Source: Thermosyntropha sp.
GTDB taxonomy: Bacteria > Bacillota > Syntrophomonadia > Syntrophomonadales > Syntrophomonadaceae
Assembly (NCBI RefSeq): GCF_017656155.1
Contig: NZ_JACDOH010000012.1
Span: 1 to 52,126, forward strand
Direction of reading: 5' to 3'
DNA: 52,126 bases
Made by a program: the position numbers and the translations under genes
The notes under the pieces: generated by a model
The model's database searches: none
What the model saw: the letters and a program-made list of their open reading frames with translations, nothing else
Told to the model about the DNA's origin: nothing
Shown here: piece after piece, positions 1 to 52,126 of the stretch
Layout of the letters: every line of letters starts with the position of its first letter
Numbering within the stretch: position 1 is the stretch's first letter

Positions 1-223
1 GAGTAGGCAATGCGCGAGAACAAGTAAGACAAATTACCGTAGCAGTGAAAGAACAAGCGGCGCAGGGACAAAACATTGTCCAGGCTGTAGAGAACGTCAC
101 CAACCAGGCAATGCAGGTTAATCAGGCAACCAAAGAGCAAGCTAAAGGAGTAGAAGAGATTGTCCAGGGAGTAGGCAATGCGCGAGAACAAGTAAGACAA
201 ATTACCGTAGCAGTGAAAGAACA
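1..223 (+). repeat. 168-bp-period direct repeat inside the MCP coiled coil
   Basis: Bases 1-55 are identical to bases 169-223, and the match breaks at base 56 (a versus g). The period of 168 bp equals 56 codons, or two 28-residue coiled-coil units. Identity at the DNA level, including synonymous positions, points to a recent in-frame tandem duplication or gene conversion. The first copy may extend left of the window. Confidence 0.85.
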
Positions 224-464
224 GGCGACAAATGTCGACGATATACTTAGCAATATGAGGAATGTTACGGAACAGGCAAGCCAAGTTACAAAGGCAACAA
301 AAGTTCAGACAGGGGAAATTGAAAAGCTTATTGGGGTTGTTTCTGATATCAGCGAAGTAATGAACATGAGAAGCAAAAAAATGGAAAAAGCGACTGAGAT
401 AACAAAGACACTTATTGTTTATGCTGACGAAATAAAAGAGGCGCTTGCAGAGTTTGAAAGGTAA
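1..464 (+). CDS. Methyl-accepting chemotaxis protein, C-terminal part (5' end outside window)
   Basis: The reading frame is already open at base 3 and runs to a TAA at 462-464, so this is the tail of a longer gene; the GTG at 45 is only an internal codon. The visible part is one long amphipathic coiled coil made of repeated units of about 28 residues, recognisable by KEQA and NV/NA-xEQ blocks, and it ends in a charged tail. This is typical of MCP cytoplasmic signalling rods, in which methylated Glu/Gln residues sit in heptads. The conserved hairpin tip (EAARAGE) is not in the window. cheR and cheB follow on the same strand, which supports a chemoreceptor. The exact receptor class cannot be judged from the tail alone. 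Confidence 0.75.
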   Translation, partial: VGNAREQVRQITVAVKEQAAQGQNIVQAVENVTNQAMQVNQATKEQAKGVEEIVQGVGNAREQVRQITVAVKEQATNVDDILSNMRNVTEQASQVTKATKVQTGEIEKLIGVVSDISEVMNMRSKKMEKATEITKTLIVYADEIKEALAEFER

Positions 465-474
465 GTAACCCTGT

Positions 475-507
475 GTCTACCGGGGAAGATTTTCTTCCCC
501 AGTAGAC
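475..507 (+). other. Strong intergenic hairpin between MCP and cheR
   Basis: GTCTAC (475-480) pairs with GTAGAC (502-507) and GGGGAAGA (482-489) with TCTTCCCC (493-500). One C/A mismatch separates the two helices and the loop is three bases. No T tract follows, so it is more likely an mRNA processing or stability element, or a weak attenuator, than a standard intrinsic terminator. Confidence 0.6.
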
Positions 508-542
508 AAGTACATTATGGCGGAAGGGAGGGCTATAAAGAC

Positions 543-1388
543 ATGACAGCAGATAGAATCGCTTTAATCGAATTAGCTGATATGATATATGATTATTGCG
601 GCATCGATTATAGGAAAAACCTTTCGTCCCTCGAATCCAAAATCGCAGAAAAGCTGAAGGAATTAGGACTATCAATCTGGGAATATTGCGGGTATCTTAA
701 AATGGAACCAAAGGAATGGGATGGCCTTATTGAATTGATAACTGTGAATGAAACTTACTTCTTTAGGGAAGAAAACTTGCTGGAGGAGTTCCAAAAGGTT
801 ATTCTCCCCAAATATGCAGACCGTACCCCGGAAAATCCCTTGCGGATATGGTCTGCCGCTTGTTCAACCGGCGAGGAACCTTACACAATCGGGATGCTGG
901 TAGAAGAGAGCAGCTTGTTTAAAGCTGGAGCGGTACAAATCATTGCAACGGATATTAATAAAAAGGCCTTAAATACAGCAAAAAGCGGCTTGTATGAAAA
1001 GAAGTCGCTATCCTTCAGAAGAATGCCAGTGGAGGCTTACGATAAATTCTTTATTGAACTGGAAGAAGATTACAAGGTCAAAGATTCCATTAGAGAGATG
1101 GTTGATTTTAGACATATGAACCTTTTAGACAATAATATAATAGGCAAAATTGAAAAATCGGATATTATTTTCTGCAGGAATGTGCTGATATATTTTGATA
1201 ATAATGCTATCCGAAAAATAATCAACGCTTTTTACGATATCTTAAAGCCTGGTGGCTACCTGTTTTTAGGGCACGCTGAGACAATTACGGGCATGCATAC
1301 AGGGTTTGAAACAATACATACGCCCTCTGTTTATTACTACAGGAAAGGAGGAAAACATTATGCAGCGGTACGGCGTGCTAGTGGTTGA
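543..1388 (+). CDS. cheR: Chemotaxis protein methyltransferase CheR
   Basis: This 281-residue protein has the CheR layout: a helical N-terminal domain, then a SAM-dependent methyltransferase domain. It transfers methyl groups from S-adenosylmethionine to glutamates of MCP signalling domains, setting adaptation against CheB. The SAM-binding segment RIWSAACSTGEEPYT lies near residue 100, and the family motif FCRNVLIYFD lies near residue 220. Length is normal. An ATG start follows a GGAGGG-type ribosome binding site. The 3' end overlaps cheB by 29 bp, implying translational coupling. The MCP upstream and cheB/cheX downstream form a chemotaxis cluster. Confidence 0.95.
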   Translation: MTADRIALIELADMIYDYCGIDYRKNLSSLESKIAEKLKELGLSIWEYCGYLKMEPKEWDGLIELITVNETYFFREENLLEEFQKVILPKYADRTPENPLRIWSAACSTGEEPYTIGMLVEESSLFKAGAVQIIATDINKKALNTAKSGLYEKKSLSFRRMPVEAYDKFFIELEEDYKVKDSIREMVDFRHMNLLDNNIIGKIEKSDIIFCRNVLIYFDNNAIRKIINAFYDILKPGGYLFLGHAETITGMHTGFETIHTPSVYYYRKGGKHYAAVRRASG

Positions 1389-2415
1389 TGATTCTTCATT
1401 TATGAGGAAGAGTATAAGCCTTATTATTGAAAAAGATCCGCAGCTTTTTGTTGCCGGTATTGCCAGGGATGGAAGCGAAGCTATAGAAAAAGTTCAGCGA
1501 CTAAAGCCAGACATTGTGACAATGGATGTGGAAATGCCGGAAATGGATGGTATAACAGCTCTTGGAAAAATTATGGAAACCTATCCGGTTCCTGTGGTGA
1601 TGTTGAGCAGCTATACTGAAGAAGGTGCGGAGGTTACTATTAGAGCATTAGAAATGGGGGCTGTAGATTTCTTTCTTAAAAGTGAGTTATTTGAGCAGGA
1701 AGTAGAGCAAGAAGTCCTTGATGAATTCTTACACAGATTAAAGACGATTGCTGAAAGTGCAAAGATTCCCCCGCGGGAAGTTAAAGTCCCAGGAGATAAG
1801 GGTATTAAGTCAACAGAAAGGAAATCTGCAACAAAGGGACAATTAGTGGATCTTCTAATTATAGGGACTTCTACTGGAGGGCCTGCTGCTCTGCAGTCCA
1901 TACTTCCATATTTTCCAGAGGATACTCGTGTGCCTATACTTGTTCTTCAGCATATGCCCCCCGGTTTTACCAAATCACTGGCAGAGAGGTTCGATACTTT
2001 TTGTAAGTTGCATGTTAAAGAAGCGGAAGATGGCGATATTTTGGAGGCCGGCAATATTTATATTGCTCCAGCAGGTTTTCAAACGCTATTAGCAAAAAAA
2101 AATGACGGTAATGTGGCTATAAGAGTTGAAGACAGTATGGATGAAAAAATATTATATAAACCCTCTGTAAATATCACTCTTGATTCGGCAGCACCCATTT
2201 ATAAGGAGCGTTTGCTGACGGTTATCCTTACGGGAATGGGGGACGACGGTCTTAATGGTTGCAGGTCGGTAAGAAAATATAATGGGCATATAATCGTGGA
2301 AGCAGAAGAATCTTGTGTAGTTTATGGTATGCCAAGAGCAGTTTTTGAAGCAGGACTTGCAGATTTTCAGGTGCCATTATCAAATATTTATCAGCAAATC
2401 ATGCTATATATATGA
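1360..2415 (+). CDS. cheB: Protein-glutamate methylesterase CheB
   Basis: This is a two-domain response regulator. An N-terminal receiver carries the DD pair in VVDDSSFMRK and the phosphoacceptor Asp in DIVTMDVEMPEMDG. A C-terminal methylesterase carries the Ser of GTSTGGP, the His of LQHMPPGF and the Asp of TGMGDDG. It removes methyl groups from, or deamidates, MCP side chains. The start at 1360 is chosen because AGGAAAGGAGG precedes this ATG and the residues that follow begin the receiver fold; a longer in-frame extension from 1306 has no homology-like content. It gives 351 residues, a usual length. It overlaps cheR by 29 bp. Confidence 0.95.
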   Translation: MQRYGVLVVDDSSFMRKSISLIIEKDPQLFVAGIARDGSEAIEKVQRLKPDIVTMDVEMPEMDGITALGKIMETYPVPVVMLSSYTEEGAEVTIRALEMGAVDFFLKSELFEQEVEQEVLDEFLHRLKTIAESAKIPPREVKVPGDKGIKSTERKSATKGQLVDLLIIGTSTGGPAALQSILPYFPEDTRVPILVLQHMPPGFTKSLAERFDTFCKLHVKEAEDGDILEAGNIYIAPAGFQTLLAKKNDGNVAIRVEDSMDEKILYKPSVNITLDSAAPIYKERLLTVILTGMGDDGLNGCRSVRKYNGHIIVEAEESCVVYGMPRAVFEAGLADFQVPLSNIYQQIMLYI

Positions 2416-2441
2416 CATGATTGAAAAAGGAGAATCAATCT

Positions 2442-2911
2442 ATGAATGTTGAATACATCAATTCGTTTATTGAAGCAAGTACGGATGTTATTAATCAAGT
2501 AACAGGCTTAAAACCAAAATTAGGTAAGGTGTGTGTGGAGACAACGCCATATAAAAGAGATAGTGTTGCAGTTTTTATAGGGTTGACAGGAAGGATTCAT
2601 GGAAGAGTAGTTATATCATTTAATCAAGATATAGCTTGTAAAATTGCTTCTGTAATGATGGGGGGGTTGCCAATCACATTATTGGATGAGATAGCAAAAA
2701 GTGCTGTGGCGGAGTTGTGCAATATGATATTAGGAAATGCGATGACTATTTTTTAAAAAGGAACATTAATATTGATATTACTCCACCGATTGTTTTGACT
2801 GGGGAAAATATTCAGTTAAGTATCAATAGGTCTATAATCATAAGTATACCTCTTATTTTTGAGGATGGAACATCCATAGAGATGGTTATTTTTTATGAAG
2901 ATAAAAAGTAA
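2442..2911 (+). pseudogene. cheX: CheX-family chemotaxis phosphatase, interrupted by a -1 frameshift
   Basis: Bases 2442-2756 encode a CheX-like N-terminal two thirds: MNVEYINSF start, GLTG turn, and the helix with ELCNMILGNA, where the E..N pair is the family's phosphatase motif. That frame hits TAA at 2754-2756. The missing C-terminal strands (NIDITPPIVLTGEN onward) continue in the -1 frame to a TAA at 2909-2911. The break is at T6A5 (about 2748-2758). One extra base there, for example TCA where TTA-A stands, restores an uninterrupted protein of about 156 residues, the normal CheX length. The ATG at 2442 follows AAAAGGAG. It may be a true pseudogene, a sequencing error, or a slippage site; the sequence alone cannot decide. 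Confidence 0.8.
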
Positions 2912-3167
2912 GTGTCAAAACCAGAACACCTGTACCTTAAGAAGCAGTTGAAGTAGTATTATTGTGATTTTGTAAATTAAACTGTCACTTTTTTTGCAAA
3001 ATAAACTAGTAAAGATACCGAGCTAATGTGAAAGGATTTCAAAATAAATTGGATGTTACTGTGGAATTTTTCATATTTGCACGGTATTTGGGTACTCGAT
3101 TGTGGTACACAAGTTTAAAAAACATATTATATTTTAATTAAGAATAAATTTCATGGGGCAGATAAAA

Positions 3168-3734
3168 ATGGTTAATATAATTGTAGATATCGACTGCAGA
3201 ATCTTAGTTTTTTTGGATAAAAATTTTAAAAAGACTTATCCAGTGGCGGTAGGGAAAAAATCTACCCCCAGCCCTTTAGGAAACTGGATTGTCGTGGAGA
3301 AGGCTATTAATCCGGGAGGACCTTTTGGGGTAAGGTGGATGAGACTCAGTGTTCCGTGGGGAGGATATGGCATTCACGGAACTAACAATCCTAAATCGAT
3401 CGGCAGAGCAGTCAGCAATGGATGTATAAGAATGTATAATAAAGATGTGATTGAGATATATGAACGCACGCCAATAGGAAGTTCAGTTTATATTATCGGA
3501 AAAGCTTTTAATGGACGGATTTTGAAAAAAGGTGATATGGGAACTGATGTTAGGAAAGTGCAAATAATGCTTAAGAAGTTAGGATATTATAATGCCAAAC
3601 TGGACAAAGTTTTTGGAAGGGTTATGGAAAAAGCAGTTATAGATTTTCAAAAAGATAAAGGCCTGGTGCAGGATGGAATTATAGGGGTATATACTTTAAA
3701 TGCCATAAGAAAAGCATATGGTAAGGCTATTTAA
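3168..3734 (+). CDS. L,D-transpeptidase (YkuD) with C-terminal peptidoglycan-binding domain
   Basis: The N-terminal about 115 residues form a YkuD catalytic domain, with the signature [10 protein letters not shown] then SNGCIRM holding the catalytic Cys, His and Arg. Residues about 125-185 are a PG_binding_1 domain ([13 protein letters not shown] ... LGYYN ... [10 protein letters not shown]). Such enzymes make 3-3 cross-links in peptidoglycan through a Cys acyl-enzyme. No signal peptide is visible, as in several small Firmicute YkuD proteins. The ATG at 3168 is preferred over 3153 because GGGGCAG lies at the right distance and the protein then opens directly with the first beta strand. The 3' end overlaps the convergent hydrolase gene by 8 bp. 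Confidence 0.88.
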
Positions 3735-4545
3735 AATTGTGGGGCTGCTTTTTTTCTTTCCATATTTCAGGTGAATATATAGAAAGAAGATAAATTCTCC
3801 TTTCAAAATTGCTAGGGGGTTTTGAAAGGAGTTTTTGCATATCAGAGTACAGGTTGGGATATTCATCGGTTTTTATAAAACTGCCGTGGGCAGGAAGCAG
3901 GAGAGATGCCCCTATGTTTTCCAGGCGTTTAAGAGAAGCAGACATTTTATCCCTAAATAGGACGGGAAGAGGAAGGACAAATTTATCTTTCTTTAGATTG
4001 ACAATTATATCAGCAATATACATTATGTTTTCTTTTTTGTTGAACAAGGCTATATCATGCAGAGTATGTCCTGGCACATGAAGAACCTGCCAGTCGGGAA
4101 AAAAAGGCAAAAAGTCGCCGTCATACAGAGGATAATCGGGATTTATCAGAGGATTAAACAGGGTCTTTTCCAGACGGCGATGTTGTTTGTGTGCTACCGA
4201 CTGTGCCATAAGGCAGTCCAGCTTATGCTGCAGGCGGCCTCCTATTCCGCTGTACCAGTTGTCAATGGTGTGATAGGCGGTAATAGGAATATGGTATTTT
4301 TCCCTCAAGGTATTGGCACCGCCGGAATGGTCGGGATGCATGTGAGAAACTATGGTCAGTTTGATTTTAGAAGGAGAACATCCCAGATACTTTAGACAAT
4401 ATTTTTCGATTCTTTTTACGTCATTTATTGATCCGGAGTCTAAAAGCAAAAGCCCATGCGGATATTCAAGTAAAAATATGTTGCATATATATCCTTTTAT
4501 AACATGAAGGGTGAAGTCTGCGAATGTGAAACGGCAATTTTCCAT
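3727..4545 (-). CDS. Metallo-beta-lactamase-fold hydrolase
   Basis: This 272-residue protein has the metal ligands of the MBL superfamily in order: [10 protein letters not shown] (HxHxDH), the VPGHT histidine, the ADIIVN aspartate and the PAHGS histidine. It is therefore a probable dinuclear zinc or iron hydrolase of cytoplasmic location. Substrate cannot be read from the sequence; family members include glyoxalase II-like, lactonase and thioesterase enzymes. Start ATG follows AAAGGAG. It is convergent with the L,D-transpeptidase gene and overlaps its stop by 8 bp, with no terminator between them. Confidence 0.85.
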
Positions 4546-4685
4546 TTTTTGTATTCTCCTTTGCGCTTTATTTTATATGAAGATGTGAAGTTAATTCTAC
4601 ATTTGCCTGTTAAATCCTTTTTGGATATTGTCACATTTTATTTTATTCATTTTATTTACTATAATTTACAAAGTGATTTAAAACA

Positions 4686-4705
4686 ATGATAAAATATTTT
4701 ATCAT
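4686..4705. promoter_or_regulatory. 20-bp perfect palindrome in front of the enoyl-CoA hydratase gene
   Basis: ATGATAAAATATTTTATCAT is its own reverse complement. It lies 37 bp before the ATG at 4743 and 20 bp after a TATAAT (4660-4665), a likely -10 element. That position fits an operator for a dimeric repressor controlling the enoyl-CoA hydratase gene. The regulator is unknown. Confidence 0.5.
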
Positions 4706-4742
4706 GTATTATATATTACAGTAAATTAAAGGAGGAAAGATA

Positions 4743-5525
4743 ATGGGGAGATATGAGTTTTATGATTTGTGCTTTGACGGACCGATCGCGATACTTACCC
4801 TGAATCGTCCCGAACGATTTAATACTATGGGCTACGGTCCGTGGAAAGAGATGGCGTTGATTCAGGATGAGATTGATGCCCATAGGGAAGTTCGTGCGGT
4901 TATAGTTAAAGCAGAAGGGGAGCATTTTTGCGCCGGCATTGATTTAAAAGATTTGGAAAAGGTTGATTCATATTGGGTTTCTGACAATATAGCCTGGCTG
5001 CAAAGGCTTTACAGCAGATGGCAGGAAATGAATGCCGTAAGTATTGCAGCTGTCCATGGTCTATGTTATGGTTCAGGTTTTGAATTAATAACTTGTTTTG
5101 ATATAAGAGTAGCTTCAGAAGATGCCCGTTTTGCTATTCCAGAAGTCCGATTTGGCTTATCACCTGACATGGGAGGAAGCCAGAGGCTGCCGAGGTTAGT
5201 AGGTCCGGGACAGGCTAAAAGGCTCATATTGGCATGTGAAGAGATTGATGCTAAGGAAGCACGCGAGATTGGTTTTGTTGAAGTGGTTGTACCGCGGGAA
5301 CAGCTTTATGAAAGGGCGAAAAAAATAGCTAAAAGGATTGTAAATAATCCTCCCTGGGCAGTTAGGTTTGGCAAAAAAGCCATAAATGCTTCTTTGGACA
5401 GCAGTATTGCCGGCGGAATGCTTTTGGAGCAGATACAGTCGATATTTTGCTGTGGAACTGAAGATCAGAATGAGGCGATAAAAGCTTTTTTTGAAAAAAG
5501 AAAACCGGAATTTAAAGAAAAATAA
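4743..5525 (+). CDS. Enoyl-CoA hydratase/isomerase family protein (crotonase fold)
   Basis: This 260-residue protein has the crotonase layout. The CoA/oxyanion-hole segments are CAGIDLK and HGLCYGSGFEL. The two acidic positions used for catalysis in hydratases are both present: Glu in GSGFEL and Glu in IPEVRFGL. It also has SPDMGGSQRLPR, whose Asp resembles the extra Asp of dienoyl-CoA isomerases. The likely role is hydration or isomerisation of enoyl-CoA in fatty-acid beta-oxidation; the exact reaction is open. Start ATG has a strong AAAGGAGGAAAG site. It is a monocistronic unit, with a palindromic operator candidate upstream and a terminator downstream. Confidence 0.85.
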   Translation: MGRYEFYDLCFDGPIAILTLNRPERFNTMGYGPWKEMALIQDEIDAHREVRAVIVKAEGEHFCAGIDLKDLEKVDSYWVSDNIAWLQRLYSRWQEMNAVSIAAVHGLCYGSGFELITCFDIRVASEDARFAIPEVRFGLSPDMGGSQRLPRLVGPGQAKRLILACEEIDAKEAREIGFVEVVVPREQLYERAKKIAKRIVNNPPWAVRFGKKAINASLDSSIAGGMLLEQIQSIFCCGTEDQNEAIKAFFEKRKPEFKEK

Positions 5526-5625
5526 GTATATAGTGAGGTATTAGAGAACATAATAAAATGCAGATGAGCTAAATTTAAAAATTTTGTTAGGGCTGAGATT
5601 TGATTAAAACAATTTATCTAGAGGG

Positions 5626-5673
5626 AGAATAATTTTCATATGAGGAAAATTATTCTGAGTATTTTTTCTGTTT
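5626..5673 (+). terminator. Intrinsic terminator after the enoyl-CoA hydratase gene
   Basis: AGAATAATTTTC (5626-5637) pairs perfectly with GAAAATTATTCT (5645-5656) around a seven-base loop, followed by a T-rich tail from 5659. The stem is long but AT-rich. Confidence 0.65.
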
Positions 5674-5794
5674 AGTTTCCTGAAAACTAGTTTATAGGGG
5701 AATTTATTAACTGGCATGTTTATTGCAAAAAAAATAAGATGTGGTTCCGGAACCCGCAGTTTAAAGCACTAATAAAAATGCAGGAGGGATTGCA

Positions 5795-7120
5795 TTGGAA
5801 AACGCACATGCCCTGGACAGGTTTTTTAAGATCAGTGAAAGAGGTTCATCAATAAAAACCGAGATTCTGGCGGGACTTACCACTTTTGTAACTTTGGGTT
5901 ATGTTATTTTTGTTAACCCGGCTATTTTAGCTGACGCAGGTATTCCTAAAGAAGCTGCTATTGCAGCTACTATTACTGCGACCGTTATAGCAACAATATT
6001 GATGGCGCTTTTTGCAAACTATCCTATTGCAGTTGCTCCAGGTATGGGGCTTAACGCTTTCTTTACCTATACAGTTGTTTTGGGATTTGGTTTGCATTGG
6101 ACAGTAGCTTTAGGTGCGGTATTCTTTTCAGGGGTTCTGTTCTTTATTCTGACTGTTACCAAGGTGCGGGCCTGGATTATTGATGCAGTTCCGCCGTCTT
6201 TGAGAGCAGCGATACCTGTTGGGATAGGGCTGTTTATCGCATTTATAGGATTAAAGAATGCAGGTATAGTTGTAGCAAATGAGGCTACTTTTGTAGGACT
6301 TGGCAATTTAAGTGCTCCTCCGACTCTGCTTGCTATATTTGGAGTAATTTTATCTGCAATTCTTATGGCTTTGAGCGTAAAAGGAGCTCTGATTATCGGC
6401 ATCCTTGGTACTACTATTCTTGGTATGATTGTAGGCGTTGTTCCTGCTCCGCATGGAATAAGCGATATTATGAGTTTTGACCTTCCCAGTTTGGCTCCTA
6501 CTTTTGGCAAGCTCGATCTTAAGGGAGCCTGGGAATTTGGGCTGTTTAACGTTATTTTTACTTTTACTATTGTTGAGCTTTTTGATAACATGGGAACCCT
6601 CATGGGACTTTTGAGAAAGGCAGGTCTCTTGGGTGATGAAGGACAGCCTCCTGAATTAGGCAAGGCTTTTTTAAGCGACTCTATCGGAACTATGGCCAGT
6701 GCTACCGTAGGAACATGTACGGTAACTTCCTACATTGAAAGTGCTGCCGGTATAGCTGAAGGTGGAAGAACTGGGCTTACTGCGATAACTGTAGCTGTAC
6801 TCTTTATTCTGGCTTTAGTTTTTGCTCCTCTTGTAGGCTTGGTTCCAGGTTTTGCAACTGCTCCTGCATTGATTATAGTTGGAGCTTTAATGCTTTCCGA
6901 AATTGTGCATGTAAACTTTGAAGATTTTACCGATGCATTTCCAGTATTCCTTACAGTAGTAGGCATGCCTTTGACTTACAGTATTGCAACCGGTATAGGT
7001 TTAGGGTTTATTTCCTATACCCTCATTAAGATTTTTACCGGCCGCTACAAAGAATTGCACTGGATGATGTATATAATAGCTGTTATGTTTGTTATAAACT
7101 TTGCGATGCGTTTACACTAA
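5795..7120 (+). CDS. NCS2-family purine permease (AzgA/PbuG-like)
   Basis: This 441-residue polytopic membrane protein has about 12-14 hydrophobic segments. It opens with FKISERGSSIKTEILAGLTTF, the start typical of the AzgA-like branch, and carries GMGLNAFF near residue 82 and FDNMGTLMGL near residue 265. Members are proton symporters for adenine, guanine or hypoxanthine. The start is TTG at 5795 with GGAGGG at the right distance. Adenine deaminase lies directly downstream on the same strand, so adenine or hypoxanthine is the likely substrate. No purine riboswitch core was found upstream, and a terminator follows the stop codon. Confidence 0.92.
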   Translation: MENAHALDRFFKISERGSSIKTEILAGLTTFVTLGYVIFVNPAILADAGIPKEAAIAATITATVIATILMALFANYPIAVAPGMGLNAFFTYTVVLGFGLHWTVALGAVFFSGVLFFILTVTKVRAWIIDAVPPSLRAAIPVGIGLFIAFIGLKNAGIVVANEATFVGLGNLSAPPTLLAIFGVILSAILMALSVKGALIIGILGTTILGMIVGVVPAPHGISDIMSFDLPSLAPTFGKLDLKGAWEFGLFNVIFTFTIVELFDNMGTLMGLLRKAGLLGDEGQPPELGKAFLSDSIGTMASATVGTCTVTSYIESAAGIAEGGRTGLTAITVAVLFILALVFAPLVGLVPGFATAPALIIVGALMLSEIVHVNFEDFTDAFPVFLTVVGMPLTYSIATGIGLGFISYTLIKIFTGRYKELHWMMYIIAVMFVINFAMRLH

Positions 7121-7128
7121 AAAAATCA

Positions 7129-7160
7129 ACAAAAAAGAGGGGGTGTCCCTCTTTTTTGTT
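7129..7160 (+). terminator. Intrinsic terminator after the purine permease gene
   Basis: ACAAAAAAGAGGG (7129-7141) pairs with CCCTCTTTTTTGT (7147-7159) across a five-base loop, and the descending arm supplies the T tract. It separates the permease from adenine deaminase transcriptionally, at least in part. Confidence 0.85.
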
Positions 7161-7205
7161 ATATGCCATCTAAAGCAGGTATATCAGTAAAAGGGGGAAT
7201 ATAAG

Positions 7206-8915
7206 GTGAATATGCGCCGGGTTTTAGAAGTAGCGAGAGGAGAAAAACCTGCTGATTTGTTGCTAAAGAATGGTAAGGTGTTTTTTTTGCCTACCGGTGA
7301 GATAATTGAAAAGGATATAGCCATATGTGAAGGATTAATTGCCGGTTTAGGTGATTATGAAGCAAAAGAAGTAATAGATTTAAAAGGAGCTTATGTAACC
7401 CCTGGATTTATCGAGAGCCATGTTCATATTGAAAGTTCTTTGGTCACCCCGGCTGAATTTTTGAAAGCAGTTGCTCTGTATGGCACCACAACCGTAGTGG
7501 CAGACCCTCATGAAATTGCCAATGTTTTAGGTTTAGAAGGAATAAAATTTATGCTGGAAGACAGCAAAAATGCAATAATCGACTTATTTTTAGAGGTGCC
7601 TTCCTGTGTTCCGGCTACTTCTTTGGAAACGGCGGGTGCCAAATTGGATGAAAGAGCAGTACAGGATGCCCTTAAGTTTCCGCGCATAGTAGGATTAGGC
7701 GAAGTTATGGATTTTCCTGGGGTTGTTTTTGGGGATGATGATTTGCTTACCAAAATCGAAAAAACTAAAGCAGTGGGGCTTGAAGTAGCAGGGCATGCCC
7801 CTATGATAAGCGACAAGTGGCTGAATGCTTATCTGGCTTCCGGAGTCCAGTCTGATCATGAGGTGGCTACGGTTGAAGAAGGAAAAGAAAAACTGCGTTA
7901 TGGCATGAATATACTTCTTCGCTACGGTTCGGCTGCCAAAGATATTTTTAATCTATACCCGCTGGTAGATGAAAAAACTGCAGAATTTTTGCTCCTGTGT
8001 GCAGATGACCGGCATCCCGAGGATTTGCTACATGAGGGGCATCTTAATATGCATCTGGCTTTTTTAGTTGAGAAAGGAATAGATCCGGTCTTTGCATTAA
8101 GGCTTGCCACCATTAATCCAGCTAGGTATTTTGGCTTCAGAGATCGTGGTATTATTGCCCCTGGCAAGCTGGCAGATTTAAATGTATATGACAATTTAGA
8201 GAAATTTATCCCTAAGATGGTATTTAAGCGTGGACAGCTTATTGTGCAGAATGGTGAAATTATTGTCGGACAAAACAAAAATTCCTATGAAAAATTTATG
8301 AACAGCGTTCATGTTGATTTAAGAAATATAAATCTGGATATTCCTGCAGAAAGCAGTAAAGTTAAGGCAATAAAACTTTTACCTCATCAGATAATAACCG
8401 AATGTGAAGTCGTTGAGCCAAAGGTTGAAGATGGGCTGTTAAAGGCTGACCCTGAAAGGGATATATTAAAGATTGCTGTTATAGAAAGACACGGCAAAAA
8501 CGGCGGAATGGCAACCGGATTTTTAACTGGATATGGACTTAAGAAAGGGGCTATAGCCCAGACTATTTCCCATGACTCTCATAATATAGTAGCAGTAGGT
8601 GTTTCTGATGAAGCTATTTTAAAGGCAGTAGAAAGATTGAGGGAGATAAAAGGCGGCATTGTACTGTGGGATGAGGAAGAATTTTATGAGCTGCCTCTGC
8701 CGATTGGCGGGCTTATGAGCACGTTTTCTTTAGAAGAAGTAAAAGATCGTTTAAGAATAATTCTGGTAAGAGCAGAGAATTTAGGCGTTAAGGAAGGTAT
8801 TGATCCGATTCTTAGTTTAGGATTTATAGCTTTACCGGTAATACCCAATCTGCGTCTTTCTGATCGTGGACTTATCGACAGTAGTAAAATTGAATTTACT
8901 TCTTTATGGGCTTAG
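7206..8915 (+). CDS. ade: Adenine deaminase
   Basis: This 569-residue amidohydrolase-superfamily enzyme converts adenine to hypoxanthine and ammonia. The metal-binding HxH lies in TPGFIESHVHIESS near residue 70. AGHAP, SDHE and DDRHPEDL follow in family order, and the C-terminal domain has the typical AVIERHGKNGG and SHDSHN motifs of Ade proteins. Length is usual. The GTG at 7206 is favoured because AAGGGGG lies about ten bases before it; the ATG at 7212 is an alternative. It pairs functionally with the upstream purine permease for purine salvage. Confidence 0.95.
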   Translation: MNMRRVLEVARGEKPADLLLKNGKVFFLPTGEIIEKDIAICEGLIAGLGDYEAKEVIDLKGAYVTPGFIESHVHIESSLVTPAEFLKAVALYGTTTVVADPHEIANVLGLEGIKFMLEDSKNAIIDLFLEVPSCVPATSLETAGAKLDERAVQDALKFPRIVGLGEVMDFPGVVFGDDDLLTKIEKTKAVGLEVAGHAPMISDKWLNAYLASGVQSDHEVATVEEGKEKLRYGMNILLRYGSAAKDIFNLYPLVDEKTAEFLLLCADDRHPEDLLHEGHLNMHLAFLVEKGIDPVFALRLATINPARYFGFRDRGIIAPGKLADLNVYDNLEKFIPKMVFKRGQLIVQNGEIIVGQNKNSYEKFMNSVHVDLRNINLDIPAESSKVKAIKLLPHQIITECEVVEPKVEDGLLKADPERDILKIAVIERHGKNGGMATGFLTGYGLKKGAIAQTISHDSHNIVAVGVSDEAILKAVERLREIKGGIVLWDEEEFYELPLPIGGLMSTFSLEEVKDRLRIILVRAENLGVKEGIDPILSLGFIALPVIPNLRLSDRGLIDSSKIEFTSLWA

Positions 8916-8967
8916 CAGGGGTGAACAAAACCCCTGCTAGGCTTTAAGCCTTGCAGGGATTTTGTTT
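8913..8967 (+). terminator. Terminator region after ade, with two overlapping alternative hairpins
   Basis: TAGCAGGGG (8913-8921) pairs with CCCCTGCTA (8931-8939). The same CCTGC can instead pair with GCAGG at 8953-8957, enclosing a GGCTT/AAGCC helix and followed by ATTTTGTTT. The two folds exclude each other. The second looks like a classical terminator on the plus strand. Confidence 0.6.
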
Positions 8968-8983
8968 ATATATCTCTAGGGGG

Positions 8984-9299
8984 TTATTTGCCAAAGTATC
9001 TTTCCAGTAAGCCTTTGAAAGCAGCGCCGTGGCGGGCTTCATCTTTAGCCATTTCATGCACGGTATCGTGAATGGCGTCATAATTTAGCTCTTTTGCCCG
9101 GGTGGCTAAATCTTTTTTGCCTTTGCATGCTCCGTGTTCTGCCTCTACCCGCATTTTAAGGTTAGTTTTAGTATCAGCTGTAACTACTTCACCTAAAAGC
9201 TCAGCAAATTTTGCAGCATGTTCGGCTTCTTCAACAGTTTGTCGGAGCTTGTTCTCCTTCATGAACATAACTACAGATACCGCATACAAATTTTTTCAT
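8984..9299 (-). pseudogene. Rubredoxin-first rubrerythrin (NADH peroxidase type) with internal deletion
   Basis: From an ATG at 9299 with AGGAGG just upstream, the gene starts [19 protein letters not shown], the first half of an N-terminal rubredoxin domain (CxxC seen). It then reaches TGA at the TNC-stop junction. In another frame the sequence continues as [16 protein letters not shown] to [15 protein letters not shown], which is the second half of a rubrerythrin di-iron domain. The second rubredoxin CxxC and the first ferritin-like helices are missing, about 75 codons by comparison with the family, and the junction shifts the frame. Flanking parts are well preserved, so the loss looks recent. 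The 101-residue open frame that remains cannot build the di-iron site. Confidence 0.85.
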
Positions 9300-9333
9300 A
9301 AATATGATTCCTCCTCTTATTTTGTATTAATTT

Positions 9334-9753
9334 TTATGATAAAGCCTTGTTAAGGCATAAAGGGCAGGTGCCCTTAAAGTAAATATGGCTTTCGCTTATT
9401 TTAAAATTATTCAGCTCTGCGGGTAGGATGTCAGATGAAGTAAGCCTTATATCATAAATTTTGCCGCAGACATCGCATTTGAAGTATCCGTGCAGAGAAA
9501 TATCTGCATCATATCTGGTTTCATTTTCATCAATAGTGATGAGTAAGGCGACATTTTTTTCGACAAAAAGATTTAAAGTGTTGTAAACTGTTGTCTTGGA
9601 AAAGGTAGGAATTTCCTTTACCAGTTTCTGATAAATCATATCCGCAGTAGGATGATTCTTCTTTTAGACTAAATAGGAAAATATTTTTATACGATAATAA
9701 GAAGGTTTTATATTGTGTTTTTTTAAAAACTGCTCGATAGTTTTATAATCCAT
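9334..9753 (-). pseudogene. perR: PerR/Fur-family peroxide regulator interrupted by one in-frame TAA
   Basis: Reading from ATG at 9753 gives a full Fur-family protein of about 140 codons, broken only by a TAA at 9664-9666 (codon 30). Before the stop come MDYKTIEQFLKKH and YRIKIFSYLV. After it, in the same frame, come KKNHPTADMIYQKLV, the DNA-recognition helix KTTVYNTLNLF, and both structural zinc motifs, CDVC and CPLC. Homologues usually carry Glu, Gln or Lys where the stop is, so one substitution explains it. TAA does not encode selenocysteine. Translation from the internal ATG at 9639 would lack the first helices. It lies 34 bp ahead of the rubrerythrin pseudogene in one operon. Confidence 0.85.
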
Positions 9754-9800
9754 AATGAATACTTCTTTGTACAAAAAACGAGGTAAAAATTAAAACAGAT

Positions 9801-9815
9801 TTGTAATGATTACAA
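9801..9815. promoter_or_regulatory. PerR/Fur-type box
   Basis: TTGTAATGATTACAA is a perfect 7-1-7 inverted repeat, close to the Per-box consensus TTATAATNATTATAA. It sits 48 bp upstream of the perR start and would give autoregulation of the perR-rubrerythrin operon. It also lies 119 bp upstream of the divergent receptor gene. Confidence 0.75.
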
Positions 9816-9933
9816 TTAAATTACTATTTAAAATCTATCTTTTGTCAAGGGTTTTAAGATGAATTTTTTAGTTTGCAAATACTTGGGGAGAGAAGGGATA
9901 AGCAACTAACATCATGTAAAAGGGAGGTTTTTT

Positions 9934-11112
9934 ATGACTTTAAGGTCAGATGCGATACCTTATCTTAAAATGGTAGCACCTTTTATTGCTGAAGCTCAGG
10001 AAGATGGAGCATGTATAGCTATAACTGACCGAGAAAAGGTTGTGTTTAAGCATTGTTCTCCCCATTTTGATATACCAGGCATAAAAGAGGGGGAATATAT
10101 ACAAAAAGGAGGAGCGGCGGAAAGAATAATAAGGGAGGGGAAGATGCTTAAGTTTTCCATAACCGGCAATCAGTATGGACTAAAGCAAAGGGGTATGTGT
10201 CTTAATATCACTGGTACTCCTATTTTAGATGAAGGTGGACAGGTAGTGGGAGCTTTTATCATTTTTGCTGCCAGCCCTCATCCAGTATATAAATCCTTTG
10301 GGGTTTTAGCTGAAGTAATAGATCAGGCATTAGACAAGCGCATTAATTTCGTTCTAACTGACACGGAGGAGATTGTAGCTACAACTAGGGCATTAACTAC
10401 TGATTATGCTCATGTTTCCGGGCTGCAACCTGGGACTAAGCTTTTTCCCGATGGGTCAATTAAACAGTCGATTATACACAATCGGGTAGTACGGGAGGAG
10501 CCGGGTTACACTCGGGACAAGCTAGGAGTAGCATTTGAGGTTACTTCTTTTCCGCTCCGTTCGGACAAGGGTGAAGTTACAGGGGCATTTTGCAGTATTA
10601 TTGATCGTACGGTCAATGAAGATGTTAAAGGGCATGTACAGTCTTTGCAGGAATCGATAAGTCAGATTACTATGGCGATAGAAAGTGTAGTAAATGCCGT
10701 ATCAGAAGTGGTTGAGCAACAAAATAGTCTCAATGAAAAAGTGCAGGAAATAGGACAGGCTTCTGATAAGATTGAGGAGATACTTAAGTTTATAAAGGAA
10801 GTGGCGGAAGAGACTAAGATGTTGGGTTTAAATGCAGCTATTGAAGCAGCCAGGGCAGGAGAAGTGGGCAAAGGGTTTAGTGTCGTGGCCAATGAAATCC
10901 GCAAACTTTCGGAGCAGTCCAAGGAAACAGTTAATCAAATAAGAGGTTTTATAAACTATATAAATAATCAAATAAAAGATGCCGCTGCTGCTGCAGATTA
11001 TACGGTAAGTACTGCCGAATCACAGGCGGCAGCTATGGAAGAGATAAATGCCAGCATAGAAGAGATTAATGCTTTGGCTGAAGTTTTAGTTAAAGAGGTG
11101 CAAAATCTGTAG
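9934..11112 (+). CDS. Soluble methyl-accepting chemotaxis-type receptor
   Basis: This 392-residue protein has no membrane segment or signal peptide, so it acts in the cytoplasm. Residues 1 to about 225 form a sensory region of two similar alpha/beta halves with GAF/PocR-like character; the ligand is unknown. Residues about 230-392 are an MCP signalling domain with the conserved tip [19 protein letters not shown]. The signalling rod is short, so it is a minimal receptor. Start ATG follows AAGGGAGG. It is divergent from the perR operon and shares the intergenic region with the PerR-type box, so a redox or peroxide link is possible but unproven. The selenoprotein gene follows 54 bp downstream. 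Confidence 0.85.
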
Positions 11113-11166
11113 ATTAAAGGGTAATATTAAAATAAAATAAAGTAATTTTAAAAGGAGGTAAGGTAT

Positions 11167-11475
11167 ATGGTTAAAGTCAAAATATATGCTGGATTTAATT
11201 ATTCTTCTGGCTGATGTAGTAAACCGGGCTGGAGTCCGGAGGCTACCCGAAGAGTTTATGACAAGCTGTCGTCTGAATTGAAGGATGAGTATGGTGATAA
11301 AATTGATTTAAGCTTTGAAGATACTTCCCAGCATGTTTTAGATCCGGATTCAGAGATAAAAAGGCTTCAGGAACAAGGTAAGTCTTTTCCCATGGTCTTT
11401 GTGGAAGAGAAGCTGGTAATGGATGGAGGTATAGATAAAAAAGAACTGAAAAAGTTAATCGAAGAAAATCTTTAA
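11167..11475 (+). CDS. Small thioredoxin-fold selenoprotein (UGA = Sec at codon 16)
   Basis: An ATG at 11167 with an excellent AAAAGGAGG site opens MVKVKIYAGFNYSSG, then an in-frame TGA (11212-11214), then CSKPGWSPEATRRVYDKL to a TAA at 11473-11475. Read as selenocysteine the product has 102 residues with a Sec-Cys redox pair (U16-C17). The pattern is beta strand, U-C motif, helix, strand, then FPMVFVEEKLVMDGG, which resembles the cis-Pro edge of thioredoxin-like folds. A hairpin fit for a bacterial SECIS follows the TGA directly. Overall shape recalls small thiol oxidoreductases such as the YuzD family, but the family was not firmly recognised. Annotation that starts at the internal TTG of 11278 would miss the active site. 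A terminator follows. Confidence 0.82.
11212..11246 (+). promoter_or_regulatory. Candidate bacterial SECIS element for UGA recoding
   Basis: Directly after the TGA, GTAG (11216-11219) can pair with CTAC (11243-11246) and CCGG (11224-11227) with CCGG (11236-11239). This leaves an apical loop GCTGGAGT with a GG. The apical loop lies 14-21 bases after the UGA, the distance expected for SelB-dependent bSECIS hairpins. The helix also encodes protein, as is normal in bacteria. Confidence 0.7.
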
Positions 11476-11502
11476 AAAAGCCCGCATGTGCGGGCTTTTT
11501 TT
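11474..11502 (+). terminator. Bidirectional terminator between selenoprotein and SLH genes
   Basis: GCCCGC (11480-11485) pairs with GCGGGC (11490-11495), preceded by A6 and followed by T7, so it can serve the plus-strand selenoprotein gene and the minus-strand SLH gene. Confidence 0.9.
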
Positions 11503-11513
11503 ATAATAAAAGA

Positions 11514-12710
11514 TTAAGTAGAAGGTGTTTCGGTAAGGTCAACACCAGTAGTTTCAGAACTTTCATCTGGGTTTGTATTATTTGTGGAGTTAGCGGTATC
11601 GGCAGAAGAATTTTCGTTTATATTGCTATCACTTTCATTGCTGCTGCCTTCATTTATTGTGTTATCAGAAGGATTTTCAACAGCAGTTTCATCATTATCG
11701 GTGATAGTATTATTGTCTTCAGAGCTATCATCGGTGGTAGATTTTTCTAAAATACGATCGATAATAGCGGCTATTTCTGCTCTGGTAATATGACTGTTAG
11801 GATTAAACTTACCGTCGGGGGTTCCTTTAATTATCCCCAGGTTGTGAAGAGCAATTATATAGCCCAGGTCTTCTTCGGATATTAAAATACCGTCTTTGAA
11901 AGGAATATTACTGGTATCTGCCGGCTCAAGTCCTAAAGCTTTAGCCAGCCATACGACGGTTTGGGCCCGGGTAGCCTGCACATGGGAATGGAAGCGGGCC
12001 AGGTTTATGATTTTGTGCTGGGCAGCAATACGAGCAGCATTTTTAGCCCAGTCAGGGACCGTGGAGAGATTTTCTTCTTCACTTGTATCTGTGTTTTCCG
12101 GGTTTTCCTGTAAAGCAGCATCATTTTCATTTATTTCCAAATCATTTTGCTCAGTATCGTTTACTTCATTATCAATTTGCTCAGTATCGTTATCGCTCAC
12201 TTCAGCATCAGCTATGCGCATGATGAGAGATAAGACTTCGGCCTGGGTTATTTGTCCTTCTGGTTTAAATGAACCATCAGGATAACCATTTATAATACCT
12301 AAAGCGGCCAGTTTTTCAATAGATTTAGCTCCCCAATGTTGGTTGATGTCAGAAAAATTAGGCTTTTTATAATTATTTTGCACTTGATTTTGCAGAGCAA
12401 GTTTTTCCCTGATTTCCTGCTTGATTTTGGGTTTAGACTTCTCGGCTTCTCTAATCTTTTTGGGGTCAATATTTTGCGGATTTTGTTGCAGTCTGGTTTT
12501 TTGTTTTTCGGTTATTATGTTTCTATGTTCTGATCTGGTACGCAGCTGTTCGGATATGGCTGCTTTAAGTGCAACATTGTTGTTAGCATTAGCTTTAATT
12601 GCAGCTGCTGCAGGTGAAGCTTTGCCGCCCCTAGGTTTGGCTACAGCCTGGGTTCCAGGTAGAGCGATAATCAGCAACATAGCGAGAAAAGAGGCAATTA
12701 TTCTTTTCAT
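11514..12710 (-). CDS. S-layer homology (SLH) domain surface protein
   Basis: This 398-residue protein starts with a signal peptide (MKRIIASFLAMLLI ... AVA). A basic, Gln/Lys-rich linker follows. SLH repeats lie near residues 120-170 (HWGAKSIEKLAALGIINGYP), 220-265 (WAKNAARIAAQHKII) and 270-325 (LHNLGIIKGTPDGKFNPNSH), with an acidic Asp/Glu/Asn stretch between the first two. The C-terminal 75 residues are low-complexity Ser/Thr/Asn/Asp/Glu. SLH triplets bind pyruvylated secondary cell-wall polymer, so the protein is anchored on the envelope; no enzymatic domain is visible. It is divergent from the receptor gene that follows. Confidence 0.9.
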   Translation of the reverse strand: MKRIIASFLAMLLIIALPGTQAVAKPRGGKASPAAAAIKANANNNVALKAAISEQLRTRSEHRNIITEKQKTRLQQNPQNIDPKKIREAEKSKPKIKQEIREKLALQNQVQNNYKKPNFSDINQHWGAKSIEKLAALGIINGYPDGSFKPEGQITQAEVLSLIMRIADAEVSDNDTEQIDNEVNDTEQNDLEINENDAALQENPENTDTSEEENLSTVPDWAKNAARIAAQHKIINLARFHSHVQATRAQTVVWLAKALGLEPADTSNIPFKDGILISEEDLGYIIALHNLGIIKGTPDGKFNPNSHITRAEIAAIIDRILEKSTTDDSSEDNNTITDNDETAVENPSDNTINEGSSNESDSNINENSSADTANSTNNTNPDESSETTGVDLTETPST

Positions 12711-12908
12711 AGGAAACCTCCTTCATTTTTTGATTATTATTACAAATAAATTATAACATTTAAGGTCAGATAAAAACAATATGTAATTAATTATAGGACT
12801 TAAAACCTAAAAATATGAATAGTCGAGGTTTTACTCTATGAACCTGAAGGAATTAAACAAAATATTATACAAAAGAAGAAATGATTTGTATATAGGGGAG
12901 TGGTAGAT

Positions 12909-14558
12909 TTGCTTAAAAAGCTTAACATTTCTTTTCAGATTTTGCTTGTTTTTAGCATTATGGGGGTTATAACCGTTTTGTTAGGTTTGTTTTGTGTGTC
13001 GGAAGTAAATTTTTTGCTTGGGGATTTGTCTGATTTTAACAATAACCATATGCCACGAGTTAAGCAGCTTTTAATTATAAGTGAGACCCAGCATAAAGTT
13101 TTAGTTGGAGAAAGGGGACTTTTGAATAATAGAATGTTAAAGCCTGATATTAGAAAGGCTCAGTATGATTATATCAATTCTGCTTTGCAGGAAGCAGATG
13201 AAGCGTTTGAGATTTATGATTCCCTGCCCCACTGGGAAGAAGATGAAAAAATATGGCGGGAATTCAGGACTGCCTGGCAAGAATGGATCCAAAGGCATGA
13301 GGAGGTAGTAATATTGGCCGGTAGAAAAGATGAACTTCTGGCTGCCGGGGTAAAGCCTGAAGATCCCCGGGTGGTAGCTTTAGATGAAGAGGCTTACAGT
13401 ATATCCCTTGAGGCTAGAGAGGAGTTTCTTAAAACCCAGGAGATGCTTAAGAAACTTATTGCAAGCAATGATTCCTGGAGTGCTGAAATGATCCAAACGG
13501 TTTTACAAAAAAGTAAGCAAGAGAAAAATATAATAGTAGGTTTAGTAATAGGTAATATAGTCCTGGCCTGCTGTTTGGGGTTATATATAAATCAGCTGCT
13601 TAAAAAAAGGCTTATCGTTCCGGTGAATCATTTGACTGAGATTACTGGTAAAGTTGCCAATGGGGATTTGAGTGTGGATGTTATGGTTGTCAATAATGAT
13701 GAAGTGGGAAGATTAGGGCAATCGATTCGGGATATGATAGTGCAGATGAGATCTATGATAAAAAATGTAGGGGAAAAAGCAGAAACGGTTGCTGCTTCGG
13801 CCCAGGAATTAGGGGCTAGTTCCGAACAGGTTACGGAGGGAATTGTACAGAAAACAGGTGATGTAGGTGAAGTTACCGATATGGTTAAGGAAGTTGGAGG
13901 TAATATTTTAAATATTGCGGAAAAAACAAAGCAGGCAGAAGAATTGGCCCGGGAAGGAATAGAATTTACTGCTGCTTTAAGCCGCAAAATACAGGAAGGT
14001 TTGCAATTGTCTAATCAGATTCCGGAAGTAATGTGCCAGCTTATAAAAAATTCCAGGGAAATAAGCAAAATCGTAACCCTCATTACTGGTATTGCCGATC
14101 AGACTAATCTTTTGGCACTTAATGCTGCTATTGAAGCGGCCAGGGCCGGAGAAGCGGGTAAGGGCTTTGCTGTGGTGGCAGAGGAAGTGCGCAAACTGGC
14201 AGAACAGGCAGCTAATGCTGCTAAGGATATATTTGAACTGATAAGTGTAAACCGGGAAAATACTGAACAGGTAGAAAAAATTATGGAAGAAGTGCATAAA
14301 ACATTTTTGCTTTTTGCGCAAAATGTTGAAAGTACCGAAGATAATTTTAATAGAATTGCCGAAGGAATTTTTTCTCTTACTGCCAGTTTTGAAGAAATTG
14401 AAACTGCTGTTGGTCGAATGAATGAAGGGGCAGCAAGTATTGCCGCCGTTTTTGAAGAGGAAAGTGCAGCTATGCAGGAAATAAGTGCTTCCGCCCAGAC
14501 TTTGGCCGGGATAGCAGAAGAAATGAATCTGCTTGTGTCTCGGTTTAAATGTAACTGA
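12909..14558 (+). CDS. Transmembrane methyl-accepting chemotaxis protein
   Basis: The protein has a first membrane helix ([20 protein letters not shown]), an extracytoplasmic four-helix-type sensor of about 160 residues, and a second membrane helix ([20 protein letters not shown]). A HAMP domain follows, beginning [20 protein letters not shown], then a signalling domain with the tip [20 protein letters not shown]. It would signal to CheA/CheW. TTG at 12909 is favoured because GGGGAG (12895-12900) sits eight bases ahead of it; the GTG at 12900 overlaps that site. The ligand is unknown. A terminator follows directly. Confidence 0.9.
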
Positions 14559-14565
14559 TGGAAAA

Positions 14566-14597
14566 GTGGGGGAATAAAGTTTCCCCCCTCTTTTTTT
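14566..14597. terminator. Bidirectional terminator between MCP and cytochrome b genes
   Basis: GGGGGAA (14568-14574) pairs with TTCCCCC (14581-14587), followed by CTCTTTTTTT. On the other strand A7GAG leads into the same stem, so it can also end the hydrogenase operon. Confidence 0.8.
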
Positions 14598-14605
14598 AAA
14601 AATAA

Positions 14606-15268
14606 TTATTCTGCTTTTTTGAGCTGGGCAAACCATTTGGCATTATGATGAGAAGTATATTCAGCGTCTACATAACCGTCTATCATCATGGAGGCGAACT
14701 CTACCCTGGATTTGGGGTGGATTGCTGCCAGGAAGAAATGGCCTAAAATAGCTAAAATGAGGATTACTGCTGTCCAAAAATGTACTTTCCAACAAAGCCA
14801 GACTAATATTGCCGGCATTGTATCGCGTAAAAGCCACATGGGAAATCCAGTAACGATCATGAGTATGCATCCTATAATAACCAAAAGCCCCAGTATTTTC
14901 TGGCCGGCATTGTATTTATCCTGAGGAGGAATATGTTCAGCTTTGATAAAAGGTACATAACCTCCCATGGTTTTAAGCCAGCCGAAGTCATCTTTAGTAA
15001 AAGTAGTTATGGTATCAATAAACTTTGCAAATTTTTCAAAGTTGAACAAAACATAAATCAGGGGACCTAATGTGAAAACTACTCCTGTCCAGACATGGAC
15101 ATTAGAAGCATTGGCACTTCCGCCAAAGAGGTTATCAATGCTGGTTATGTCAAAGTAAAAACCTATTCCGGTTAATCCCAAGATAATAAAGCATATGAGA
15201 TGTATCCAATGCATGGTGCGGGTTTGTTCACTGTGTTTTAATACTTTACCTTTAATTTCACTCATCAT
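14606..15268 (-). CDS. Cytochrome b membrane subunit (formate dehydrogenase gamma/FdnI-like)
   Basis: This 220-residue protein has four hydrophobic segments and histidines placed as heme b ligands in the FdnI/HyaC group: MHWIHLICFIILGLTG near residue 20, SNVHVWTG near residue 57, and KVHFWTAV with LGHFFLAAIHP in the last helices. It would pass electrons between an exported oxidoreductase and the menaquinone pool. It is the last gene of an operon with hydA and hydB, 13 bp after hydB, so its partner here is an [FeFe] hydrogenase rather than formate dehydrogenase. Two adjacent ATGs (15268, 15265) follow AAGGAGGG; either may be used. Confidence 0.88.
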   Translation of the reverse strand: MMSEIKGKVLKHSEQTRTMHWIHLICFIILGLTGIGFYFDITSIDNLFGGSANASNVHVWTGVVFTLGPLIYVLFNFEKFAKFIDTITTFTKDDFGWLKTMGGYVPFIKAEHIPPQDKYNAGQKILGLLVIIGCILMIVTGFPMWLLRDTMPAILVWLCWKVHFWTAVILILAILGHFFLAAIHPKSRVEFASMMIDGYVDAEYTSHHNAKWFAQLKKAE

Positions 15269-15281
15269 AATCCCTCCTTAC

Positions 15282-15641
15282 TTAAGCTGCATGATGTCTG
15301 TGGGCTTCAAGCTCTTTAATAAGCTCAGGTATTTCACTGCCATATTTGGTGTGCAGGAGGTGATGAGACTTTTCAGTTAAAGGCTTAACTTCTCCAGGAG
15401 AAAGAAATTCTTTGTAGATTTGAATGATTTCTGGATTTTCATGGGATTTTCTTATGGTCATTCTTTCGTCTAAAGTGTAAAGTCCGGCAATGCGTTTTTC
15501 AATATATTTGTCACTTGCTTTAAAGATATCTATGCCGATTTTGCCGAGGATTCCAGCAAAGACAGCAGTTGCTGCGATTATACCTGTGCCTTTAAAAAAC
15601 TGGCGTCTGGTTATTCCTCCTCTTTCAACGAAGATATTCAT
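15282..15641 (-). CDS. hydB: [FeFe] hydrogenase small subunit with Tat signal
   Basis: This protein of about 119 residues begins with a twin-arginine signal, TRRQFFKG, followed by a hydrophobic stretch (IIAATAVFAGILG). The mature part carries the small-subunit pattern: IAGLYTLDERMTIRKSHENP, IYKEFL and KSHHLLHTKYG. It corresponds to the separate small subunit of Desulfovibrio-type periplasmic hydrogenase, which wraps the large subunit and carries it through the Tat pathway. ATG at 15641 fits GAGGTGAT; GTG at 15644 is an alternative. It lies 17 bp after hydA and 13 bp before the cytochrome b gene. Confidence 0.88.
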   Translation of the reverse strand: MNIFVERGGITRRQFFKGTGIIAATAVFAGILGKIGIDIFKASDKYIEKRIAGLYTLDERMTIRKSHENPEIIQIYKEFLSPGEVKPLTEKSHHLLHTKYGSEIPELIKELEAHRHHAA

Positions 15642-15658
15642 CACATATCACCTCTCTT

Positions 15659-16822
15659 TTAATAAGTATCCCGTCTGATTGGCTGCCCGCCACCGTTAAT
15701 ACAACCGCCAGGGCAGTTCATAACTTCGATAAAGTGGTATTTACTGCGTCCGGCCAGGACATCTTCGATTACTTCGTTTACATATTTAAGTCCGCTTACT
15801 ATGCATACATTAACCGGCACGGTTTTGCCCAGTTCTTTTATGGGGATATTTACTGTGGCTTCCCGTATTGGTTTTCTGCCGCGTACGGTTTTAAATTCTA
15901 CATTACCCAAAGATTGTCCGCTTAATATTTCATAAGCAGTACGCAAGGCTGCTTCCATTACTCCCCCGGTGACCCCAAATATAGTGGCAGCACCGGTTGA
16001 GGAGCCTATCAAACGGTCGGCTTTTTCATCCGGCAGACTTAAGAAGTTTATTCCAGCATCTTTAATCATTTGAGCCAATTCGCGGGTGGTTAATACTGCA
16101 TCTACATCCTGAAAACCGCTTGCTATCATTTCTTCGCGCTGACACTCGTATTTTTTAGCGGTGCAGGGCATAATTGAAACTACATACATGTCAGCCGGAT
16201 TTACATTTAATTTTTGTGCTGCATAAGTTTTGGCAACTGCTCCGAACATTTGCTGCGGTGATTTGGCAGATGAGATGTGAGGCAGTATTTTGGGATATCT
16301 GTCTTCCGCATATTTAATCCAGGCTGGACAGCATGATGTAAATTGCGGAAGCGGTCCTGATTTTTCATAACCGGGTACTCCTACATGTGCAAAAATACGG
16401 TGAATAAGTTCAGTTCCTTCTTCCATTATAGTCAGGTCAGCAGCAAATTCAGTGTCATATACTTTATCAAATCCTAGTCTTCTAAGAGCAGCGAACATTT
16501 TGCCTTTTACATTGGCTCCAGGCTCAAGGCCAAATTCTTCCCCTAAAGCTACCCGGACTGCGGGGGCGGTTTGGACAACTACTACTTTGCTAGGATCAGC
16601 TAAAGCTTTTTTGACCTGTTCTGCCATACTCATATCGACTATGGCTCCGAAGGGACAATTGATAAGACATTGTCCACAGTTGACGCATTTTTTGTGGTCA
16701 ATATAGTGCTTTTCCCCTAAGCGTCCTTTAATTGCTCCTGTGGGACAAACGGATGTACAGTGGTCACAGGATTTACAGCGGTCGGTAACATGGATAATTT
16801 CTTTGGTGACAACGGTACTCAC
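15659..16822 (-). CDS. hydA: [FeFe] hydrogenase large (catalytic) subunit, Desulfovibrio type
   Basis: This 387-residue protein has two N-terminal 4Fe-4S motifs (Cys 16, 19, 22, 26 and 46, 49, 52, 56). All three H-cluster signatures follow: FTSCCPAW (L1), MPCTAKKYE (L2) and MNCPGGCINGGGQP (L3). It catalyses reversible proton reduction. It lacks the N-terminal 2Fe-2S domain of cytosolic enzymes and ends just after L3, as expected when the C-terminal part is a separate HydB. It has no signal of its own and should be co-exported with HydB. Start is GTG at 16822 with GGGGAGGGAAGG upstream. With cytochrome b it forms a membrane-bound, outward-facing hydrogenase. Confidence 0.95.
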   Translation of the reverse strand: MSTVVTKEIIHVTDRCKSCDHCTSVCPTGAIKGRLGEKHYIDHKKCVNCGQCLINCPFGAIVDMSMAEQVKKALADPSKVVVVQTAPAVRVALGEEFGLEPGANVKGKMFAALRRLGFDKVYDTEFAADLTIMEEGTELIHRIFAHVGVPGYEKSGPLPQFTSCCPAWIKYAEDRYPKILPHISSAKSPQQMFGAVAKTYAAQKLNVNPADMYVVSIMPCTAKKYECQREEMIASGFQDVDAVLTTRELAQMIKDAGINFLSLPDEKADRLIGSSTGAATIFGVTGGVMEAALRTAYEILSGQSLGNVEFKTVRGRKPIREATVNIPIKELGKTVPVNVCIVSGLKYVNEVIEDVLAGRSKYHFIEVMNCPGGCINGGGQPIRRDTY

Positions 16823-17040
16823 AAAACCTTCCCTCCCCTTTAGATTAATTGTTTTTAAAAGTGAAAACTTTGATTTTCACCCCCACCCTTAATATAATTT
16901 TGGATTTAAAAAATTAATCCCTGAAAATAGATATGGTACTTTTTTGATTTTAATATATTACGGAACTTTTTTAAAAGGCTATTTATTTTTTATATACAAA
17001 TTATATGCGTTATTATCTAACATAATAATTAATTTTTTCA

Positions 17041-17157
17041 TTATAACATAATATAACGCATTTTTAAAATGACAGAACTAAAAAAGCCCGCTTTGTGAAA
17101 AGCGGGAAGAAAAAGATTGGGATTGTATGTAAAAAACCTGTGGCTTTTTACTGGCAT
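17041..17157 (-). other. Short open frame (38 codons) downstream of the riboswitch pair
   Basis: An ATG at 17157 with AAGGAGAAC upstream opens MPVKSHRFFTYNPNLF and runs to a TAA at 17041, straight through a terminator hairpin. The good ribosome site suggests that a gene once began here. The product resembles nothing recognised, and running through a terminator argues against a real protein. It is best seen as the stub of a lost riboswitch-controlled gene or as a leader peptide. Confidence 0.25.
17080..17106 (-). terminator. Intrinsic terminator between the riboswitch region and hydA
   Basis: On the minus strand CCCGCTTT (17106-17099) pairs with AAAGCGGG (17094-17087) around a four-base loop, followed by C and six T. 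It ends transcripts that come from the riboswitch region before they reach hydA, unless it is read through. Confidence 0.85.
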
Positions 17158-17263
17158 TTAGTTCTCCTTACCTTTTGTGTCCCGCTGTTAAGATTTTTAA
17201 CAGACTGCATTTTGTTGGACTAAAGATATAAATTATACCTTTTTGGGGTAAATTGGTTTTATC

Positions 17264-17366
17264 CCTTTTCTAAAACACGGGAGGCATAGCTGTTTTCGCC
17301 TATACCCATTGGCCCGGAAACCGTAGTGTTAAACCTTGGGTTTACAGGGCTCGGAGAACAAAAGTA
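17264..17366 (-). promoter_or_regulatory. Moco-type riboswitch, downstream copy
   Basis: Read on the minus strand this holds, in order, CTCCGAGC, a P3-like stem (TAAACC/GGTTTA), GCCAATGGG, an ATAG/CTAT hairpin, then GCCTCCCGTGTTTT. These are the conserved blocks I associate with the molybdenum/tungsten cofactor RNA motif. Presence of the P3 stem favours the Mo form over the W form. The same blocks recur in the second copy upstream. What follows in its transcript is a short open frame and a terminator, not a recognised molybdenum gene. Confidence 0.68.
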
Positions 17367-17379
17367 TGCGGTTTTAAAC

Positions 17380-17426
17380 AAAATAAAAAAGACAGGTGTT
17401 TTGGAAAAGAACAGTACACACCTGTC
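17380..17426 (-). terminator. Riboswitch-associated intrinsic terminator (expression platform)
   Basis: On the minus strand GACAGGTGT (17426-17418) pairs with ACACCTGTC (17399-17391), followed by six T. The loop carries CTTTTCCAAAACAC, which can instead pair with GTGTTTTGGAAAG at the 3' edge of the upstream riboswitch. Terminator and antiterminator therefore exclude each other, as expected of an expression platform. Confidence 0.75.
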
Positions 17427-17451
17427 CTAGGAACTTCATCATAAAAAACTC

Positions 17452-17555
17452 CTTTCCAAAACACGGGAGGCATAGCTGTTTCCAACTATACCCATTGGCT
17501 TAATTACCTTGGTTAAAAACTTTAGGTAAGAAAGCTCGGAGTTAAATATTTTATT
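17452..17555 (-). promoter_or_regulatory. Moco-type riboswitch, upstream copy
   Basis: The minus strand shows CTCCGAGC, a short TACC/GGTA stem, GCCAATGGG, an ATAGTT/AGCTAT hairpin with a GGAAAC loop, and GCCTCCCGTGTTTTGG. The blocks GCCAATGGGTATAG and AGCTATGCCTCCCGTG are identical in the other copy 90 bp away, while the P3 region differs. Conserved core with variable stems is what is expected of a structured RNA. A promoter lies just ahead of it and a terminator just behind. Confidence 0.72.
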
Positions 17556-17561
17556 GTAAGT

Positions 17562-17590
17562 ATATTACCATATGTTGTTAACAAAATCAA
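17562..17590 (-). promoter_or_regulatory. Promoter for the tandem riboswitch transcript
   Basis: On the minus strand TTGATT (17590-17585) and TAATAT (17567-17562) are separated by exactly 17 bases. Transcription would start close to 17555, right at the 5' edge of the first riboswitch. Confidence 0.7.
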
Positions 17591-17814
17591 CGGGATGATT
17601 TTAATTTTTGCAGGATATTTTCAAATCACTTTTTCTAATTTTTGCTTTACAGATGTGATGTCATCAAGCAGGTTGTGATTTAGTTTTTTAATAAATCTTT
17701 CAAAAGTCCAATAGACCTGCTTTTATTGTTTTGTTGGATATTGGTTTACTTTTAGGATTTAGTAAAGTGGAGGAAAACTTCTATGAAAAAATTAGGAGCT
17801 ATTATAAAGATTTT

Positions 17815-18213
17815 TTAAGCTTCTATTATTGCCATGGTGCAGCGGGATATACATATTAAGTTTTCTTCTTCGTCATATATTTTTATATCCCATATAATGG
17901 TTCTTTTTCCTATATGGAGCGGAACTCCGATTGCTTTTACTACTCCCTTGCTTACGCTGCGGACATGATTGGCATTTATTTCCAAACCTACTGCCCGGTG
18001 GGTTGCAGCATTGATGAACTGATAGCTGCCCGCTGAGGCAACAGTTTCAGCTAATACTAAAGACACTCCCCCGTGCATTATTTTAAATGGCTGGTAAACT
18101 TTAGGGCCTACCGGCATTACGGCAACTACTCTTTCAGGTGTAAATTCGGTTATTCTTATGTCTAAGGTTTCCAATACTGTGCCTTTAATATCAAAAGGGG
18201 TTTTATCGATCAT
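17815..18213 (-). CDS. PaaI/YbgC-like hotdog-fold thioesterase
   Basis: This 132-residue protein has the PaaI-type hotdog pattern: MHGGVSLVLAETVASAGS in the central helix, where the HGG turn and the acidic residue of LAE form the active site, followed by GLEINANHVRSV and GKRTIIWDIKIYDEEENLI. It probably hydrolyses an acyl-CoA or aryl-CoA thioester in the cytoplasm; the substrate is not clear. The length is normal for the family. It is divergent from sdpR, and its stop codon lies 225 bp before the riboswitch promoter. Confidence 0.88.
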   Translation of the reverse strand: MIDKTPFDIKGTVLETLDIRITEFTPERVVAVMPVGPKVYQPFKIMHGGVSLVLAETVASAGSYQFINAATHRAVGLEINANHVRSVSKGVVKAIGVPLHIGKRTIIWDIKIYDEEENLICISRCTMAIIEA

Positions 18214-18328
18214 TATCTTTCTCCTCCTTCACCCTTATTGCTTTTATTTTACAGAATTTTCCGCAAAAGTTAAAGGGTTTTAAAAGAATTTGCTTTTTTA
18301 GATTTAATAGGTTACAATTTAATTAGAA

Positions 18329-18348
18329 ATTTAGATAATTTTCTAAAT
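18329..18348. promoter_or_regulatory. Inverted repeat over the sdpR promoter
   Basis: ATTTAG (18329-18334) and CTAAAT (18343-18348) form an inverted repeat that overlaps a -10 candidate GATAAT (18334-18339). The paired -35 is TTACAA at 18312-18317, with a spacer of 16. It is a fitting autorepression site for the SdpR-type regulator that follows. Confidence 0.4.
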
Positions 18349-18375
18349 ATCGAAATGATTATTGAGGAGATATTT

Positions 18376-18672
18376 ATGTCATTGAATAATGTGTTTAAGG
18401 CTTTATCAGATAATACAAGGCGAGAAATCCTGAAATTGCTGCAGGGGGGTGATCTTACGGCTGGAGAGATTGCCGAGCATTTTGCTATGACCAAACCCAG
18501 CATATCTCACCACTTGAATGTTTTGAAACAGGCTAACTTGGTGCAGGATGTACGAAAGGGGCAGAATATTTATTATTCACTTAACACAACAGTTTTTCAG
18601 GAAGTGGTTTGCTGGTTTTATGATTTTTTAGGATGCAGTGATGGGAGGAAAAATGATGGCGATGAAGGGTAA
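18376..18672 (+). CDS. sdpR: ArsR-family autorepressor, SdpR-like
   Basis: This 98-residue winged-helix repressor contains FKALSDNTRREILKLL and the recognition helix TKPSISHHLNVLKQANLV. No metal-binding cysteine pair is visible. It resembles SdpR of Bacillus, which represses the sdpRI immunity operon until SdpI sequesters it at the membrane. ATG at 18376 has GAGGAG upstream; the earlier ATG at 18355 lacks a site. A SdpI-like gene follows 29 bp downstream, which supports the assignment. No toxin gene (sdpC) is present nearby. Confidence 0.85.
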   Translation: MSLNNVFKALSDNTRREILKLLQGGDLTAGEIAEHFAMTKPSISHHLNVLKQANLVQDVRKGQNIYYSLNTTVFQEVVCWFYDFLGCSDGRKNDGDEG

Positions 18673-18701
18673 GACAGAAGAGAAAAGAAGGAGGAATATT
18701 C

Positions 18702-19379
18702 ATGAGGAAAGATGAAGAAAAGGCTTTAGAATGGGCAGATGTGAAGAGGGATTGGCCTTTGTGGGTTTTTATGGCCGGCCTTTTTATAGCAGCTTTTTTG
18801 TTATATCCGCATCTGCCGGAACAGGTTCCGAGACACTGGAATTTGCGTGGAGAAGTCGATGCTTATTATTCCCGCCGCCTCTATGGAGCTTTTTGTATGC
18901 CGGTGACGACTCTGGTTTTATATCTTATGCTTATTATTTTACCCCGGCTTGATCCTAAAAAAGAAAATTATTCCCGTTTTGCAGGTGCATATACTTTTAT
19001 ACGCTGGATGATGGTCTTGTTTTTCGGGGTATTTTACGGAGTAACTATTTTGGCGGCTTTGGGGTATAATTTGAATATGGCCATGGTAATCAAGATTATG
19101 ACAGCACTGGTTTTTATCATGATTGGAAACTTTATGGGGCAGTTCAGACATAATTATTTTGTAGGAATAAAGACGCCGTGGACTCTGGCTGATGAACAGG
19201 TATGGCAAAAGACCCACCGTTTGGGGGCTAAGGTGTGGGTGATAGGAGGGCTTTTCTGTTTGGCTTCGGCTTTTGTAAATGGTGGGCTGGGTATGATAAT
19301 TTTCTTGATTGCGGTTACAGTTATGGCCGGTTTGCCGGTGATTTATTCTTATCTGATTTTTACGAAACTTAAAGGATAA
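18702..19379 (+). CDS. sdpI: SdpI-family membrane protein (DUF1648)
   Basis: This 225-residue membrane protein has six hydrophobic segments. The N-terminal part shows the DUF1648 pattern LPEQVPRHWNLRGEVDAYYSR, and the later part the SdpI pattern NFMGQFRHNYFVGIKTPWTL. In Bacillus SdpI gives immunity to a killing peptide and captures SdpR; here the same pair of genes is present without a toxin, so a wider envelope-stress sensing role is equally possible. ATG follows AAGGAGGAA. It lies in one operon with sdpR, and hflX begins 21 bp after its stop. Confidence 0.85.
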   Translation: MRKDEEKALEWADVKRDWPLWVFMAGLFIAAFLLYPHLPEQVPRHWNLRGEVDAYYSRRLYGAFCMPVTTLVLYLMLIILPRLDPKKENYSRFAGAYTFIRWMMVLFFGVFYGVTILAALGYNLNMAMVIKIMTALVFIMIGNFMGQFRHNYFVGIKTPWTLADEQVWQKTHRLGAKVWVIGGLFCLASAFVNGGLGMIIFLIAVTVMAGLPVIYSYLIFTKLKG

Positions 19380-19400
19380 AAAACTTTTTGAGGAGATGAA

Positions 19401-20492
19401 GTGTTGAAAGATCAGATCAGGGAAAGGGCAATTTTGGTAGGAGTCAGGGATAAGAGAGAAGACGAATACAGGTTTAAAGCGAAGTTAAATGAACTTGAAG
19501 GTCTGGTTAAGGCAGCCGGGGGAGATGTTGTTGCTACCCTGATTCAGACCAGGGAAAGGCCCAGTTCGTCTATATATATCGGTAAGGGAAAGCTGGAAGA
19601 ACTTAAGCATCTACGGTCCGTGCTAAATCCGGATTTGATAGTTTTTGACCGTGAGCTTTCTCCGGTGCAGATTAGAAATCTGGAGGAGGCTTTAGAGATT
19701 AAGATTGTAGACCGAACCCTTCTTATTTTAGACATTTTCAGCCAGCGTGCCCGCTCTAAGGAAGGTATATTACAGGTAGAACTGGCCAGACTTCAGTATA
19801 AGCTCCCCAGGTTGACCGGAAGAGGGAAAGAAATGAGCCGTTTAGGGGGAGGTATTGGAACTAGAGGAGCGGGAGAACAAAAGCTGGAGCTGGACAAAAG
19901 ACATATAAGAAGAAGGATACAGGAAATAAAGAAACAATTAGAACAGGTTAAAGATATGAGAAGGCTCCATCGCAAGAGAAGAGAACGGGCAGGGATAAAG
20001 GAAATTTCGCTGGTTGGTTATACCAATGCCGGAAAATCCAGCTTGTTTAATGTTTTGTGTCGGCATTTCCATATGAGTAAAAGCGAGCAGGTAGAGGCAG
20101 ATGATCGTCTATTCCAGACTTTAGATACTACGACCCGAAAGATAAGGCTGAATGATAAAAATGAAGTCCTTATAACTGATACGGTAGGTTTTATTCAGGA
20201 TTTGCCTCATCATTTGGTGGCTGCTTTTCGTTCTACACTTGAGGAAACTGTTTATGCAGATGTTTTGTTGCATGTTATTGACATTTCCGATCCTGAATAT
20301 ATTGATAAAATAGAAACGGTAGAAGGAGTTTTAGAAGATCTGGGAGTTGATAAGTCCAGAATAATTCCGGTATATAACAAAATTGATTTGGTAGATGATT
20401 TGTCGATGAAAAATGGCAGTGCGGCTTATGTTTCGGCCAAAACCGGGCAGGGACTTAACGAGCTGGCTTTAAAAATAGAGATGCGGCTTTAA
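19401..20492 (+). CDS. hflX: Ribosome-associated GTPase HflX
   Basis: This 363-residue protein has the HflX N-terminal domain (residues 1 to about 190, with RPSSSIYIGKGKLEEL and LGGGIGTRGAGEQKLELD). A basic coiled linker follows, then a GTPase domain: P-loop GYTNAGKSSLFN, switch/G3 DTVGFIQDLP, G4 NKID. HflX splits stalled or hibernating 70S ribosomes. GTG at 19401 or the following TTG at 19404 may start, both served by AGGAG at 19391. It lies 21 bp after sdpI and could be co-transcribed. A terminator-like hairpin overlaps its stop codon. Confidence 0.93.
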   Translation: MLKDQIRERAILVGVRDKREDEYRFKAKLNELEGLVKAAGGDVVATLIQTRERPSSSIYIGKGKLEELKHLRSVLNPDLIVFDRELSPVQIRNLEEALEIKIVDRTLLILDIFSQRARSKEGILQVELARLQYKLPRLTGRGKEMSRLGGGIGTRGAGEQKLELDKRHIRRRIQEIKKQLEQVKDMRRLHRKRRERAGIKEISLVGYTNAGKSSLFNVLCRHFHMSKSEQVEADDRLFQTLDTTTRKIRLNDKNEVLITDTVGFIQDLPHHLVAAFRSTLEETVYADVLLHVIDISDPEYIDKIETVEGVLEDLGVDKSRIIPVYNKIDLVDDLSMKNGSAAYVSAKTGQGLNELALKIEMRL

Positions 20493-20522
20493 AGGCGGGG
20501 TTTTCCCGCTTATTTATTTTTG
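20491..20522 (+). terminator. Terminator after hflX
   Basis: GCGGG (20495-20499) pairs with CCCGC (20505-20509), followed by TTATTTATTTTT. The short stem makes it a moderate terminator. Confidence 0.55.
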
Positions 20523-20547
20523 GATCTGGACATTTCGAAGCACAGCT

Positions 20548-20563
20548 TCTAAAATATTTTAGA
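20548..20563. promoter_or_regulatory. 16-bp palindrome upstream of the first LCP gene
   Basis: TCTAAAATATTTTAGA is perfectly self-complementary and ends 32 bp before the GTG start at 20596. GAAGC-ACA-GCTTC lies just ahead of it. It may be an operator or part of a leader hairpin; no regulator can be named. Confidence 0.35.
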
Positions 20564-20595
20564 CATCAAAAATGTGAAAGCTGGTGGATTAAATA

Positions 20596-21738
20596 GTGTA
20601 CAGGGCAAGGTTTTTAGTTTCTGTTCTGCTTGTTTTTATGGCAGCTTTTGGTTTGGGGGCTTTTATTGGTAAGCAGATTGATATAAGAAGCGGAGATGGG
20701 GCAGATGGTTTGTTGGGAAACCAGAGGATCGATGTGCTTATAATGGGAATAGATGCAAGACAAACCGAGCTTAATTCCCGCAGTGACACTATGATTTTGG
20801 CGAGCATTGACAAGGAAACTAAAAAAGTCGCTATGGTGTGGATACCGCGGGATACCAGAATAGAAGTAAAGCCGGGAGTATCAGCCAAGATAAACAGCGT
20901 AAATCTTCTTCGGGGACCTGAAGCGGCCTGTGAAATAGTAGGGGAGCTTTTAGGCTGTGAGGTTAGATATTATGTGATTGTAAATTTTGAAGGCTTCGCC
21001 AAGATAATTGATTCTTTAGGCGGAGTTAAGATTGATGTGGAAACTGATATGTATCATTATGACCCGGATCCTAATCTTAATATTAATTTATCTAAAGGAG
21101 AACAGGTGCTTAATGGCAAAGATGCCCTGCGTTATGTGCGCTATAGGGGAGGTCCGACGGCTGACATAGGAAGAACGGGAAGACAACAGAAGTTTGTTAA
21201 GGCTTTGGCTGAGCAGATGTTTAGTGGGGGCAATATTTTGAAGCTTCCCAAACTGGTTCCGCAGATAATGGAAAATGTCCGGACTAATATCCCTTTAAGT
21301 GAAGCTTTATATTTAGCAAAGCTAGCTAAAAAATTTGATTATTCTGCTATTATTACTCAGACTTTGCCGGGATATTCTTTTACCGACCCTAAAACTGGGG
21401 CTAGCTACTGGGAAGCAGATCGGGAGATTGCAAGAGGAATAATTGATGATTTGTTTAACGGTAAGACATATGAAGTTGCGCAGGATCCGCCTAACTGGAC
21501 GATAAGAAGAAGCAGGGGAGGAGAAATAACTTCTCATAGTTATAGTGATAATAATAATATGGAAACTTCACAAAGTGTTACTTCTATCCCTGAAAGTATT
21601 AATCCCGCCGATGAGCCTGAGATTAATGGTTTTTATTCTGATAATGTTGAAAATATTGTTCCAAATGAGGAAAATGAAGTTTTAAACAGTAATTCAAATG
21701 ATGATACCGTGGAAAATGACGGTTTATCTTCTCAGTAA
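20596..21738 (+). CDS. LCP-family (LytR-CpsA-Psr) cell-wall polymer ligase
   Basis: This 380-residue protein has one N-terminal membrane anchor (FLVSVLLVFMAAFGLGAFIG) and an extracytoplasmic LCP domain. The domain shows DVLIMGIDAR, SRSDTMILASID, IPRDTRI, the catalytic-site Arg-rich segment YVRYRGGPTADIGRTGRQQ, and SGASYW-like GASYWEADREI. LCP enzymes transfer lipid-linked glycopolymers such as teichoic acid or secondary wall polymer to peptidoglycan. The C-terminal 70 residues are acidic and Asn/Ser-rich, with low complexity. GTG at 20596 starts it; the ribosome site is weak. A paralogue follows directly. Confidence 0.88.
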   Translation: MYRARFLVSVLLVFMAAFGLGAFIGKQIDIRSGDGADGLLGNQRIDVLIMGIDARQTELNSRSDTMILASIDKETKKVAMVWIPRDTRIEVKPGVSAKINSVNLLRGPEAACEIVGELLGCEVRYYVIVNFEGFAKIIDSLGGVKIDVETDMYHYDPDPNLNINLSKGEQVLNGKDALRYVRYRGGPTADIGRTGRQQKFVKALAEQMFSGGNILKLPKLVPQIMENVRTNIPLSEALYLAKLAKKFDYSAIITQTLPGYSFTDPKTGASYWEADREIARGIIDDLFNGKTYEVAQDPPNWTIRRSRGGEITSHSYSDNNNMETSQSVTSIPESINPADEPEINGFYSDNVENIVPNEENEVLNSNSNDDTVENDGLSSQ

Positions 21739-21746
21739 AATGTTGC

Positions 21747-21779
21747 AAAGGCTTTTAATTGAGCCTTTCTATTTTTTGT
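21747..21779 (+). terminator. Terminator between the two LCP genes
   Basis: AAAGGCT (21747-21753) pairs with AGCCTTT (21762-21768), followed by CTATTTTTTG. Confidence 0.75.
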
Positions 21780-21867
21780 TGTTATAAAGTTATGTTAGTT
21801 ATAAAGGCATAAGGTATTTTAAAGTTTTGTTCAGCATATTTATTTAATCATCAGGTATTGTTTTGCA

Positions 21868-22761
21868 GTGAGAATAGATAAGATGAAAAAGATTAGAGAG
21901 CCCCGAATAATAATTGCGCTTATTCTGAGTCTTACTCTGCTCAGCGCAGTTGTAGATAAAAATTTTTATCCTTCTGTAGAAAGTCTGCTTAAGAAGGGTA
22001 AACCGGTAAATGTGCTTCTTTTGGGTATAGATGCCAGACCGGGCGAAAATATAGCACGCAGTGACGCGATAATACTGGTGAGTATTTATCCTGAGTATAG
22101 AAGGTTGGTTTTGCTTTCTATACCGCGGGACACCAGGATAATTTTGCGGAGACAGGCAAGAAAAATAAATATGATAACCCAGCTCTATGGCCCGGAGACT
22201 ACCTGCCGGGAAGTTAGCCGGTTCTTAGGAACAGATGTAAGGTATTATGTGCTGACTGACTTTAAGGGTTTTGAAAAGGTGGTAGACAGTTTAGGCGGGG
22301 TTTATGTCGATGTTGATGTAGAGATTTGTTGGTATTCGCAGAATGTCTTTATTAAAAAGGGGCCTCAGCGGTTAAATGGAAAAGAAGCTCTAGTTTATGC
22401 CAGATTCAGAGGAGGACCTGATGCTGATATAGGCCGCACCCAAAGGCAGCAAAGACTACTAATAGCTTTGGCAAGAACTATGAGAAAAAAAGAAAACCTT
22501 TTAAAGCTGCCTTCGGTTATAGCTGATATCAGCCAGTATGTCCGGACTAATTTATCTTTGTCTGATATGATTCATTTAGCTGATGCTGTGCGTATTATCA
22601 AAGAAGAAAATATCATAAATCAGACTTTACCCGGCCATCACTACTGGTGCCCTTATTCAGGAGCCAGCTACTGGATAGCTGATGAAGAAATAGCAAAAAG
22701 CATTCTATATGCGCTTTATAAAGGAGAAAGATTTGAAGTGTTTACCGAAATTGAATATTAA
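21868..22761 (+). CDS. Second LCP-family cell-wall polymer ligase
   Basis: This 297-residue paralogue of the upstream gene has a membrane anchor (IIIALILSLTLLSAVV). The LCP motifs follow in the same order: NVLLLGIDARPGE, ARSDAIILVSI, IPRDTRIIL, VYARFRGGPDADIGRTQRQQ and SGASYWIADEEIA. It lacks the acidic C-terminal tail. The role is transfer of a lipid-linked glycopolymer to the wall, with a substrate possibly different from that of its neighbour. GTG at 21868 or ATG at 21883 could start; neither has a clear ribosome site. A terminator separates it from the first copy, so the pair may be expressed differently. Confidence 0.87.
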   Translation: MRIDKMKKIREPRIIIALILSLTLLSAVVDKNFYPSVESLLKKGKPVNVLLLGIDARPGENIARSDAIILVSIYPEYRRLVLLSIPRDTRIILRRQARKINMITQLYGPETTCREVSRFLGTDVRYYVLTDFKGFEKVVDSLGGVYVDVDVEICWYSQNVFIKKGPQRLNGKEALVYARFRGGPDADIGRTQRQQRLLIALARTMRKKENLLKLPSVIADISQYVRTNLSLSDMIHLADAVRIIKEENIINQTLPGHHYWCPYSGASYWIADEEIAKSILYALYKGERFEVFTEIEY

Positions 22762-22766
22762 GAAAG

Positions 22767-23354
22767 TTATTTATTTTGGTAGAAATTGTTTCCATTTACC
22801 ATGCCTGCCGATATTACCATTTCAATTCCCCGGTCAACTCCTATATCTAATATGCGAACTTTGTCTTTAGGCATGATGATAAACCATCCAGAAGTAGGAT
22901 TTGGAGTAGTAGGGACAAATAAGGTGTAGACCTCTTCTTCCATAAAAGGTACTTCATCATTGGTAACAAAGGCCAGGGAATAAATTCCCGGCCGGGGGAA
23001 TTCGATTAGAGCAACCTGCCTGAAAGAGCTTTTTTCTTTAGAAAAAAGTGAACTGGTTATTCTTTTGACTGTACCATATATCTTACCTAGTAGTGGTATT
23101 TGAATAAAAAGATTTTCCCACCAGGTGATTATTTTTCGACCGGCTATATTGGTGGATATAAGACCAATAAGGATTACCAAGGTTATAGTTATGAGAAAAC
23201 CCAGACCTGGAATGGTATGGCCTATGTAATGTTTTAAGACAGGTGCTAGGATGCTGTCAACCGTCTTAAATATCCAGTAGATAAAATAGATGGATATTAC
23301 TAAAGGTAGAAGGGTAGCTAAACCTGCCAAAAATAATGATGCCAGCCTGCGCAT
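22767..23354 (-). CDS. DUF502-family membrane protein
   Basis: This 195-residue protein has two N-terminal membrane segments (LFLAGLATLLPLVISIYFIY and LITITLVILIGLISTN). A conserved soluble part follows, with PLLGKIYGTVKRI, VALIEFPRPGIYSLAFVT, FVPTTPNPTSGW and GVDRGIEMVISAG. This is the standard DUF502 arrangement. Its function is not established; it lies in the membrane with its C-terminal part most likely cytoplasmic. Its stop lies only 5 bp from the end of the convergent LCP gene. Confidence 0.88.
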   Translation of the reverse strand: MRRLASLFLAGLATLLPLVISIYFIYWIFKTVDSILAPVLKHYIGHTIPGLGFLITITLVILIGLISTNIAGRKIITWWENLFIQIPLLGKIYGTVKRITSSLFSKEKSSFRQVALIEFPRPGIYSLAFVTNDEVPFMEEEVYTLFVPTTPNPTSGWFIIMPKDKVRILDIGVDRGIEMVISAGMVNGNNFYQNK

Positions 23355-23387
23355 AGGAAGATTTCCCCCTTTGATAAGATTATACTT

Positions 23388-23906
23388 TTATATCATATCT
23401 GGTTTTTTTGAGTAATATTTTTCTTTATATATTTTAAAAGCGGTATTAAAAGAATTAAAGCCTAAATCATTTATTTCGCTTATATTTATTAAAGCTGCAC
23501 CTTCTGCATCATCTCCAGGTGTTGGTATTCCTGTATCTAGTTTTATATAATATATAAGGCTTATAATATCGCCATACATTGGGGTTTTGTTGTGAAATAC
23601 CCCGATCAGGTCTTCAATTCGGCCAGTCATGCCTGTTTCCTCTTTAAGCTCCCTAAGACAGCTTTCTTCCGGGGTTTCATCGAGCTCCATAAAACCGGAA
23701 GGGAAGGTCCATATTCCTTTTAAAGGTTCAATTCCTCTTTTTATAAGTAAAAGCTTGCCGTTTAGTTCAGCTATGGCTACAGTTGTAGGAAGGGGGTTTT
23801 CATAATATATAAAACCGCAGTTTGAACAGTACTGGCGGATTCTGCCGTACCGCAATCCTTGGTTGAGCTCTTTTGCGCACATAGGGCAATATTTATATTT
23901 TGGCAT
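23388..23906 (-). CDS. NUDIX hydrolase with N-terminal zinc ribbon
   Basis: This protein of about 172 residues starts with a zinc ribbon (CPMC at 7-10 and CSNC at 27-30) followed by a NUDIX domain. The box GFMELDETPEESCLRELKEE-TGM matches GX5EX7REUXEEXGU exactly. Such proteins hydrolyse nucleoside diphosphates linked to another group; NADH pyrophosphatases and ADP-ribose hydrolases share the zinc ribbon. The substrate is uncertain. ATG at 23906 is favoured over 23918 because AGGATG is then correctly spaced. Confidence 0.87.
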   Translation of the reverse strand: MPKYKYCPMCAKELNQGLRYGRIRQYCSNCGFIYYENPLPTTVAIAELNGKLLLIKRGIEPLKGIWTFPSGFMELDETPEESCLRELKEETGMTGRIEDLIGVFHNKTPMYGDIISLIYYIKLDTGIPTPGDDAEGAALINISEINDLGFNSFNTAFKIYKEKYYSKKPDMI

Positions 23907-24029
23907 ATAAAAACACATCCTATAGATTAAGATTAATACATATATGGAAAAATTTAAATTTTATCTTAAACGGTCTTTAATCACTATATTATAATTTAAC
24001 TATATTAATTTGCAAAGGGGATGAATAAA

Positions 24030-24767
24030 GTGGCAGATGTTATTGATTACAAGATTTACGGTGATGACATGCAGATTGTGGAAATCGAATTAGATCCAGG
24101 AGAAGGAGTCAGAGCTGAAGCCGGTGCTATGATGTATATGGATCAGGATATAAGGATGCAGACTGGTGCCGAAGGTGGTATTTTTAAAGGGTTTAAGCGT
24201 ATGATTACCGGAGAAAGTTTTTTTATAACTACTTTTATAAATGAAGGAAACCGCAGGCGGAGGGTAGCTTTTGGAGCACCTTATCCCGGTAAAATAATCC
24301 CGGTAGACCTTAAGGAATTTAGGGGAGAAATTATATGCCAAAAAGATGCGTTTTTATGTGCAGCCAAGGGAGTCGATGTAGACATTGCTTTTACCAAGAA
24401 GCTAGGAGCTGGTTTATTTGGAGGAGAAGGTTTTATCTTGCAAAGAATAAGCGGAGACGGCATGGCATTTATTCATGCTGGGGGAACTTTAATAAAGCGT
24501 GAACTTCAGCCAGGAGAAGTTATAAAATTGGATACAGGCTGTTTGGCTGCTATTTCATCCAGTATAGATTATGATATACAGTTTGTAGGAGGATTTAAAA
24601 ATGCTCTCTTTGGAGGGGAAGGACTCTTTTTAGCTTGCCTTAAAGGACCCGGAATTGTATATATGCAAAGTCTTCCCTTATCAAGACTGGCTGATCGGAT
24701 TGCAGCTGCAGCAAGATGGAAGCAAAAAGATGAAAATAGAGGAATAAATATAGGATTTGGCGATTAA
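24030..24767 (+). CDS. TIGR00266/AIM24-family protein
   Basis: This protein of about 245 residues contains the family features [19 protein letters not shown] near residue 20 and [14 protein letters not shown]. The Gly-rich [19 protein letters not shown] and the repeat-like [20 protein letters not shown] follow. It forms a beta-roll fold and occurs widely in bacteria and mitochondria. Its role is not settled. The GTG at 24030 is chosen because AAAGGGG lies ten bases ahead; the ATG at 24021 touches that site. It is followed by a terminator, so it is probably monocistronic. Confidence 0.85.
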
Positions 24768-24794
24768 ATAAAATTAACGGAGCAGGTTTTTTAG

Positions 24795-24836
24795 AAAAAA
24801 CGGGGTTTAGCCTAATGGGTTAGCCCTGTTTTTTTA
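24795..24836 (+). terminator. Terminator after the AIM24-family gene
   Basis: AAAAAACGGGG (24795-24805) pairs, with one G-T wobble, with the CCCTGTTTTTT arm ending near 24835; T7 closes the arm. Confidence 0.75.
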
Positions 24837-24884
24837 ATTTATGGTAATTTCCGGATTAATTTTGTCGATTTTGATAAAAATAAC

Positions 24885-24912
24885 TTGATGATAGATGAAA
24901 ATAAAGTATAAT
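24885..24912 (+). promoter_or_regulatory. Promoter of the TRAP transporter operon
   Basis: TTGATG (24885-24890) and TATAAT (24907-24912) lie 16 bases apart, upstream of the TAXI gene at 24999. The 5' leader would be about 80 bases. Confidence 0.6.
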
Positions 24913-24998
24913 GATGGAGGATTGTGTTTTAGAAAAGGTGCCGGACAATTTAAGGGCAATATTGCAGGAAAGCTAGACTAATTTTAGGAGGGATTTCA

Positions 24999-25964
24999 TT
25001 GAAAAACCTTTTGAAGAAAAGTGTGGTAATGTTATTAACTGTGGTTCTCCTGGCAGCAGGGGTCGGATGCGGACAAAAAGCAGGTGAAACATCTCAAAAA
25101 AGGTTTTTAACGATTGCTACCGGCGGAACAGCAGGTACCTATTATCCTTTAGGTGGAGCTATTGCGGAAGTGCTCAATAAGAATATTGAGGGCATGAATG
25201 CAACTGCTGCCTCTACTGGAGCATCAGTTGCCAATACTAATCAGCTTAAGGGCGGAGATGCAGATATAGCTTTTATTCAGAATGACATTGCTTATTATGC
25301 TGTTAACGGAGTAGAAATGTTTAACGGAAATAAGGTTGAAGGCCTTAAAGCTTTGGCCAGCCTTTATCCTGAGACTTGTCAGGTGGTTACATTGAAAAAG
25401 ACTGGTATACAAAGTGTAGCAGATTTAAGAGGTAAGACAGTAGCGGTTGGTGCAGCCGGAAGCGGAGTGGAGGCTAATGCCAGACAGATATTAAAAGCAT
25501 ATGGACTAACTTATGACGATATTAATGTTAAATATCTATCTTTTGCTGAAGCAGCTAGCAGCCTTAAAGATGGAAATGTTGATGCGGCTTTCTTAACTGC
25601 AGGTTTTCCGACAGCTGCGGTGCAGGATATTTCTGCCCAGCATGATGTGGTTATACTGCCGGTTGACGGGGATGTGCGTGAAAAGTTAATTAATGATTAT
25701 CCTTTCTATACCAAGATAACTATTCCGGCGGGGACTTATCCTAAACAGGATAAAGATGTCGAAAGTATTGCAGTTATGGCTATGTTGGTAACTACTGATA
25801 AAATGGATGAGAATTTAGCTTATGAAGCTACTAAAGCTATTTTTACCAACCTTGACCGTTTGGCGGCAGCTCATCCGATAGGCAAAGAGATAAACAAACA
25901 AAATGCCCAAAAAGGTTTATCTATACCTTTACATCCAGGTGCTGAAAAATTTTTTAATGAATAA
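24999..25964 (+). CDS. TAXI-family TRAP transporter substrate-binding lipoprotein
   Basis: This 321-residue protein has a lipoprotein signal ending in the lipobox AAGVGC, so it is anchored outside the membrane. The mature part opens with the TAXI hallmark FLTIATGGTAGTYYPLGG, followed by DIAFIQNDIAYYA and GKTVAVGAAGSGVEANA. TAXI proteins deliver substrates, glutamate or other carboxylates in known cases, to a fused TRAP permease. TTG at 24999 has TAGGAGGG upstream. DUF1850 and the permease follow, so this is a complete TAXI-TRAP operon. The substrate cannot be told. Confidence 0.93.
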   Translation: MKNLLKKSVVMLLTVVLLAAGVGCGQKAGETSQKRFLTIATGGTAGTYYPLGGAIAEVLNKNIEGMNATAASTGASVANTNQLKGGDADIAFIQNDIAYYAVNGVEMFNGNKVEGLKALASLYPETCQVVTLKKTGIQSVADLRGKTVAVGAAGSGVEANARQILKAYGLTYDDINVKYLSFAEAASSLKDGNVDAAFLTAGFPTAAVQDISAQHDVVILPVDGDVREKLINDYPFYTKITIPAGTYPKQDKDVESIAVMAMLVTTDKMDENLAYEATKAIFTNLDRLAAAHPIGKEINKQNAQKGLSIPLHPGAEKFFNE

Positions 25965-25993
25965 AGGGTTCTAACAAAGGTTATGATGAGATA

Positions 25994-26512
25994 ATGAAAA
26001 GGGTTAAAGTTATAGTAAGCCTATTAATAGTGTTTTTTATTGTTGTGTTCTTGTTTTATCCTCTGCCTTCGCTGGTTTTGTCAAAATCTGATGGAAAAAT
26101 AGTCTTGATTTTGCCACTTATTAAAGGGAAAAATTTTTCTTATGAATATTTACATTCGGTACAGAAGACCCCGGTGCAGGAACATTTTGTTCAGGCACCG
26201 GGAAATATAATTTTGTTGACTTCGACTTCTTATCAATCCTTTGGGGTAGGTTTACCTTTTCTATCCGGTGAAGGGGATTTTGCTTTGAAAAATGGGATTT
26301 TCGTTCTTAAAAATATGAACCGGAAGTATGAGAAAATTACCTGGGCCTTTATGCCTGTAGCTAGGCAGGCTCTGATATATAAGGACAAAAGATATCCATT
26401 TTATAAATATTGCCGTCCGGGAGAGCTTTTAGAGCTTGAAATTCAGAACTTGAATGGAGCTAGCATACTGGTGAAATCGTGGCAGGCAAGAAAGGGGGTA
26501 TTTGATAAATAA
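25994..26512 (+). CDS. DUF1850 protein of a TAXI-TRAP operon
   Basis: This 172-residue protein has one N-terminal membrane helix (VIVSLLIVFFIVVFLFYPL) followed by a small extracytoplasmic domain with FSYEYLHSVQKTPVQE, FGVGLPF and VARQALIYKDKRYPFY. The HSV.KTPV segment is the DUF1850 mark. These genes are found between TAXI binding proteins and TRAP permeases, so a role as an accessory subunit is inferred from context. Its stop codon overlaps the next start (TAATG), implying translational coupling. Confidence 0.82.
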   Translation: MKRVKVIVSLLIVFFIVVFLFYPLPSLVLSKSDGKIVLILPLIKGKNFSYEYLHSVQKTPVQEHFVQAPGNIILLTSTSYQSFGVGLPFLSGEGDFALKNGIFVLKNMNRKYEKITWAFMPVARQALIYKDKRYPFYKYCRPGELLELEIQNLNGASILVKSWQARKGVFDK

Positions 26513-28437
26513 TGCACGATTTAAACCATGAAGATATTAAAATTGAAGAGTTTTTGGCTCAATATGACCGGGAATCAGACTTCCGGCGGTATGGTGGTTT
26601 TTTTAAACTGGTAGTAGCAGTTATTGCTGTATGTTTTTCCTTGTTTCATATATATACAGGAATATTTGGAACCTTAGATGCTATTTTGCAGCGTGCAGTA
26701 CATCTTTCTTTTGCTATGGCCCTAGTTTTTTTGCTCTATCCAGGGCGCAAATCCTGGTCAAGGCAGGATTTGCATTTAATTGACGGAATATTAGCGGTTA
26801 TAGCTGCTGCTATTCCGCTTTATATAGTAGTTTTTTATCAGGAACTGGTTTTGCGGGCGGGAATGCCTACTGTGACTGACATAATCGTAGGAGCAATAGG
26901 AATATTGATGGTTTTGGAGGCTGCCCGCCGGGTGGTAGGTTGGCCTATCGTAACCATTGCAGTTCTTTTTTTGCTTTATGCTTATGCCGGTCCCTATATG
27001 CCGGGTGCTTTTGCCCACAGGGGAGTAAATCTAGATCAGATAGTAAGTCATCTTTATTTTACAACAGAAGGTGTTTTTGGTATTCCTCTGGGGGTTTCTT
27101 CAACATTTATTTTTCTTTTTATACTATTTGCTGCTTACCTTGAAAAAACTGGTTTGGGTCAGTTTTTTATTGATCTTGCCAATGCTTTAGCTGGATGGGC
27201 TAGAGGGGGACCGGCAAAAGTGGCGGTAATTTCAAGCGGGCTTATGGGGACGATTTCCGGAAGCTCAGTAGCAAATGTGGCGGGAACAGGCAGTCTTACC
27301 ATTCCTATGATGAAAAAGTTGGGTTATAAGCCTGAATTTGCTGGAGCAGTAGAAGCAGCTGCTTCTACTGGAGGGCAGCTTATGCCTCCTATTATGGGGG
27401 CTGCTGCTTTCCTCATGGCTGAATTTGTTGGAGTTCCTTATATTGAAGTAGTAAAAGCGGCTATTGTCCCAGCTCTACTTTATTTCACAGGCATAATGCT
27501 GGGAGTTCATCTTGAAGCACGAAAAAACGGAATGGAAGGTATTCCAAGGTCAGAGTTGCCTAAGGCGGGTGAGGTTCTAAAGGAGCGGGGACATTTGGCT
27601 ATTCCTCTTATAGCCATTATTTATTTGCTGGTAAAGGGCTTTTCCCCTATGAAAGCAGCCCTCTGGGCGATAGCTTTAAGCATTGTAGCAGCTATGCTGA
27701 AGCCTTCAACCCGTTTGTCGTTAAGGGATATTGTTAAAGGTCTGGAAGATGGAGCAAGGTCTGCTTTGGGAGTAATAATAGCCTGTGCGGCGGCAGGGAT
27801 AATTATAGGGGTAGTAACTAAAACAGGTTTAGGACTGAAATTAGGGTCGGCTCTTATCGATCTGGCTAATGGTAACCTCTTGCTTACTTTGATTTTTACT
27901 ATGATAACTTCTATTATTTTAGGAATGGGTGTTCCTACAACGGCTAACTATGTTATTACCTCAACTATTGCTGCTCCTGCTGTTATAGGTTTAGGAGTTC
28001 CACTCCTGGCTGCCCATATGTTTGCTTTTTATTTTGGCATAATTGCAGATGTAACTCCCCCAGTAGCCTTGGCTGCTTTTGCAGGATCAGGAATTGCCCG
28101 CAGCAATCCTATGAAAACAGGAATAAATGCTGCCAAATTGGCTATAGCTGCTTTTATTGTTCCTTATATATTTGTTATGTCGCCGGTTCTGCTTATGATA
28201 AATGCACATCTTTCTCAGGTGCTTTTGGCCGTTTTAACTGCTGTGGTAGGAATGATAGGTGTAGCAGCAGCCGTTTCAGGCTATTTTGTTACCTATGGAC
28301 GTTTTTATGATCGTATTATCTTTTTTATAGGAGGGCTTTTGATGATAAGTCCTGGTCTCAGAACGGACATTTTGGGGCTGGGATTTATGCTTCTTGCGTA
28401 TGCAATTCAAAAAAACAGACAGGCTAAAATCAAATAA
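26512..28437 (+). CDS. TRAP transporter permease, fused small and large subunits
   Basis: This 641-residue protein has an N-terminal small-subunit region of four membrane segments (to about residue 130). A DctM-type large subunit follows, with GTISGSSVANVAGTGSLTIP, AAASTGGQLMPPIMGAAAF and GMGVPTTANYVITS, the two gating hairpin regions of the large subunit. It imports a solute handed over by the TAXI protein, driven by a sodium or proton gradient. It starts at the ATG overlapping the DUF1850 stop. A terminator follows 9 bp after its stop. Confidence 0.93.
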   Translation: MHDLNHEDIKIEEFLAQYDRESDFRRYGGFFKLVVAVIAVCFSLFHIYTGIFGTLDAILQRAVHLSFAMALVFLLYPGRKSWSRQDLHLIDGILAVIAAAIPLYIVVFYQELVLRAGMPTVTDIIVGAIGILMVLEAARRVVGWPIVTIAVLFLLYAYAGPYMPGAFAHRGVNLDQIVSHLYFTTEGVFGIPLGVSSTFIFLFILFAAYLEKTGLGQFFIDLANALAGWARGGPAKVAVISSGLMGTISGSSVANVAGTGSLTIPMMKKLGYKPEFAGAVEAAASTGGQLMPPIMGAAAFLMAEFVGVPYIEVVKAAIVPALLYFTGIMLGVHLEARKNGMEGIPRSELPKAGEVLKERGHLAIPLIAIIYLLVKGFSPMKAALWAIALSIVAAMLKPSTRLSLRDIVKGLEDGARSALGVIIACAAAGIIIGVVTKTGLGLKLGSALIDLANGNLLLTLIFTMITSIILGMGVPTTANYVITSTIAAPAVIGLGVPLLAAHMFAFYFGIIADVTPPVALAAFAGSGIARSNPMKTGINAAKLAIAAFIVPYIFVMSPVLLMINAHLSQVLLAVLTAVVGMIGVAAAVSGYFVTYGRFYDRIIFFIGGLLMISPGLRTDILGLGFMLLAYAIQKNRQAKIK

Positions 28438-28445
28438 AGCTTTTT

Positions 28446-28479
28446 AAAAACCGGGAGATTGATAAGATCCCGGTTTTTT
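28446..28479 (+). terminator. Terminator of the TRAP operon
   Basis: ACCGGGA (28450-28456) pairs with TCCCGGT (28468-28474), flanked by A4 and T6. Confidence 0.9.
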
Positions 28480-28586
28480 ACGTTAAAGGCGTTTAGACAA
28501 TGTATCAGGGAATGATTTTTGGTAGATACTAGCAGGTGAACTGTTTTATAATGATAAGGAAATTCTTTTGCTAAGGAGGAGAAAAA

Positions 28587-30374
28587 ATGCCGAAAAAGAG
28601 GCAGGAGATAAGTGAAGAATATAAATGGAAGCTTTCTGATATGTATCCGGATGAAAAGTCCTGGTATGATGATTATTCTAAAGTAGAAAAGCTTTTAGGG
28701 GAAATAGAAAAGTATAAAGGAAGATTAGGTAATTCTGCTGAGGAACTTTTATTAGCTATAAAGCTTAGTGAAGAAGTCGAAAGGCTTGCCGAAAAACTCT
28801 ATGTATATGCCAGAATGAAACGGGATGAAGATAATACGCTTTCATCGTCTCAGGTTTTATGTGACAGAGCTGAAATGCTAGGGGTTAAAGTTAACAGCCA
28901 GCTTGCTTTTATGGTTCCTGAAATGATGAATATTGCTGATGAAACTTTAGATAGGTTTTTAGAAGAACCAGAATTGACCCTTTACCGGCATTATTTTGAT
29001 GAGCTGAGGCGCAGGAAAAAACATATTTTATCTGAAAACGAAGAAAAGATTTTGGCTATGAGTGCTGACATCGGGTTTGCTGCTTCTAATATATTTTCCA
29101 TGCTTAATAATGCGGATATAAAATTCCCGATTATAAAGGATGAAAAGGGACAGGAAATTGAGCTTACCAAAGGCAATTTTGGGCGTTTTATGGAAAGTCA
29201 TGACCGGGAAGTCCGAAAAGCAGCATTTAAAGGTCTTTACAGCTCTTATGAAAAACTAAAGAATACCCTGGCGGCAACTTTGAATGCTTCTGTGAAAAGA
29301 GATATTTTTTATGCCCGGGTGCGTGGATATTCTTCTGCTTTAGAGGCTTCCCTGGATCAGGATAATGTAAAAGTTGAAGTTTATGAAAATCTTATTGCTG
29401 CTGTACACAGACATATAGATGCACTGCATAAGTATATTGCATTGCGCAAAAAGATTTTGGGATTAGACGAAATCCATATGTACGATCTTTATGTCCCATT
29501 GGTTAAGGAATATAAAAAGGAATATGAATATAATAAAGCTAAAGAACTGGTTTTGGAAGGATTGAGCATTTTAGGCGGTGATTATATTAATCAGCTTAAG
29601 AAAGGCATGGAAAGCAGCTGGATAGATGTTTATGAAAATGAAGGGAAAACCGGAGGAGCTTATTCCTGGGGCTGTTATGACAGCCATCCCTATGTTCTCC
29701 TGAATTATGACAACAGGCTGGATGATGTGTTTACTTTGGCTCATGAGATGGGACATGCCCTGCATAGCTATTACTCCAACACTTCCCAACCTTATGTTTA
29801 CAGCCAGTATCCCATACTCCTGGCTGAAGTAGCCTCTACGGTGAATGAATCGCTTCTTCTTGATTATATGCTTAAAAATACTAATGATGAAAAGGAAAAG
29901 CTATACCTCATAAATCATTACCTGGAAGAATTCAGAGGCACGGTTTACCGTCAGACTATGTTTGCTGAATTTGAAAAGATAGTGCATGAAAAGGTGGAAA
30001 AAGGAGAACCGGTAACTGTTGATGAATTCTGCAGGATTTACCGGGATCTTAACCGCTTCTATTATGGTGATGAAGTAGTCCTGGATGATGAGATAGCTCT
30101 GGAATGGGCAAGAATTCCTCATTTTTATACAGCCTTTTATGTATATAAATATGCCACCGGTTTTTCGGCGGCAACAGCTATAAAACAGCATATAACCCAG
30201 GAAGGAGAAGAAGCGGTAAAAAGGTATATGGAATTTTTACAGGCCGGGGGTTCAGATTATCCGCTTAATATACTTAAAAGGGCTGGGGTTGATTTGACCA
30301 CCTCTGCTCCGGTAGAAGAAGCCTTAAAATATTTTGCTTCCCTGGTAGATAAGATGGAATCGATTCTCAAATAA
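28587..30374 (+). CDS. pepF: Oligoendopeptidase F (M3 metallopeptidase)
   Basis: This 595-residue protein has the PepF layout: an N-terminal helical lobe (from EEYKWKLSDMYPDEKSWYDD), then the zinc site TLAHEMGHALHSYY near residue 385 (HExxH with E..H) and the third ligand in LAEVASTVNES. It cleaves oligopeptides of roughly 7-17 residues in the cytoplasm. Length is standard for the family. ATG follows AAGGAGGAG. It is monocistronic and followed by a long inverted repeat that probably terminates it. Confidence 0.94.
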   Translation: MPKKRQEISEEYKWKLSDMYPDEKSWYDDYSKVEKLLGEIEKYKGRLGNSAEELLLAIKLSEEVERLAEKLYVYARMKRDEDNTLSSSQVLCDRAEMLGVKVNSQLAFMVPEMMNIADETLDRFLEEPELTLYRHYFDELRRRKKHILSENEEKILAMSADIGFAASNIFSMLNNADIKFPIIKDEKGQEIELTKGNFGRFMESHDREVRKAAFKGLYSSYEKLKNTLAATLNASVKRDIFYARVRGYSSALEASLDQDNVKVEVYENLIAAVHRHIDALHKYIALRKKILGLDEIHMYDLYVPLVKEYKKEYEYNKAKELVLEGLSILGGDYINQLKKGMESSWIDVYENEGKTGGAYSWGCYDSHPYVLLNYDNRLDDVFTLAHEMGHALHSYYSNTSQPYVYSQYPILLAEVASTVNESLLLDYMLKNTNDEKEKLYLINHYLEEFRGTVYRQTMFAEFEKIVHEKVEKGEPVTVDEFCRIYRDLNRFYYGDEVVLDDEIALEWARIPHFYTAFYVYKYATGFSAATAIKQHITQEGEEAVKRYMEFLQAGGSDYPLNILKRAGVDLTTSAPVEEALKYFASLVDKMESILK

Positions 30375-30378
30375 AGGT

Positions 30379-30443
30379 GTCAGACTGTGTGAAAATGACT
30401 GTACGGTGCAAAATTTGTTTTTTCACACAGTCTGACTATTTTT
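30379..30443 (+). terminator. Long perfect inverted repeat after pepF
   Basis: GTCAGACTGTGTGAAAA (30379-30395) pairs with its exact complement at 30420-30436 across a 24-base loop, followed by TATTTTTG. It works as a terminator. The long identical arms also resemble a miniature mobile element or the inverted end of a lost insertion sequence. Confidence 0.6.
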
Positions 30444-30524
30444 GTATAGACGAAAGCAGAGGATATGTTTTATGAATTTTTTAATTTGCAAATCAATTTT
30501 GTATCTATTGCTTGGAAAAGCTGG

Positions 30525-30844
30525 TTATAAATGAATGGCCGATGATAATACCCAGGAAGTTATTTTCTTTATATTTGACGGGAATATATACATTTCGATA
30601 AATGCATAATTAGAAGCAATATAGCTAATATAGTTAGGCAGCTCAGCCAGCGGAAAGAAATAGCTTTCGACAGCTATAAAGAGAATTCCAAAGCTGACAG
30701 CAGCAAGTTTCCACCAGATACCTATTTTACCTTCCAGTTTTATCTGCTCAGCAGATAAATTTCCTGCCCAACAGCCATCTAAAGCTGAAAGAACAAGAAC
30801 GATGAGAATAAAAAAGATAGGGGAAATTTATCCCTCTTTACCAT
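30525..30844 (-). pseudogene. Degenerate small membrane protein gene
   Basis: On the minus strand an open stretch of about 100 codons without a start codon reads IFFILIVLVLSALDGCW, WWKLAAVSFGILFIAV and ESYFFPLAELPN, ending in TAA at 30525. Two hydrophobic segments suggest a membrane protein. An ATG at 30844 starts MVKRDKFP in another frame, and one extra base near 30829 would join the two. No family was recognised and no clear ribosome site is seen, so a chance open frame is possible. Confidence 0.35.
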
Positions 30845-31365
30845 CTGCTTCACCCCGGCTATTTTTTTATCTTCTGTGATTTACACCATTAATAAGGCTG
30901 TTTTTAGTAAGTATAACTGCATGAATTTAGTGGAACAACAGGTTAAAAATAGAATCATTTTATATTTTTTGTCAAAGAAGTATTGAAAAGTAGGCGGGGA
31001 GGAATACTTTTTGAAATAATTAGATATTAAAAGTTATCTGGCAGTAGATTCGAGTTTTTGGGTCTAAAATATTGGCCCTCCAATATAGTGAATCCTGAAT
31101 GCTGTTAATGAAAAAGCAGTCTTTTTTGACAAAGTGAACTTTTTGAATTTGTTTTCTAGAATTTGGAAAATATTATGGGGCTAATGAGAAGATACCTATA
31201 TAAGCCAACTTTAAAGATTAAGTTACTCTGCAGTTTCGCAGTATTAGAAATTTGCGGCCTGTTTGGGGATGCCAATATTGAGTTTTGGTAAATTAATATA
31301 ATGCGCTTGAAATGAGCATAATTATAGCATAGCAGCAGTTGCTATTAAACGAAGGAGGTTTTATT
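30845..31365. other. Intergenic region without recognised genes
   Basis: No open frame with a plausible start, no RNA gene and no clear repeat was seen over about 500 bases. The last 15 bases hold the GAAGGAGG site of the following gene. Confidence 0.6.
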
Positions 31366-34300
31366 TTGGCTCATCTCAAGCGGGAGGCGGAATTTGAGGG
31401 AAAATTAGAAGAGGTATATCCTTTTTTGGAAGACTTTAAGCATTATGATCTGGTTATAGGTATCCCTTTTGGGGTTAAAGATAGTAATCTGTTAGATCTG
31501 GTTAAGGATGTGGATCGGCTTCTTTCAAAGTGGATGGGAAGAAGATACCTTATTGTGCTGGTAGGCGATAGTGAGGCAGAAGAGGTTTTAAGTGTTATTA
31601 GGCAGCTTAAGCTTTCTCATCCCCATCTGGGGTGGACTTTGCCCGACCGGGTGAGGGGACGGGGAATGAAGGTGAGGGCTTTGATAGAGATATGCAAATT
31701 TATAGATGCCGATCTTTTGCTTTTGTCTCCTGATATGGCAGTAAGCCGGGAGCAGACGGGGGAACGTTTATGGCTGGACAGGTTTGTTTTGCCTATACAG
31801 AACGATTATGACATGGTTATAGGAGGCTTTAAGGAAGATGTTGTCCGCTATTTATCGGAAGTTTTATTAGTTTCACCTGTTTTGGAAGTTTTTTATGGTT
31901 CTTCTTTTATCAATCCTGTAGGGGGAGTATATGCCATTTCCCATGATTTTGTTGAAGAGCTGGCACATGAGGCTCGATTTTGGGGAGAAAGCATTGCGGG
32001 GGAAGGGATTGATTTCTGGCTTATAACCAGGGCCTTGTGCTGGAACAAGAATGTATGTGAGGTCAGTTTAAAGGCGGCCCCTTTGGCCTCAGGTCTTCTT
32101 TATGGCAGGGAAACGATAAAAGAGCTGGGAAAAACTTTGTTTACTGCTATCAAGAGGGACAGTGCGGTATGGCTTAAAGACAGGCTGGTTATCAAAAAAG
32201 CGGATACGGGTGCAGCAGCAAATGAAGGGGAAAAAACCGCTTTTTTTTCTTCTGAACGGTTGTTCCAGATGCGGGAAGAATTTATAAGGGAATACAGTGA
32301 GCAAAAAGAAAATTTGGGCTCACCCAGTTTTACTTATCCTGCAGAAGTAAGACGTTTGCTCCAGTATGGGGAGGAAATAAATGAAGCTGAGTGGGTTTTT
32401 TTGCTGACAGAATTGATGCTTTTGTATTCTTTTGAAAATGAGAATCTTCATGATGAGATTTTGCGGATTTTTTACGTATTTTATACAGCATGGGCTGCTA
32501 ACTGTCTGAAGAAATGGTTGGGGGAGGGCGAGTTGAGAGTATTAGCAAAAGAGGAAAGGAACGATTTTTTAGCTTACAGGGGACGGGGCTTGGAGCGAAA
32601 GATAGCAGAGGAGTTCAGAAAGGTTAAACCTGATTTTAGCCGGAGATGGTTAGCGCTTAAGGAGCAGCACAAACCTCCGATTGTACCGCTGGGCTACATG
32701 GAATATGTGCCCAATAAACCTATTGTGGTGCCCAAAAAGATAGCCGGGAAAGATGAAGAAATAGTCAACACAGATGAGATTTTTCGCTATTTGAGAAAGG
32801 TTTATGAAGACAGATTTGAAAGATTTGTAACCGAAGGCCTGGGGCTGGCTTCTGGCTCGCCACCCCGGGAGATAATCAATGCTGTAGAGAGTTTTATGAC
32901 TCGGCTGGAGGATCTTCTGGCTGAAATCTTTCCTGGGGAGCTTGATACTGATACCGGGCTTGAACTTTTTATAAACTGGATAATGGATTTTTTCCCCCAG
33001 CAGATGTTTACCATAAATGATGAGCTTTTGCGGGAAATGATTATGCGCTTTCCTCCTTTAAACCTCATGATTCCGTTAGGGTTTTACAAACCGCAGGATT
33101 TGATTGAAAATATGGATGTGCGTAATGCAGTAACTTATGCTAATCTCATTGAGAGCTGGAGTTATACTGATCGGGATTTACTCTGGCTGGTAGATAACCT
33201 AAGGCCGGAAAGTTTTGGGGAAACGCCGGTTAAGCCTTTGGTTTTGAAAGATGAGATTGTGCAAGGAGGAGGCCTTAGCGGGCATAAGATAAGTTATCTT
33301 AACCGCATAACTGCCCGGATAGCGGTGAGAAAGATGCCTGAAGCCAGAGGGGGAAAATACCCGCGTTTAAGATATTGGACCAGTATTCTGCGCAGGCTTG
33401 CTCTGGCTGAAAGTTATGGCGAACTATTCCGCCTTACGGTTATGCAGAGAAAAAACATCGGGGAAAAAATTAAAAATTCTCTTCTTTCCTTAGCCAAGGG
33501 AGAGGATTTCTCGGCCTATAATATTTTTGAAAATCAGCAGCACCGTATATTGGTGAGCAGAATAAGACGGCTGGCGTGTGAATTTAAAGAAAAGGGAGAT
33601 CAGGGAAAGGCCAGACTTTTTGAGCTTATGGCTGATGGATATGGCTTGAGCCAGGTTTTAGAAGATGGAACTTTTTTGAGTTGTACAGCCTGGAGCTGGG
33701 CCAGTTACAGTTTTAAAGGCGGACTTAAGATTCCTACTCCTTTTACTACCAGTGTGGAAAGCCGCTGGTTTAATCATGATTTTTTAGAATGTTTGTACCG
33801 CAATTTAGGTTATGATCCCCGGGAAATCATGGAGTTTGTCTTCAAACTTATTCAGGAAGGGAGAAGCAGCCATAATTTGCTGGATACTCTGCTTCCTACC
33901 AGGCCCAAGGATGTAACGGTGGTGGTACAGGAGATTACTAATGAACCCAGCAAATATCTTAAACGTTGTGCCCAAAATCCCATTTTAGAACCAGTGAAAG
34001 AACATAAATGGGAATCGAAATATGTGTTAAATCCCGGGGCTTTGCGTATAAAAGATAAGGTTTACCTTTTTTATCGGGCGGTAGGGGAAGATAATATTTC
34101 CCATATAGGATTAGCTATCACTGATGGATATAGAGTTTTGGAAAGACTTCCTAAGCCTATTTTTTCACCGGCTATTCCCGAAGAAAAAATGGGCTGTGAA
34201 GATCCGCGGGTCGTGGTGATAGGAGATAAAATTTTTATGCTTTATACAGCTTATGACGGCAATATAGCCCAGGTAGCAGCAGCTTCCATAAAGCTTGATG

Positions 34301-34899
34301 ATTTTATTAAGGGCAGGTATACCGCTTGGAAACGGGAAGGGCTGGCTTTTACCAATATATGGGATAAAGATGCTATTATATGGCCGGAGAAGATTAATGG
34401 GAAGTATGTTATTTACCACCGCATAGAGCCGAGTATATGGGTAACTTATACCGACAAGTTGAAATTTCCTATAAAAGAAAAACATGCTATAATTGTCGGC
34501 CCCAGGCCAGGGCGCATGTGGGATTCTTTAAAAATAGGGGCTGGAGCTCAGCCTTTAAAAACCAAATACGGATGGCTTCTTATCTATCATGGTGTAGATT
34601 ATAACTATATATACCGATTGGGGGTTCTGTTGGTAGACAGGGATAATCCGCAGAAGGTTATATATCGTTCACTCAATCCTATATTGGAACCGGAAAAAGA
34701 TTATGAGGTAGGCTTAAGCGGAGCCTGGGTGCCGAATGTTGTTTTTACCTGTGGGGCAGTACCGGCCGAGGATAAAAAAATTTTGGAAGATGATGATGAA
34801 ATCTTGGTCTATTACGGGGCAGCTGATACGAGTATAGGTATGGCTAGTGCTAAACTATCGGATTTGATACCGAAAGTGTTTAGAAAAAGACGTGTTTAA
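31366..34899 (+). CDS. Giant GT-A glycosyltransferase-GH130 phosphorylase fusion
   Basis: This 1177-residue cytoplasmic protein has three parts. Residues about 30-250 resemble a GT-A nucleotide-sugar transferase related to GT2/GT81: YDLVIGIPFGVKD, RGRGMKVRAL, ADLLLLSPDMA, and INPVGGVYAIS before GEGIDFWL. The usual metal-binding DxD of GT81-like enzymes reads SPD here. Residues about 260-860 are mainly helical and unrecognised. Residues about 865-1170 are a GH130 five-bladed propeller, with LNPGALRIKDKVYLFYRA, the acid motif GCEDPRVVV (Asp near 946) and LLIYHGVD. GH130 enzymes phosphorolyse beta-mannosides to mannose-1-phosphate. TTG at 31366 is chosen for its GAAGGAGG site. A role in making and degrading a mannan is inferred. 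Confidence 0.85.
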   Translation: MAHLKREAEFEGKLEEVYPFLEDFKHYDLVIGIPFGVKDSNLLDLVKDVDRLLSKWMGRRYLIVLVGDSEAEEVLSVIRQLKLSHPHLGWTLPDRVRGRGMKVRALIEICKFIDADLLLLSPDMAVSREQTGERLWLDRFVLPIQNDYDMVIGGFKEDVVRYLSEVLLVSPVLEVFYGSSFINPVGGVYAISHDFVEELAHEARFWGESIAGEGIDFWLITRALCWNKNVCEVSLKAAPLASGLLYGRETIKELGKTLFTAIKRDSAVWLKDRLVIKKADTGAAANEGEKTAFFSSERLFQMREEFIREYSEQKENLGSPSFTYPAEVRRLLQYGEEINEAEWVFLLTELMLLYSFENENLHDEILRIFYVFYTAWAANCLKKWLGEGELRVLAKEERNDFLAYRGRGLERKIAEEFRKVKPDFSRRWLALKEQHKPPIVPLGYMEYVPNKPIVVPKKIAGKDEEIVNTDEIFRYLRKVYEDRFERFVTEGLGLASGSPPREIINAVESFMTRLEDLLAEIFPGELDTDTGLELFINWIMDFFPQQMFTINDELLREMIMRFPPLNLMIPLGFYKPQDLIENMDVRNAVTYANLIESWSYTDRDLLWLVDNLRPESFGETPVKPLVLKDEIVQGGGLSGHKISYLNRITARIAVRKMPEARGGKYPRLRYWTSILRRLALAESYGELFRLTVMQRKNIGEKIKNSLLSLAKGEDFSAYNIFENQQHRILVSRIRRLACEFKEKGDQGKARLFELMADGYGLSQVLEDGTFLSCTAWSWASYSFKGGLKIPTPFTTSVESRWFNHDFLECLYRNLGYDPREIMEFVFKLIQEGRSSHNLLDTLLPTRPKDVTVVVQEITNEPSKYLKRCAQNPILEPVKEHKWESKYVLNPGALRIKDKVYLFYRAVGEDNISHIGLAITDGYRVLERLPKPIFSPAIPEEKMGCEDPRVVVIGDKIFMLYTAYDGNIAQVAAASIKLDDFIKGRYTAWKREGLAFTNIWDKDAIIWPEKINGKYVIYHRIEPSIWVTYTDKLKFPIKEKHAIIVGPRPGRMWDSLKIGAGAQPLKTKYGWLLIYHGVDYNYIYRLGVLLVDRDNPQKVIYRSLNPILEPEKDYEVGLSGAWVPNVVFTCGAVPAEDKKILEDDDEILVYYGAADTSIGMASAKLSDLIPKVFRKRRV

Positions 34900-35019
34900 A
34901 AGGGTGTGCTTTTCCTGTTTCCTTATTTAATTGCATTTATTTTAATTTGAATTAGGGGATGTGCCTCCTTAAAAGACTACCAGTTAGGCCTTCAAAAGTT
35001 TTTTTAATCTAAGGGCTTG

Positions 35020-35035
35020 TTTTTTTTTTTTTTTT
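35020..35035 (+). repeat. T16 homopolymer tract
   Basis: Sixteen consecutive T follow GGGCTTG in the 290-base gap between the fusion gene and the secreted protein pair. No stable stem precedes it, so it is a weak terminator at best. It is a likely site of length variation and sequencing error. Confidence 0.7.
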
Positions 35036-35190
35036 CTGGTAAATTTATGTAAACAGCCTTAAATCTGACAGGGTGTATTTTTAAAGATGGGAGGGATTAA
35101 TTGTCTGCTAGATTTACTATGCTTAATAAAGATTATAGGGCAAGTCGGTTAATTTGAGTTGGTAATTTTACAAAATTGGGGGGATAGAAA

Positions 35191-35847
35191 ATGCGTATGA
35201 AAGTTAATTGTGTTTTATTGTTAATGATGGTCTTTTTACTTGGAACCTGTTCTATAGCTAATGCAGTTGGATTTCCTGAGTATAATAATTCAGATTTATC
35301 TAATGTAAATGAATTTTCCTCTTTGGATTTTTTTGATGAAGAAAAAATAAAAGATAAGTTACAAGATATTGTACTCTATCCTAATGAAACTCCCCAAACT
35401 ATTGTCTTTAATGATGGTAGTAGTATAACTTTTACTTTTTATAGAAGTGTTGAAAAAGTCAATAGTGGTAGTTTAAATATTCATAGTGATAATGGTATCA
35501 TACCTCAACCACTTTCTGTATTGAGATATAGTGATTCGATTAGTGCTGAATACAGATCTGAACAAGGAAGTGGTCCTGTAGTACTTGTTTATACAATACA
35601 TGTAACTTGGGATGGACATGAAACTTTAAATCGTGCTACCTTGATTAGTCACCATGATTCATTAGAGAAAAAAATTCCTATAATAGCACGAGCTAAAGGA
35701 ACTAGGGAAGTAAAGACAAATGGAGAGTATATTTTAGTTAGAGGTGGATGGCAGGCTAGTATTCCTGGATTAGGTGGATATGTTTCTCATACATATGAGT
35801 TTCGTGGAAATCCTGATGGATCGGCCTATATGAATATGATAAGCTAG
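35191..35847 (+). CDS. Secreted protein of unknown function (paralogue 1)
   Basis: This 218-residue protein has a clear signal peptide (CVLLLMMVFLLGTCSIANA). No family was recognised. The mature part is rich in Asn, Ser and beta-strand-like segments: TIVFNDGSSITFTFY in the first half, and VTWDGHETLNRATLI then YVSHTYEFRGNPDGSAYMNMIS at the end. It shares the FxDGS block and the final EFxGxPDGS block with the next gene, so the two are paralogues. No cysteine remains after the signal. ATG follows GGGGGGAT. Codon use is visibly more AT-rich than in flanking genes, hinting at acquisition by transfer. Confidence 0.75.
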   Translation: MRMKVNCVLLLMMVFLLGTCSIANAVGFPEYNNSDLSNVNEFSSLDFFDEEKIKDKLQDIVLYPNETPQTIVFNDGSSITFTFYRSVEKVNSGSLNIHSDNGIIPQPLSVLRYSDSISAEYRSEQGSGPVVLVYTIHVTWDGHETLNRATLISHHDSLEKKIPIIARAKGTREVKTNGEYILVRGGWQASIPGLGGYVSHTYEFRGNPDGSAYMNMIS

Positions 35848-35865
35848 GAAAAGGGGAGGAGACTA

Positions 35866-36438
35866 ATGAAAAAGATTTTTTATGTTACAGTTTTTTTATT
35901 TTTTATACTTGGAATGACTGGTAATGCATTTGCGACTGATAGCTTATTAAATCAAAATCCAGATGCGTTAAATCCGAAGGTAGTTTATGAAAAACTTAAT
36001 GGAATAAGGCTTACTTCTGAAAATCCTACTAAAACAATTATATTTGATGATGGAAGTAAGGCTGTAATAGAGGTTGTTGACTTAGCAACTAACAATAATG
36101 AAGATGGTAGATATATAAAGGCAGTTAGTTATACAGCTTCAATTGGGCCATTTGATACTAAATATACGATTGGTGCTGATTGGGAAGTAGTTGGCTTTGA
36201 TAAGGTACGTTTAAATGATCATTGGGATGATGTTGTAGCAGATATAAATGTTAAAGTAACTAGATTTCCTACTAAAGATGGTAATACATATGGTCATAAT
36301 GTTAAAGTTTGGGGTTCTGTTAGTTATATGATTAAAAAACCATATCCTTTTGGACAACTACGCCATTTTGAATTTAAGGGTTATCCAGATGGTTCATGTA
36401 CAATAAGTCCTATAAGTAGTTATCCTGGTTGCCCATAG
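35866..36438 (+). CDS. Secreted protein of unknown function (paralogue 2)
   Basis: This 190-residue protein has a signal peptide (KKIFYVTVFLFFILGMTGNAFA). It shares with its upstream neighbour the blocks TIIFDDGSKAV, YTIGADW, HWDD and RHFEFKGYPDGSCTISPIS, in the same order and spacing. Two cysteines occur near the C-terminus. No family was recognised. It lies 18 bp downstream of the first copy behind GGGGAGGAG, so the pair is one operon. The DNA is AT-rich with A/T-ending codons. The tandem duplication and export suggest a surface or secreted role; nothing in the sequence shows an enzyme site. Confidence 0.75.
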   Translation: MKKIFYVTVFLFFILGMTGNAFATDSLLNQNPDALNPKVVYEKLNGIRLTSENPTKTIIFDDGSKAVIEVVDLATNNNEDGRYIKAVSYTASIGPFDTKYTIGADWEVVGFDKVRLNDHWDDVVADINVKVTRFPTKDGNTYGHNVKVWGSVSYMIKKPYPFGQLRHFEFKGYPDGSCTISPISSYPGCP

Positions 36439-36847
36439 TTTGTAATTATTGATAATTACTAAGTTTTTCCATAAGCTATTGTATTAATTATTTGATTAAT
36501 AGATTAAGGGTTTTACATAATCAGTTTCCGTACCCATAAATATTCAAATGATGTTATACATTGTGAATTGATTATTAACACATTGATATATTATCTGCCG
36601 AAGGCTTTTTTAAGGACTAATTATGCGAAACCCTTGGCTTTGTTCTATTAATATAGTTTCTTGAGTAAAACGAATGAAAACCATTCAAGTGATAATAACA
36701 ATTGAGCAATTAGGGGCGGTTCTGATTTGACGGTTTTTACCATAAAAAGTAAAAGCGTTAAAAAGAACCGCCAGGCTATGTAAAGGGTAGAGGCCAGAGA
36801 AAAGGTAGCCTTTGTACAGTTACCGGTCATAAGAGAGGAGAATTTTA
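36439..36847 (+). other. Gap with a structured leader candidate
   Basis: This stretch of about 400 bases holds no gene. GGCGGTTC (36715-36722) can pair with GAACCGCC (36765-36772). Just after it AGGCTA and TAGCCT can form a second helix before the GAGAGGAG site of the next gene. The folded leader matches no riboswitch I recognise. Confidence 0.4.
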
Positions 36848-37534
36848 ATGTATGGTGCAGCAAAAAGGTATTTTACCTGGATTCAGGGTAATTTCGTCAA
36901 TTTTGTGCTGGTAATTATTACTCACTTTTTTTTATCCTTTATACCGATAATAACTGGTTTTTACGATTCAGTCATGGTCGACTTTGTTTTTTGGGGTATT
37001 TACTGGGTTTTTGAGTTATTTTGGGTGATTATTTTTTTAAATCTTTTAAATGCAGATTCTGTGCAAATTATAAACTGCCAGAGGATATTTTATGACAGCA
37101 TAAAAATTTTGCCTAAAATGCTTTTGGGGGTCATTGTATTACTCAGTATCGTTGCAGCTTTTATGTTGGCTCTTTTGGAAATTATCAACCTTGATCCTAT
37201 CAGGCAGATGTTTTTGCTGGCGGTATGTATTTTTATTATTTTTTTTCTGTTTTCAATGGTTTTGTATGTTCCCATCATAATTATTAATGAAGATAGCGGG
37301 GTTGTTGAGGCATTGAAGATCAGCCTTAAATTGGCATGGAGTAAGAATAATATACTGCTTCTTTGTTTGGGCAGCCTGGTCGGGATTTTATCAAAGATTA
37401 TATCAGTTGGTTTTGTTTTTTCCAAATCGTATGTGTTATTTACAGTGAGCGATGGAATTATTACTGCATTTCTCTTAAGTTATATATTTGCAGTTCTTTA
37501 TTATAATTATTTGAGGTCGGACTGTGGGAGCTAG
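36848..37534 (+). CDS. Polytopic membrane protein of unknown function
   Basis: This 228-residue protein has six hydrophobic segments (among them FVNFVLVIITHFFLSFIPII, LLGVIVLLSIVAAFMLALL and FLLAVCIFIIFFLFSMVLYV). A charged block, NEDSGVVEALKISLKLAWSKN, lies between segments 4 and 5. The VVEALKISLKLA pattern recalls membrane domains found in DUF975- or GPDPase-type integral proteins, but no family is certain. ATG follows AGAGAGGAG. It is preceded by a possible structured leader and followed by an intron remnant. Confidence 0.7.
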   Translation: MYGAAKRYFTWIQGNFVNFVLVIITHFFLSFIPIITGFYDSVMVDFVFWGIYWVFELFWVIIFLNLLNADSVQIINCQRIFYDSIKILPKMLLGVIVLLSIVAAFMLALLEIINLDPIRQMFLLAVCIFIIFFLFSMVLYVPIIIINEDSGVVEALKISLKLAWSKNNILLLCLGSLVGILSKIISVGFVFSKSYVLFTVSDGIITAFLLSYIFAVLYYNYLRSDCGS

Positions 37535-37546
37535 TTCAATTATTTA

Positions 37547-37740
37547 TGCGGGATGGGTTTGATAGCAAGGGACTGCCTGGTCAGGGAGTCCCTTGTTACT
37601 TTGCTCAGCATGTTCGCTGAGTCGATGGGTAGGAAGAAACCCTGTCGCCTAACCAGCAGGAAGACGATCAATAGGCAAGGGTGTTTACTGGTAACAGTGG
37701 GATCTGAAGGAAACTGAGGGGTGAGTGGGAGTGGGGTGCC
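37547..37740 (+). mobile_element. Group II intron remnant (5' RNA domain only)
   Basis: The stretch has the flavour of domain I of bacterial group II introns. A GGGACT/AGTCCC hairpin lies at about 37570-37592, and GGCAAGGGTGTTTACTGG followed by GGATCTGAAGGAAACTGA lies near 37672-37720. The latter closely matches the conserved GCAAGGGTGTCC...GGAATCTGAAGGAAGC of many clostridial introns. No reverse transcriptase frame and no 3' domain V follow, so it is a truncated remnant. Boundaries are approximate. Confidence 0.5.
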
Positions 37741-37773
37741 AAGCAAAAAGTCGCAAATTTTTTTAATGTGTGC

Positions 37774-37798
37774 TATAATATTTGCGTGCGCATACAAT
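37774..37798 (+). promoter_or_regulatory. -10 element and possible operator ahead of the marR gene
   Basis: TATAAT at 37774-37779 is followed by TTTGCGTGCGCATAC, with a TGCG-TG-CGCA inverted repeat, about 22 bp before the GTG at 37821. It is a plausible MarR self-regulation site. No good -35 is seen, which fits a regulated promoter. Confidence 0.4.
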
Positions 37799-37820
37799 TT
37801 TATTAAGGAGATGAAAGATA

Positions 37821-38237
37821 GTGAAGGAGGAAAAGCTTTTTTTACATCTGGGCAGTATTATGAAAAAGATACGCCGCATGATGGATAAGGAGTTATATTT
37901 TTTGGGTATAACCCATACTGAGATGAGGCTGCTTATGCTTATTTATAATGCGGAAGGCACAACCCAGGAAGAAATTTCTTCCAGAATAGAAATTGACCGG
38001 AGTAATGCCAGCCGTTCGCTTAAAAAATTAGAAAATATGGATTATATAAAAAGAGTAAAAGATGAACAAGACAGCCGCACTTACAGGATATTGGTAACGG
38101 AGAAAGGCTGGGAGATAAGGAAGCAGATTTTTGAAGCCAAAGAAAAGATACGGGATCGGTTTGTTAAGGGGATTGATGAGGAAGAAGTGGAAATTTTGGT
38201 TGCTTTATTGGAAAAGATTGACCGAAATTTGGGTTGA
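37821..38237 (+). CDS. MarR-family transcriptional regulator
   Basis: This 138-residue winged-helix protein contains GTTQEEISSRIEIDRSNASRSLKKLENMDYIKRVKDEQDSRT (split here: recognition helix RSNASRSLKKLE, wing DEQDSRTYRILVTEKG). That is the classic MarR layout, with a dimerising N- and C-terminal helix pair. GTG at 37821 follows AAGGAGATG. A MATE efflux gene begins 41 bp downstream on the same strand, so the pair most likely forms a self-repressed drug-efflux operon. The inducer is unknown. Confidence 0.9.
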   Translation: MKEEKLFLHLGSIMKKIRRMMDKELYFLGITHTEMRLLMLIYNAEGTTQEEISSRIEIDRSNASRSLKKLENMDYIKRVKDEQDSRTYRILVTEKGWEIRKQIFEAKEKIRDRFVKGIDEEEVEILVALLEKIDRNLG

Positions 38238-38278
38238 TTGGAGTCAATATGTTTAATTGGAAGAATTGAGGTGAGATA

Positions 38279-39631
38279 ATGCAGGAACAGAGTGTGCGTT
38301 TGGGTACTGATGATATAAAGAAACTGCTTATAAGTTTGTCTACACCAGCGATGGTAGGTATGCTGGTAACAGGTATCTATAATATCGTTGATGCCATATT
38401 CATAGGTAAAGGAGTGGGAACTCTAGGATTAGCTGGCGTTTCGGTGGCTTTTCCTATGCAGATGATTTTGATGGCTTTAGCCGGTGCGGTAGGAATAGGC
38501 GGAGGTTCCATTATCTCAAGGCGTTTGGGAGCTTCTCGCTTAAAAGAGGCTAATCAGGTTCTGGGTAATGTAATTATCTTAGTAATAATTATAGGGGTTA
38601 TAAATGCAGTGTGCGGGATTTTATTCATAAATCCCATACTCAGGTTATTTGGAGCTACTGCAGCTATTTTACCTTATGCCCGGGATTTTTTGAGTATAAT
38701 TTTGTTGGGTTCGGTGTTTTACGGTTTGGCTATGTCTTTTAATAATATAGCCCGGGCAGAAGGAAATGCACGTATGGCCATGTGGACTATGATTTTTTCA
38801 GCAGTAATTAATACGGCTCTGGCTCCTTTATTTATTTTTGGCTTTCGCTGGGGGCTGAAAGGTGCTGCTTTGGCTACGATAATTGCTCAGGCGTGTGCTG
38901 CCTCTTATATGGTGGCGTATTTTATCAGAGGCAACAGTACTTTGCGTATATCCTGGGATTACATGCGATTAAACCCTTCCATAATAAAGGAAATAATTTA
39001 TGTGGGGTCTTCAGCCTTTGGACGGCAGGCTGCAGATAGTATAATGTTTATTGTAGTAAATAACGTACTGGCTTTTTATGGCGGGGATTTGTCCATAGCT
39101 GTTTTTGGAGTAATCAATCGGGTTTTGATGATAACTATTATGCCCATTTTAGGCATAGTACAGGGTATGCAGCCTATTGTCGGATATAATTATGGGGCTG
39201 ATGATTGGGAAAGGGTTAAGTCTGTCTTGCTGCTTGCAGTTAAATATGCCAGCATTTTGGCCGTGATGGCTTTTATCTTGGTGATGATTTTCCCGGAATG
39301 TATCATACGGATTTTTTCCAGCGATACCCTGCTTATAAATCAGGGTTCTGCGGCTTTACGGGCAATTTTTGCCGCCGTTTTTCTGATAGGTGTACAGATG
39401 GTTTTGGCAGGATTTTATCAGGCACTGGGTAAAGCCAAACAGGCTTTGATTTTAGGTATGGCCAGACAGATACTGTTTTTGATACCCCTGGTTTTGGCGT
39501 TATCTCATATCTGGGGAGTGAAAGGGGTATGGGCGGCTTTTCCTTCTGCTGATATCTGTGCTTTTATATTTACTCTGCTTATTTTTTACAATGATGCAGG
39601 TAAGAAGTGGGTTTATGAACGGGCTGAATAA
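38279..39631 (+). CDS. MATE-family efflux transporter
   Basis: This 450-residue protein has twelve membrane segments in two homologous halves, typical of MATE antiporters: STPAMVGMLVTGIYNIVDAI in helix 1, GVSVAFPMQM, GGGSIISRRLGA, and PIVGYNYGADDWERVK in the second half. It exports cationic drugs or metabolites in exchange for Na+ or H+. ATG at 38279 follows TTGAGGTGAG. It lies downstream of a MarR regulator and has a terminator after its stop. It is a distant paralogue of the MATE gene near 48 kb. Confidence 0.92.
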   Translation: MQEQSVRLGTDDIKKLLISLSTPAMVGMLVTGIYNIVDAIFIGKGVGTLGLAGVSVAFPMQMILMALAGAVGIGGGSIISRRLGASRLKEANQVLGNVIILVIIIGVINAVCGILFINPILRLFGATAAILPYARDFLSIILLGSVFYGLAMSFNNIARAEGNARMAMWTMIFSAVINTALAPLFIFGFRWGLKGAALATIIAQACAASYMVAYFIRGNSTLRISWDYMRLNPSIIKEIIYVGSSAFGRQAADSIMFIVVNNVLAFYGGDLSIAVFGVINRVLMITIMPILGIVQGMQPIVGYNYGADDWERVKSVLLLAVKYASILAVMAFILVMIFPECIIRIFSSDTLLINQGSAALRAIFAAVFLIGVQMVLAGFYQALGKAKQALILGMARQILFLIPLVLALSHIWGVKGVWAAFPSADICAFIFTLLIFYNDAGKKWVYERAE

Positions 39632-39663
39632 AAACCGGGGAGTGAATTTACCCCCGGTTTTTT
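39630..39663. terminator. Bidirectional terminator between MATE and cadA
   Basis: AAAACCGGGG (39631-39640) pairs with the CCCCGGTTTTTT arm ending at 39663. Both flanks are A/T tracts, so it can serve both convergent genes. Confidence 0.85.
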
Positions 39664-39672
39664 AGATTTAAA

Positions 39673-41838
39673 TTATGATAAAGCTTTGTTGGAGCGGGAA
39701 AGGCGCATGCCGTTCAAGGTTACAGCCAGAGCGGTTCCCACGTCAGCCGCAACTGCCAGCCACATGGTGAGCATGCCGGGTATTATGAGAAGAAAGATTA
39801 ATATTTTTATGAGTACGGAAGCAAAGATATTTTGCTTTATTATTTTTACTGTCCTGCGGCTTAAGTTTATAATTTGAGGCAATGTTAACAAGTTGTTGGA
39901 CATAAGGACTATATCTGCTGTTTCCATAGCTATGTCAGCATTTTGGCTTCGCATGGCTATACCTATATCGGCAGAGGATAAGGCAGGGGCGTCATTTATT
40001 CCGTCTCCCACCATAGCCAGCTTGTATTTAGTTTTTATTTCTTTTACCGTATTTTCTTTATCTTCGGGTAGGAGACCGGCTTTAAAATGGGATAAGCCGA
40101 TTTTGTCTGCAATGCTGGCTGCCACTTTGTCATTATCTCCTGTCAGCATAATTATTTCTTCAATTCCTATTTTCTTAATTCCGGCTATAGCTTTTTTAGT
40201 TTCATCCCGCAAGACATCGGCTATACCGATTAACCCCAATATTTTTTGGGAGGAAGCCAGAACGACTACAGTTTGTCCTTCAGTTGCCAATTTCTCTATA
40301 TCTTCTTTGACTTCCCTTAAATCAATACCATTTTGTTCTATAAAAAGAGGGCTTCCTATATAGTACCTGTTCCCTTCTATAACAGCTGAAGCCCCTCTTC
40401 CCGGAACATTTTCAAAGTCATATGCCTGAAGAGGTGTTGTATTTCCAGATGCGGCATATTTTGTTACCGCTTGAGCCAACGGGTGTTCTGAATTTTTTTC
40501 TATGGCACAGGCCAGGCTCAAAAAGGTTTTTTCGTCACCGGATTTGAGAATGATTTTGTTGACTTCAGGTTTTCCTTTAGTAAGCGTTCCTGTCTTGTCA
40601 AAGGCAACAGCCTGAATACGTCCTAACTCTTCCAGATAGCTGCCTCCTTTTATGAGCACTCCTTTACGGGAAGCATTGCCTAAGGCAGAGACGATAGCTA
40701 CCGGGGTAGATATTACCAGGGCACAGGGACAGGCTATAAGGAGCAGGGCTAATCCCTGATAAATCCATTTATGCGCTTCCTGCCCCAGCAATAGAGGAGG
40801 AAGGGATGCTACCAGCAAAGCAATCAGGATAACTGCCGGAGTATAATAGGCAGCAAACCGGTCTACTGTCTGCTGAGCCGGGGAACGCTTAGCCTGGGAT
40901 TCTTCCAAGAGGTAAATTATTTTTTGCAAAGCAGTATCTTTATATGATTTAGTAGCTTTTATTTTTAAAACCCCGTTGGTGTTTAGGGTGCCGGCAAAAA
41001 CTTCATCTCCTGCTTCCTTATAAACAGGTACTGATTCTCCGGTAATAGGAGACTGGTCAACAGCAGAATTGCCGCTTACTACCATGCCGTCGACCGGTAT
41101 AGACTGACCGGGGCGCACCAGGACTATGTCGCCTATCGTAATCTGGTTTAACGGTTTTAATACTTCACCTTTATCGGTTATAACTAGTGCTTCTTTGGGC
41201 GTTAAGGCCATGAGATTTTTTATGGAATTTCTGGTTTTATCAAAGGTATAAGCCTGCAGGAAATTGCCCAGTGAATAAAGAAATACCACCATTATTCCTT
41301 CGGCTGTCTCACCTATGAAGACAGCACCGATAACTGCGATTATCATAAGTGCATTTATGTCAAGCTGCTTTAGTTTTATTAAGGTATTAAAGGCATTGCG
41401 CGCTGGCATAGCAATGCCGCCGATTATGCCGGCAATAAATAATAAATCTACCAGATGTGGATTTCCCCTCGCAAGCCAGATAATCCCTCCGACCAAAAGG
41501 CAAATGCCTGATATGATGAAAGAAATACCAAGAGGGTTGGTAAAAAGCAGATTTAAGAAGGTATTTTTTTCTTTTTCGTAAACTTTATCTTCTTCGGCTT
41601 CTATGGCTTCATAGCCTAAAAAACGGGTTAGCTTTATGATTTCGTCTTTATTTAGTTCTCCTTCCGCAAACTCCACTTTAAGTTTACCGCTGGCAAAATT
41701 TAATGAAGCGCTTATGACTCCGGGCATTTCCTGTACTGCTTTTTCCAGTTTGGCTGCACAGTTAGGACAGTCAAGTCCGGTAATATAAAGGCTGGTTTCA
41801 ACTGTTTCTGGGTTGTAAGCTAAGGCGTTTGACTTCAT
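39673..41838 (-). CDS. cadA: Heavy-metal P1B-type ATPase (Zn/Cd/Pb exporter)
   Basis: This 721-residue protein has one N-terminal HMA domain with the metal site GLDCPNCAAK. The pump core follows: PVDGMVVSGNSAVDQSPITGES (actuator), the CPx motif IACPCALVISTP in the sixth membrane helix, phosphorylation site FDKTGTLTKGKPE, SEHPLAQA, and MVGDGINDAPAL. The CPC motif with these residues is typical of Zn/Cd/Pb-exporting ATPases. It acts in the cytoplasmic membrane. It lies 24 bp after a CadC-type repressor, in one operon on the minus strand. Confidence 0.93.
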   Translation of the reverse strand: MKSNALAYNPETVETSLYITGLDCPNCAAKLEKAVQEMPGVISASLNFASGKLKVEFAEGELNKDEIIKLTRFLGYEAIEAEEDKVYEKEKNTFLNLLFTNPLGISFIISGICLLVGGIIWLARGNPHLVDLLFIAGIIGGIAMPARNAFNTLIKLKQLDINALMIIAVIGAVFIGETAEGIMVVFLYSLGNFLQAYTFDKTRNSIKNLMALTPKEALVITDKGEVLKPLNQITIGDIVLVRPGQSIPVDGMVVSGNSAVDQSPITGESVPVYKEAGDEVFAGTLNTNGVLKIKATKSYKDTALQKIIYLLEESQAKRSPAQQTVDRFAAYYTPAVILIALLVASLPPLLLGQEAHKWIYQGLALLLIACPCALVISTPVAIVSALGNASRKGVLIKGGSYLEELGRIQAVAFDKTGTLTKGKPEVNKIILKSGDEKTFLSLACAIEKNSEHPLAQAVTKYAASGNTTPLQAYDFENVPGRGASAVIEGNRYYIGSPLFIEQNGIDLREVKEDIEKLATEGQTVVVLASSQKILGLIGIADVLRDETKKAIAGIKKIGIEEIIMLTGDNDKVAASIADKIGLSHFKAGLLPEDKENTVKEIKTKYKLAMVGDGINDAPALSSADIGIAMRSQNADIAMETADIVLMSNNLLTLPQIINLSRRTVKIIKQNIFASVLIKILIFLLIIPGMLTMWLAVAADVGTALAVTLNGMRLSRSNKALS

Positions 41839-41862
41839 TTTTAATCCTCCCCTGTAAAAACT

Positions 41863-42246
41863 TCATTCATAGACATGCTCTAAGCCTTCTTTAAAGAGTT
41901 TTTCTACATGATGATCGTCTAATGAATAAAATAGATTTTTGCCTTCCCGGCGATACTTAACCAGTTTTTGGGTGCGCAAAAGCCTTAAGTGGTGAGAAAC
42001 TGCCGATTCAGACGAACCGGTTATTTCAGCTAAATCACATACGCATAATTCGTGGTTCATAAGGGCAAAAATAATCTTCACCCGGGTAGAGTCCCCTAAA
42101 GTCTTAAAAATTTGAGCTAAGGCCTGGGATTTATCTTCCGTCAGCATAATTTTCTTTACTTCCATTACTTTATCTTCATGGATAAAATGGGCTTCACAAA
42201 GTTCATTATCAAATTCTTCTTGAATTCGGTTTTCTTCTTTTTTCAT
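41863..42246 (-). CDS. cadC: ArsR/SmtB-family metal repressor, CadC-like
   Basis: This 127-residue winged-helix repressor contains LCEAHFIHEDKV near its start, ALAQIFKTLGDSTRVKIIFAL, the ELCVCDLAEITG metal-sensing segment of the recognition region, and SSESAVSHHLRLLRTQKLV. The CVC plus N-terminal Cys arrangement is that of CadC sensors of Cd, Pb and Zn. ATG at 42246 is chosen for its GGAGGTG site; an upstream ATG at 42267 has none. It represses the cadC-cadA operon from the operator directly upstream. Confidence 0.9.
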   Translation of the reverse strand: MKKEENRIQEEFDNELCEAHFIHEDKVMEVKKIMLTEDKSQALAQIFKTLGDSTRVKIIFALMNHELCVCDLAEITGSSESAVSHHLRLLRTQKLVKYRREGKNLFYSLDDHHVEKLFKEGLEHVYE

Positions 42247-42261
42247 TCTACACCTCCATTT

Positions 42262-42289
42262 AAACACTTGAACAATTATTCATATGTTT
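42262..42289. promoter_or_regulatory. CadC/SmtB-type operator
   Basis: AAACACTTGAACAA (42262-42275) faces TTATTCATATGTTT (42276-42289). The two halves are reverse complements at 11 of 14 positions, with the TGAA core typical of SmtB/CadC sites (TGAANANNTNTTCA type). It lies 15 bp before the cadC start. Confidence 0.7.
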
Positions 42290-42298
42290 AAAGTAAAT

Positions 42299-42330
42299 TA
42301 AAAACCCCTCTCTGTCAAGAAGGGTTTTTA
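42299..42330. terminator. Terminator at the end of the mannose operon
   Basis: AAAAACCCCT (42299-42308) pairs with the AGGGTTTTT arm (42321-42329). On the minus strand it stops the operon ending at 42338 before it runs into the cadC promoter. Confidence 0.7.
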
Positions 42331-42337
42331 AGATGAT

Positions 42338-43357
42338 TTAAGAAGTCTTTTCCATATCAGCCTGCTGTTTGATGAAACTTAACATAAGGGTATCGGTTAA
42401 GAGGAGGGATATTACCGCTTCAGCTCCTTGATTCAAGTTTACTCCCTCAGGGGTAAGGGCATCGTAGCATCCGCCGGTTTTTGGGTTATACAGGGAAAGT
42501 TGGTTTATGTTATATCCCCGGAACCATCTGTGGGCAAGGATAGCCAGTTCCAGGTATTCGCTTCCTCCGCTTAAACTGTAGGCTTCAAAACAGGCGAAGG
42601 CGGTAGAAGCGGCATCTACCGGCTGTTGGTCGTAAAGGGCCGGTTTTTTTCCTTGAAAATACCATCCGCGGTTTCCTATGATATTTAAATAAGATTTTTT
42701 AAAAAGCATACTGTTTAGAAAGCTGAGTGAGTCGTGGGCAATTTTTAAAGCTTTTTTATGCTCTTTTATTCCGTAATATGCCCATAAGGCTTGCGGTAGA
42801 ATACCGTTGCAGTAGGTGAGATAATTTTCAAACCATAAAAATTTGCGGGTATGATTAGCTTGATATAATGAAATTAAATAATCTGCTAGTTTATCTCTGA
42901 TACTTGAGTATTGTGCCGATATTTTTTCATTATCTATTTTGCATAAACCTAATAAAGTATAAGCAATAGCCCGGGGAGAACGGAAATGAATTGAAGAAGG
43001 CAAGGCGTCTTTTAACATTTTTTCGCACATTTTTTTTATATCGGTAAAAGGGCTGTTTATACCCAGACTGCAGGCAAGCAGAGCCCGTCCTACACTGTCT
43101 TCGGAATCAAAAGAAGCATAAAATTTTCCGTCCAGTTCAAAATTTGACCAGCTTTTATCAGCCCTCCTGGCTTTGAAAAGCCAGGAGGCATATTTATATG
43201 CCAAATCATAGCCTTCTTCCATATTTAAAGCTATAATAAGAGCCCGGGCATTGTCATCTAATGTATATCCGCTTAAAGGATCGGGAGAATCAAGCTTTGA
43301 GAACTGGAGTATGCCGTTTTCATCTGTAAGATTTAGAAAATGCCTATAATCCAGCAT
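42338..43357 (-). CDS. (alpha/alpha)6-barrel glycan-active protein of unknown reaction
   Basis: This 339-residue protein is all helical with repeated hairpins of the (alpha/alpha)6 glycosidase/epimerase class. YTLDDNARALIIALNM near residue 32 resembles a motif seen in proteins encoded next to family 4 glycosyltransferases. DSEDSVGRALLAC, PQALWAYYG, YDQQPVDAASTAFACFEAY and GCYDAL follow. The invariant acidic pairs could be catalytic. It starts inside the upstream GT4 gene (14-bp overlap), so the two products are made together. A glycoside hydrolase, lyase or epimerase acting on the same glycan is possible; the exact reaction is unknown. Confidence 0.65.
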   Translation of the reverse strand: MLDYRHFLNLTDENGILQFSKLDSPDPLSGYTLDDNARALIIALNMEEGYDLAYKYASWLFKARRADKSWSNFELDGKFYASFDSEDSVGRALLACSLGINSPFTDIKKMCEKMLKDALPSSIHFRSPRAIAYTLLGLCKIDNEKISAQYSSIRDKLADYLISLYQANHTRKFLWFENYLTYCNGILPQALWAYYGIKEHKKALKIAHDSLSFLNSMLFKKSYLNIIGNRGWYFQGKKPALYDQQPVDAASTAFACFEAYSLSGGSEYLELAILAHRWFRGYNINQLSLYNPKTGGCYDALTPEGVNLNQGAEAVISLLLTDTLMLSFIKQQADMEKTS

Positions 43358-44513
43358 AATTGATTTTAGCCTCTCTTTTTTCTTTTTTAAGGATGTTGTT
43401 TATAAAAGATGTATATTCTCTGCCTATGTTAGGCCATATCCAGTTTTTACCTAGAGCATATGCGTTTTGCTGCAGAGTTTCTTTTAGCTTGCCGTCGCCT
43501 AAAATTTTTTTAATGAGAGTTGCTATTTCTCCAGGGTCAGCTTCTGCAGCTAAAAGCCCCCGATTATTTTTTAATACTTCAACTGCATAAGTATAAGAAG
43601 TAGAAACAATGGCCCTTCCACAGCCAATGGCAAAGGTAAGGGTGCCGCTTACCGCCTGGTCTTTATTAGGGTAAGGGCTCAGGTAAATATCGGTGAGATA
43701 AAGGTATTCGCCCAGTTCTTCGTCACTTAAAAATTTATTTACAAACTGCACCTTATTCTCTAAATTTAGCTGAACGATAAGATTTTCCAGCATTTCACGG
43801 TAATTTTCCCCTTCGACTTTTTTAAGCATAGGGTGAGTTTGTCCCAGGATGAGGTATTTGGTGTCGGGATATTCCCGGACAACTTCAGCCATGGCTTTTA
43901 TGCCCAGTTCTAATCCTTTGCCCGGGCCTATAAGGCCGAAGGTGCTTATTATTTCATATCCGGTAAGATTGTATTTTGCTTTTAAAACCTGGCTGTCTTC
44001 TTTTTTAAAAGGCGGCACTCCATGACCTATAACTCTTATTTTATTTTTAGGGATGTGATACAACCTGTTTAAAAATTCGGCCGATTTTTGGGTCATACAT
44101 ACTATTCCTGATGCCTTTGTTCCCAAATTTTGCAGAATTTTAAGCTGCTTTGGCTGAGGTTTAGGTAAAACTGTATGAGTTATTAAAATATAAGGTTTAT
44201 TAAGCAACCGGGTAAACTCCAATATATACTCTCCGCTTTCTCCTCCAAATATCCCGTATTCATGCTGAATAATTACCAGTTCAAGATCTGGAGAAGTGTT
44301 TACTAGAAGGGCAGCTTGACGGTAATCAGCTTTTTCCTCCTGGTTTATGTTAAAAATAACTTCATTTCCATAATTATATTTATAGCTATTGTCAGATACA
44401 GCAATTATTTTTACATTTTGTTTATTCAGCTCCAGGCTCTTTTTTAAATCCATGGAAAAAGTAGCAATCCCACATTGTTTTGGCGGGAAAGTGCCTAAGT
44501 TTACTACTGACAA
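43344..44513 (-). CDS. GT4-family glycosyltransferase
   Basis: This 389-residue GT-B enzyme opens with VVNLGTFPPKQCGIATFSMD, the N-terminal Rossmann start seen in GT4 proteins. It continues with VIIQHEYGIFGGESGEY, ISTFGLIGPGKGLELGIKAM at the domain junction, and DIYLSPYPNKDQAVSGTL with the E-x7-E-like donor site region (AIVSTSYTYAVEVLKNNRG). The donor is likely GDP-mannose because the next genes upstream make it; this is inference. TTG at 44513 is used, with AGGAGG nine bases before. It overlaps the downstream barrel gene by 14 bp. Confidence 0.85.
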   Translation of the reverse strand: MSVVNLGTFPPKQCGIATFSMDLKKSLELNKQNVKIIAVSDNSYKYNYGNEVIFNINQEEKADYRQAALLVNTSPDLELVIIQHEYGIFGGESGEYILEFTRLLNKPYILITHTVLPKPQPKQLKILQNLGTKASGIVCMTQKSAEFLNRLYHIPKNKIRVIGHGVPPFKKEDSQVLKAKYNLTGYEIISTFGLIGPGKGLELGIKAMAEVVREYPDTKYLILGQTHPMLKKVEGENYREMLENLIVQLNLENKVQFVNKFLSDEELGEYLYLTDIYLSPYPNKDQAVSGTLTFAIGCGRAIVSTSYTYAVEVLKNNRGLLAAEADPGEIATLIKKILGDGKLKETLQQNAYALGKNWIWPNIGREYTSFINNILKKEKREAKINYAGL

Positions 44514-44598
44514 AGTATGCGTCCTCCTCTTTTATTTTTTATCTATATTTTTCCATATAAATTACCATATTATACTGATTAGTTATTAGAATAAAATC

Positions 44599-45996
44599 TT
44601 AATTGACATTTTCTAAAAAAAAGAAAATTTCTTCTTTTATTTTTTCTAGATTTTCTTCTGAATCTGCTTCACAGCGCACTATGAGTTCAGGCCCGGTATT
44701 AGAAGCCCTTATTAATCCCCATCCAAAGGAGAATATGACGCGGACTCCATCAATATCGACAGTTTTATATTTTTTTTTAAAATGTTTTCTTGCTTTTTCA
44801 ACGATTTCCCATTTTTTTTCATCAATGCTTTTTATTCTTATTTCAGGAGTAGCGTGATATTTGGGGACGTCGGATAACATTTGGCTTACGGTTTCGGTTT
44901 TATGGGATACCAGTTCGATAAAGCGGGCACCTGCATAGACTGCATCATCGAAACCATAGTAATTATCTGCAAAAAACATATGTCCTGACATCTCACCGGT
45001 AAATACAGCTCCAATTTCTTTCATTTTGGCTTTAATCAAAGAATGTCCGGTTTTATACATGATTGGTTTTCCGCCTAAACGATTTATTTCATCTATAAGG
45101 CTTTGCGAACATTTTACTTCTATGATAGCCGGAGTGCCGGGATAGCGAGGGAGTATATCCCGCCAGAAAAGAATCATTAACATATCTCCCCATAAAAGTT
45201 CTCCTCTATCATCGACTATTCCGATACGGTCGCCATCGCCGTCGATTCCTATGCCAAAATCGGCTCCGATTTCTTTGACCTTCAGTGCTAAGTCTTGCAT
45301 GTTTTTGGGGTCTACTGGGTCAGGATGATGGTTGGGAAAATCAGGATCGGATTTGCAGTAGAGTTCAATAACTTCACATCCTAATTGGCGGTAAATTTCG
45401 GGGGCAAATAAAGAAGCAGTGCCATTGCCGCAATCTAATGCTATCTTAAGTTTTCTAGGGCCAAGTTTGATCTTATTTTGTATCATTGAGGAATATTCCG
45501 GGAAAATATCTATTTTTTTTATCGAACCTTTTTGGGGGCTTAAAAATTCTTTTTTTTCTGCCAGTTTTCTTATTTCCTGAATTTGTTCGCCATATATGGT
45601 AGACTCCCCGAACCACAGTTTTAAACCGTTGTATTCAGGAGGATTATGGCTGGCGGTAATCATTATTCCTGCTTTAATGTCAAGATGCCTGGCAGCAAAA
45701 TAAAACATGGGGGTTATTACCAGACCCAAATCGATTATGTTAAATCCAGAATTTAAAAGCGCATTAACTGCTATTTTGTGCAGAGCAGGGGATGATTTTC
45801 GATTATCGTGTCCTATAACTATAGTTTTTTCTCCCCGGGTATGAGAGTATAAAGCAAATGCGCGAATAATGTTTTCAAATATTTCGTCGGTAATTTCCTG
45901 TCCCATTATACCGCGAATGTCGTACTGCCTGAATATGTTTTTAATGGGAATCTCCTCCTTGACGATTTTGCTTGCTGGAAATTTAAAGCAGATCAT
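44599..45996 (-). CDS. manB: Phosphomannomutase/phosphoglucomutase
   Basis: This protein of about 450-465 residues belongs to the alpha-D-phosphohexomutase family. IFRQYDIRGIMGQEITDE opens it, and TASHNPPEYNGLKLW holds the phosphoserine. The metal loop GIGIDGDGDRIGIVDDRG and sugar loop TGEMSGHMFFAD follow, and ASNTGPELIVRCEAD binds phosphate. It interconverts mannose-6-phosphate and mannose-1-phosphate (or glucose). ATG at 45996 overlaps the manC stop by 14 bp, but its ribosome site is poor. AAGGAGGAG inside the gene points to an ATT at 45945, just before the conserved IFRQYDIRG; both starts are possible. Confidence 0.9.
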   Translation of the reverse strand: MICFKFPASKIVKEEIPIKNIFRQYDIRGIMGQEITDEIFENIIRAFALYSHTRGEKTIVIGHDNRKSSPALHKIAVNALLNSGFNIIDLGLVITPMFYFAARHLDIKAGIMITASHNPPEYNGLKLWFGESTIYGEQIQEIRKLAEKKEFLSPQKGSIKKIDIFPEYSSMIQNKIKLGPRKLKIALDCGNGTASLFAPEIYRQLGCEVIELYCKSDPDFPNHHPDPVDPKNMQDLALKVKEIGADFGIGIDGDGDRIGIVDDRGELLWGDMLMILFWRDILPRYPGTPAIIEVKCSQSLIDEINRLGGKPIMYKTGHSLIKAKMKEIGAVFTGEMSGHMFFADNYYGFDDAVYAGARFIELVSHKTETVSQMLSDVPKYHATPEIRIKSIDEKKWEIVEKARKHFKKKYKTVDIDGVRVIFSFGWGLIRASNTGPELIVRCEADSEENLEKIKEEIFFFLENVN

Positions 45997-47029
45997 AGCG
46001 CCCCAGTGTTTGCAGTTTATTGGTAATTTCCCGCATATCTTGGCATTTATCTCGCTTGGTTATGAAGATGATATCCTCGGTTTCTACCACCAGGAGATTA
46101 TCTACTCCGTAAAGAACCAGGGTTTTATCAGTTTGTCTGGTTATGCAGTTTTGTGCATCTAAGAATAAAACATCTGACCCGATGGCAATGTTTGCAAACT
46201 GGTCTTTAGGGTGCAGTTTCTCAAGTGCATTCCAGCTGCCTAAATCACACCAGCCAAAATCGGCAGGGACTACAGCTAAACGGGTTGATTTTTCAGCTAT
46301 CCCGTGGTCAATGCTTATATCCGGAAGTTCTGAGTATGAACTTATGTAAAATTCAGGTCCCTTTATAATCTTTTCGTATATTTCGGGAAGATTAAGGGCG
46401 AATTCTTCTAAAAAGGTTTTAACTTTACCGATATATATTCCGGAATTCCACATGTGGTTTTTGCTTTTTATATAGACTTCAGCTGTTTTAAGATCTGGTT
46501 TCTCATAAAAAGAGCTGACTTGATATACATCGGGGATTTGACCTACTTCCCATTTTGTTTTCTCAATATAGCCGAATCCTGTTTCCGGATGGTCGGGAGT
46601 TATTCCGATAGTAATAAGATAACCTTCTTCAGCAGCCTGATATGCTTTCTTCAAGGTTTCAGAGAATTTATCCAGATGCAACACATGGTGGTCAGCCGGG
46701 AAAATGCCTATTATATCATTTTTGTTTTTGATATGGTAATGAGACAAAATTAAGCCCACTGCTGAAGCGGTATTTTTATTGTCAGGTTCACTTAAAAGTT
46801 CAATATTATCCTCATATGGATGAGCTTTAACTATTTCTACAATCGGTTTTATAAGATTATCATTGGTTAAAATAACGATTTTTTTTGCTCCTGCCGCTTT
46901 TATCCGGTCTATGGTGTGTTCGAGCATAGATTTATTATCAACCAGCTGGCAAAGCTGTTTAGGTCTGAAACTTCTGCTTTCAGGCCAGAGACGCACTCCT
47001 TTGCCGCCTGCTAAGATGACTGAAATCAT
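45983..47029 (-). CDS. manC: Mannose-1-phosphate guanylyltransferase
   Basis: This 348-residue nucleotidyltransferase has VILAGGKGVRLWPESR at the start (nucleotide loop), GIFPADHHV near residue 100, FGYIEKTKW and the FYEKPD signature. PADFGWCDLGSWNAL near residue 260 is typical of ManC-type GDP-mannose pyrophosphorylases. It makes GDP-mannose from mannose-1-phosphate and GTP. It lacks the C-terminal isomerase domain of bifunctional enzymes. ATG at 47029 is chosen because AGGGAGG precedes it; the longer frame from 47071 adds no conserved residues. It is the first gene of the manC-manB-GT4-barrel operon. Confidence 0.9.
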   Translation of the reverse strand: MISVILAGGKGVRLWPESRSFRPKQLCQLVDNKSMLEHTIDRIKAAGAKKIVILTNDNLIKPIVEIVKAHPYEDNIELLSEPDNKNTASAVGLILSHYHIKNKNDIIGIFPADHHVLHLDKFSETLKKAYQAAEEGYLITIGITPDHPETGFGYIEKTKWEVGQIPDVYQVSSFYEKPDLKTAEVYIKSKNHMWNSGIYIGKVKTFLEEFALNLPEIYEKIIKGPEFYISSYSELPDISIDHGIAEKSTRLAVVPADFGWCDLGSWNALEKLHPKDQFANIAIGSDVLFLDAQNCITRQTDKTLVLYGVDNLLVVETEDIIFITKRDKCQDMREITNKLQTLGRYDLL

Positions 47030-47151
47030 ATTTTTTACCTCCCTGAATAGCTGACAAATTATTTTATGCAAAAAGATGCCAGAAATATGACAGACAGGTT
47101 AAACCTTCTTAATATTATTAGCTTTTAGGAAAGAGAATATAACTTAAACAT

Positions 47152-47189
47152 AAAAAATATCCCTCCTTTAATTAGAAGAAGGGATATTT
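47152..47189 (-). terminator. Terminator of the second MATE gene
   Basis: On the minus strand AAATATCCCT (47189-47180) pairs with AGGGATATTT (47164-47155), followed by more T. It separates the MATE gene from manC. Confidence 0.75.
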
Positions 47190-47216
47190 AACTAAAAAAG
47201 CAGTTTTTGCTTTATA

Positions 47217-48599
47217 TTAACTTTGTGACCTAAGCGAACCTGTATCTGGAAAGCCATGTTTTTCTAGATGGCGTATATAGCTTATAAATACCAATGTGGT
47301 GATGCTGATAGCAATTAAATCAGATAAAGGGAAGGCAAGCCATATCCCCCTTATACCCAAAAATTTGGGCAGTATTAAAAGGGCAGGCAAAAGCAAAACC
47401 ACCTGGCGCAGAAGTGAAAGCCACATGGCGGTAAAACCTTTGCCTACTGCCTGAAAGGTGCTGGACATAATTATAGACGGACCAACAAAAGGCAGAAGCC
47501 AGGTTATGTTGCGCATTGCTATAATTCCCATATTGATGAGTTCAGGATCACGGTTGAAAACGGCTACCAGATGACCGGGAAAAAGCTGAAAAGCCAAAAA
47601 GCCGATACTCATTATAATAAATGCCCCCAGGGCTGCTTTTTTAATGGCAGATTTCATTCTAGATAAATTTTTGGCTCCATAGTTGAAGCCGACGATAGGA
47701 ATTAAACCTTGATTAAGCCCCATGACTGGCATGAATATAAGGGACTGGACTCTGAAATATATACCCATAGCTCCGATAGCGCGGTATCCGTAAGGCGCTA
47801 AGCTATGATTTAGAACTAATATTATAATACTGTTAACTAACTGCATAATCATCGAAGGAAATCCTACTTTATAGATTTGACCCAATATTTGGGGATCAAA
47901 TTTAAAACTTCTAAGTTTGGGAGTTAATAGGCTTTTTCCTTTAAGGAAGTAGTTTAAATTGATACTTGCGCCGGCTACTTGTCCAATAATAGTAGCAATG
48001 GCTGCTCCTTGGACTCCTAATTCAGGGAAAGGACCTATACCGAAAATGAGAAAAGGATCCAGCAACATGTTAGTTAGAGCGCCGGTTATCATGGATTTCA
48101 TAGGAATTCCTGCATTTCCTTCTGCTTGGATTATGCTTCCGGATATCATAGCAAAATACATCAGTATACTTCCAGCCAGGATTACACTAATATAGTCAAG
48201 GCTCATTTGAAAAAGATCAGGGGTAACTCCGAAAAATTTAAGGATTTGTTCAATGTAAGTTAAGCCTAAGGCAGCAGTTATGATGCCATAAACAAGTACT
48301 ATCAAAAGACCGTGTTCAGCAGAATTTACTGCATTTTTGAGGTTTTTTTCTCCTAGACGACGGGAAATAATTGAGGTTAGTCCTATTCCGGTGCCGGATG
48401 AAATAGCAATCATTACCATCTGCACGGGGAAACAAATGGTTAATGCTGCGATAGCCTGCCCGGCTCCAATTTTTCCCACCCAGAAGGTATCAACAATATT
48501 ATAAAGTGCCTGAATAGTCATGCCGATTATGGCCGGCAAGGACATGGTTATAAGCAATTTTCCTATGCTGCCTTCTGCCAGATTACCTTTAAGACGCAT
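47217..48599 (-). CDS. MATE-family efflux transporter (second copy)
   Basis: This 460-residue twelve-helix MATE protein has SLPAIIGMTIQALYNIVDTF in helix 1, then TSIISRRLGEKN, PVMGLNQGLIPIVGFNYGA and a second-half repeat. It opens with a short LKGNLAEGSIGKLLI tail as in many clostridial MATE exporters. It would extrude cationic compounds using a Na+ or H+ gradient. It is not next to a regulator. Sequence differs clearly from the copy near 39 kb, so they are old paralogues. ATG is at 48599. Confidence 0.9.
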   Translation of the reverse strand: MRLKGNLAEGSIGKLLITMSLPAIIGMTIQALYNIVDTFWVGKIGAGQAIAALTICFPVQMVMIAISSGTGIGLTSIISRRLGEKNLKNAVNSAEHGLLIVLVYGIITAALGLTYIEQILKFFGVTPDLFQMSLDYISVILAGSILMYFAMISGSIIQAEGNAGIPMKSMITGALTNMLLDPFLIFGIGPFPELGVQGAAIATIIGQVAGASINLNYFLKGKSLLTPKLRSFKFDPQILGQIYKVGFPSMIMQLVNSIIILVLNHSLAPYGYRAIGAMGIYFRVQSLIFMPVMGLNQGLIPIVGFNYGAKNLSRMKSAIKKAALGAFIIMSIGFLAFQLFPGHLVAVFNRDPELINMGIIAMRNITWLLPFVGPSIIMSSTFQAVGKGFTAMWLSLLRQVVLLLPALLILPKFLGIRGIWLAFPLSDLIAISITTLVFISYIRHLEKHGFPDTGSLRSQS

Positions 48600-48891
48600 T
48601 TTTATTACCCCGTTTTAGTTTGTTTTATAATACTTACTTAATATAATTCGATTTTTAATCAAAAGCAAGGTTGGCATGTGAAGGGAACAAAGATCGACAT
48701 TATACATGGGTTTGGCTTTTTTTACCTTGCTCAAAATATTGCTATCTGTCAATATTAGATTAAAACAAAGACTACCATTGTTTTGTATAATGCATAGTGG
48801 GCTTGTAATGACCGTTAATAAATTATAAAATCAGATTATTTAAAAAAAAGAAAAAGCAAAGAATACAGAAATGAAGGAGGTAAGAGCCATA

Positions 48892-49776
48892 ATGGTAAGT
48901 TTGCAGATGAAGAAAGAGATAAGCCATTTTACAGAGCAGATATCGTTTAAGGATATTATTGGTATAATAATAGGTTCTTTCATAGTAGTTGTTGCTGTCC
49001 AGTCAATACTAATTCCGGCTAAGGTGTTAACAGGTGGGGTCACTGGAGTAGCTATAGTTTTACAGTTTGTAACTGATTGGCCAACCTGGCTTTGGTTTTT
49101 AGTTTTAAATATTCCAATTTTTATTGCGGGATATAAATTCGTCAGCCGCCGCTTTGTTATTTACAGCCTATTTGCTACTTTGCTTCAGTCATTTTTGCTG
49201 GGGATAATGCCGCCGATTAATCTTAATATAGATAACCTTTTACTGGCGGCTGTTTTTGGTGGAGCATTAAATGGATTGGGATCAGGCATAATTTTGCGAT
49301 ATAAAGGCTCTTCAGGAGGTATGGATATAATTGCTGTAATAGTTAAGAGAGTGTGGGGTTACAGTATAGGTCAGACTTTCTTTTTAGGCAATCTGGTGGT
49401 TTTAGCCCTTTCGCTGGTTGTATTTAACCTGGAGCTGGCTTTATTTTCTGCTATATCTATTTATGTTTTTTCCAAAACGTTGGATGCAGTAGAGGCTGGG
49501 CCCAATGTTACCAGGACTGCCATGATAATTTCGGAGCGCAGCAAAGAAATTGCAATGGAAATAATGGACAATCTCAACCGCGGATGTACTTATATTCCAG
49601 GAGAAGGAGCCTATTCAGGTAAAGAAAGAAGAATAATATTAGTTACAGTGGGTAAGACACAACTGCCGCGGCTTAAAGAAATTGTGTTTCAGCTTGATCC
49701 TGAAGCTTTTATAATCATTAATGAAACTATTGAAGCCTTTGGGAAAGGATTCAGATCAAGCCGCGTTGATTTTTAA
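48892..49776 (+). CDS. YitT-family membrane protein (DUF161 plus DUF2179)
   Basis: This protein of about 294 residues has five to six hydrophobic segments containing the DUF161 features IPAKVLTGGVTGVAIVLQF and NGLGSGIILRYKGSSGGMDI. A cytoplasmic DUF2179 domain follows, with IISERSKEIAMEIMDNLNRG-type helix, GEGAYSGKERRIILVTVGK and LPRLKEIVFQLDP. YitT proteins are common in Firmicutes; the function is not established. ATG at 48892 is preferred over 48871, whose AAGGAGG would lie inside the gene; the spacing is slightly long. Confidence 0.85.
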   Translation: MVSLQMKKEISHFTEQISFKDIIGIIIGSFIVVVAVQSILIPAKVLTGGVTGVAIVLQFVTDWPTWLWFLVLNIPIFIAGYKFVSRRFVIYSLFATLLQSFLLGIMPPINLNIDNLLLAAVFGGALNGLGSGIILRYKGSSGGMDIIAVIVKRVWGYSIGQTFFLGNLVVLALSLVVFNLELALFSAISIYVFSKTLDAVEAGPNVTRTAMIISERSKEIAMEIMDNLNRGCTYIPGEGAYSGKERRIILVTVGKTQLPRLKEIVFQLDPEAFIIINETIEAFGKGFRSSRVDF

Positions 49777-49796
49777 GGGAGATTTTAAGAAAACTC

Positions 49797-49825
49797 TTGA
49801 CTTTATATGCCTGGCACTGTAAAAT
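49797..49825 (+). promoter_or_regulatory. Promoter of the tRNA pair
   Basis: TTGACT (49797-49802) and TAAAAT (49820-49825) are 17 bases apart, 20 bp ahead of tRNA-Glu. The spacing and match fit a strong housekeeping promoter. Confidence 0.75.
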
Positions 49826-49845
49826 AGCATCGTCGGGTTTAAAGA

Positions 49846-49920
49846 GGCCCCTTGGTCAAGTGGTTAAGACACCGCCCTTTCACGGCGGTAACAGGGGTTC
49901 GAATCCCCTAGGGGTCACCA
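49846..49920 (+). tRNA. trnE: tRNA-Glu (anticodon TTC)
   Basis: A complete cloverleaf is present. The acceptor arm GGCCCCT pairs with AGGGGTC, the anticodon stem CCGCC/GGCGG encloses CTTTCAC with TTC at the anticodon, and a GGTTCGAATCC T arm follows. The 3' CCA is encoded. tRNA-Val follows three bases later. Confidence 0.97.
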
Positions 49921-49923
49921 TAA

Positions 49924-49999
49924 GGGCGATTAGCTCAGCTGGGAGAGCACCTGCCTTACAAGCAGGGGGTCGTAGGTTCGAGCCCTGCATCGCCCACCA
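49924..49999 (+). tRNA. trnV: tRNA-Val (anticodon TAC)
   Basis: The acceptor GGGCGAT pairs with ATCGCCC, the D arm TAGCTCAGCTGGGAGAGC is typical, and the anticodon loop CTTACAA gives TAC. The T arm contains GGTTCGAGCC. CCA is encoded. It is co-transcribed with tRNA-Glu, and a terminator follows 12 bases after. Confidence 0.97.
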
Positions 50000-50010
50000 T
50001 ATATAAGAAT

Positions 50011-50053
50011 ATAAAGGGTTTAATCCTTAAGGATTAAACCCTTTAACTTTTTC
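50011..50053 (+). terminator. Terminator of the tRNA operon
   Basis: AAAGGGTTTAATCC (50013-50026) and GGATTAAACCCTTT (50031-50044) pair perfectly around TTAA, followed by AACTTTTTCT. Confidence 0.88.
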
Positions 50054-50076
50054 TACTAAAAACGCTTTTGCAAATT

Positions 50077-50121
50077 AGAAAAGGCCTTCAACTGAAAGTG
50101 AAGGCCTTTTCTCAAAATTTT
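50077..50121. terminator. Terminator between the tRNA operon and typA
   Basis: AGAAAAGGCCTTCA (50077-50090) pairs perfectly with TGAAGGCCTTTTCT (50099-50112) around an eight-base loop; TTTTTTTT at 50118 follows on the plus strand. It also lies directly after the typA stop on the minus strand, so it probably works in both directions. Confidence 0.8.
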
Positions 50122-50123
50122 TT

Positions 50124-51944
50124 TTAAGAGGCTTTGTTTTTATTTTTTTGTTTTCTTTCTCGGGTAGTTTTATCTAAAATCATTTTTCTAAGCCTTAATG
50201 ATTTAGGAGTAACTTCTAAAAGTTCATCATCATTTATGAATTCCAAGCATTTTTCTAATGACATTTCTATAGGTGGAACCAGCCTTAATGCATCATCAGA
50301 TCCGGAAGCCCGTGTGTTGGTAAGATGTTTTTTCTTACATACATTTACAGTTATATCCCCCGGTCTTGAGTTTTCGCCTACAATCATACCTTCATATACT
50401 TCAGTTCCCGGTGAAATAAAAAGATTGCCTCTTTCCTGAGCATTGTAAAGTCCATAGGCAACAGCAGTTCCAGTTTCTGAAGCAACCAAGGCTCCACGTG
50501 TGCGTGAAGGAATTTCACCTTTATAGGGAGCATATGTTTCAAAAACATGGTTCATTATTCCATTGCCTTTGGTTTCAGTTAAAAATTCTGACCGGTATCC
50601 TATCAGACCGCGCGATGGAATTAAGAATTCTAGTTTTACAATGTTGCTTGTTTTGTTAGTCATGTTTACCATTTCGCCTTTACGTCTGCCGCAATTTTCA
50701 ATAACTGTGCCTACATATTCTTCTGGAACCTCAATGAATAATCTTTCTATAGGTTCTTTAATAATTCCGTTTTCTTCTTTAAGAATTACTTCAGGACGGG
50801 TTACCGCAAATTCATATCCTTCCCGGCGCATTGTTTCAATTAAAACAGAAAGATGAAGCTCGCCTCTACCTGAAACCTTGAAAGTATCAGGAGCTAATTC
50901 TTCTACTCTAAGTGAAACATTAGAAAGCAGCTCTTTCATAAGCCTTTCTTTCAAATGGCGGCTGGTTACATAGGCACCTTCTAAACCGGCAAATGGACTG
51001 TCATTTACAACAAAATTCATGGATATAGTAGGTTCATCAATATTTACAAATTCCATAGGTTCAATGTTTTCTGGAGAACATAGAGTATCTCCTATGTTTA
51101 TTCCTTCTACTCCGGATACAGCAATTATTTCACCAACTGATGCTGATTCTATTTCGACTCTTTTCAGACCTTCAAATGTATAAATAGTGTTTATTTTGAC
51201 TTTTTCTGTTTTGCCTTCCGGGTTGCATATCACAGCTTCCTGTCCTTTAAAAATCCTGCCACGATAAATTTTGCCTATTCCGATTCTGCCTACATAATTA
51301 TCGTAGTCTATGGAGGAAATGACCATCTGCAAGGGTTTATCAGGACTTCCTGCCGGTGCAGGAATATGTTTTAATATAGCATCAAGTAAAGGTTGCATAT
51401 TATCAGAAGTCCCTTCAAGGGACAATTTAGCGTATCCTGCCTTGGCTGATGTGTAAACTACCGGAAAGTCAAGTTGGCTATCGTCAGCATCAAGGTCAAT
51501 GAAAAGTTCTAGAACCTCATCTAAAACTTCTAAGGGACGCGCATCGGGGCGGTCGATTTTGTTTATTACTACCAGAGGTTTAAGTCCGGCTTCCAATGCT
51601 TTGCGAAGTACAAAACGCGTTTGGGGCATAGGCCCTTCATAAGCGTCAACCAATAAAAGTACTCCATCTACCATCTTGACTATTCTTTCGACTTCACCGC
51701 CAAAGTCAGCATGACCTGGAGTATCAACGATGTTGATTTTAGTATTAGCGTAGAAAATGCTAGTATTCTTGGCCATGATGGTTATGCCGCGTTCCTTTTC
51801 TAGATCGTTGTTATCTAAAATCCTTTCTGGAACTATCTGATTATTGCGAAAAAAACCACACTGTTTAAGCAACTGGTCGACAAGAGTAGTTTTGCCATGA
51901 TCAACATGAGCAATTATAGCGATATTACGCAATTCATTTGTCAT
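50124..51944 (-). CDS. typA: Ribosome-associated GTPase TypA/BipA
   Basis: This 606-residue translational GTPase has P-loop AHVDHGKTTLVDQLL near residue 12, switch II DTPGHADFGGEVER, and VINKIDRPDARP (G4). An EF-G-like domain II follows, then TypA C-terminal parts with SGRGELHLSVLIETMRREG, PSRGLIGYRSEFLTETKG and NARASGSDDA-like TRASGSDDALRLVPP. It binds 70S ribosomes and helps large-subunit assembly, especially at low temperature. Length matches the family. ATG at 51944 starts it, and the leader holds a promoter candidate. Confidence 0.95.
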   Translation of the reverse strand: MTNELRNIAIIAHVDHGKTTLVDQLLKQCGFFRNNQIVPERILDNNDLEKERGITIMAKNTSIFYANTKINIVDTPGHADFGGEVERIVKMVDGVLLLVDAYEGPMPQTRFVLRKALEAGLKPLVVINKIDRPDARPLEVLDEVLELFIDLDADDSQLDFPVVYTSAKAGYAKLSLEGTSDNMQPLLDAILKHIPAPAGSPDKPLQMVISSIDYDNYVGRIGIGKIYRGRIFKGQEAVICNPEGKTEKVKINTIYTFEGLKRVEIESASVGEIIAVSGVEGINIGDTLCSPENIEPMEFVNIDEPTISMNFVVNDSPFAGLEGAYVTSRHLKERLMKELLSNVSLRVEELAPDTFKVSGRGELHLSVLIETMRREGYEFAVTRPEVILKEENGIIKEPIERLFIEVPEEYVGTVIENCGRRKGEMVNMTNKTSNIVKLEFLIPSRGLIGYRSEFLTETKGNGIMNHVFETYAPYKGEIPSRTRGALVASETGTAVAYGLYNAQERGNLFISPGTEVYEGMIVGENSRPGDITVNVCKKKHLTNTRASGSDDALRLVPPIEMSLEKCLEFINDDELLEVTPKSLRLRKMILDKTTRERKQKNKNKAS

Positions 51945-51986
51945 TGTAACCCCTCATTTCTAAAGTACCTTTCAGACAACATTTCT

Positions 51987-52016
51987 ATTATATAGGATAA
52001 ACTAAAATTTAAACAA
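51987..52016 (-). promoter_or_regulatory. Probable typA promoter
   Basis: On the minus strand TTGTTT (52016-52011) and TATAAT (51992-51987) lie 18 bases apart, about 40 bp ahead of the typA start. Confidence 0.5.
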
Positions 52017-52095
52017 TTTTTTTGTTGAATACTCGTTGGAAATAGGTTGAATTCTTACTTTTTAGTGCTCTGCGAAAAAAATGTTAAAAAATCTG

Positions 52096-52124
52096 TTGAC
52101 AATAAGCGAGGCAGGTGGTATTAT
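52096..52124 (+). promoter_or_regulatory. Strong promoter at the right edge
   Basis: TTGACA (52096-52101) and TATTAT (52119-52124) are 17 bases apart. It faces right and drives a gene outside the window. Confidence 0.7.
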
Positions 52125-52126
52125 AA

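Follow-up and report, generated by a model that had tools for sequence, protein, structure and literature searches.

An apparently uncatalogued selenoprotein family, often found among arsenic-resistance genes, and its Sec-Cys member in Thermosyntropha

A review of May 2026 tabulates 119 prokaryotic selenoprotein families, including those of Haft & Tolstoy 2025, and describes the use of selenocysteine (Sec) in heavy-metal or arsenic detoxification (PMC13188914). The metal-linked selenoproteins known so far, namely Sao, the SO_0444 transporter, arsenate reductase and arsenite methyltransferase, belong to families different from the one described here (PMC13188914). Several selenoproteins (Trx UxxC, SaoT, HUIPC and Sec.1/Sec.2) place Sec in the active-site loop of a thioredoxin fold, as does the protein studied here. 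Two further described systems come close to it: YuzD/DUF1462 (Pfam PF07315; S. aureus SA0798, PDB 1xg8), which like the present family is about 100 amino acids long and has thiols in the loop that follows strand 1, and ArsD (NF033727, PF06953), which shares with it a thioredoxin fold, a vicinal pair in the same place and a GP-type motif, and whose vicinal Cys12 and Cys13 have been described as binding the inducer (PMC2440759).

The gene under study lies at 11167..11475 (+) of a 52,126-nucleotide stretch of Thermosyntropha sp. DNA, hereafter the window, and encodes a 102-aa protein with a thioredoxin-like fold and Sec16-Cys17. The contig that carries the window is C12 of a 2.1-Mb genome; a search of a plasmid collection gave no match. 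A ribosome-binding site, AAGGAGGT (11152..11159, +), read directly in the sequence, precedes the ATG at 11167, and the frame closes with TAA at 11473-11475. Its sole internal TGA is codon 16 (11212..11214, +), read as Sec and followed by the TGT of Cys17 (11215..11217, +), the gene's only Cys codon, so that the active-site motif is S-G-U-C-S-K-P-G-W. Behind the stop stands a terminator-like hairpin, GCCCGCATGTGCGGGC, with a T run (11480..11502, +), which is kept in Thermosyntropha lipolytica. Re-reading the sequence bore out what the initial annotation had described, a ribosome site and a 103-codon frame broken only by a TGA at codon 16 with a Cys codon next to it, and also its expectation that standard callers would start at 11278: all that a table-11 ORF finder gives at this locus is a shortened 65-aa ORF from TTG 11278 (11278..11475, +). 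We ruled out this start, which is not conserved, because T. lipolytica has TGG at the corresponding codon.

The thioredoxin-like fold proposed earlier is supported by an AlphaFold2 model built from a 69-row alignment (pLDDT 90, pTM 0.81; order E-H-E-H-E-E-H), in which Sec16-Cys17 falls in a low-confidence loop after strand 1, the active-site loop, and by its matches to solved structures. The top match, and the closest fold, is 1xg8 (YuzD/DUF1462; Z 8.9, rmsd 3.2, 92 aligned residues), followed by thioredoxins (about 8 to 8.5) and ArsD (3kgk, 8.3; 3mwh, 8.2), all of them tied within one Z unit. By sequence, the family profile reaches 1xg8 with an E value of 1e-5, and among Pfam entries the family matches DUF1462/PF07315 best, with two relatives above its gathering score of 25 (L084, 27.7; L156, 26.3) and the window protein, at 17.7, below it. 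For ArsD, hhalign with five sequences gave a probability of 94.9 and set C17-S-K-P-G-W22-S-P24 of the window protein on C13-S-T-G-V-C18-G-P20; Cys17 thus aligns with ArsD Cys13, and therefore Sec16 with Cys12. In ArsD, Cys18 completes the As(III) site. Its counterpart in the window protein is Trp22, so the full Cys12/Cys13/Cys18 ligand set is not met. The window protein has no match to ArsD models at cut-off (NCBIfam, 90 bits; Pfam, 27), and the best relative reaches only a sub-threshold 18.1. Moreover, true ArsD coexists with relatives in the same operons (L132, L133, L148), so the relatives are not simply ArsD.

Nor could we assign the protein to a known selenoprotein family, which is ruled out by NCBIfam and Pfam scans without a match at cut-off. 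It lacks the CxxC/UxxC active site that would be the test of thioredoxin membership and, having neither UxxC nor a family-model match at cut-off, differs from Trx UxxC, SaoT, HUIPC and Sec.1/Sec.2. No model of NCBIfam 20.0 recognises members of the family at its cut-off, and the table of 119 families contains no PF07315, no PF06953 and no such motif (PMC13188914). In a literature search that excluded subscription papers, DUF1462 was nowhere joined with a selenoprotein; papers joining ArsD, selenocysteine and arsenic dealt, as far as titles and abstracts outside subscription journals tell, with other subjects. The family had been called unrecognised and perhaps new. That neither NCBIfam nor the 2026 inventory contains it agrees with this, but it is not wholly unrecognisable, because it is distantly related to DUF1462/YuzD and ArsD.

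Relatives share with ArsD its operon setting. At 23 of 80 loci, eight of them TGA forms, an ACR3 arsenite exporter, ArsA, ArsD or an SO_0444/SaoE-type permease lies within 3 kb; representatives of these neighbours were identified by NCBIfam models, and, as the loci are not phylogenetically independent, we give no P value for their linkage. Among the arrangements are ArsR-ArsD-ArsA-ArsA followed by the Sec form (L133/L134, with a similar set in L148), ArsR-ACR3 followed by the Sec form (L128), the Sec form followed by ACR3 (L136), and ArsR, the Sec form, a permease and ACR3 in that order (L122). Tandem small DGC-like proteins recur beside ars-linked members (the L144:4126-4992 region, also L119, L141 and L090), and a representative of them matched no NCBIfam model. 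Most relatives in the window's own class lie upstream of a gene that we take, from its sequence and without running a model, to be miaB, or elsewhere, and several relatives have YedF, cysteine desulfurase or SelD genes as neighbours instead of ars genes, all of which counts against a metalloid role. Both Thermosyntropha genomes have a syntenic arsenic operon, MCP-ArsR-permease-ArsE-like-Trx-CcdA-CopZ-ArsC (L163:1396-6343 versus L078:3403-7646). The T. lipolytica operon contains a Cys paralogue of the family and no ACR3, whereas that of the window genome contains ACR3 and no Cys paralogue of the family; whether one replaced the other cannot be proved from two genomes. Even so, these two operons locate the family within the arsenic system that the window's own genus possesses.

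The window copy itself has no ars genes beside it. The gene immediately before it, in the same orientation, encodes a chemoreceptor with an MCP signalling domain (9934..11112, +); the gap between the two is 54 bp in the window and 21 bp in T. lipolytica, and they are possible operon partners. In both species the arsenic operon, too, is immediately preceded by a gene for a methyl-accepting chemotaxis protein (L163:6-1199, L078:1275-3263). On the other side of the chemoreceptor is a PerR-rubrerythrin pair (8984-9753, -). Compared with T. lipolytica, both of its genes are broken: codon 30 of perR is a TAA, and rubrerythrin is missing about 75 internal residues and changes frame. This agrees with the broken peroxide-defence operon reported by the initial annotation. 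Further along the window, genes for an iron-only hydrogenase large-subunit protein and a cytochrome b561-type subunit (14606-16822, -) are conserved in order in T. lipolytica.

We somewhat favour the reading that the gene encodes a selenol-thiol protein, on a YuzD/ArsD-type fold and with Sec decoded, that binds or hands over a trivalent metalloid. The main rival is a plain redox role, in which a Sec-Cys selenenylsulfide couple acts as a reductant of protein disulfides, peroxide or some other small oxidant, and linkage to ars genes reflects reductive support, for example of ArsC. We consider this unlikely, though it has the thioredoxin fold in its favour, a vicinal U-C pair could form a selenenylsulfide, and the T. 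lipolytica ars operon that holds a family member also encodes Trx, CcdA and ArsC. The broken perR and rubrerythrin nearby, from which a redox role had been hinted at, lend it some support as well; the breakage stands, but the neighbourhoods of relatives favour arsenic or metalloid handling over peroxide defence, and a link to peroxide defence is not needed, since the Sec gene is present both here, where perR and rubrerythrin are broken, and in T. lipolytica, where they are intact. Against a redox couple also speak the missing CxxC/UxxC spacing of the window protein and the three or four loop thiols of many relatives, which are more like metal or metalloid ligation.

It is quite improbable that the protein handles selenium, carrying or buffering selenide or selenium on its thiols for SelD. 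YedF is found near 8 loci, four of which also have a cysteine-desulfurase-like gene next to YedF, a SelD-like gene and YedF adjoin L137, and the hosts of TGA forms are almost all Sec users, as such a role would have it. However, linkage to ars genes is commoner among the loci than linkage to YedF, and Cys forms persist in genomes without selB.

The decoding of UGA16 as Sec is near certain, as shown by conservation rather than by experiment, with selenium incorporation inferred. A protein search found relatives in 38 of the 63 class genomes, and an alignment search found them in 79 of the 398 genomes of a phylum sample. From these searches 84 loci were extracted, 44 reading through a TGA and 40 scored without one; in a later listing two frames were extended, which brought the TGA members to 45. 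The window's TGA stands in the family's invariant Cys/Sec column, next to the residue that pairs with ArsD Cys13; all 80 aligned relatives have either Cys (46) or TGA (34) in this column, so the placement of the TGA is more than chance. Ten further members of the alignment have TGA at a nearby loop column; in all, TGA appears at four loop columns (24, 27, 31 and 38), and we do not claim that Sec truly moved between columns because the loop is gapped. Gly precedes the TGA in every TGA member listed, giving a family Sec motif of GU followed by Cys, SC, GC or GP. Sec and Cys forms are interleaved on the tree (L133 with L132/L142, L086 with L090, and L102 with its own paralogue). One Cys form (L108:4929-5291, genome G031) has a TAG within its N-terminal strand, either a nonsense mutation or an assembly error.

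The distribution of the Sec machinery agrees with this decoding. selB is present in 37 of 37 TGA-bearing genomes of the phylum sample (36 with the TGA inside the match, plus G393, where it was found on extension) against a background of 263/398 (Fisher p about 1.5e-7 versus the rest of the sample, uncorrected for relatedness). One class genome (G050, 92% complete) has a TGA-bearing member, yet no selB or tRNA-Sec above cut-off; this member (L088:60-383) sits at a contig end. The window genome encodes SelA (585.8 bits), SelB (376 bits, above the curated cut-off), SelD (358.7 bits) and a tRNA-Sec with anticodon TCA, all on contig C9. Its selD frame (L077:1162-2232, -) has an in-frame TGA of its own at codon 25 of the translated stretch (AAGUAAKIG), so SelD is likely a selenoprotein itself and the organism plausibly makes selenoproteins. 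A genome without Sec genes, or homologues that fail to align across the TGA or start downstream of it, would have refuted the initial annotation; neither is the case, and the Cys-containing homologues that it proposed to look for exist.

The nearest named genome is that of T. lipolytica DSM 11003. Its syntenic orthologue is 72-73% identical and keeps both the TGA and the TGT in place, with pS 0.65, pN 0.17 and dN/dS about 0.12; an in-frame UGA with coding sequence conserved on both sides meets the test for a bacterial selenoprotein. That the TGA is instead an ordinary stop, in a pseudogene or ahead of a translated ORF from 11278, is scarcely credible: the 65-aa call of standard ORF finders is what it has to offer, and it is in effect already refuted at the sequence level by conservation, since T. 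lipolytica shares the TGA, the sequence on either side of it is under purifying selection, the start at 11278 is not conserved, and dozens of relatives have TGA at a Cys column. The orthologue, the dN/dS and the family alignment likewise rule out a sequencing error.

The SECIS-like hairpin reported just behind the TGA is real (11216..11246, +; MFE -14.5 kcal/mol, z -1.98). It has a two-part stem, with the upper stem at 11224-11239, and an apical loop UGGA (11230-11233) that contains a G and lies 15 nt past the UGA. Across the family, a generic SECIS energy test was weak: hairpins of TGA members are no stabler than the equivalent region in Cys members (p=0.26), the loop G is the only hairpin feature enriched in TGA versus Cys members (p=0.014), and the consensus fold, from five members only, shows little covariation. 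Between the window and T. lipolytica, codons 10-27, which span the UGA and most of the hairpin, differ at 1 of 15 same-residue codons versus 27 of 56 elsewhere (p=0.003), and at 2 of 18 third positions versus 45 of 84 in the remainder (p=0.0013). Silent change is suppressed around the TGA and the hairpin, the pattern expected where an RNA element and a reading frame overlap.

Returning to the metalloid-binding selenol-thiol protein, UGA16 is, on the evidence of conservation, decoded as Sec by the genome's own SelA, SelB, SelD and tRNA-Sec, probably aided by the downstream hairpin, and the protein displays the vicinal selenol-thiol pair Sec16-Cys17 in the flexible loop that joins strand 1 to helix 1. 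By analogy with ArsD Cys12-Cys13, this pair may capture a soft trivalent metalloid, such as As(III) and possibly Sb(III) or organoarsenicals, and the metalloid or its thiol adduct may then be passed to an efflux partner (exporter) or a reductive one (reductase). The window copy would have departed from an ars operon and now stands behind a chemoreceptor, where its client has not been identified. Computation shows coding conservation across the UGA, the Sec machinery, the thioredoxin fold, Sec/Cys exchange and partial ars linkage; the metalloid role, As(III) binding included, is an inference that we put at about even odds. More tentatively still, the family may be a Bacillota-wide Sec-based metalloid chaperone with repeated Sec/Cys exchange, whose Thermosyntropha branch became detached from ars genes and coupled to a chemoreceptor.

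Thus, a widespread and apparently uncatalogued bacterial selenoprotein family, often located among arsenic-resistance genes, adds a broad family to the 119 listed in 2026, and its members are shortened or missed by gene callers. If the metalloid role is true, the family would provide an arsenic chaperone with a counterpart that uses Sec. The question of why metal-handling proteins use Sec would then become directly testable, since close relatives, and even paralogues within one genome, differ in having Sec or Cys.

Follow-up and report, generated by a model that had tools for sequence, protein, structure and literature searches.

A tungsten/molybdenum-cofactor riboswitch array before the Hyd2 hydrogenase of Thermosyntropha probably controls a trans-acting antisense RNA against formate dehydrogenase mRNA

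We analyzed a 52,126-nucleotide stretch of Thermosyntropha sp. DNA (the window; contig NZ_JACDOH010000012.1) that carries a tandem riboswitch array before the [FeFe] hydrogenase Hyd2. The array is probably a unit under tungsten/molybdenum (W/Mo) cofactor control that yields an antisense RNA acting in trans on the mRNA of the periplasmic selenocysteine formate dehydrogenase 2 (FDH-2). With somewhat less assurance, we propose that this RNA inverts an OFF cofactor riboswitch for FDH-2 and that the same switches directly release Hyd2 and FDH-4, such that Syntrophomonadaceae would choose between formate and hydrogen as interspecies electron carrier by their W/Mo cofactor status. At the level of sequence, we document the aptamers, the terminators, an antiterminator for aptamer 1, the complementarity to FDH-2, its covariation, the codon constraint at the target and the linkage of the antisense element to riboswitches.

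Results

Two riboswitch aptamers and one clear expression platform

The upstream part of the array contains the following features, all on the minus strand:

17553..17581 (-), promoter-like site (TTAACA, 17 nt, TACAAT) 5' of the array, found by consensus scan only
17433..17553 (-), Moco/Wco riboswitch aptamer 1, without the P3 stem (RF01055, 89.1 bits, E = 1.6e-20)
17448..17465 (-), 5' strand of the antiterminator, CGTGTTTTGGAAAGGAGT, within aptamer 1, with predicted pairing to 17412-17395
17385..17426 (-), terminator 1 (GACAGGTG...CACCTGTC TTTTTT) between the aptamers, a hairpin at 17426-17391 followed by T6
17247..17368 (-), Moco/Wco riboswitch aptamer 2, with a degenerate P1 and without P3 (RF01055, 50.1 bits, E = 4.4e-9)

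Both aptamers are genuine members of RF01055, as each scores above the gathering score of 36 of the Rfam covariance model. The original prediction of tandem Moco-type riboswitches with a promoter before them and a terminator between them is thereby confirmed, the promoter by consensus. The Rfam alignment has the P3 columns deleted for both copies and the P1 of aptamer 2 mostly broken. Regulski et al. linked a missing P3 to tungsten-cofactor (Wco) sensing, and by this correlative rule we assign both copies to the Wco type; the ligand of the array would be Moco or Wco. The tandem form was already known from S. wolfei and G. metallireducens (PMC2408646).

The 18-nt antiterminator pairing of aptamer 1 has a predicted energy of -21.6 kcal/mol, compared with a shuffle mean of -12.1 kcal/mol, and none of 300 shuffles was as low. 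Its partner (17412-17395) is overlapped by the 3' arm of terminator 1, and antiterminator and terminator 1 are mutually exclusive predicted folds. The terminator 3' arm has an alternative partner in the conserved 3' part of aptamer 1, and this anatomy suggests that the ligand-bound switch terminates and that the array probably works in the OFF direction in vivo. A terminator scan of the array revealed no terminator belonging to aptamer 2. Significant antiterminator pairing was detected in 12 of 31 riboswitch platforms, one of the 31 (that of aptamer 2 in the window) being misplaced. The same genome has two more Moco/Wco riboswitches, which by our reading precede genes for a metal-oxyanion-type binding protein and moaA.

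The array precedes the Hyd2 operon

The genes that follow form a hydrogenase operon:

17040..17068 (-), promoter-like site for hydA (TTTAAA, 17 nt, TATAAT, with TG before the -10), by consensus only
15659..16822 (-), [FeFe] hydrogenase large subunit, ortholog of S. wolfei HydA2 (PF02906, E = 2.7e-97)
15282..15644 (-), hydrogenase small subunit with a Tat-like signal (PF02256, E = 2.6e-22)
14606..15268 (-), cytochrome b561-type membrane subunit (PF01292, E = 4.1e-20)

The next gene thus encodes an [FeFe] hydrogenase, as had been proposed. The Tat-like signal of the small subunit matches PF10518 (TAT_signal) with E = 9.2e-4, under the Pfam cut-off. We compared 20 close hydA orthologs (73-87% identical), one of which sits on a single 2,936,195-bp genome (G021) that we take to be S. 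wolfei. Riboswitches precede hydA at 14 of these loci (9 tandem, 5 single); five loci have none and one is cut by a contig end. By sequence, the window operon is orthologous to Hyd2 of S. wolfei (Swol_1925-27; PMC11087674).

The view that the riboswitches control no obvious gene is wrong on two counts: Hyd2 is riboswitch-led in 14 of 20 relatives, and the element described below is antisense to the FDH-2 coding sequence. The idea of a lost target gene fails, since hydA is conserved behind the array in relatives. The conserved synteny also fits the suggestion that Mo or W tunes the hydrogenase by read-through, above all at loci where a riboswitch precedes hydA and the antisense element is absent (L036, L041, L044, L045, L051 and L053). 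In the window, hydA may also have its own promoter at 17068-17040, and read-through is here a candidate route.

The hydA promoter-like site is overlapped by an imperfect inverted repeat (ATGCGTTAT...ATAACGCAT, 17061-17005, minus strand), a possible operator. On a 9.4-kb contig of another genome (L145, G018:C37), two riboswitches precede hydA on one strand, and four more stand in a row before an fdh-type gene on the other. Two genomes whose hydA lacks a riboswitch (G022 and G035; L048 and L049) have GATTGGGATT twice in the hydA leader, shortly before GAGGTGA. This motif is complementary to the antisense RNA core described below, and hydA could be a second antisense target in these two genomes.

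The array ends in an element complementary to FDH-2 mRNA

Downstream of aptamer 2, we identified a small-RNA-like element:

17081..17158 (-), whole antisense element (match to covariance model R2, 83.1 bits)
17129..17151 (-), 5' hairpin of the element (GTAAAAAGCC ACA GGTTTTTTAC), predicted fold, with variants in relatives
17100..17125 (-), antisense segment CAATCCCAATCTTTTTCTTCCCGCTT, forming 26 uninterrupted pairs, one of them G:U, with the FDH-2 mRNA of the same genome
17080..17106 (-), element terminator (CCCGCTTT TCAC AAAGCGGG plus T6), its stem kept in class A elements
17041..17157 (-), stub ORF of 38 codons that overlaps the element, not conserved
G000:C6:7003-7028 (-), FDH-2 target site in the same genome

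Comparison of hydA leaders past the last aptamer revealed a common stretch, consisting of a short hairpin, CATACAATCCCAATCTTTTTCTTCCCGC and a terminator, in leaders that are otherwise dissimilar. When the relatives' elements were aligned, the antisense stretch was nearly invariant and the flanks drifted. We searched its 17-nt core in 61 genomes and found few matches per genome. The two exact matches in the Thermosyntropha genome are the element itself and the antisense strand of the FDH-2 codons for KWEEKDWDWM, and the element is therefore antisense to FDH-2 mRNA. The target gene, which encodes the periplasmic selenocysteine enzyme FDH-2, has an in-frame UGA and specifies a Tat signal.

The element is predicted to pair with this mRNA at 30 of 34 positions (-45.5 kcal/mol), and uninterrupted pairing spans 14-28 nt across 20 genomes that have both partners. 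In the S. wolfei hydA-leader copy, a C opposite an A splits the duplex, with an 18-nt run. In predicted folds the core is framed by the 5' hairpin and the terminator, with an unpaired probability of 0.97 in the window and 0.98 in S. wolfei. The element thus has features of trans-acting small RNAs (an intergenic position, its own terminator and an accessible complementary stretch) and probably exists as a discrete RNA. Its conserved single-stranded complement points to base pairing, not protein titration. Rfam has no counterpart of the element; its terminator hairpin alone gave a match, to Acido-Lenti-1 and below threshold. Behind the other riboswitches of S. wolfei, we found no similar antisense to fdh genes apart from dispersed repeats.

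A cis-antisense riboswitch was considered and rejected, as the overlap with the regulated gene is absent: FDH-2 lies on contig C6 and the array on C12. The 38-codon stub with a ribosome site, part of the original prediction, does exist as an ORF. No comparable ORF with a ribosome site was found in ten related leaders, which rules out the stub peptide as a conserved gene. The final terminator was likewise correctly predicted, at 17106-17080, and its place in a conserved antisense element had been overlooked. Among the three options first offered, the production of small regulatory RNAs is best supported by the sequences, and its putative target can now be named as the mRNA of a cofactor-dependent FDH.

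Covariation and codon constraint at the target

The element paired more strongly with the FDH of its own genome than when FDHs were exchanged between genomes (p = 2e-5 for 30 genomes and about 4e-5 for 14 genera), in a permutation test in which relatedness above the genus level stays in. Two sites covary. In the first, a Glu to Val change in FDH (GAA to GTA) is matched by replacement of U in the RNA with A or G, in G022, G065, G066 and G067 and separately in G062. In the second, FDH has changed from Asp to Glu (GAT to GAA) and the RNA carries U in place of A, in G003, G063 and G064 and separately in G016. At a third variable target site, the RNA does not follow the FDH change.

Two-fold degenerate codons of the target were conserved at 0.92, versus 0.62 for 30 such codons elsewhere in that region, and none of 20,000 random draws reached this value. 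The FDH genes in this test came from a protein search and so were not selected for the DNA motif. Synonymous constraint was equally strong in genomes without the element, yet these had been picked by the DNA motif, and we left this biased comparison out.

Distribution and genomic contexts

The element model matches 31 of 54 genomes of the family (15 of 23 genera). In a phylum sample of 299 genomes it matches eight, all within the family, and none of the other 291. A pattern scan of genome contigs gave, among the matches listed, mostly chance hits; riboswitches accompanied them only in Syntrophomonas or Syntrophomonadaceae records and one Gelria-labelled record. Out of 40 element matches, 28 have a Moco/Wco riboswitch upstream on their own strand at a distance of no more than 210 nt, for which we estimate a chance expectation below 0.2% per match (at most about 18 switches per 3 Mb).

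The hydA leaders are one context among several. By our reading, the element precedes a MOT1-like transporter gene in G020 and G033. It follows a tupABC-like operon in G002, is close to hypAB-like genes in G031 and G036, and stands alone before a transporter gene in G022 and G035. A less similar copy in the same order was found in G040, a member of another family. One motif (L128, G022) was dropped as it had no clear terminator. Two draft assemblies, G005 and G009, have the element and no FDH-2 that we could find.

The element also ends the fdh4 operon, which encodes another periplasmic formate dehydrogenase (FDH-4), in 7-8 genomes (S. wolfei, G011, G019, G026, G034, G065, G073 and G075), where it uses the operon terminator. 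FDH-4-type genes are riboswitch-led at nine of nine loci, compared with 1 of 24 for the antisense target FDH-2; copies without an adjacent switch therefore mostly end a riboswitch-led type of operon. The exceptions are G001, G062, G066:C87 and G018:C51. In G001, the closest relative, of the same genus, the element is kept in the hydA leader (L035, G001:C76) and no riboswitch is detectable there.

The second anti-FDH-2 element of S. wolfei (L356, oriented 6754-6822, corresponding to 2080679-2080747 on the minus strand) lies about 100 nt behind the stop codon of an fdhE-like gene. It is a candidate 3'UTR-derived small RNA of the riboswitch-led fdh4 operon directed against the paralog FDH-2. Elsewhere in S. 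wolfei (L069, 1210598, plus strand), a Moco/Wco riboswitch is followed by terminators with no obvious gene within 300 nt, and this region showed no complementarity to the S. wolfei loci compared. At three loci (L138, L273 and L165), Wco riboswitches and the element lie beside hypA/hypB-like genes and a cobalt/nickel-type ABC transporter, which fits the remark on a "nickel and zinc binding hydrogenase" in PMC9481103.

Discussion

Readings other than a trans-acting antisense RNA

One alternative is plain cis control. The tandem riboswitches would then regulate only hydA, by read-through, the final hairpin would be a terminator like any other, and the complementarity to fdh would be fortuitous or a leftover. 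The 14 of 20 riboswitch-led hydA loci agree with it, some of them having a terminator and then hydA, with no antisense element; tandem Wco switches upstream of a "ferredoxin hydrogenase" were already listed in a 2022 survey (PMC9481103). Nevertheless, the element accompanies riboswitches to sites distant from hydA. Neither chance nor a relic explains a near-invariant antisense stretch amid drifting flanks, its covariation with FDH codons, or target codons in FDH that are nearly frozen. We therefore consider cis control alone unlikely.

In class A elements, the duplex takes in bases of the 5' arm of the terminator that closes the element, so fdh2 mRNA might instead bind the nascent leader, invade that arm (17106-17100) and alter read-through into hydA, or the leader might act as a sponge. 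Class B elements (G002, G016, G031, G036 and G070) argue against this, as their duplex lies on the opposite side and involves little of the terminator arm, and copies behind the fdh4 operon or before other genes have no hydA to control. Such reverse action is improbable. The sign of the circuit could also be reversed, with the antisense RNA protecting FDH-2 mRNA or the riboswitch acting as an ON switch, given that we deduced the sign and that a clear antiterminator is present only for aptamer 1 of the window and some others. Antisense pairing inside a coding sequence is usually repressive, which suggests that pairing represses FDH-2. The Moco RNA of E. coli works as an OFF switch, with genetic support for cofactor binding (PMC2408646), and we regard a reversed sign as very unlikely.

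For Watson-Crick pairs, RNA complementarity equals DNA identity, and one protein could in principle recognize a common double-stranded site of 17-25 bp in both the fdh gene and the leaders; this is the least credible reading, as G:U pairs (duplex position 4, constant in class A; also G007, G062 and G066) keep RNA pairing and break DNA identity. In addition, the stretch is invariably followed by a hairpin and T-run, in a single orientation, predicted folds leave it single-stranded, and in fdh it falls inside the coding sequence.

A proposed circuit

The trans-acting antisense RNA would work as follows. When cofactor is plentiful, it would bind aptamer 1 (and aptamer 2, insofar as this still works), terminator 1 would form, the antisense RNA would not be made and FDH-2 would be translated. 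Under cofactor scarcity, the 3' part of the aptamer would be free to pair with the terminator 3' arm and transcription would continue. The resulting RNA, consisting of hairpin, single-stranded complement and terminator, would form a duplex of about 26-30 nt with the fdh2A coding region, 5' of the selenocysteine codon, and FDH-2 translation would be blocked or the mRNA exposed to RNases. The membrane hydrogenase Hyd2, expressed by read-through or from its own promoter, would then take over electron disposal, as would the riboswitch-led FDH-4 in relatives. An OFF switch would thus silence an RNA that silences FDH-2, and FDH-2 would be made only when its cofactor is present.

Whether formate (Fdh2) or hydrogen (Hyd2) carries electrons from S. 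wolfei to methanogens is disputed between laboratories, and the authors ascribe the difference to "growth condition" (PMC4324140, PMC5101538, PMC11087674). The papers name their media by citation and give no list of trace metals. One data set has 18,471 counts for Fdh2 and 15 for Hyd2 (PMC11087674); in another, hydrogenases are abundant and FDHs much lower (PMC4324140). This reciprocal expression agrees with the circuit in outline, although the match is not clean. Growth on butyrate raised hyd2 about 20-fold (PMC5101538) and, in another laboratory, raised both FDH-2 and a tungstate-uptake protein (PMC3582634), and other controls must therefore act.

If the proposed circuit is true, W/Mo cofactor supply would be a concrete variable behind the Fdh2/Hyd2 disagreement in S. 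wolfei. It would also extend riboswitches to a base-pairing RNA that targets the mRNA of an enzyme using the sensed cofactor, and offer a way for an OFF riboswitch to turn a gene on. The setting is a family of methane-community bacteria, in many species of which the element is followed by a hydrogenase that could replace FDH. Trace-metal dosing is practised in anaerobic digesters, which would give the choice of carrier practical weight.

Comparison with known systems

Earlier work covers the aptamer class, its tandem arrangement and its association with a hydrogenase. In the literature we searched, which left most subscription journals outside, we found no paper joining riboswitch, small RNA and Syntrophomonas, and none in which a Moco/Wco switch governs an antisense RNA that acts in trans on formate dehydrogenase. 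The array shares the conserved core, GNRA tetraloop and overall fold of the tandem RF01055 form. Earlier reports on RF01055 describe only protein-coding targets or convergent cis-antisense, whereas here the product would include an antisense RNA to a cofactor-using enzyme.

In Listeria Rli55 and Enterococcus EutX, a cobalamin riboswitch determines whether a full-length regulatory RNA is made that controls an enzyme needing the sensed cofactor. The array resembles them in that a riboswitch, here directly 5' and on the same strand, would gate a regulatory RNA for a cofactor-dependent enzyme. However, those RNAs sequester an ANTAR protein, and the RNA proposed here would base-pair with mRNA. Pairing in trans is known from the SAM riboswitch RNAs SreA and SreB of Listeria, which pair with prfA. 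There, the aptamer-containing terminated RNA itself pairs and the ligand leads to its production; here, a separate downstream element would pair and the ligand is predicted to stop its synthesis. Cis-antisense riboswitches (Listeria pocR and the C. acetobutylicum ubiG operon) likewise control an antisense transcript, and MOCO cases have been predicted (PMC9943018). These overlap a convergent neighbor, whereas the target here is elsewhere in the genome. Finally, the copies behind the fdh4 operon, which use the operon terminator, resemble 3'UTR-derived small RNAs such as SdhX (PMC6393394), with the difference that the parent operon is of a riboswitch-led type and the putative target is a paralogous enzyme.

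What the first reader, a model, noticed from the sequence alone, without database searches (positions are those of the whole stretch)
31366..34899. Glycosyltransferase and GH130 phosphorylase fused in one 1177-residue protein
One polypeptide appears to carry both a nucleotide-sugar (or phosphosugar) transferase domain and a beta-mannoside phosphorylase domain, joined by about 600 unrecognised residues. The GT-A domain lacks a plain DxD (SPD instead), so it may use another donor or be regulatory. Opposing synthesis and phosphorolysis in one chain suggests a self-contained storage-glycan machine comparable in logic to beta-1,2-mannan (mannogen) cycling.
Basis: partly seen in the sequence, partly recalled or inferred. 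Interest (0 to 1): 0.78.

Follow-up and report, generated by a model that had tools for sequence, protein, structure and literature searches.

The report
Mannan phosphorylase fused to degenerate glycosyltransferase
A heat-loving, fatty-acid-eating bacterium and dozens of its relatives carry an unusually large enzyme in which an apparently active mannan-splitting engine is joined to a worn-down sugar-transferase and an unknown domain; nearby genes make GDP-mannose, hinting at a mannose-based counterpart of glycogen, which most of its close relatives lack.

Summary
The ORF (31366-34899, +, 1177 aa) is real; the same architecture occurs in dozens of genomes. Domains: residues ~18-425, a GT-A glycosyltransferase related to GpgS/MGS; ~426-866, a domain matching nothing in the libraries searched and never found alone in 398 genomes; ~867-1177, GH130, closest to characterised beta-1,2-mannoside phosphorylases. 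Its 'no DxD' remark is right: no fused protein examined keeps DxD and nearly all lack the metal-site His, while four stand-alone homologues keep both. The GH130 residues tested never vary. A conserved cassette lies nearby: GDP-mannose pyrophosphorylase, phosphomannomutase, GT4, a barrel-like protein; in the window, 42338-47071 (-). Similar cassettes carry stand-alone GH130s elsewhere, one about 96% identical to a solved 1,2-beta-oligomannan phosphorylase. Most genomes of this family lack glycogen enzymes. Best reading: an endogenous beta-1,2-mannan cycle in which the fusion is the phosphorylase and its transferase part is mostly regulatory or binding. The mannan logic is supported; 'synthesis and breakdown in one self-contained chain' is not. 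New variant of a known kind; nothing was assayed and both AlphaFold runs failed.

The parts
31366..34899 (+). fusion gene, 1177 aa: degenerate glycosyltransferase + unknown domain + GH130 phosphorylase
31417..32640 (+). residues ~18-425: GT-A glycosyltransferase domain with its C-terminal helical domain, related to GpgS (GT81) and more distantly MGS (GT78)
   Evidence: A6 vs stand-alone GT L103 hhalign 99.9% E 3.2e-32 over 377 columns; L103 vs GpgS E 5e-10, MGS E 0.01
31726..31734 (+). S121-P122-D123 at the DxD position (DSD in stand-alone homologues)
32641..33963 (+). residues ~426-866: conserved domain of unknown fold, found only inside this fusion
   Evidence: no convincing match in PDB or Pfam; 48 of 398 genomes, never alone
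33964..34896 (+). residues ~867-1177: GH130 domain, beta-1,2-mannoside phosphorylase type
34201..34203 (+). D946, GH130 catalytic acid (invariant)
   Evidence: role from PMC4599007
34366..34368 (+). K1001, likely counterpart of BT3780 Lys199, the beta-1,2 specificity lysine (invariant)
   Evidence: equivalence inferred from alignment and spacing
42338..43357 (-). 339-aa protein without a Pfam family (weak match to PDB 7tem); motif YTLDDNARAL, looks like an (alpha/alpha)6-barrel; fused to the GT4 in two other lineages
43344..44513 (-). GT4 glycosyltransferase (PF00534), cassette member
44599..45996 (-). phosphomannomutase/phosphoglucomutase, cassette member
45983..47071 (-). mannose-1-phosphate guanylyltransferase (GMPP, ManC type without the isomerase domain), cassette member

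Best explanation
The protein is a cytoplasmic GH130 inverting phosphorylase of beta-1,2-linked mannose that carries a large N-terminal extension. The extension is an old GpgS/MGS-like glycosyltransferase whose metal site has decayed, plus a ~440-residue domain of unknown fold. With GMPP, phosphomannomutase, a GT4 glycosyltransferase and a barrel-like protein it runs an internal mannan cycle: F6P -> M6P -> Man-1-P -> GDP-Man -> mannan (GT4, and perhaps reverse phosphorolysis by the GH130 domain itself), and mannan + Pi -> Man-1-P by the GH130 domain. Shown by sequence: the architecture, the conserved GH130 site, the decayed GT metal site, the cassette. Inferred: beta-1,2-mannan as substrate, endogenous origin, a reserve role, and that the degenerate transferase binds nucleotide sugar or glycan to steer the phosphorylase rather than catalyse.
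For: GH130 closest to beta-1,2-mannoside phosphorylases; catalytic Asp, the beta-1,2 Lys position and the basic residues taken as the phosphate site are invariant in every fused sequence that covers them (62-64 sequences). Mean pairwise identity GH130 70%, GT 43%, unknown domain 47%. DxD in 4 of 4 stand-alone homologues and 0 of 63 fused sequences with residues there; the His likewise kept in the stand-alone ones and lost in nearly all fused. Cassette near the fusion: barrel-like protein in 26 of 36 loci, GT4 25, PMM 16, GMPP 15, across eight families, in different gene orders, some tight operons. Comparable cassettes carry stand-alone GH130s from two other GH130 clades; one is about 96% identical to 9fj8. 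Fused GH130s form one clade, 99/99. Family f1: 26 of 28 genomes lack PF00343 and a strong glycogen-synthase match. Own genome: bifunctional glucose/mannose-6-P isomerase-type protein present, gmd below cut-off, one GH130. No stretch hydrophobic enough for a usual membrane helix.
Against: No biochemistry. Four of seven f23 genomes tested have the fusion but no close GT4 homologue, so that GT4 is not essential to whatever the fusion does. GMPP and PMM are near the fusion in fewer than half of the loci. In the window the cassette is 7.4 kb away on the other strand, with a metal ATPase, its regulator and other genes between; in T. lipolytica (G001) the GT4 is on another contig. f2 and f3 genomes have both the fusion and glycogen synthase. 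Absence of DxD does not prove inactivity: some GT-A enzymes need no metal. The phosphate-site residues were named from memory of GH130 structures, checked only by conservation with 7fip and 9fj8.
Confidence: 0.5

Rival explanations
1. The transferase domain is still active without a usual metal site and builds the glycan that the GH130 domain takes apart.
For: GT-A homology over the full domain; many fused proteins keep E-x-D or A-x-D, and L111 keeps EAD and a His; some f23 genomes have the fusion without the GT4.
Against: No fused protein keeps DxD; the window's own family has S-A-N/S-P-D; the GID aspartate also varies in others (GIN, GIT); in L034 the GT domain has eroded to 24% identity to its closest relatives while GH130 stays at 71%.
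Confidence: 0.2
2. The cassette makes a mannosylated surface polymer or glycolipid, and the GH130 fusion trims or recycles precursors in the cytoplasm.
For: GMPP + GT4 is a common start for surface polysaccharides (general knowledge); no polymer is identified here.
Against: No flippase, polymerase or polysaccharide exporter was recognised among the recurrent neighbours, though only the most recurrent clusters were looked at; phosphorylases return Man-1-P, which suits an internal reserve.
Confidence: 0.18
3. Salvage of imported beta-1,2-mannooligosaccharides for GDP-mannose, as proposed for Thermoanaerobacter.
For: Same reaction family and partly the same genes (PMC4264767).
Against: No sugar ABC importer or secreted mannanase was recognised as recurrent beside the fusion; the TRAP-TAXI system upstream in the window is kept only in a few close relatives and that class usually carries acids.
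Confidence: 0.07
4. Compatible-solute metabolism: the ancestor of the transferase made glucosyl- or mannosylglycerate, and the fusion handles a mannosyl solute.
For: Closest known transferases are GpgS and MGS.
Against: The transferase site is decayed; GH130 similarity is to oligomannan enzymes.
Confidence: 0.05

Closest known systems
Teth514_1788/1789, Thermoanaerobacter beta-1,2-mannoside phosphorylases (GH130; PMC4264767)
   Same: GH130 sequence class; clustered with a mannose-1-phosphate guanylyltransferase and a GT4
   Different: stand-alone ~300-aa enzymes with an ABC importer and a GH5; no transferase or unknown domain
Leishmania GT108 mannogen enzymes (dual transferase-phosphorylases; described in PMC8950772)
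   Same: beta-1,2-mannan logic, GH130-like fold
   Different: one GH130-like domain does both reactions; here a second, GT-A domain is attached and looks decayed; mannogen itself not shown here
GpgS (glucosyl-3-phosphoglycerate synthase, GT81) and MGS (mannosylglycerate synthase, GT78)
   Same: fold family of residues 18-425, reached through the stand-alone homologue L103
   Different: DxD and His lost; fused to two further domains
Bacterial glycogen cycle (GlgC, GlgA, GlgP)
   Same: nucleotide-sugar maker, synthase and phosphorylase, as a logic
   Different: mannose instead of glucose, unrelated enzymes; analogy only

Membership tests
GH130 | significant match to the GH130 profile | tested here: met
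   PF04041 E 1.7e-52, above cut-off
GH130 | invariant catalytic Asp | tested here: met
   D946 in all 63 sequences covering it
GH130 phosphorylase (not hydrolase) | three basic phosphate-binding residues instead of the Glu pair | tested here: inconclusive
   R1019, K1056, H1075 invariant and shared with 7fip and 9fj8, except that 9fj8 has Arg at the K1056 position; their structural equivalence rests on memory, and no hydrolase was aligned at these positions
beta-1,2-mannoside phosphorylase | Lys equivalent to BT3780 Lys199 | tested here: inconclusive
   K1001 invariant; equivalence from alignment and spacing only
NCBIfam beta-1,2-mannobiose phosphorylase (NF052550) | score above the equivalog cut-off of 450 bits | tested here: not met
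   259 bits: related, not filed as that equivalog
GH130 phosphorylase | phosphate-dependent release of alpha-Man-1-P | not testable with these tools
   needs an enzyme assay
GT81/GT78-type glycosyltransferase | GT-A fold homology over the domain | tested here: met
   by sequence only, structure prediction failed
GT81/GT78-type glycosyltransferase | DxD and metal-binding His | tested here: not met
   SPD and no His in the window; 0 of 63 fused sequences with DxD. Not filed as an active member
mannogen system | intracellular beta-1,2-mannan | not testable with these tools
   needs carbohydrate analysis
GT108 | sequence membership in GT108 and GDP-Man transferase activity | not tested
   no GT108 sequence compared

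The most novel reading that the evidence does not exclude
A bacterial counterpart of mannogen: syntrophic and other anaerobic Firmicutes, many without glycogen enzymes, keep a beta-1,2-mannan reserve whose phosphorylase carries a dead transferase as a built-in sensor or glycan-binding regulator, plus a new ~440-residue domain.
Probability: 0.3. Interest if true: 0.82.

Novelty: new variant of a known kind. Interest (0 to 1): 0.6.

Why it matters
Beta-1,2-mannan reserves are known from Leishmania and related protozoa. No paper found in the library searched describes such a reserve in bacteria or this fusion. If right, it gives a reserve carbohydrate to fatty-acid-oxidising syntrophs that mostly lack glycogen genes, adds a case of a decayed enzyme kept as part of another, and names a conserved domain with no known fold. 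Pure strains and separable domains make it directly testable.

Tried and rejected
AlphaFold2 on the full protein and on the unknown domain, two sequences each: mean pLDDT 32 and 35, unusable, so no fold search was run. Viral contigs for relatives: none. Plasmids for the transferase domain or for MGS: none. Weak PDB hits of the middle region to I-CreI and a sialidase (E 0.07-0.6) taken as chance. I first called the 339-aa neighbour a second GT4, because single-linkage clustering joined it to the GT4 through fused proteins; corrected. The link between glycogen genes and erosion of the fusion (G008, G014) looked attractive, but the two are sister sequences: one event, so not used as evidence. Riboswitch or other known RNA in front of the fusion: none. 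Literature searches for a GT-GH130 fusion or for mannan in Syntrophomonas gave nothing relevant.

Full report
What is there. The ORF 31366-34899 (+) encodes 1177 residues and starts at a TTG behind GAAGGAGGT. The window belongs to a genome whose nearest named relative here is Thermosyntropha lipolytica, 71% identical over the whole protein. The whole architecture recurs: 43 of 61 genomes searched match the first 861 residues, most of them in full-length frames. In 398 genomes sampled across the phylum the middle domain was found in 48, always within the fusion or in a frame cut short, as by a contig end or frame break. It is one conserved protein family, not an accident of this genome.

C-terminal domain. 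Residues ~867-1177 are GH130 (Pfam E 1.7e-52), nearest to the solved beta-1,2-mannobiose phosphorylase 7fip and 1,2-beta-oligomannan phosphorylase 9fj8. It falls below the strict NCBIfam equivalog cut-off for beta-1,2-mannobiose phosphorylase (259 of 450 bits). Thirteen positions, including the catalytic Asp (D946) and K1001, the likely counterpart of the lysine that Cuskin et al. tie to beta-1,2 linkages (PMC4599007), do not vary in any of the sequences that cover them. The assignment of R1019, K1056 and H1075 to the phosphate site is from memory plus conservation with 7fip and, for two of the three, 9fj8 (Arg in place of K1056).

N-terminal domain. Alone, residues 18-290 give only sub-threshold Pfam hits, but the family profile hits GT2-type structures with E 1e-4. 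The best evidence is a stand-alone 413-aa protein from another family of the phylum (L103:849-2090, -): it aligns with fusion residues 18-420 over 377 columns at 99.9% and E 3e-32, and itself matches GpgS structures at 5e-10 and MGS at 0.01. So the transferase includes a helical domain up to about residue 425, and the 'unrecognised' stretch shrinks to ~440 residues.

Decay of the transferase. The four stand-alone homologues have D-S-D, the following His and G-V-D. Of 63 fused sequences with residues there, none has D-x-D. Most have E-A-D or A-A-D; the window's family has mainly S-A-N and variants, the window S-P-D. The His is gone in nearly all, but L111, an early branch, keeps E-A-D and a His. 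The Asp of the G-I-D motif varies too. Identity is lowest in the N-terminal part (mean pairwise: GT 43%, its helical domain 26%, unknown domain 47%, GH130 70%). In one relative, L034, the GT domain is eroded to 24% identity to its closest relatives while GH130 keeps 71%. This fits a fused, once intact transferase that lost catalysis stepwise. It does not prove that the domain is inactive.

Neighbourhood. Of 36 loci around fusion genes (window not counted), 26 have the barrel-like protein, 25 a GT4, 16 a phosphomannomutase, 15 a GMPP. The association holds in eight families with different orders and strands. Some are tight: GT4 - barrel-like protein - fusion with ~15-bp spacing before the fusion (L074, L080), GMPP-PMM-fusion with overlap (L101, L078), and fusion-GMPP-(GT4+barrel in one 813-aa protein)-PMM on one strand (L085). 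In the window the four genes lie at 42338-47071 on the minus strand. I did not run a formal chance control; with one or a few GMPP genes in ~2.5 Mb, a 20-kb stretch should contain one in a few per cent of cases at most. The loci are related, so the independent support is the eight families and the changed orders.

The same cassette without the fusion. In three genomes GMPP, GT4 and the barrel-like protein sit beside a stand-alone GH130 (L136, L137, L140). The one in L140 is about 96% identical to 9fj8 over its length (my count from the alignment). L136 and L137 belong to a distant GH130 clade. Three GH130 lineages thus pair with the same cassette. All fused GH130 domains form one clade (99/99), so one fusion event is the simplest history.

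Physiology. The own genome has one GH130, a glucose/mannose-6-phosphate isomerase-type protein above cut-off, no gmd above cut-off and no PF00343 match. In family f1, 26 of 28 genomes lack a glycogen phosphorylase and a strong GlgA-type match (some of these assemblies are incomplete); f2 and f3 do have a glycogen synthase. An internal mannan as reserve is the simplest reading, but no polymer has been seen, and four f23 genomes with the fusion lack a close homologue of the GT4.

Judgement. The mannan logic is well supported by context; the 'two opposing enzymes in one chain' reading is weakened by the decayed metal site. I file the C-terminal domain under GH130 and the whole as a new variant; I do not file the N-terminal domain as an active glycosyltransferase. 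Known precedents for mannogen enzymes and for GH130 clusters are from PMC8950772 and PMC4264767.

Noticed in passing
window 17247-17368 and 17433-17553 (-): Two tandem molybdenum/tungsten cofactor riboswitches (RF01055, 50 and 89 bits).
   Followed up: no
window 24999-28437 (+): TAXI-type TRAP transporter (solute-binding protein, small protein, fused permease), kept in order in T. lipolytica and two other loci just upstream of pepF and the fusion.
   Followed up: partly
window 28587-30374 (+): Oligoendopeptidase F directly upstream of the fusion in the window and in eight other loci of the same family.
   Followed up: partly
window 35191-35847, 35866-36438, 36848-37534 (+): Three ORFs with no convincing family match between the fusion and a MarR regulator; the first begins with a signal-peptide-like stretch.
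   Followed up: no
window 39673-42267 (-): Heavy-metal P-type ATPase and an ArsR-type regulator lie between the fusion and the mannose cassette.
   Followed up: no
L134 and L129: The barrel-like protein family also occurs in longer proteins (820 and 596 aa) close to stand-alone GH130 genes.
   Followed up: partly
L034 (G014), L036 (G008): Fusions on long branches in the only two f1 genomes with glycogen enzymes; the two are sister, so it counts as one event.
   Followed up: partly
L103:849-2090 (-): Stand-alone intact relative of the fused transferase, next to a LacI-type regulator gene and a sugar-binding-like protein gene.
   Followed up: partly
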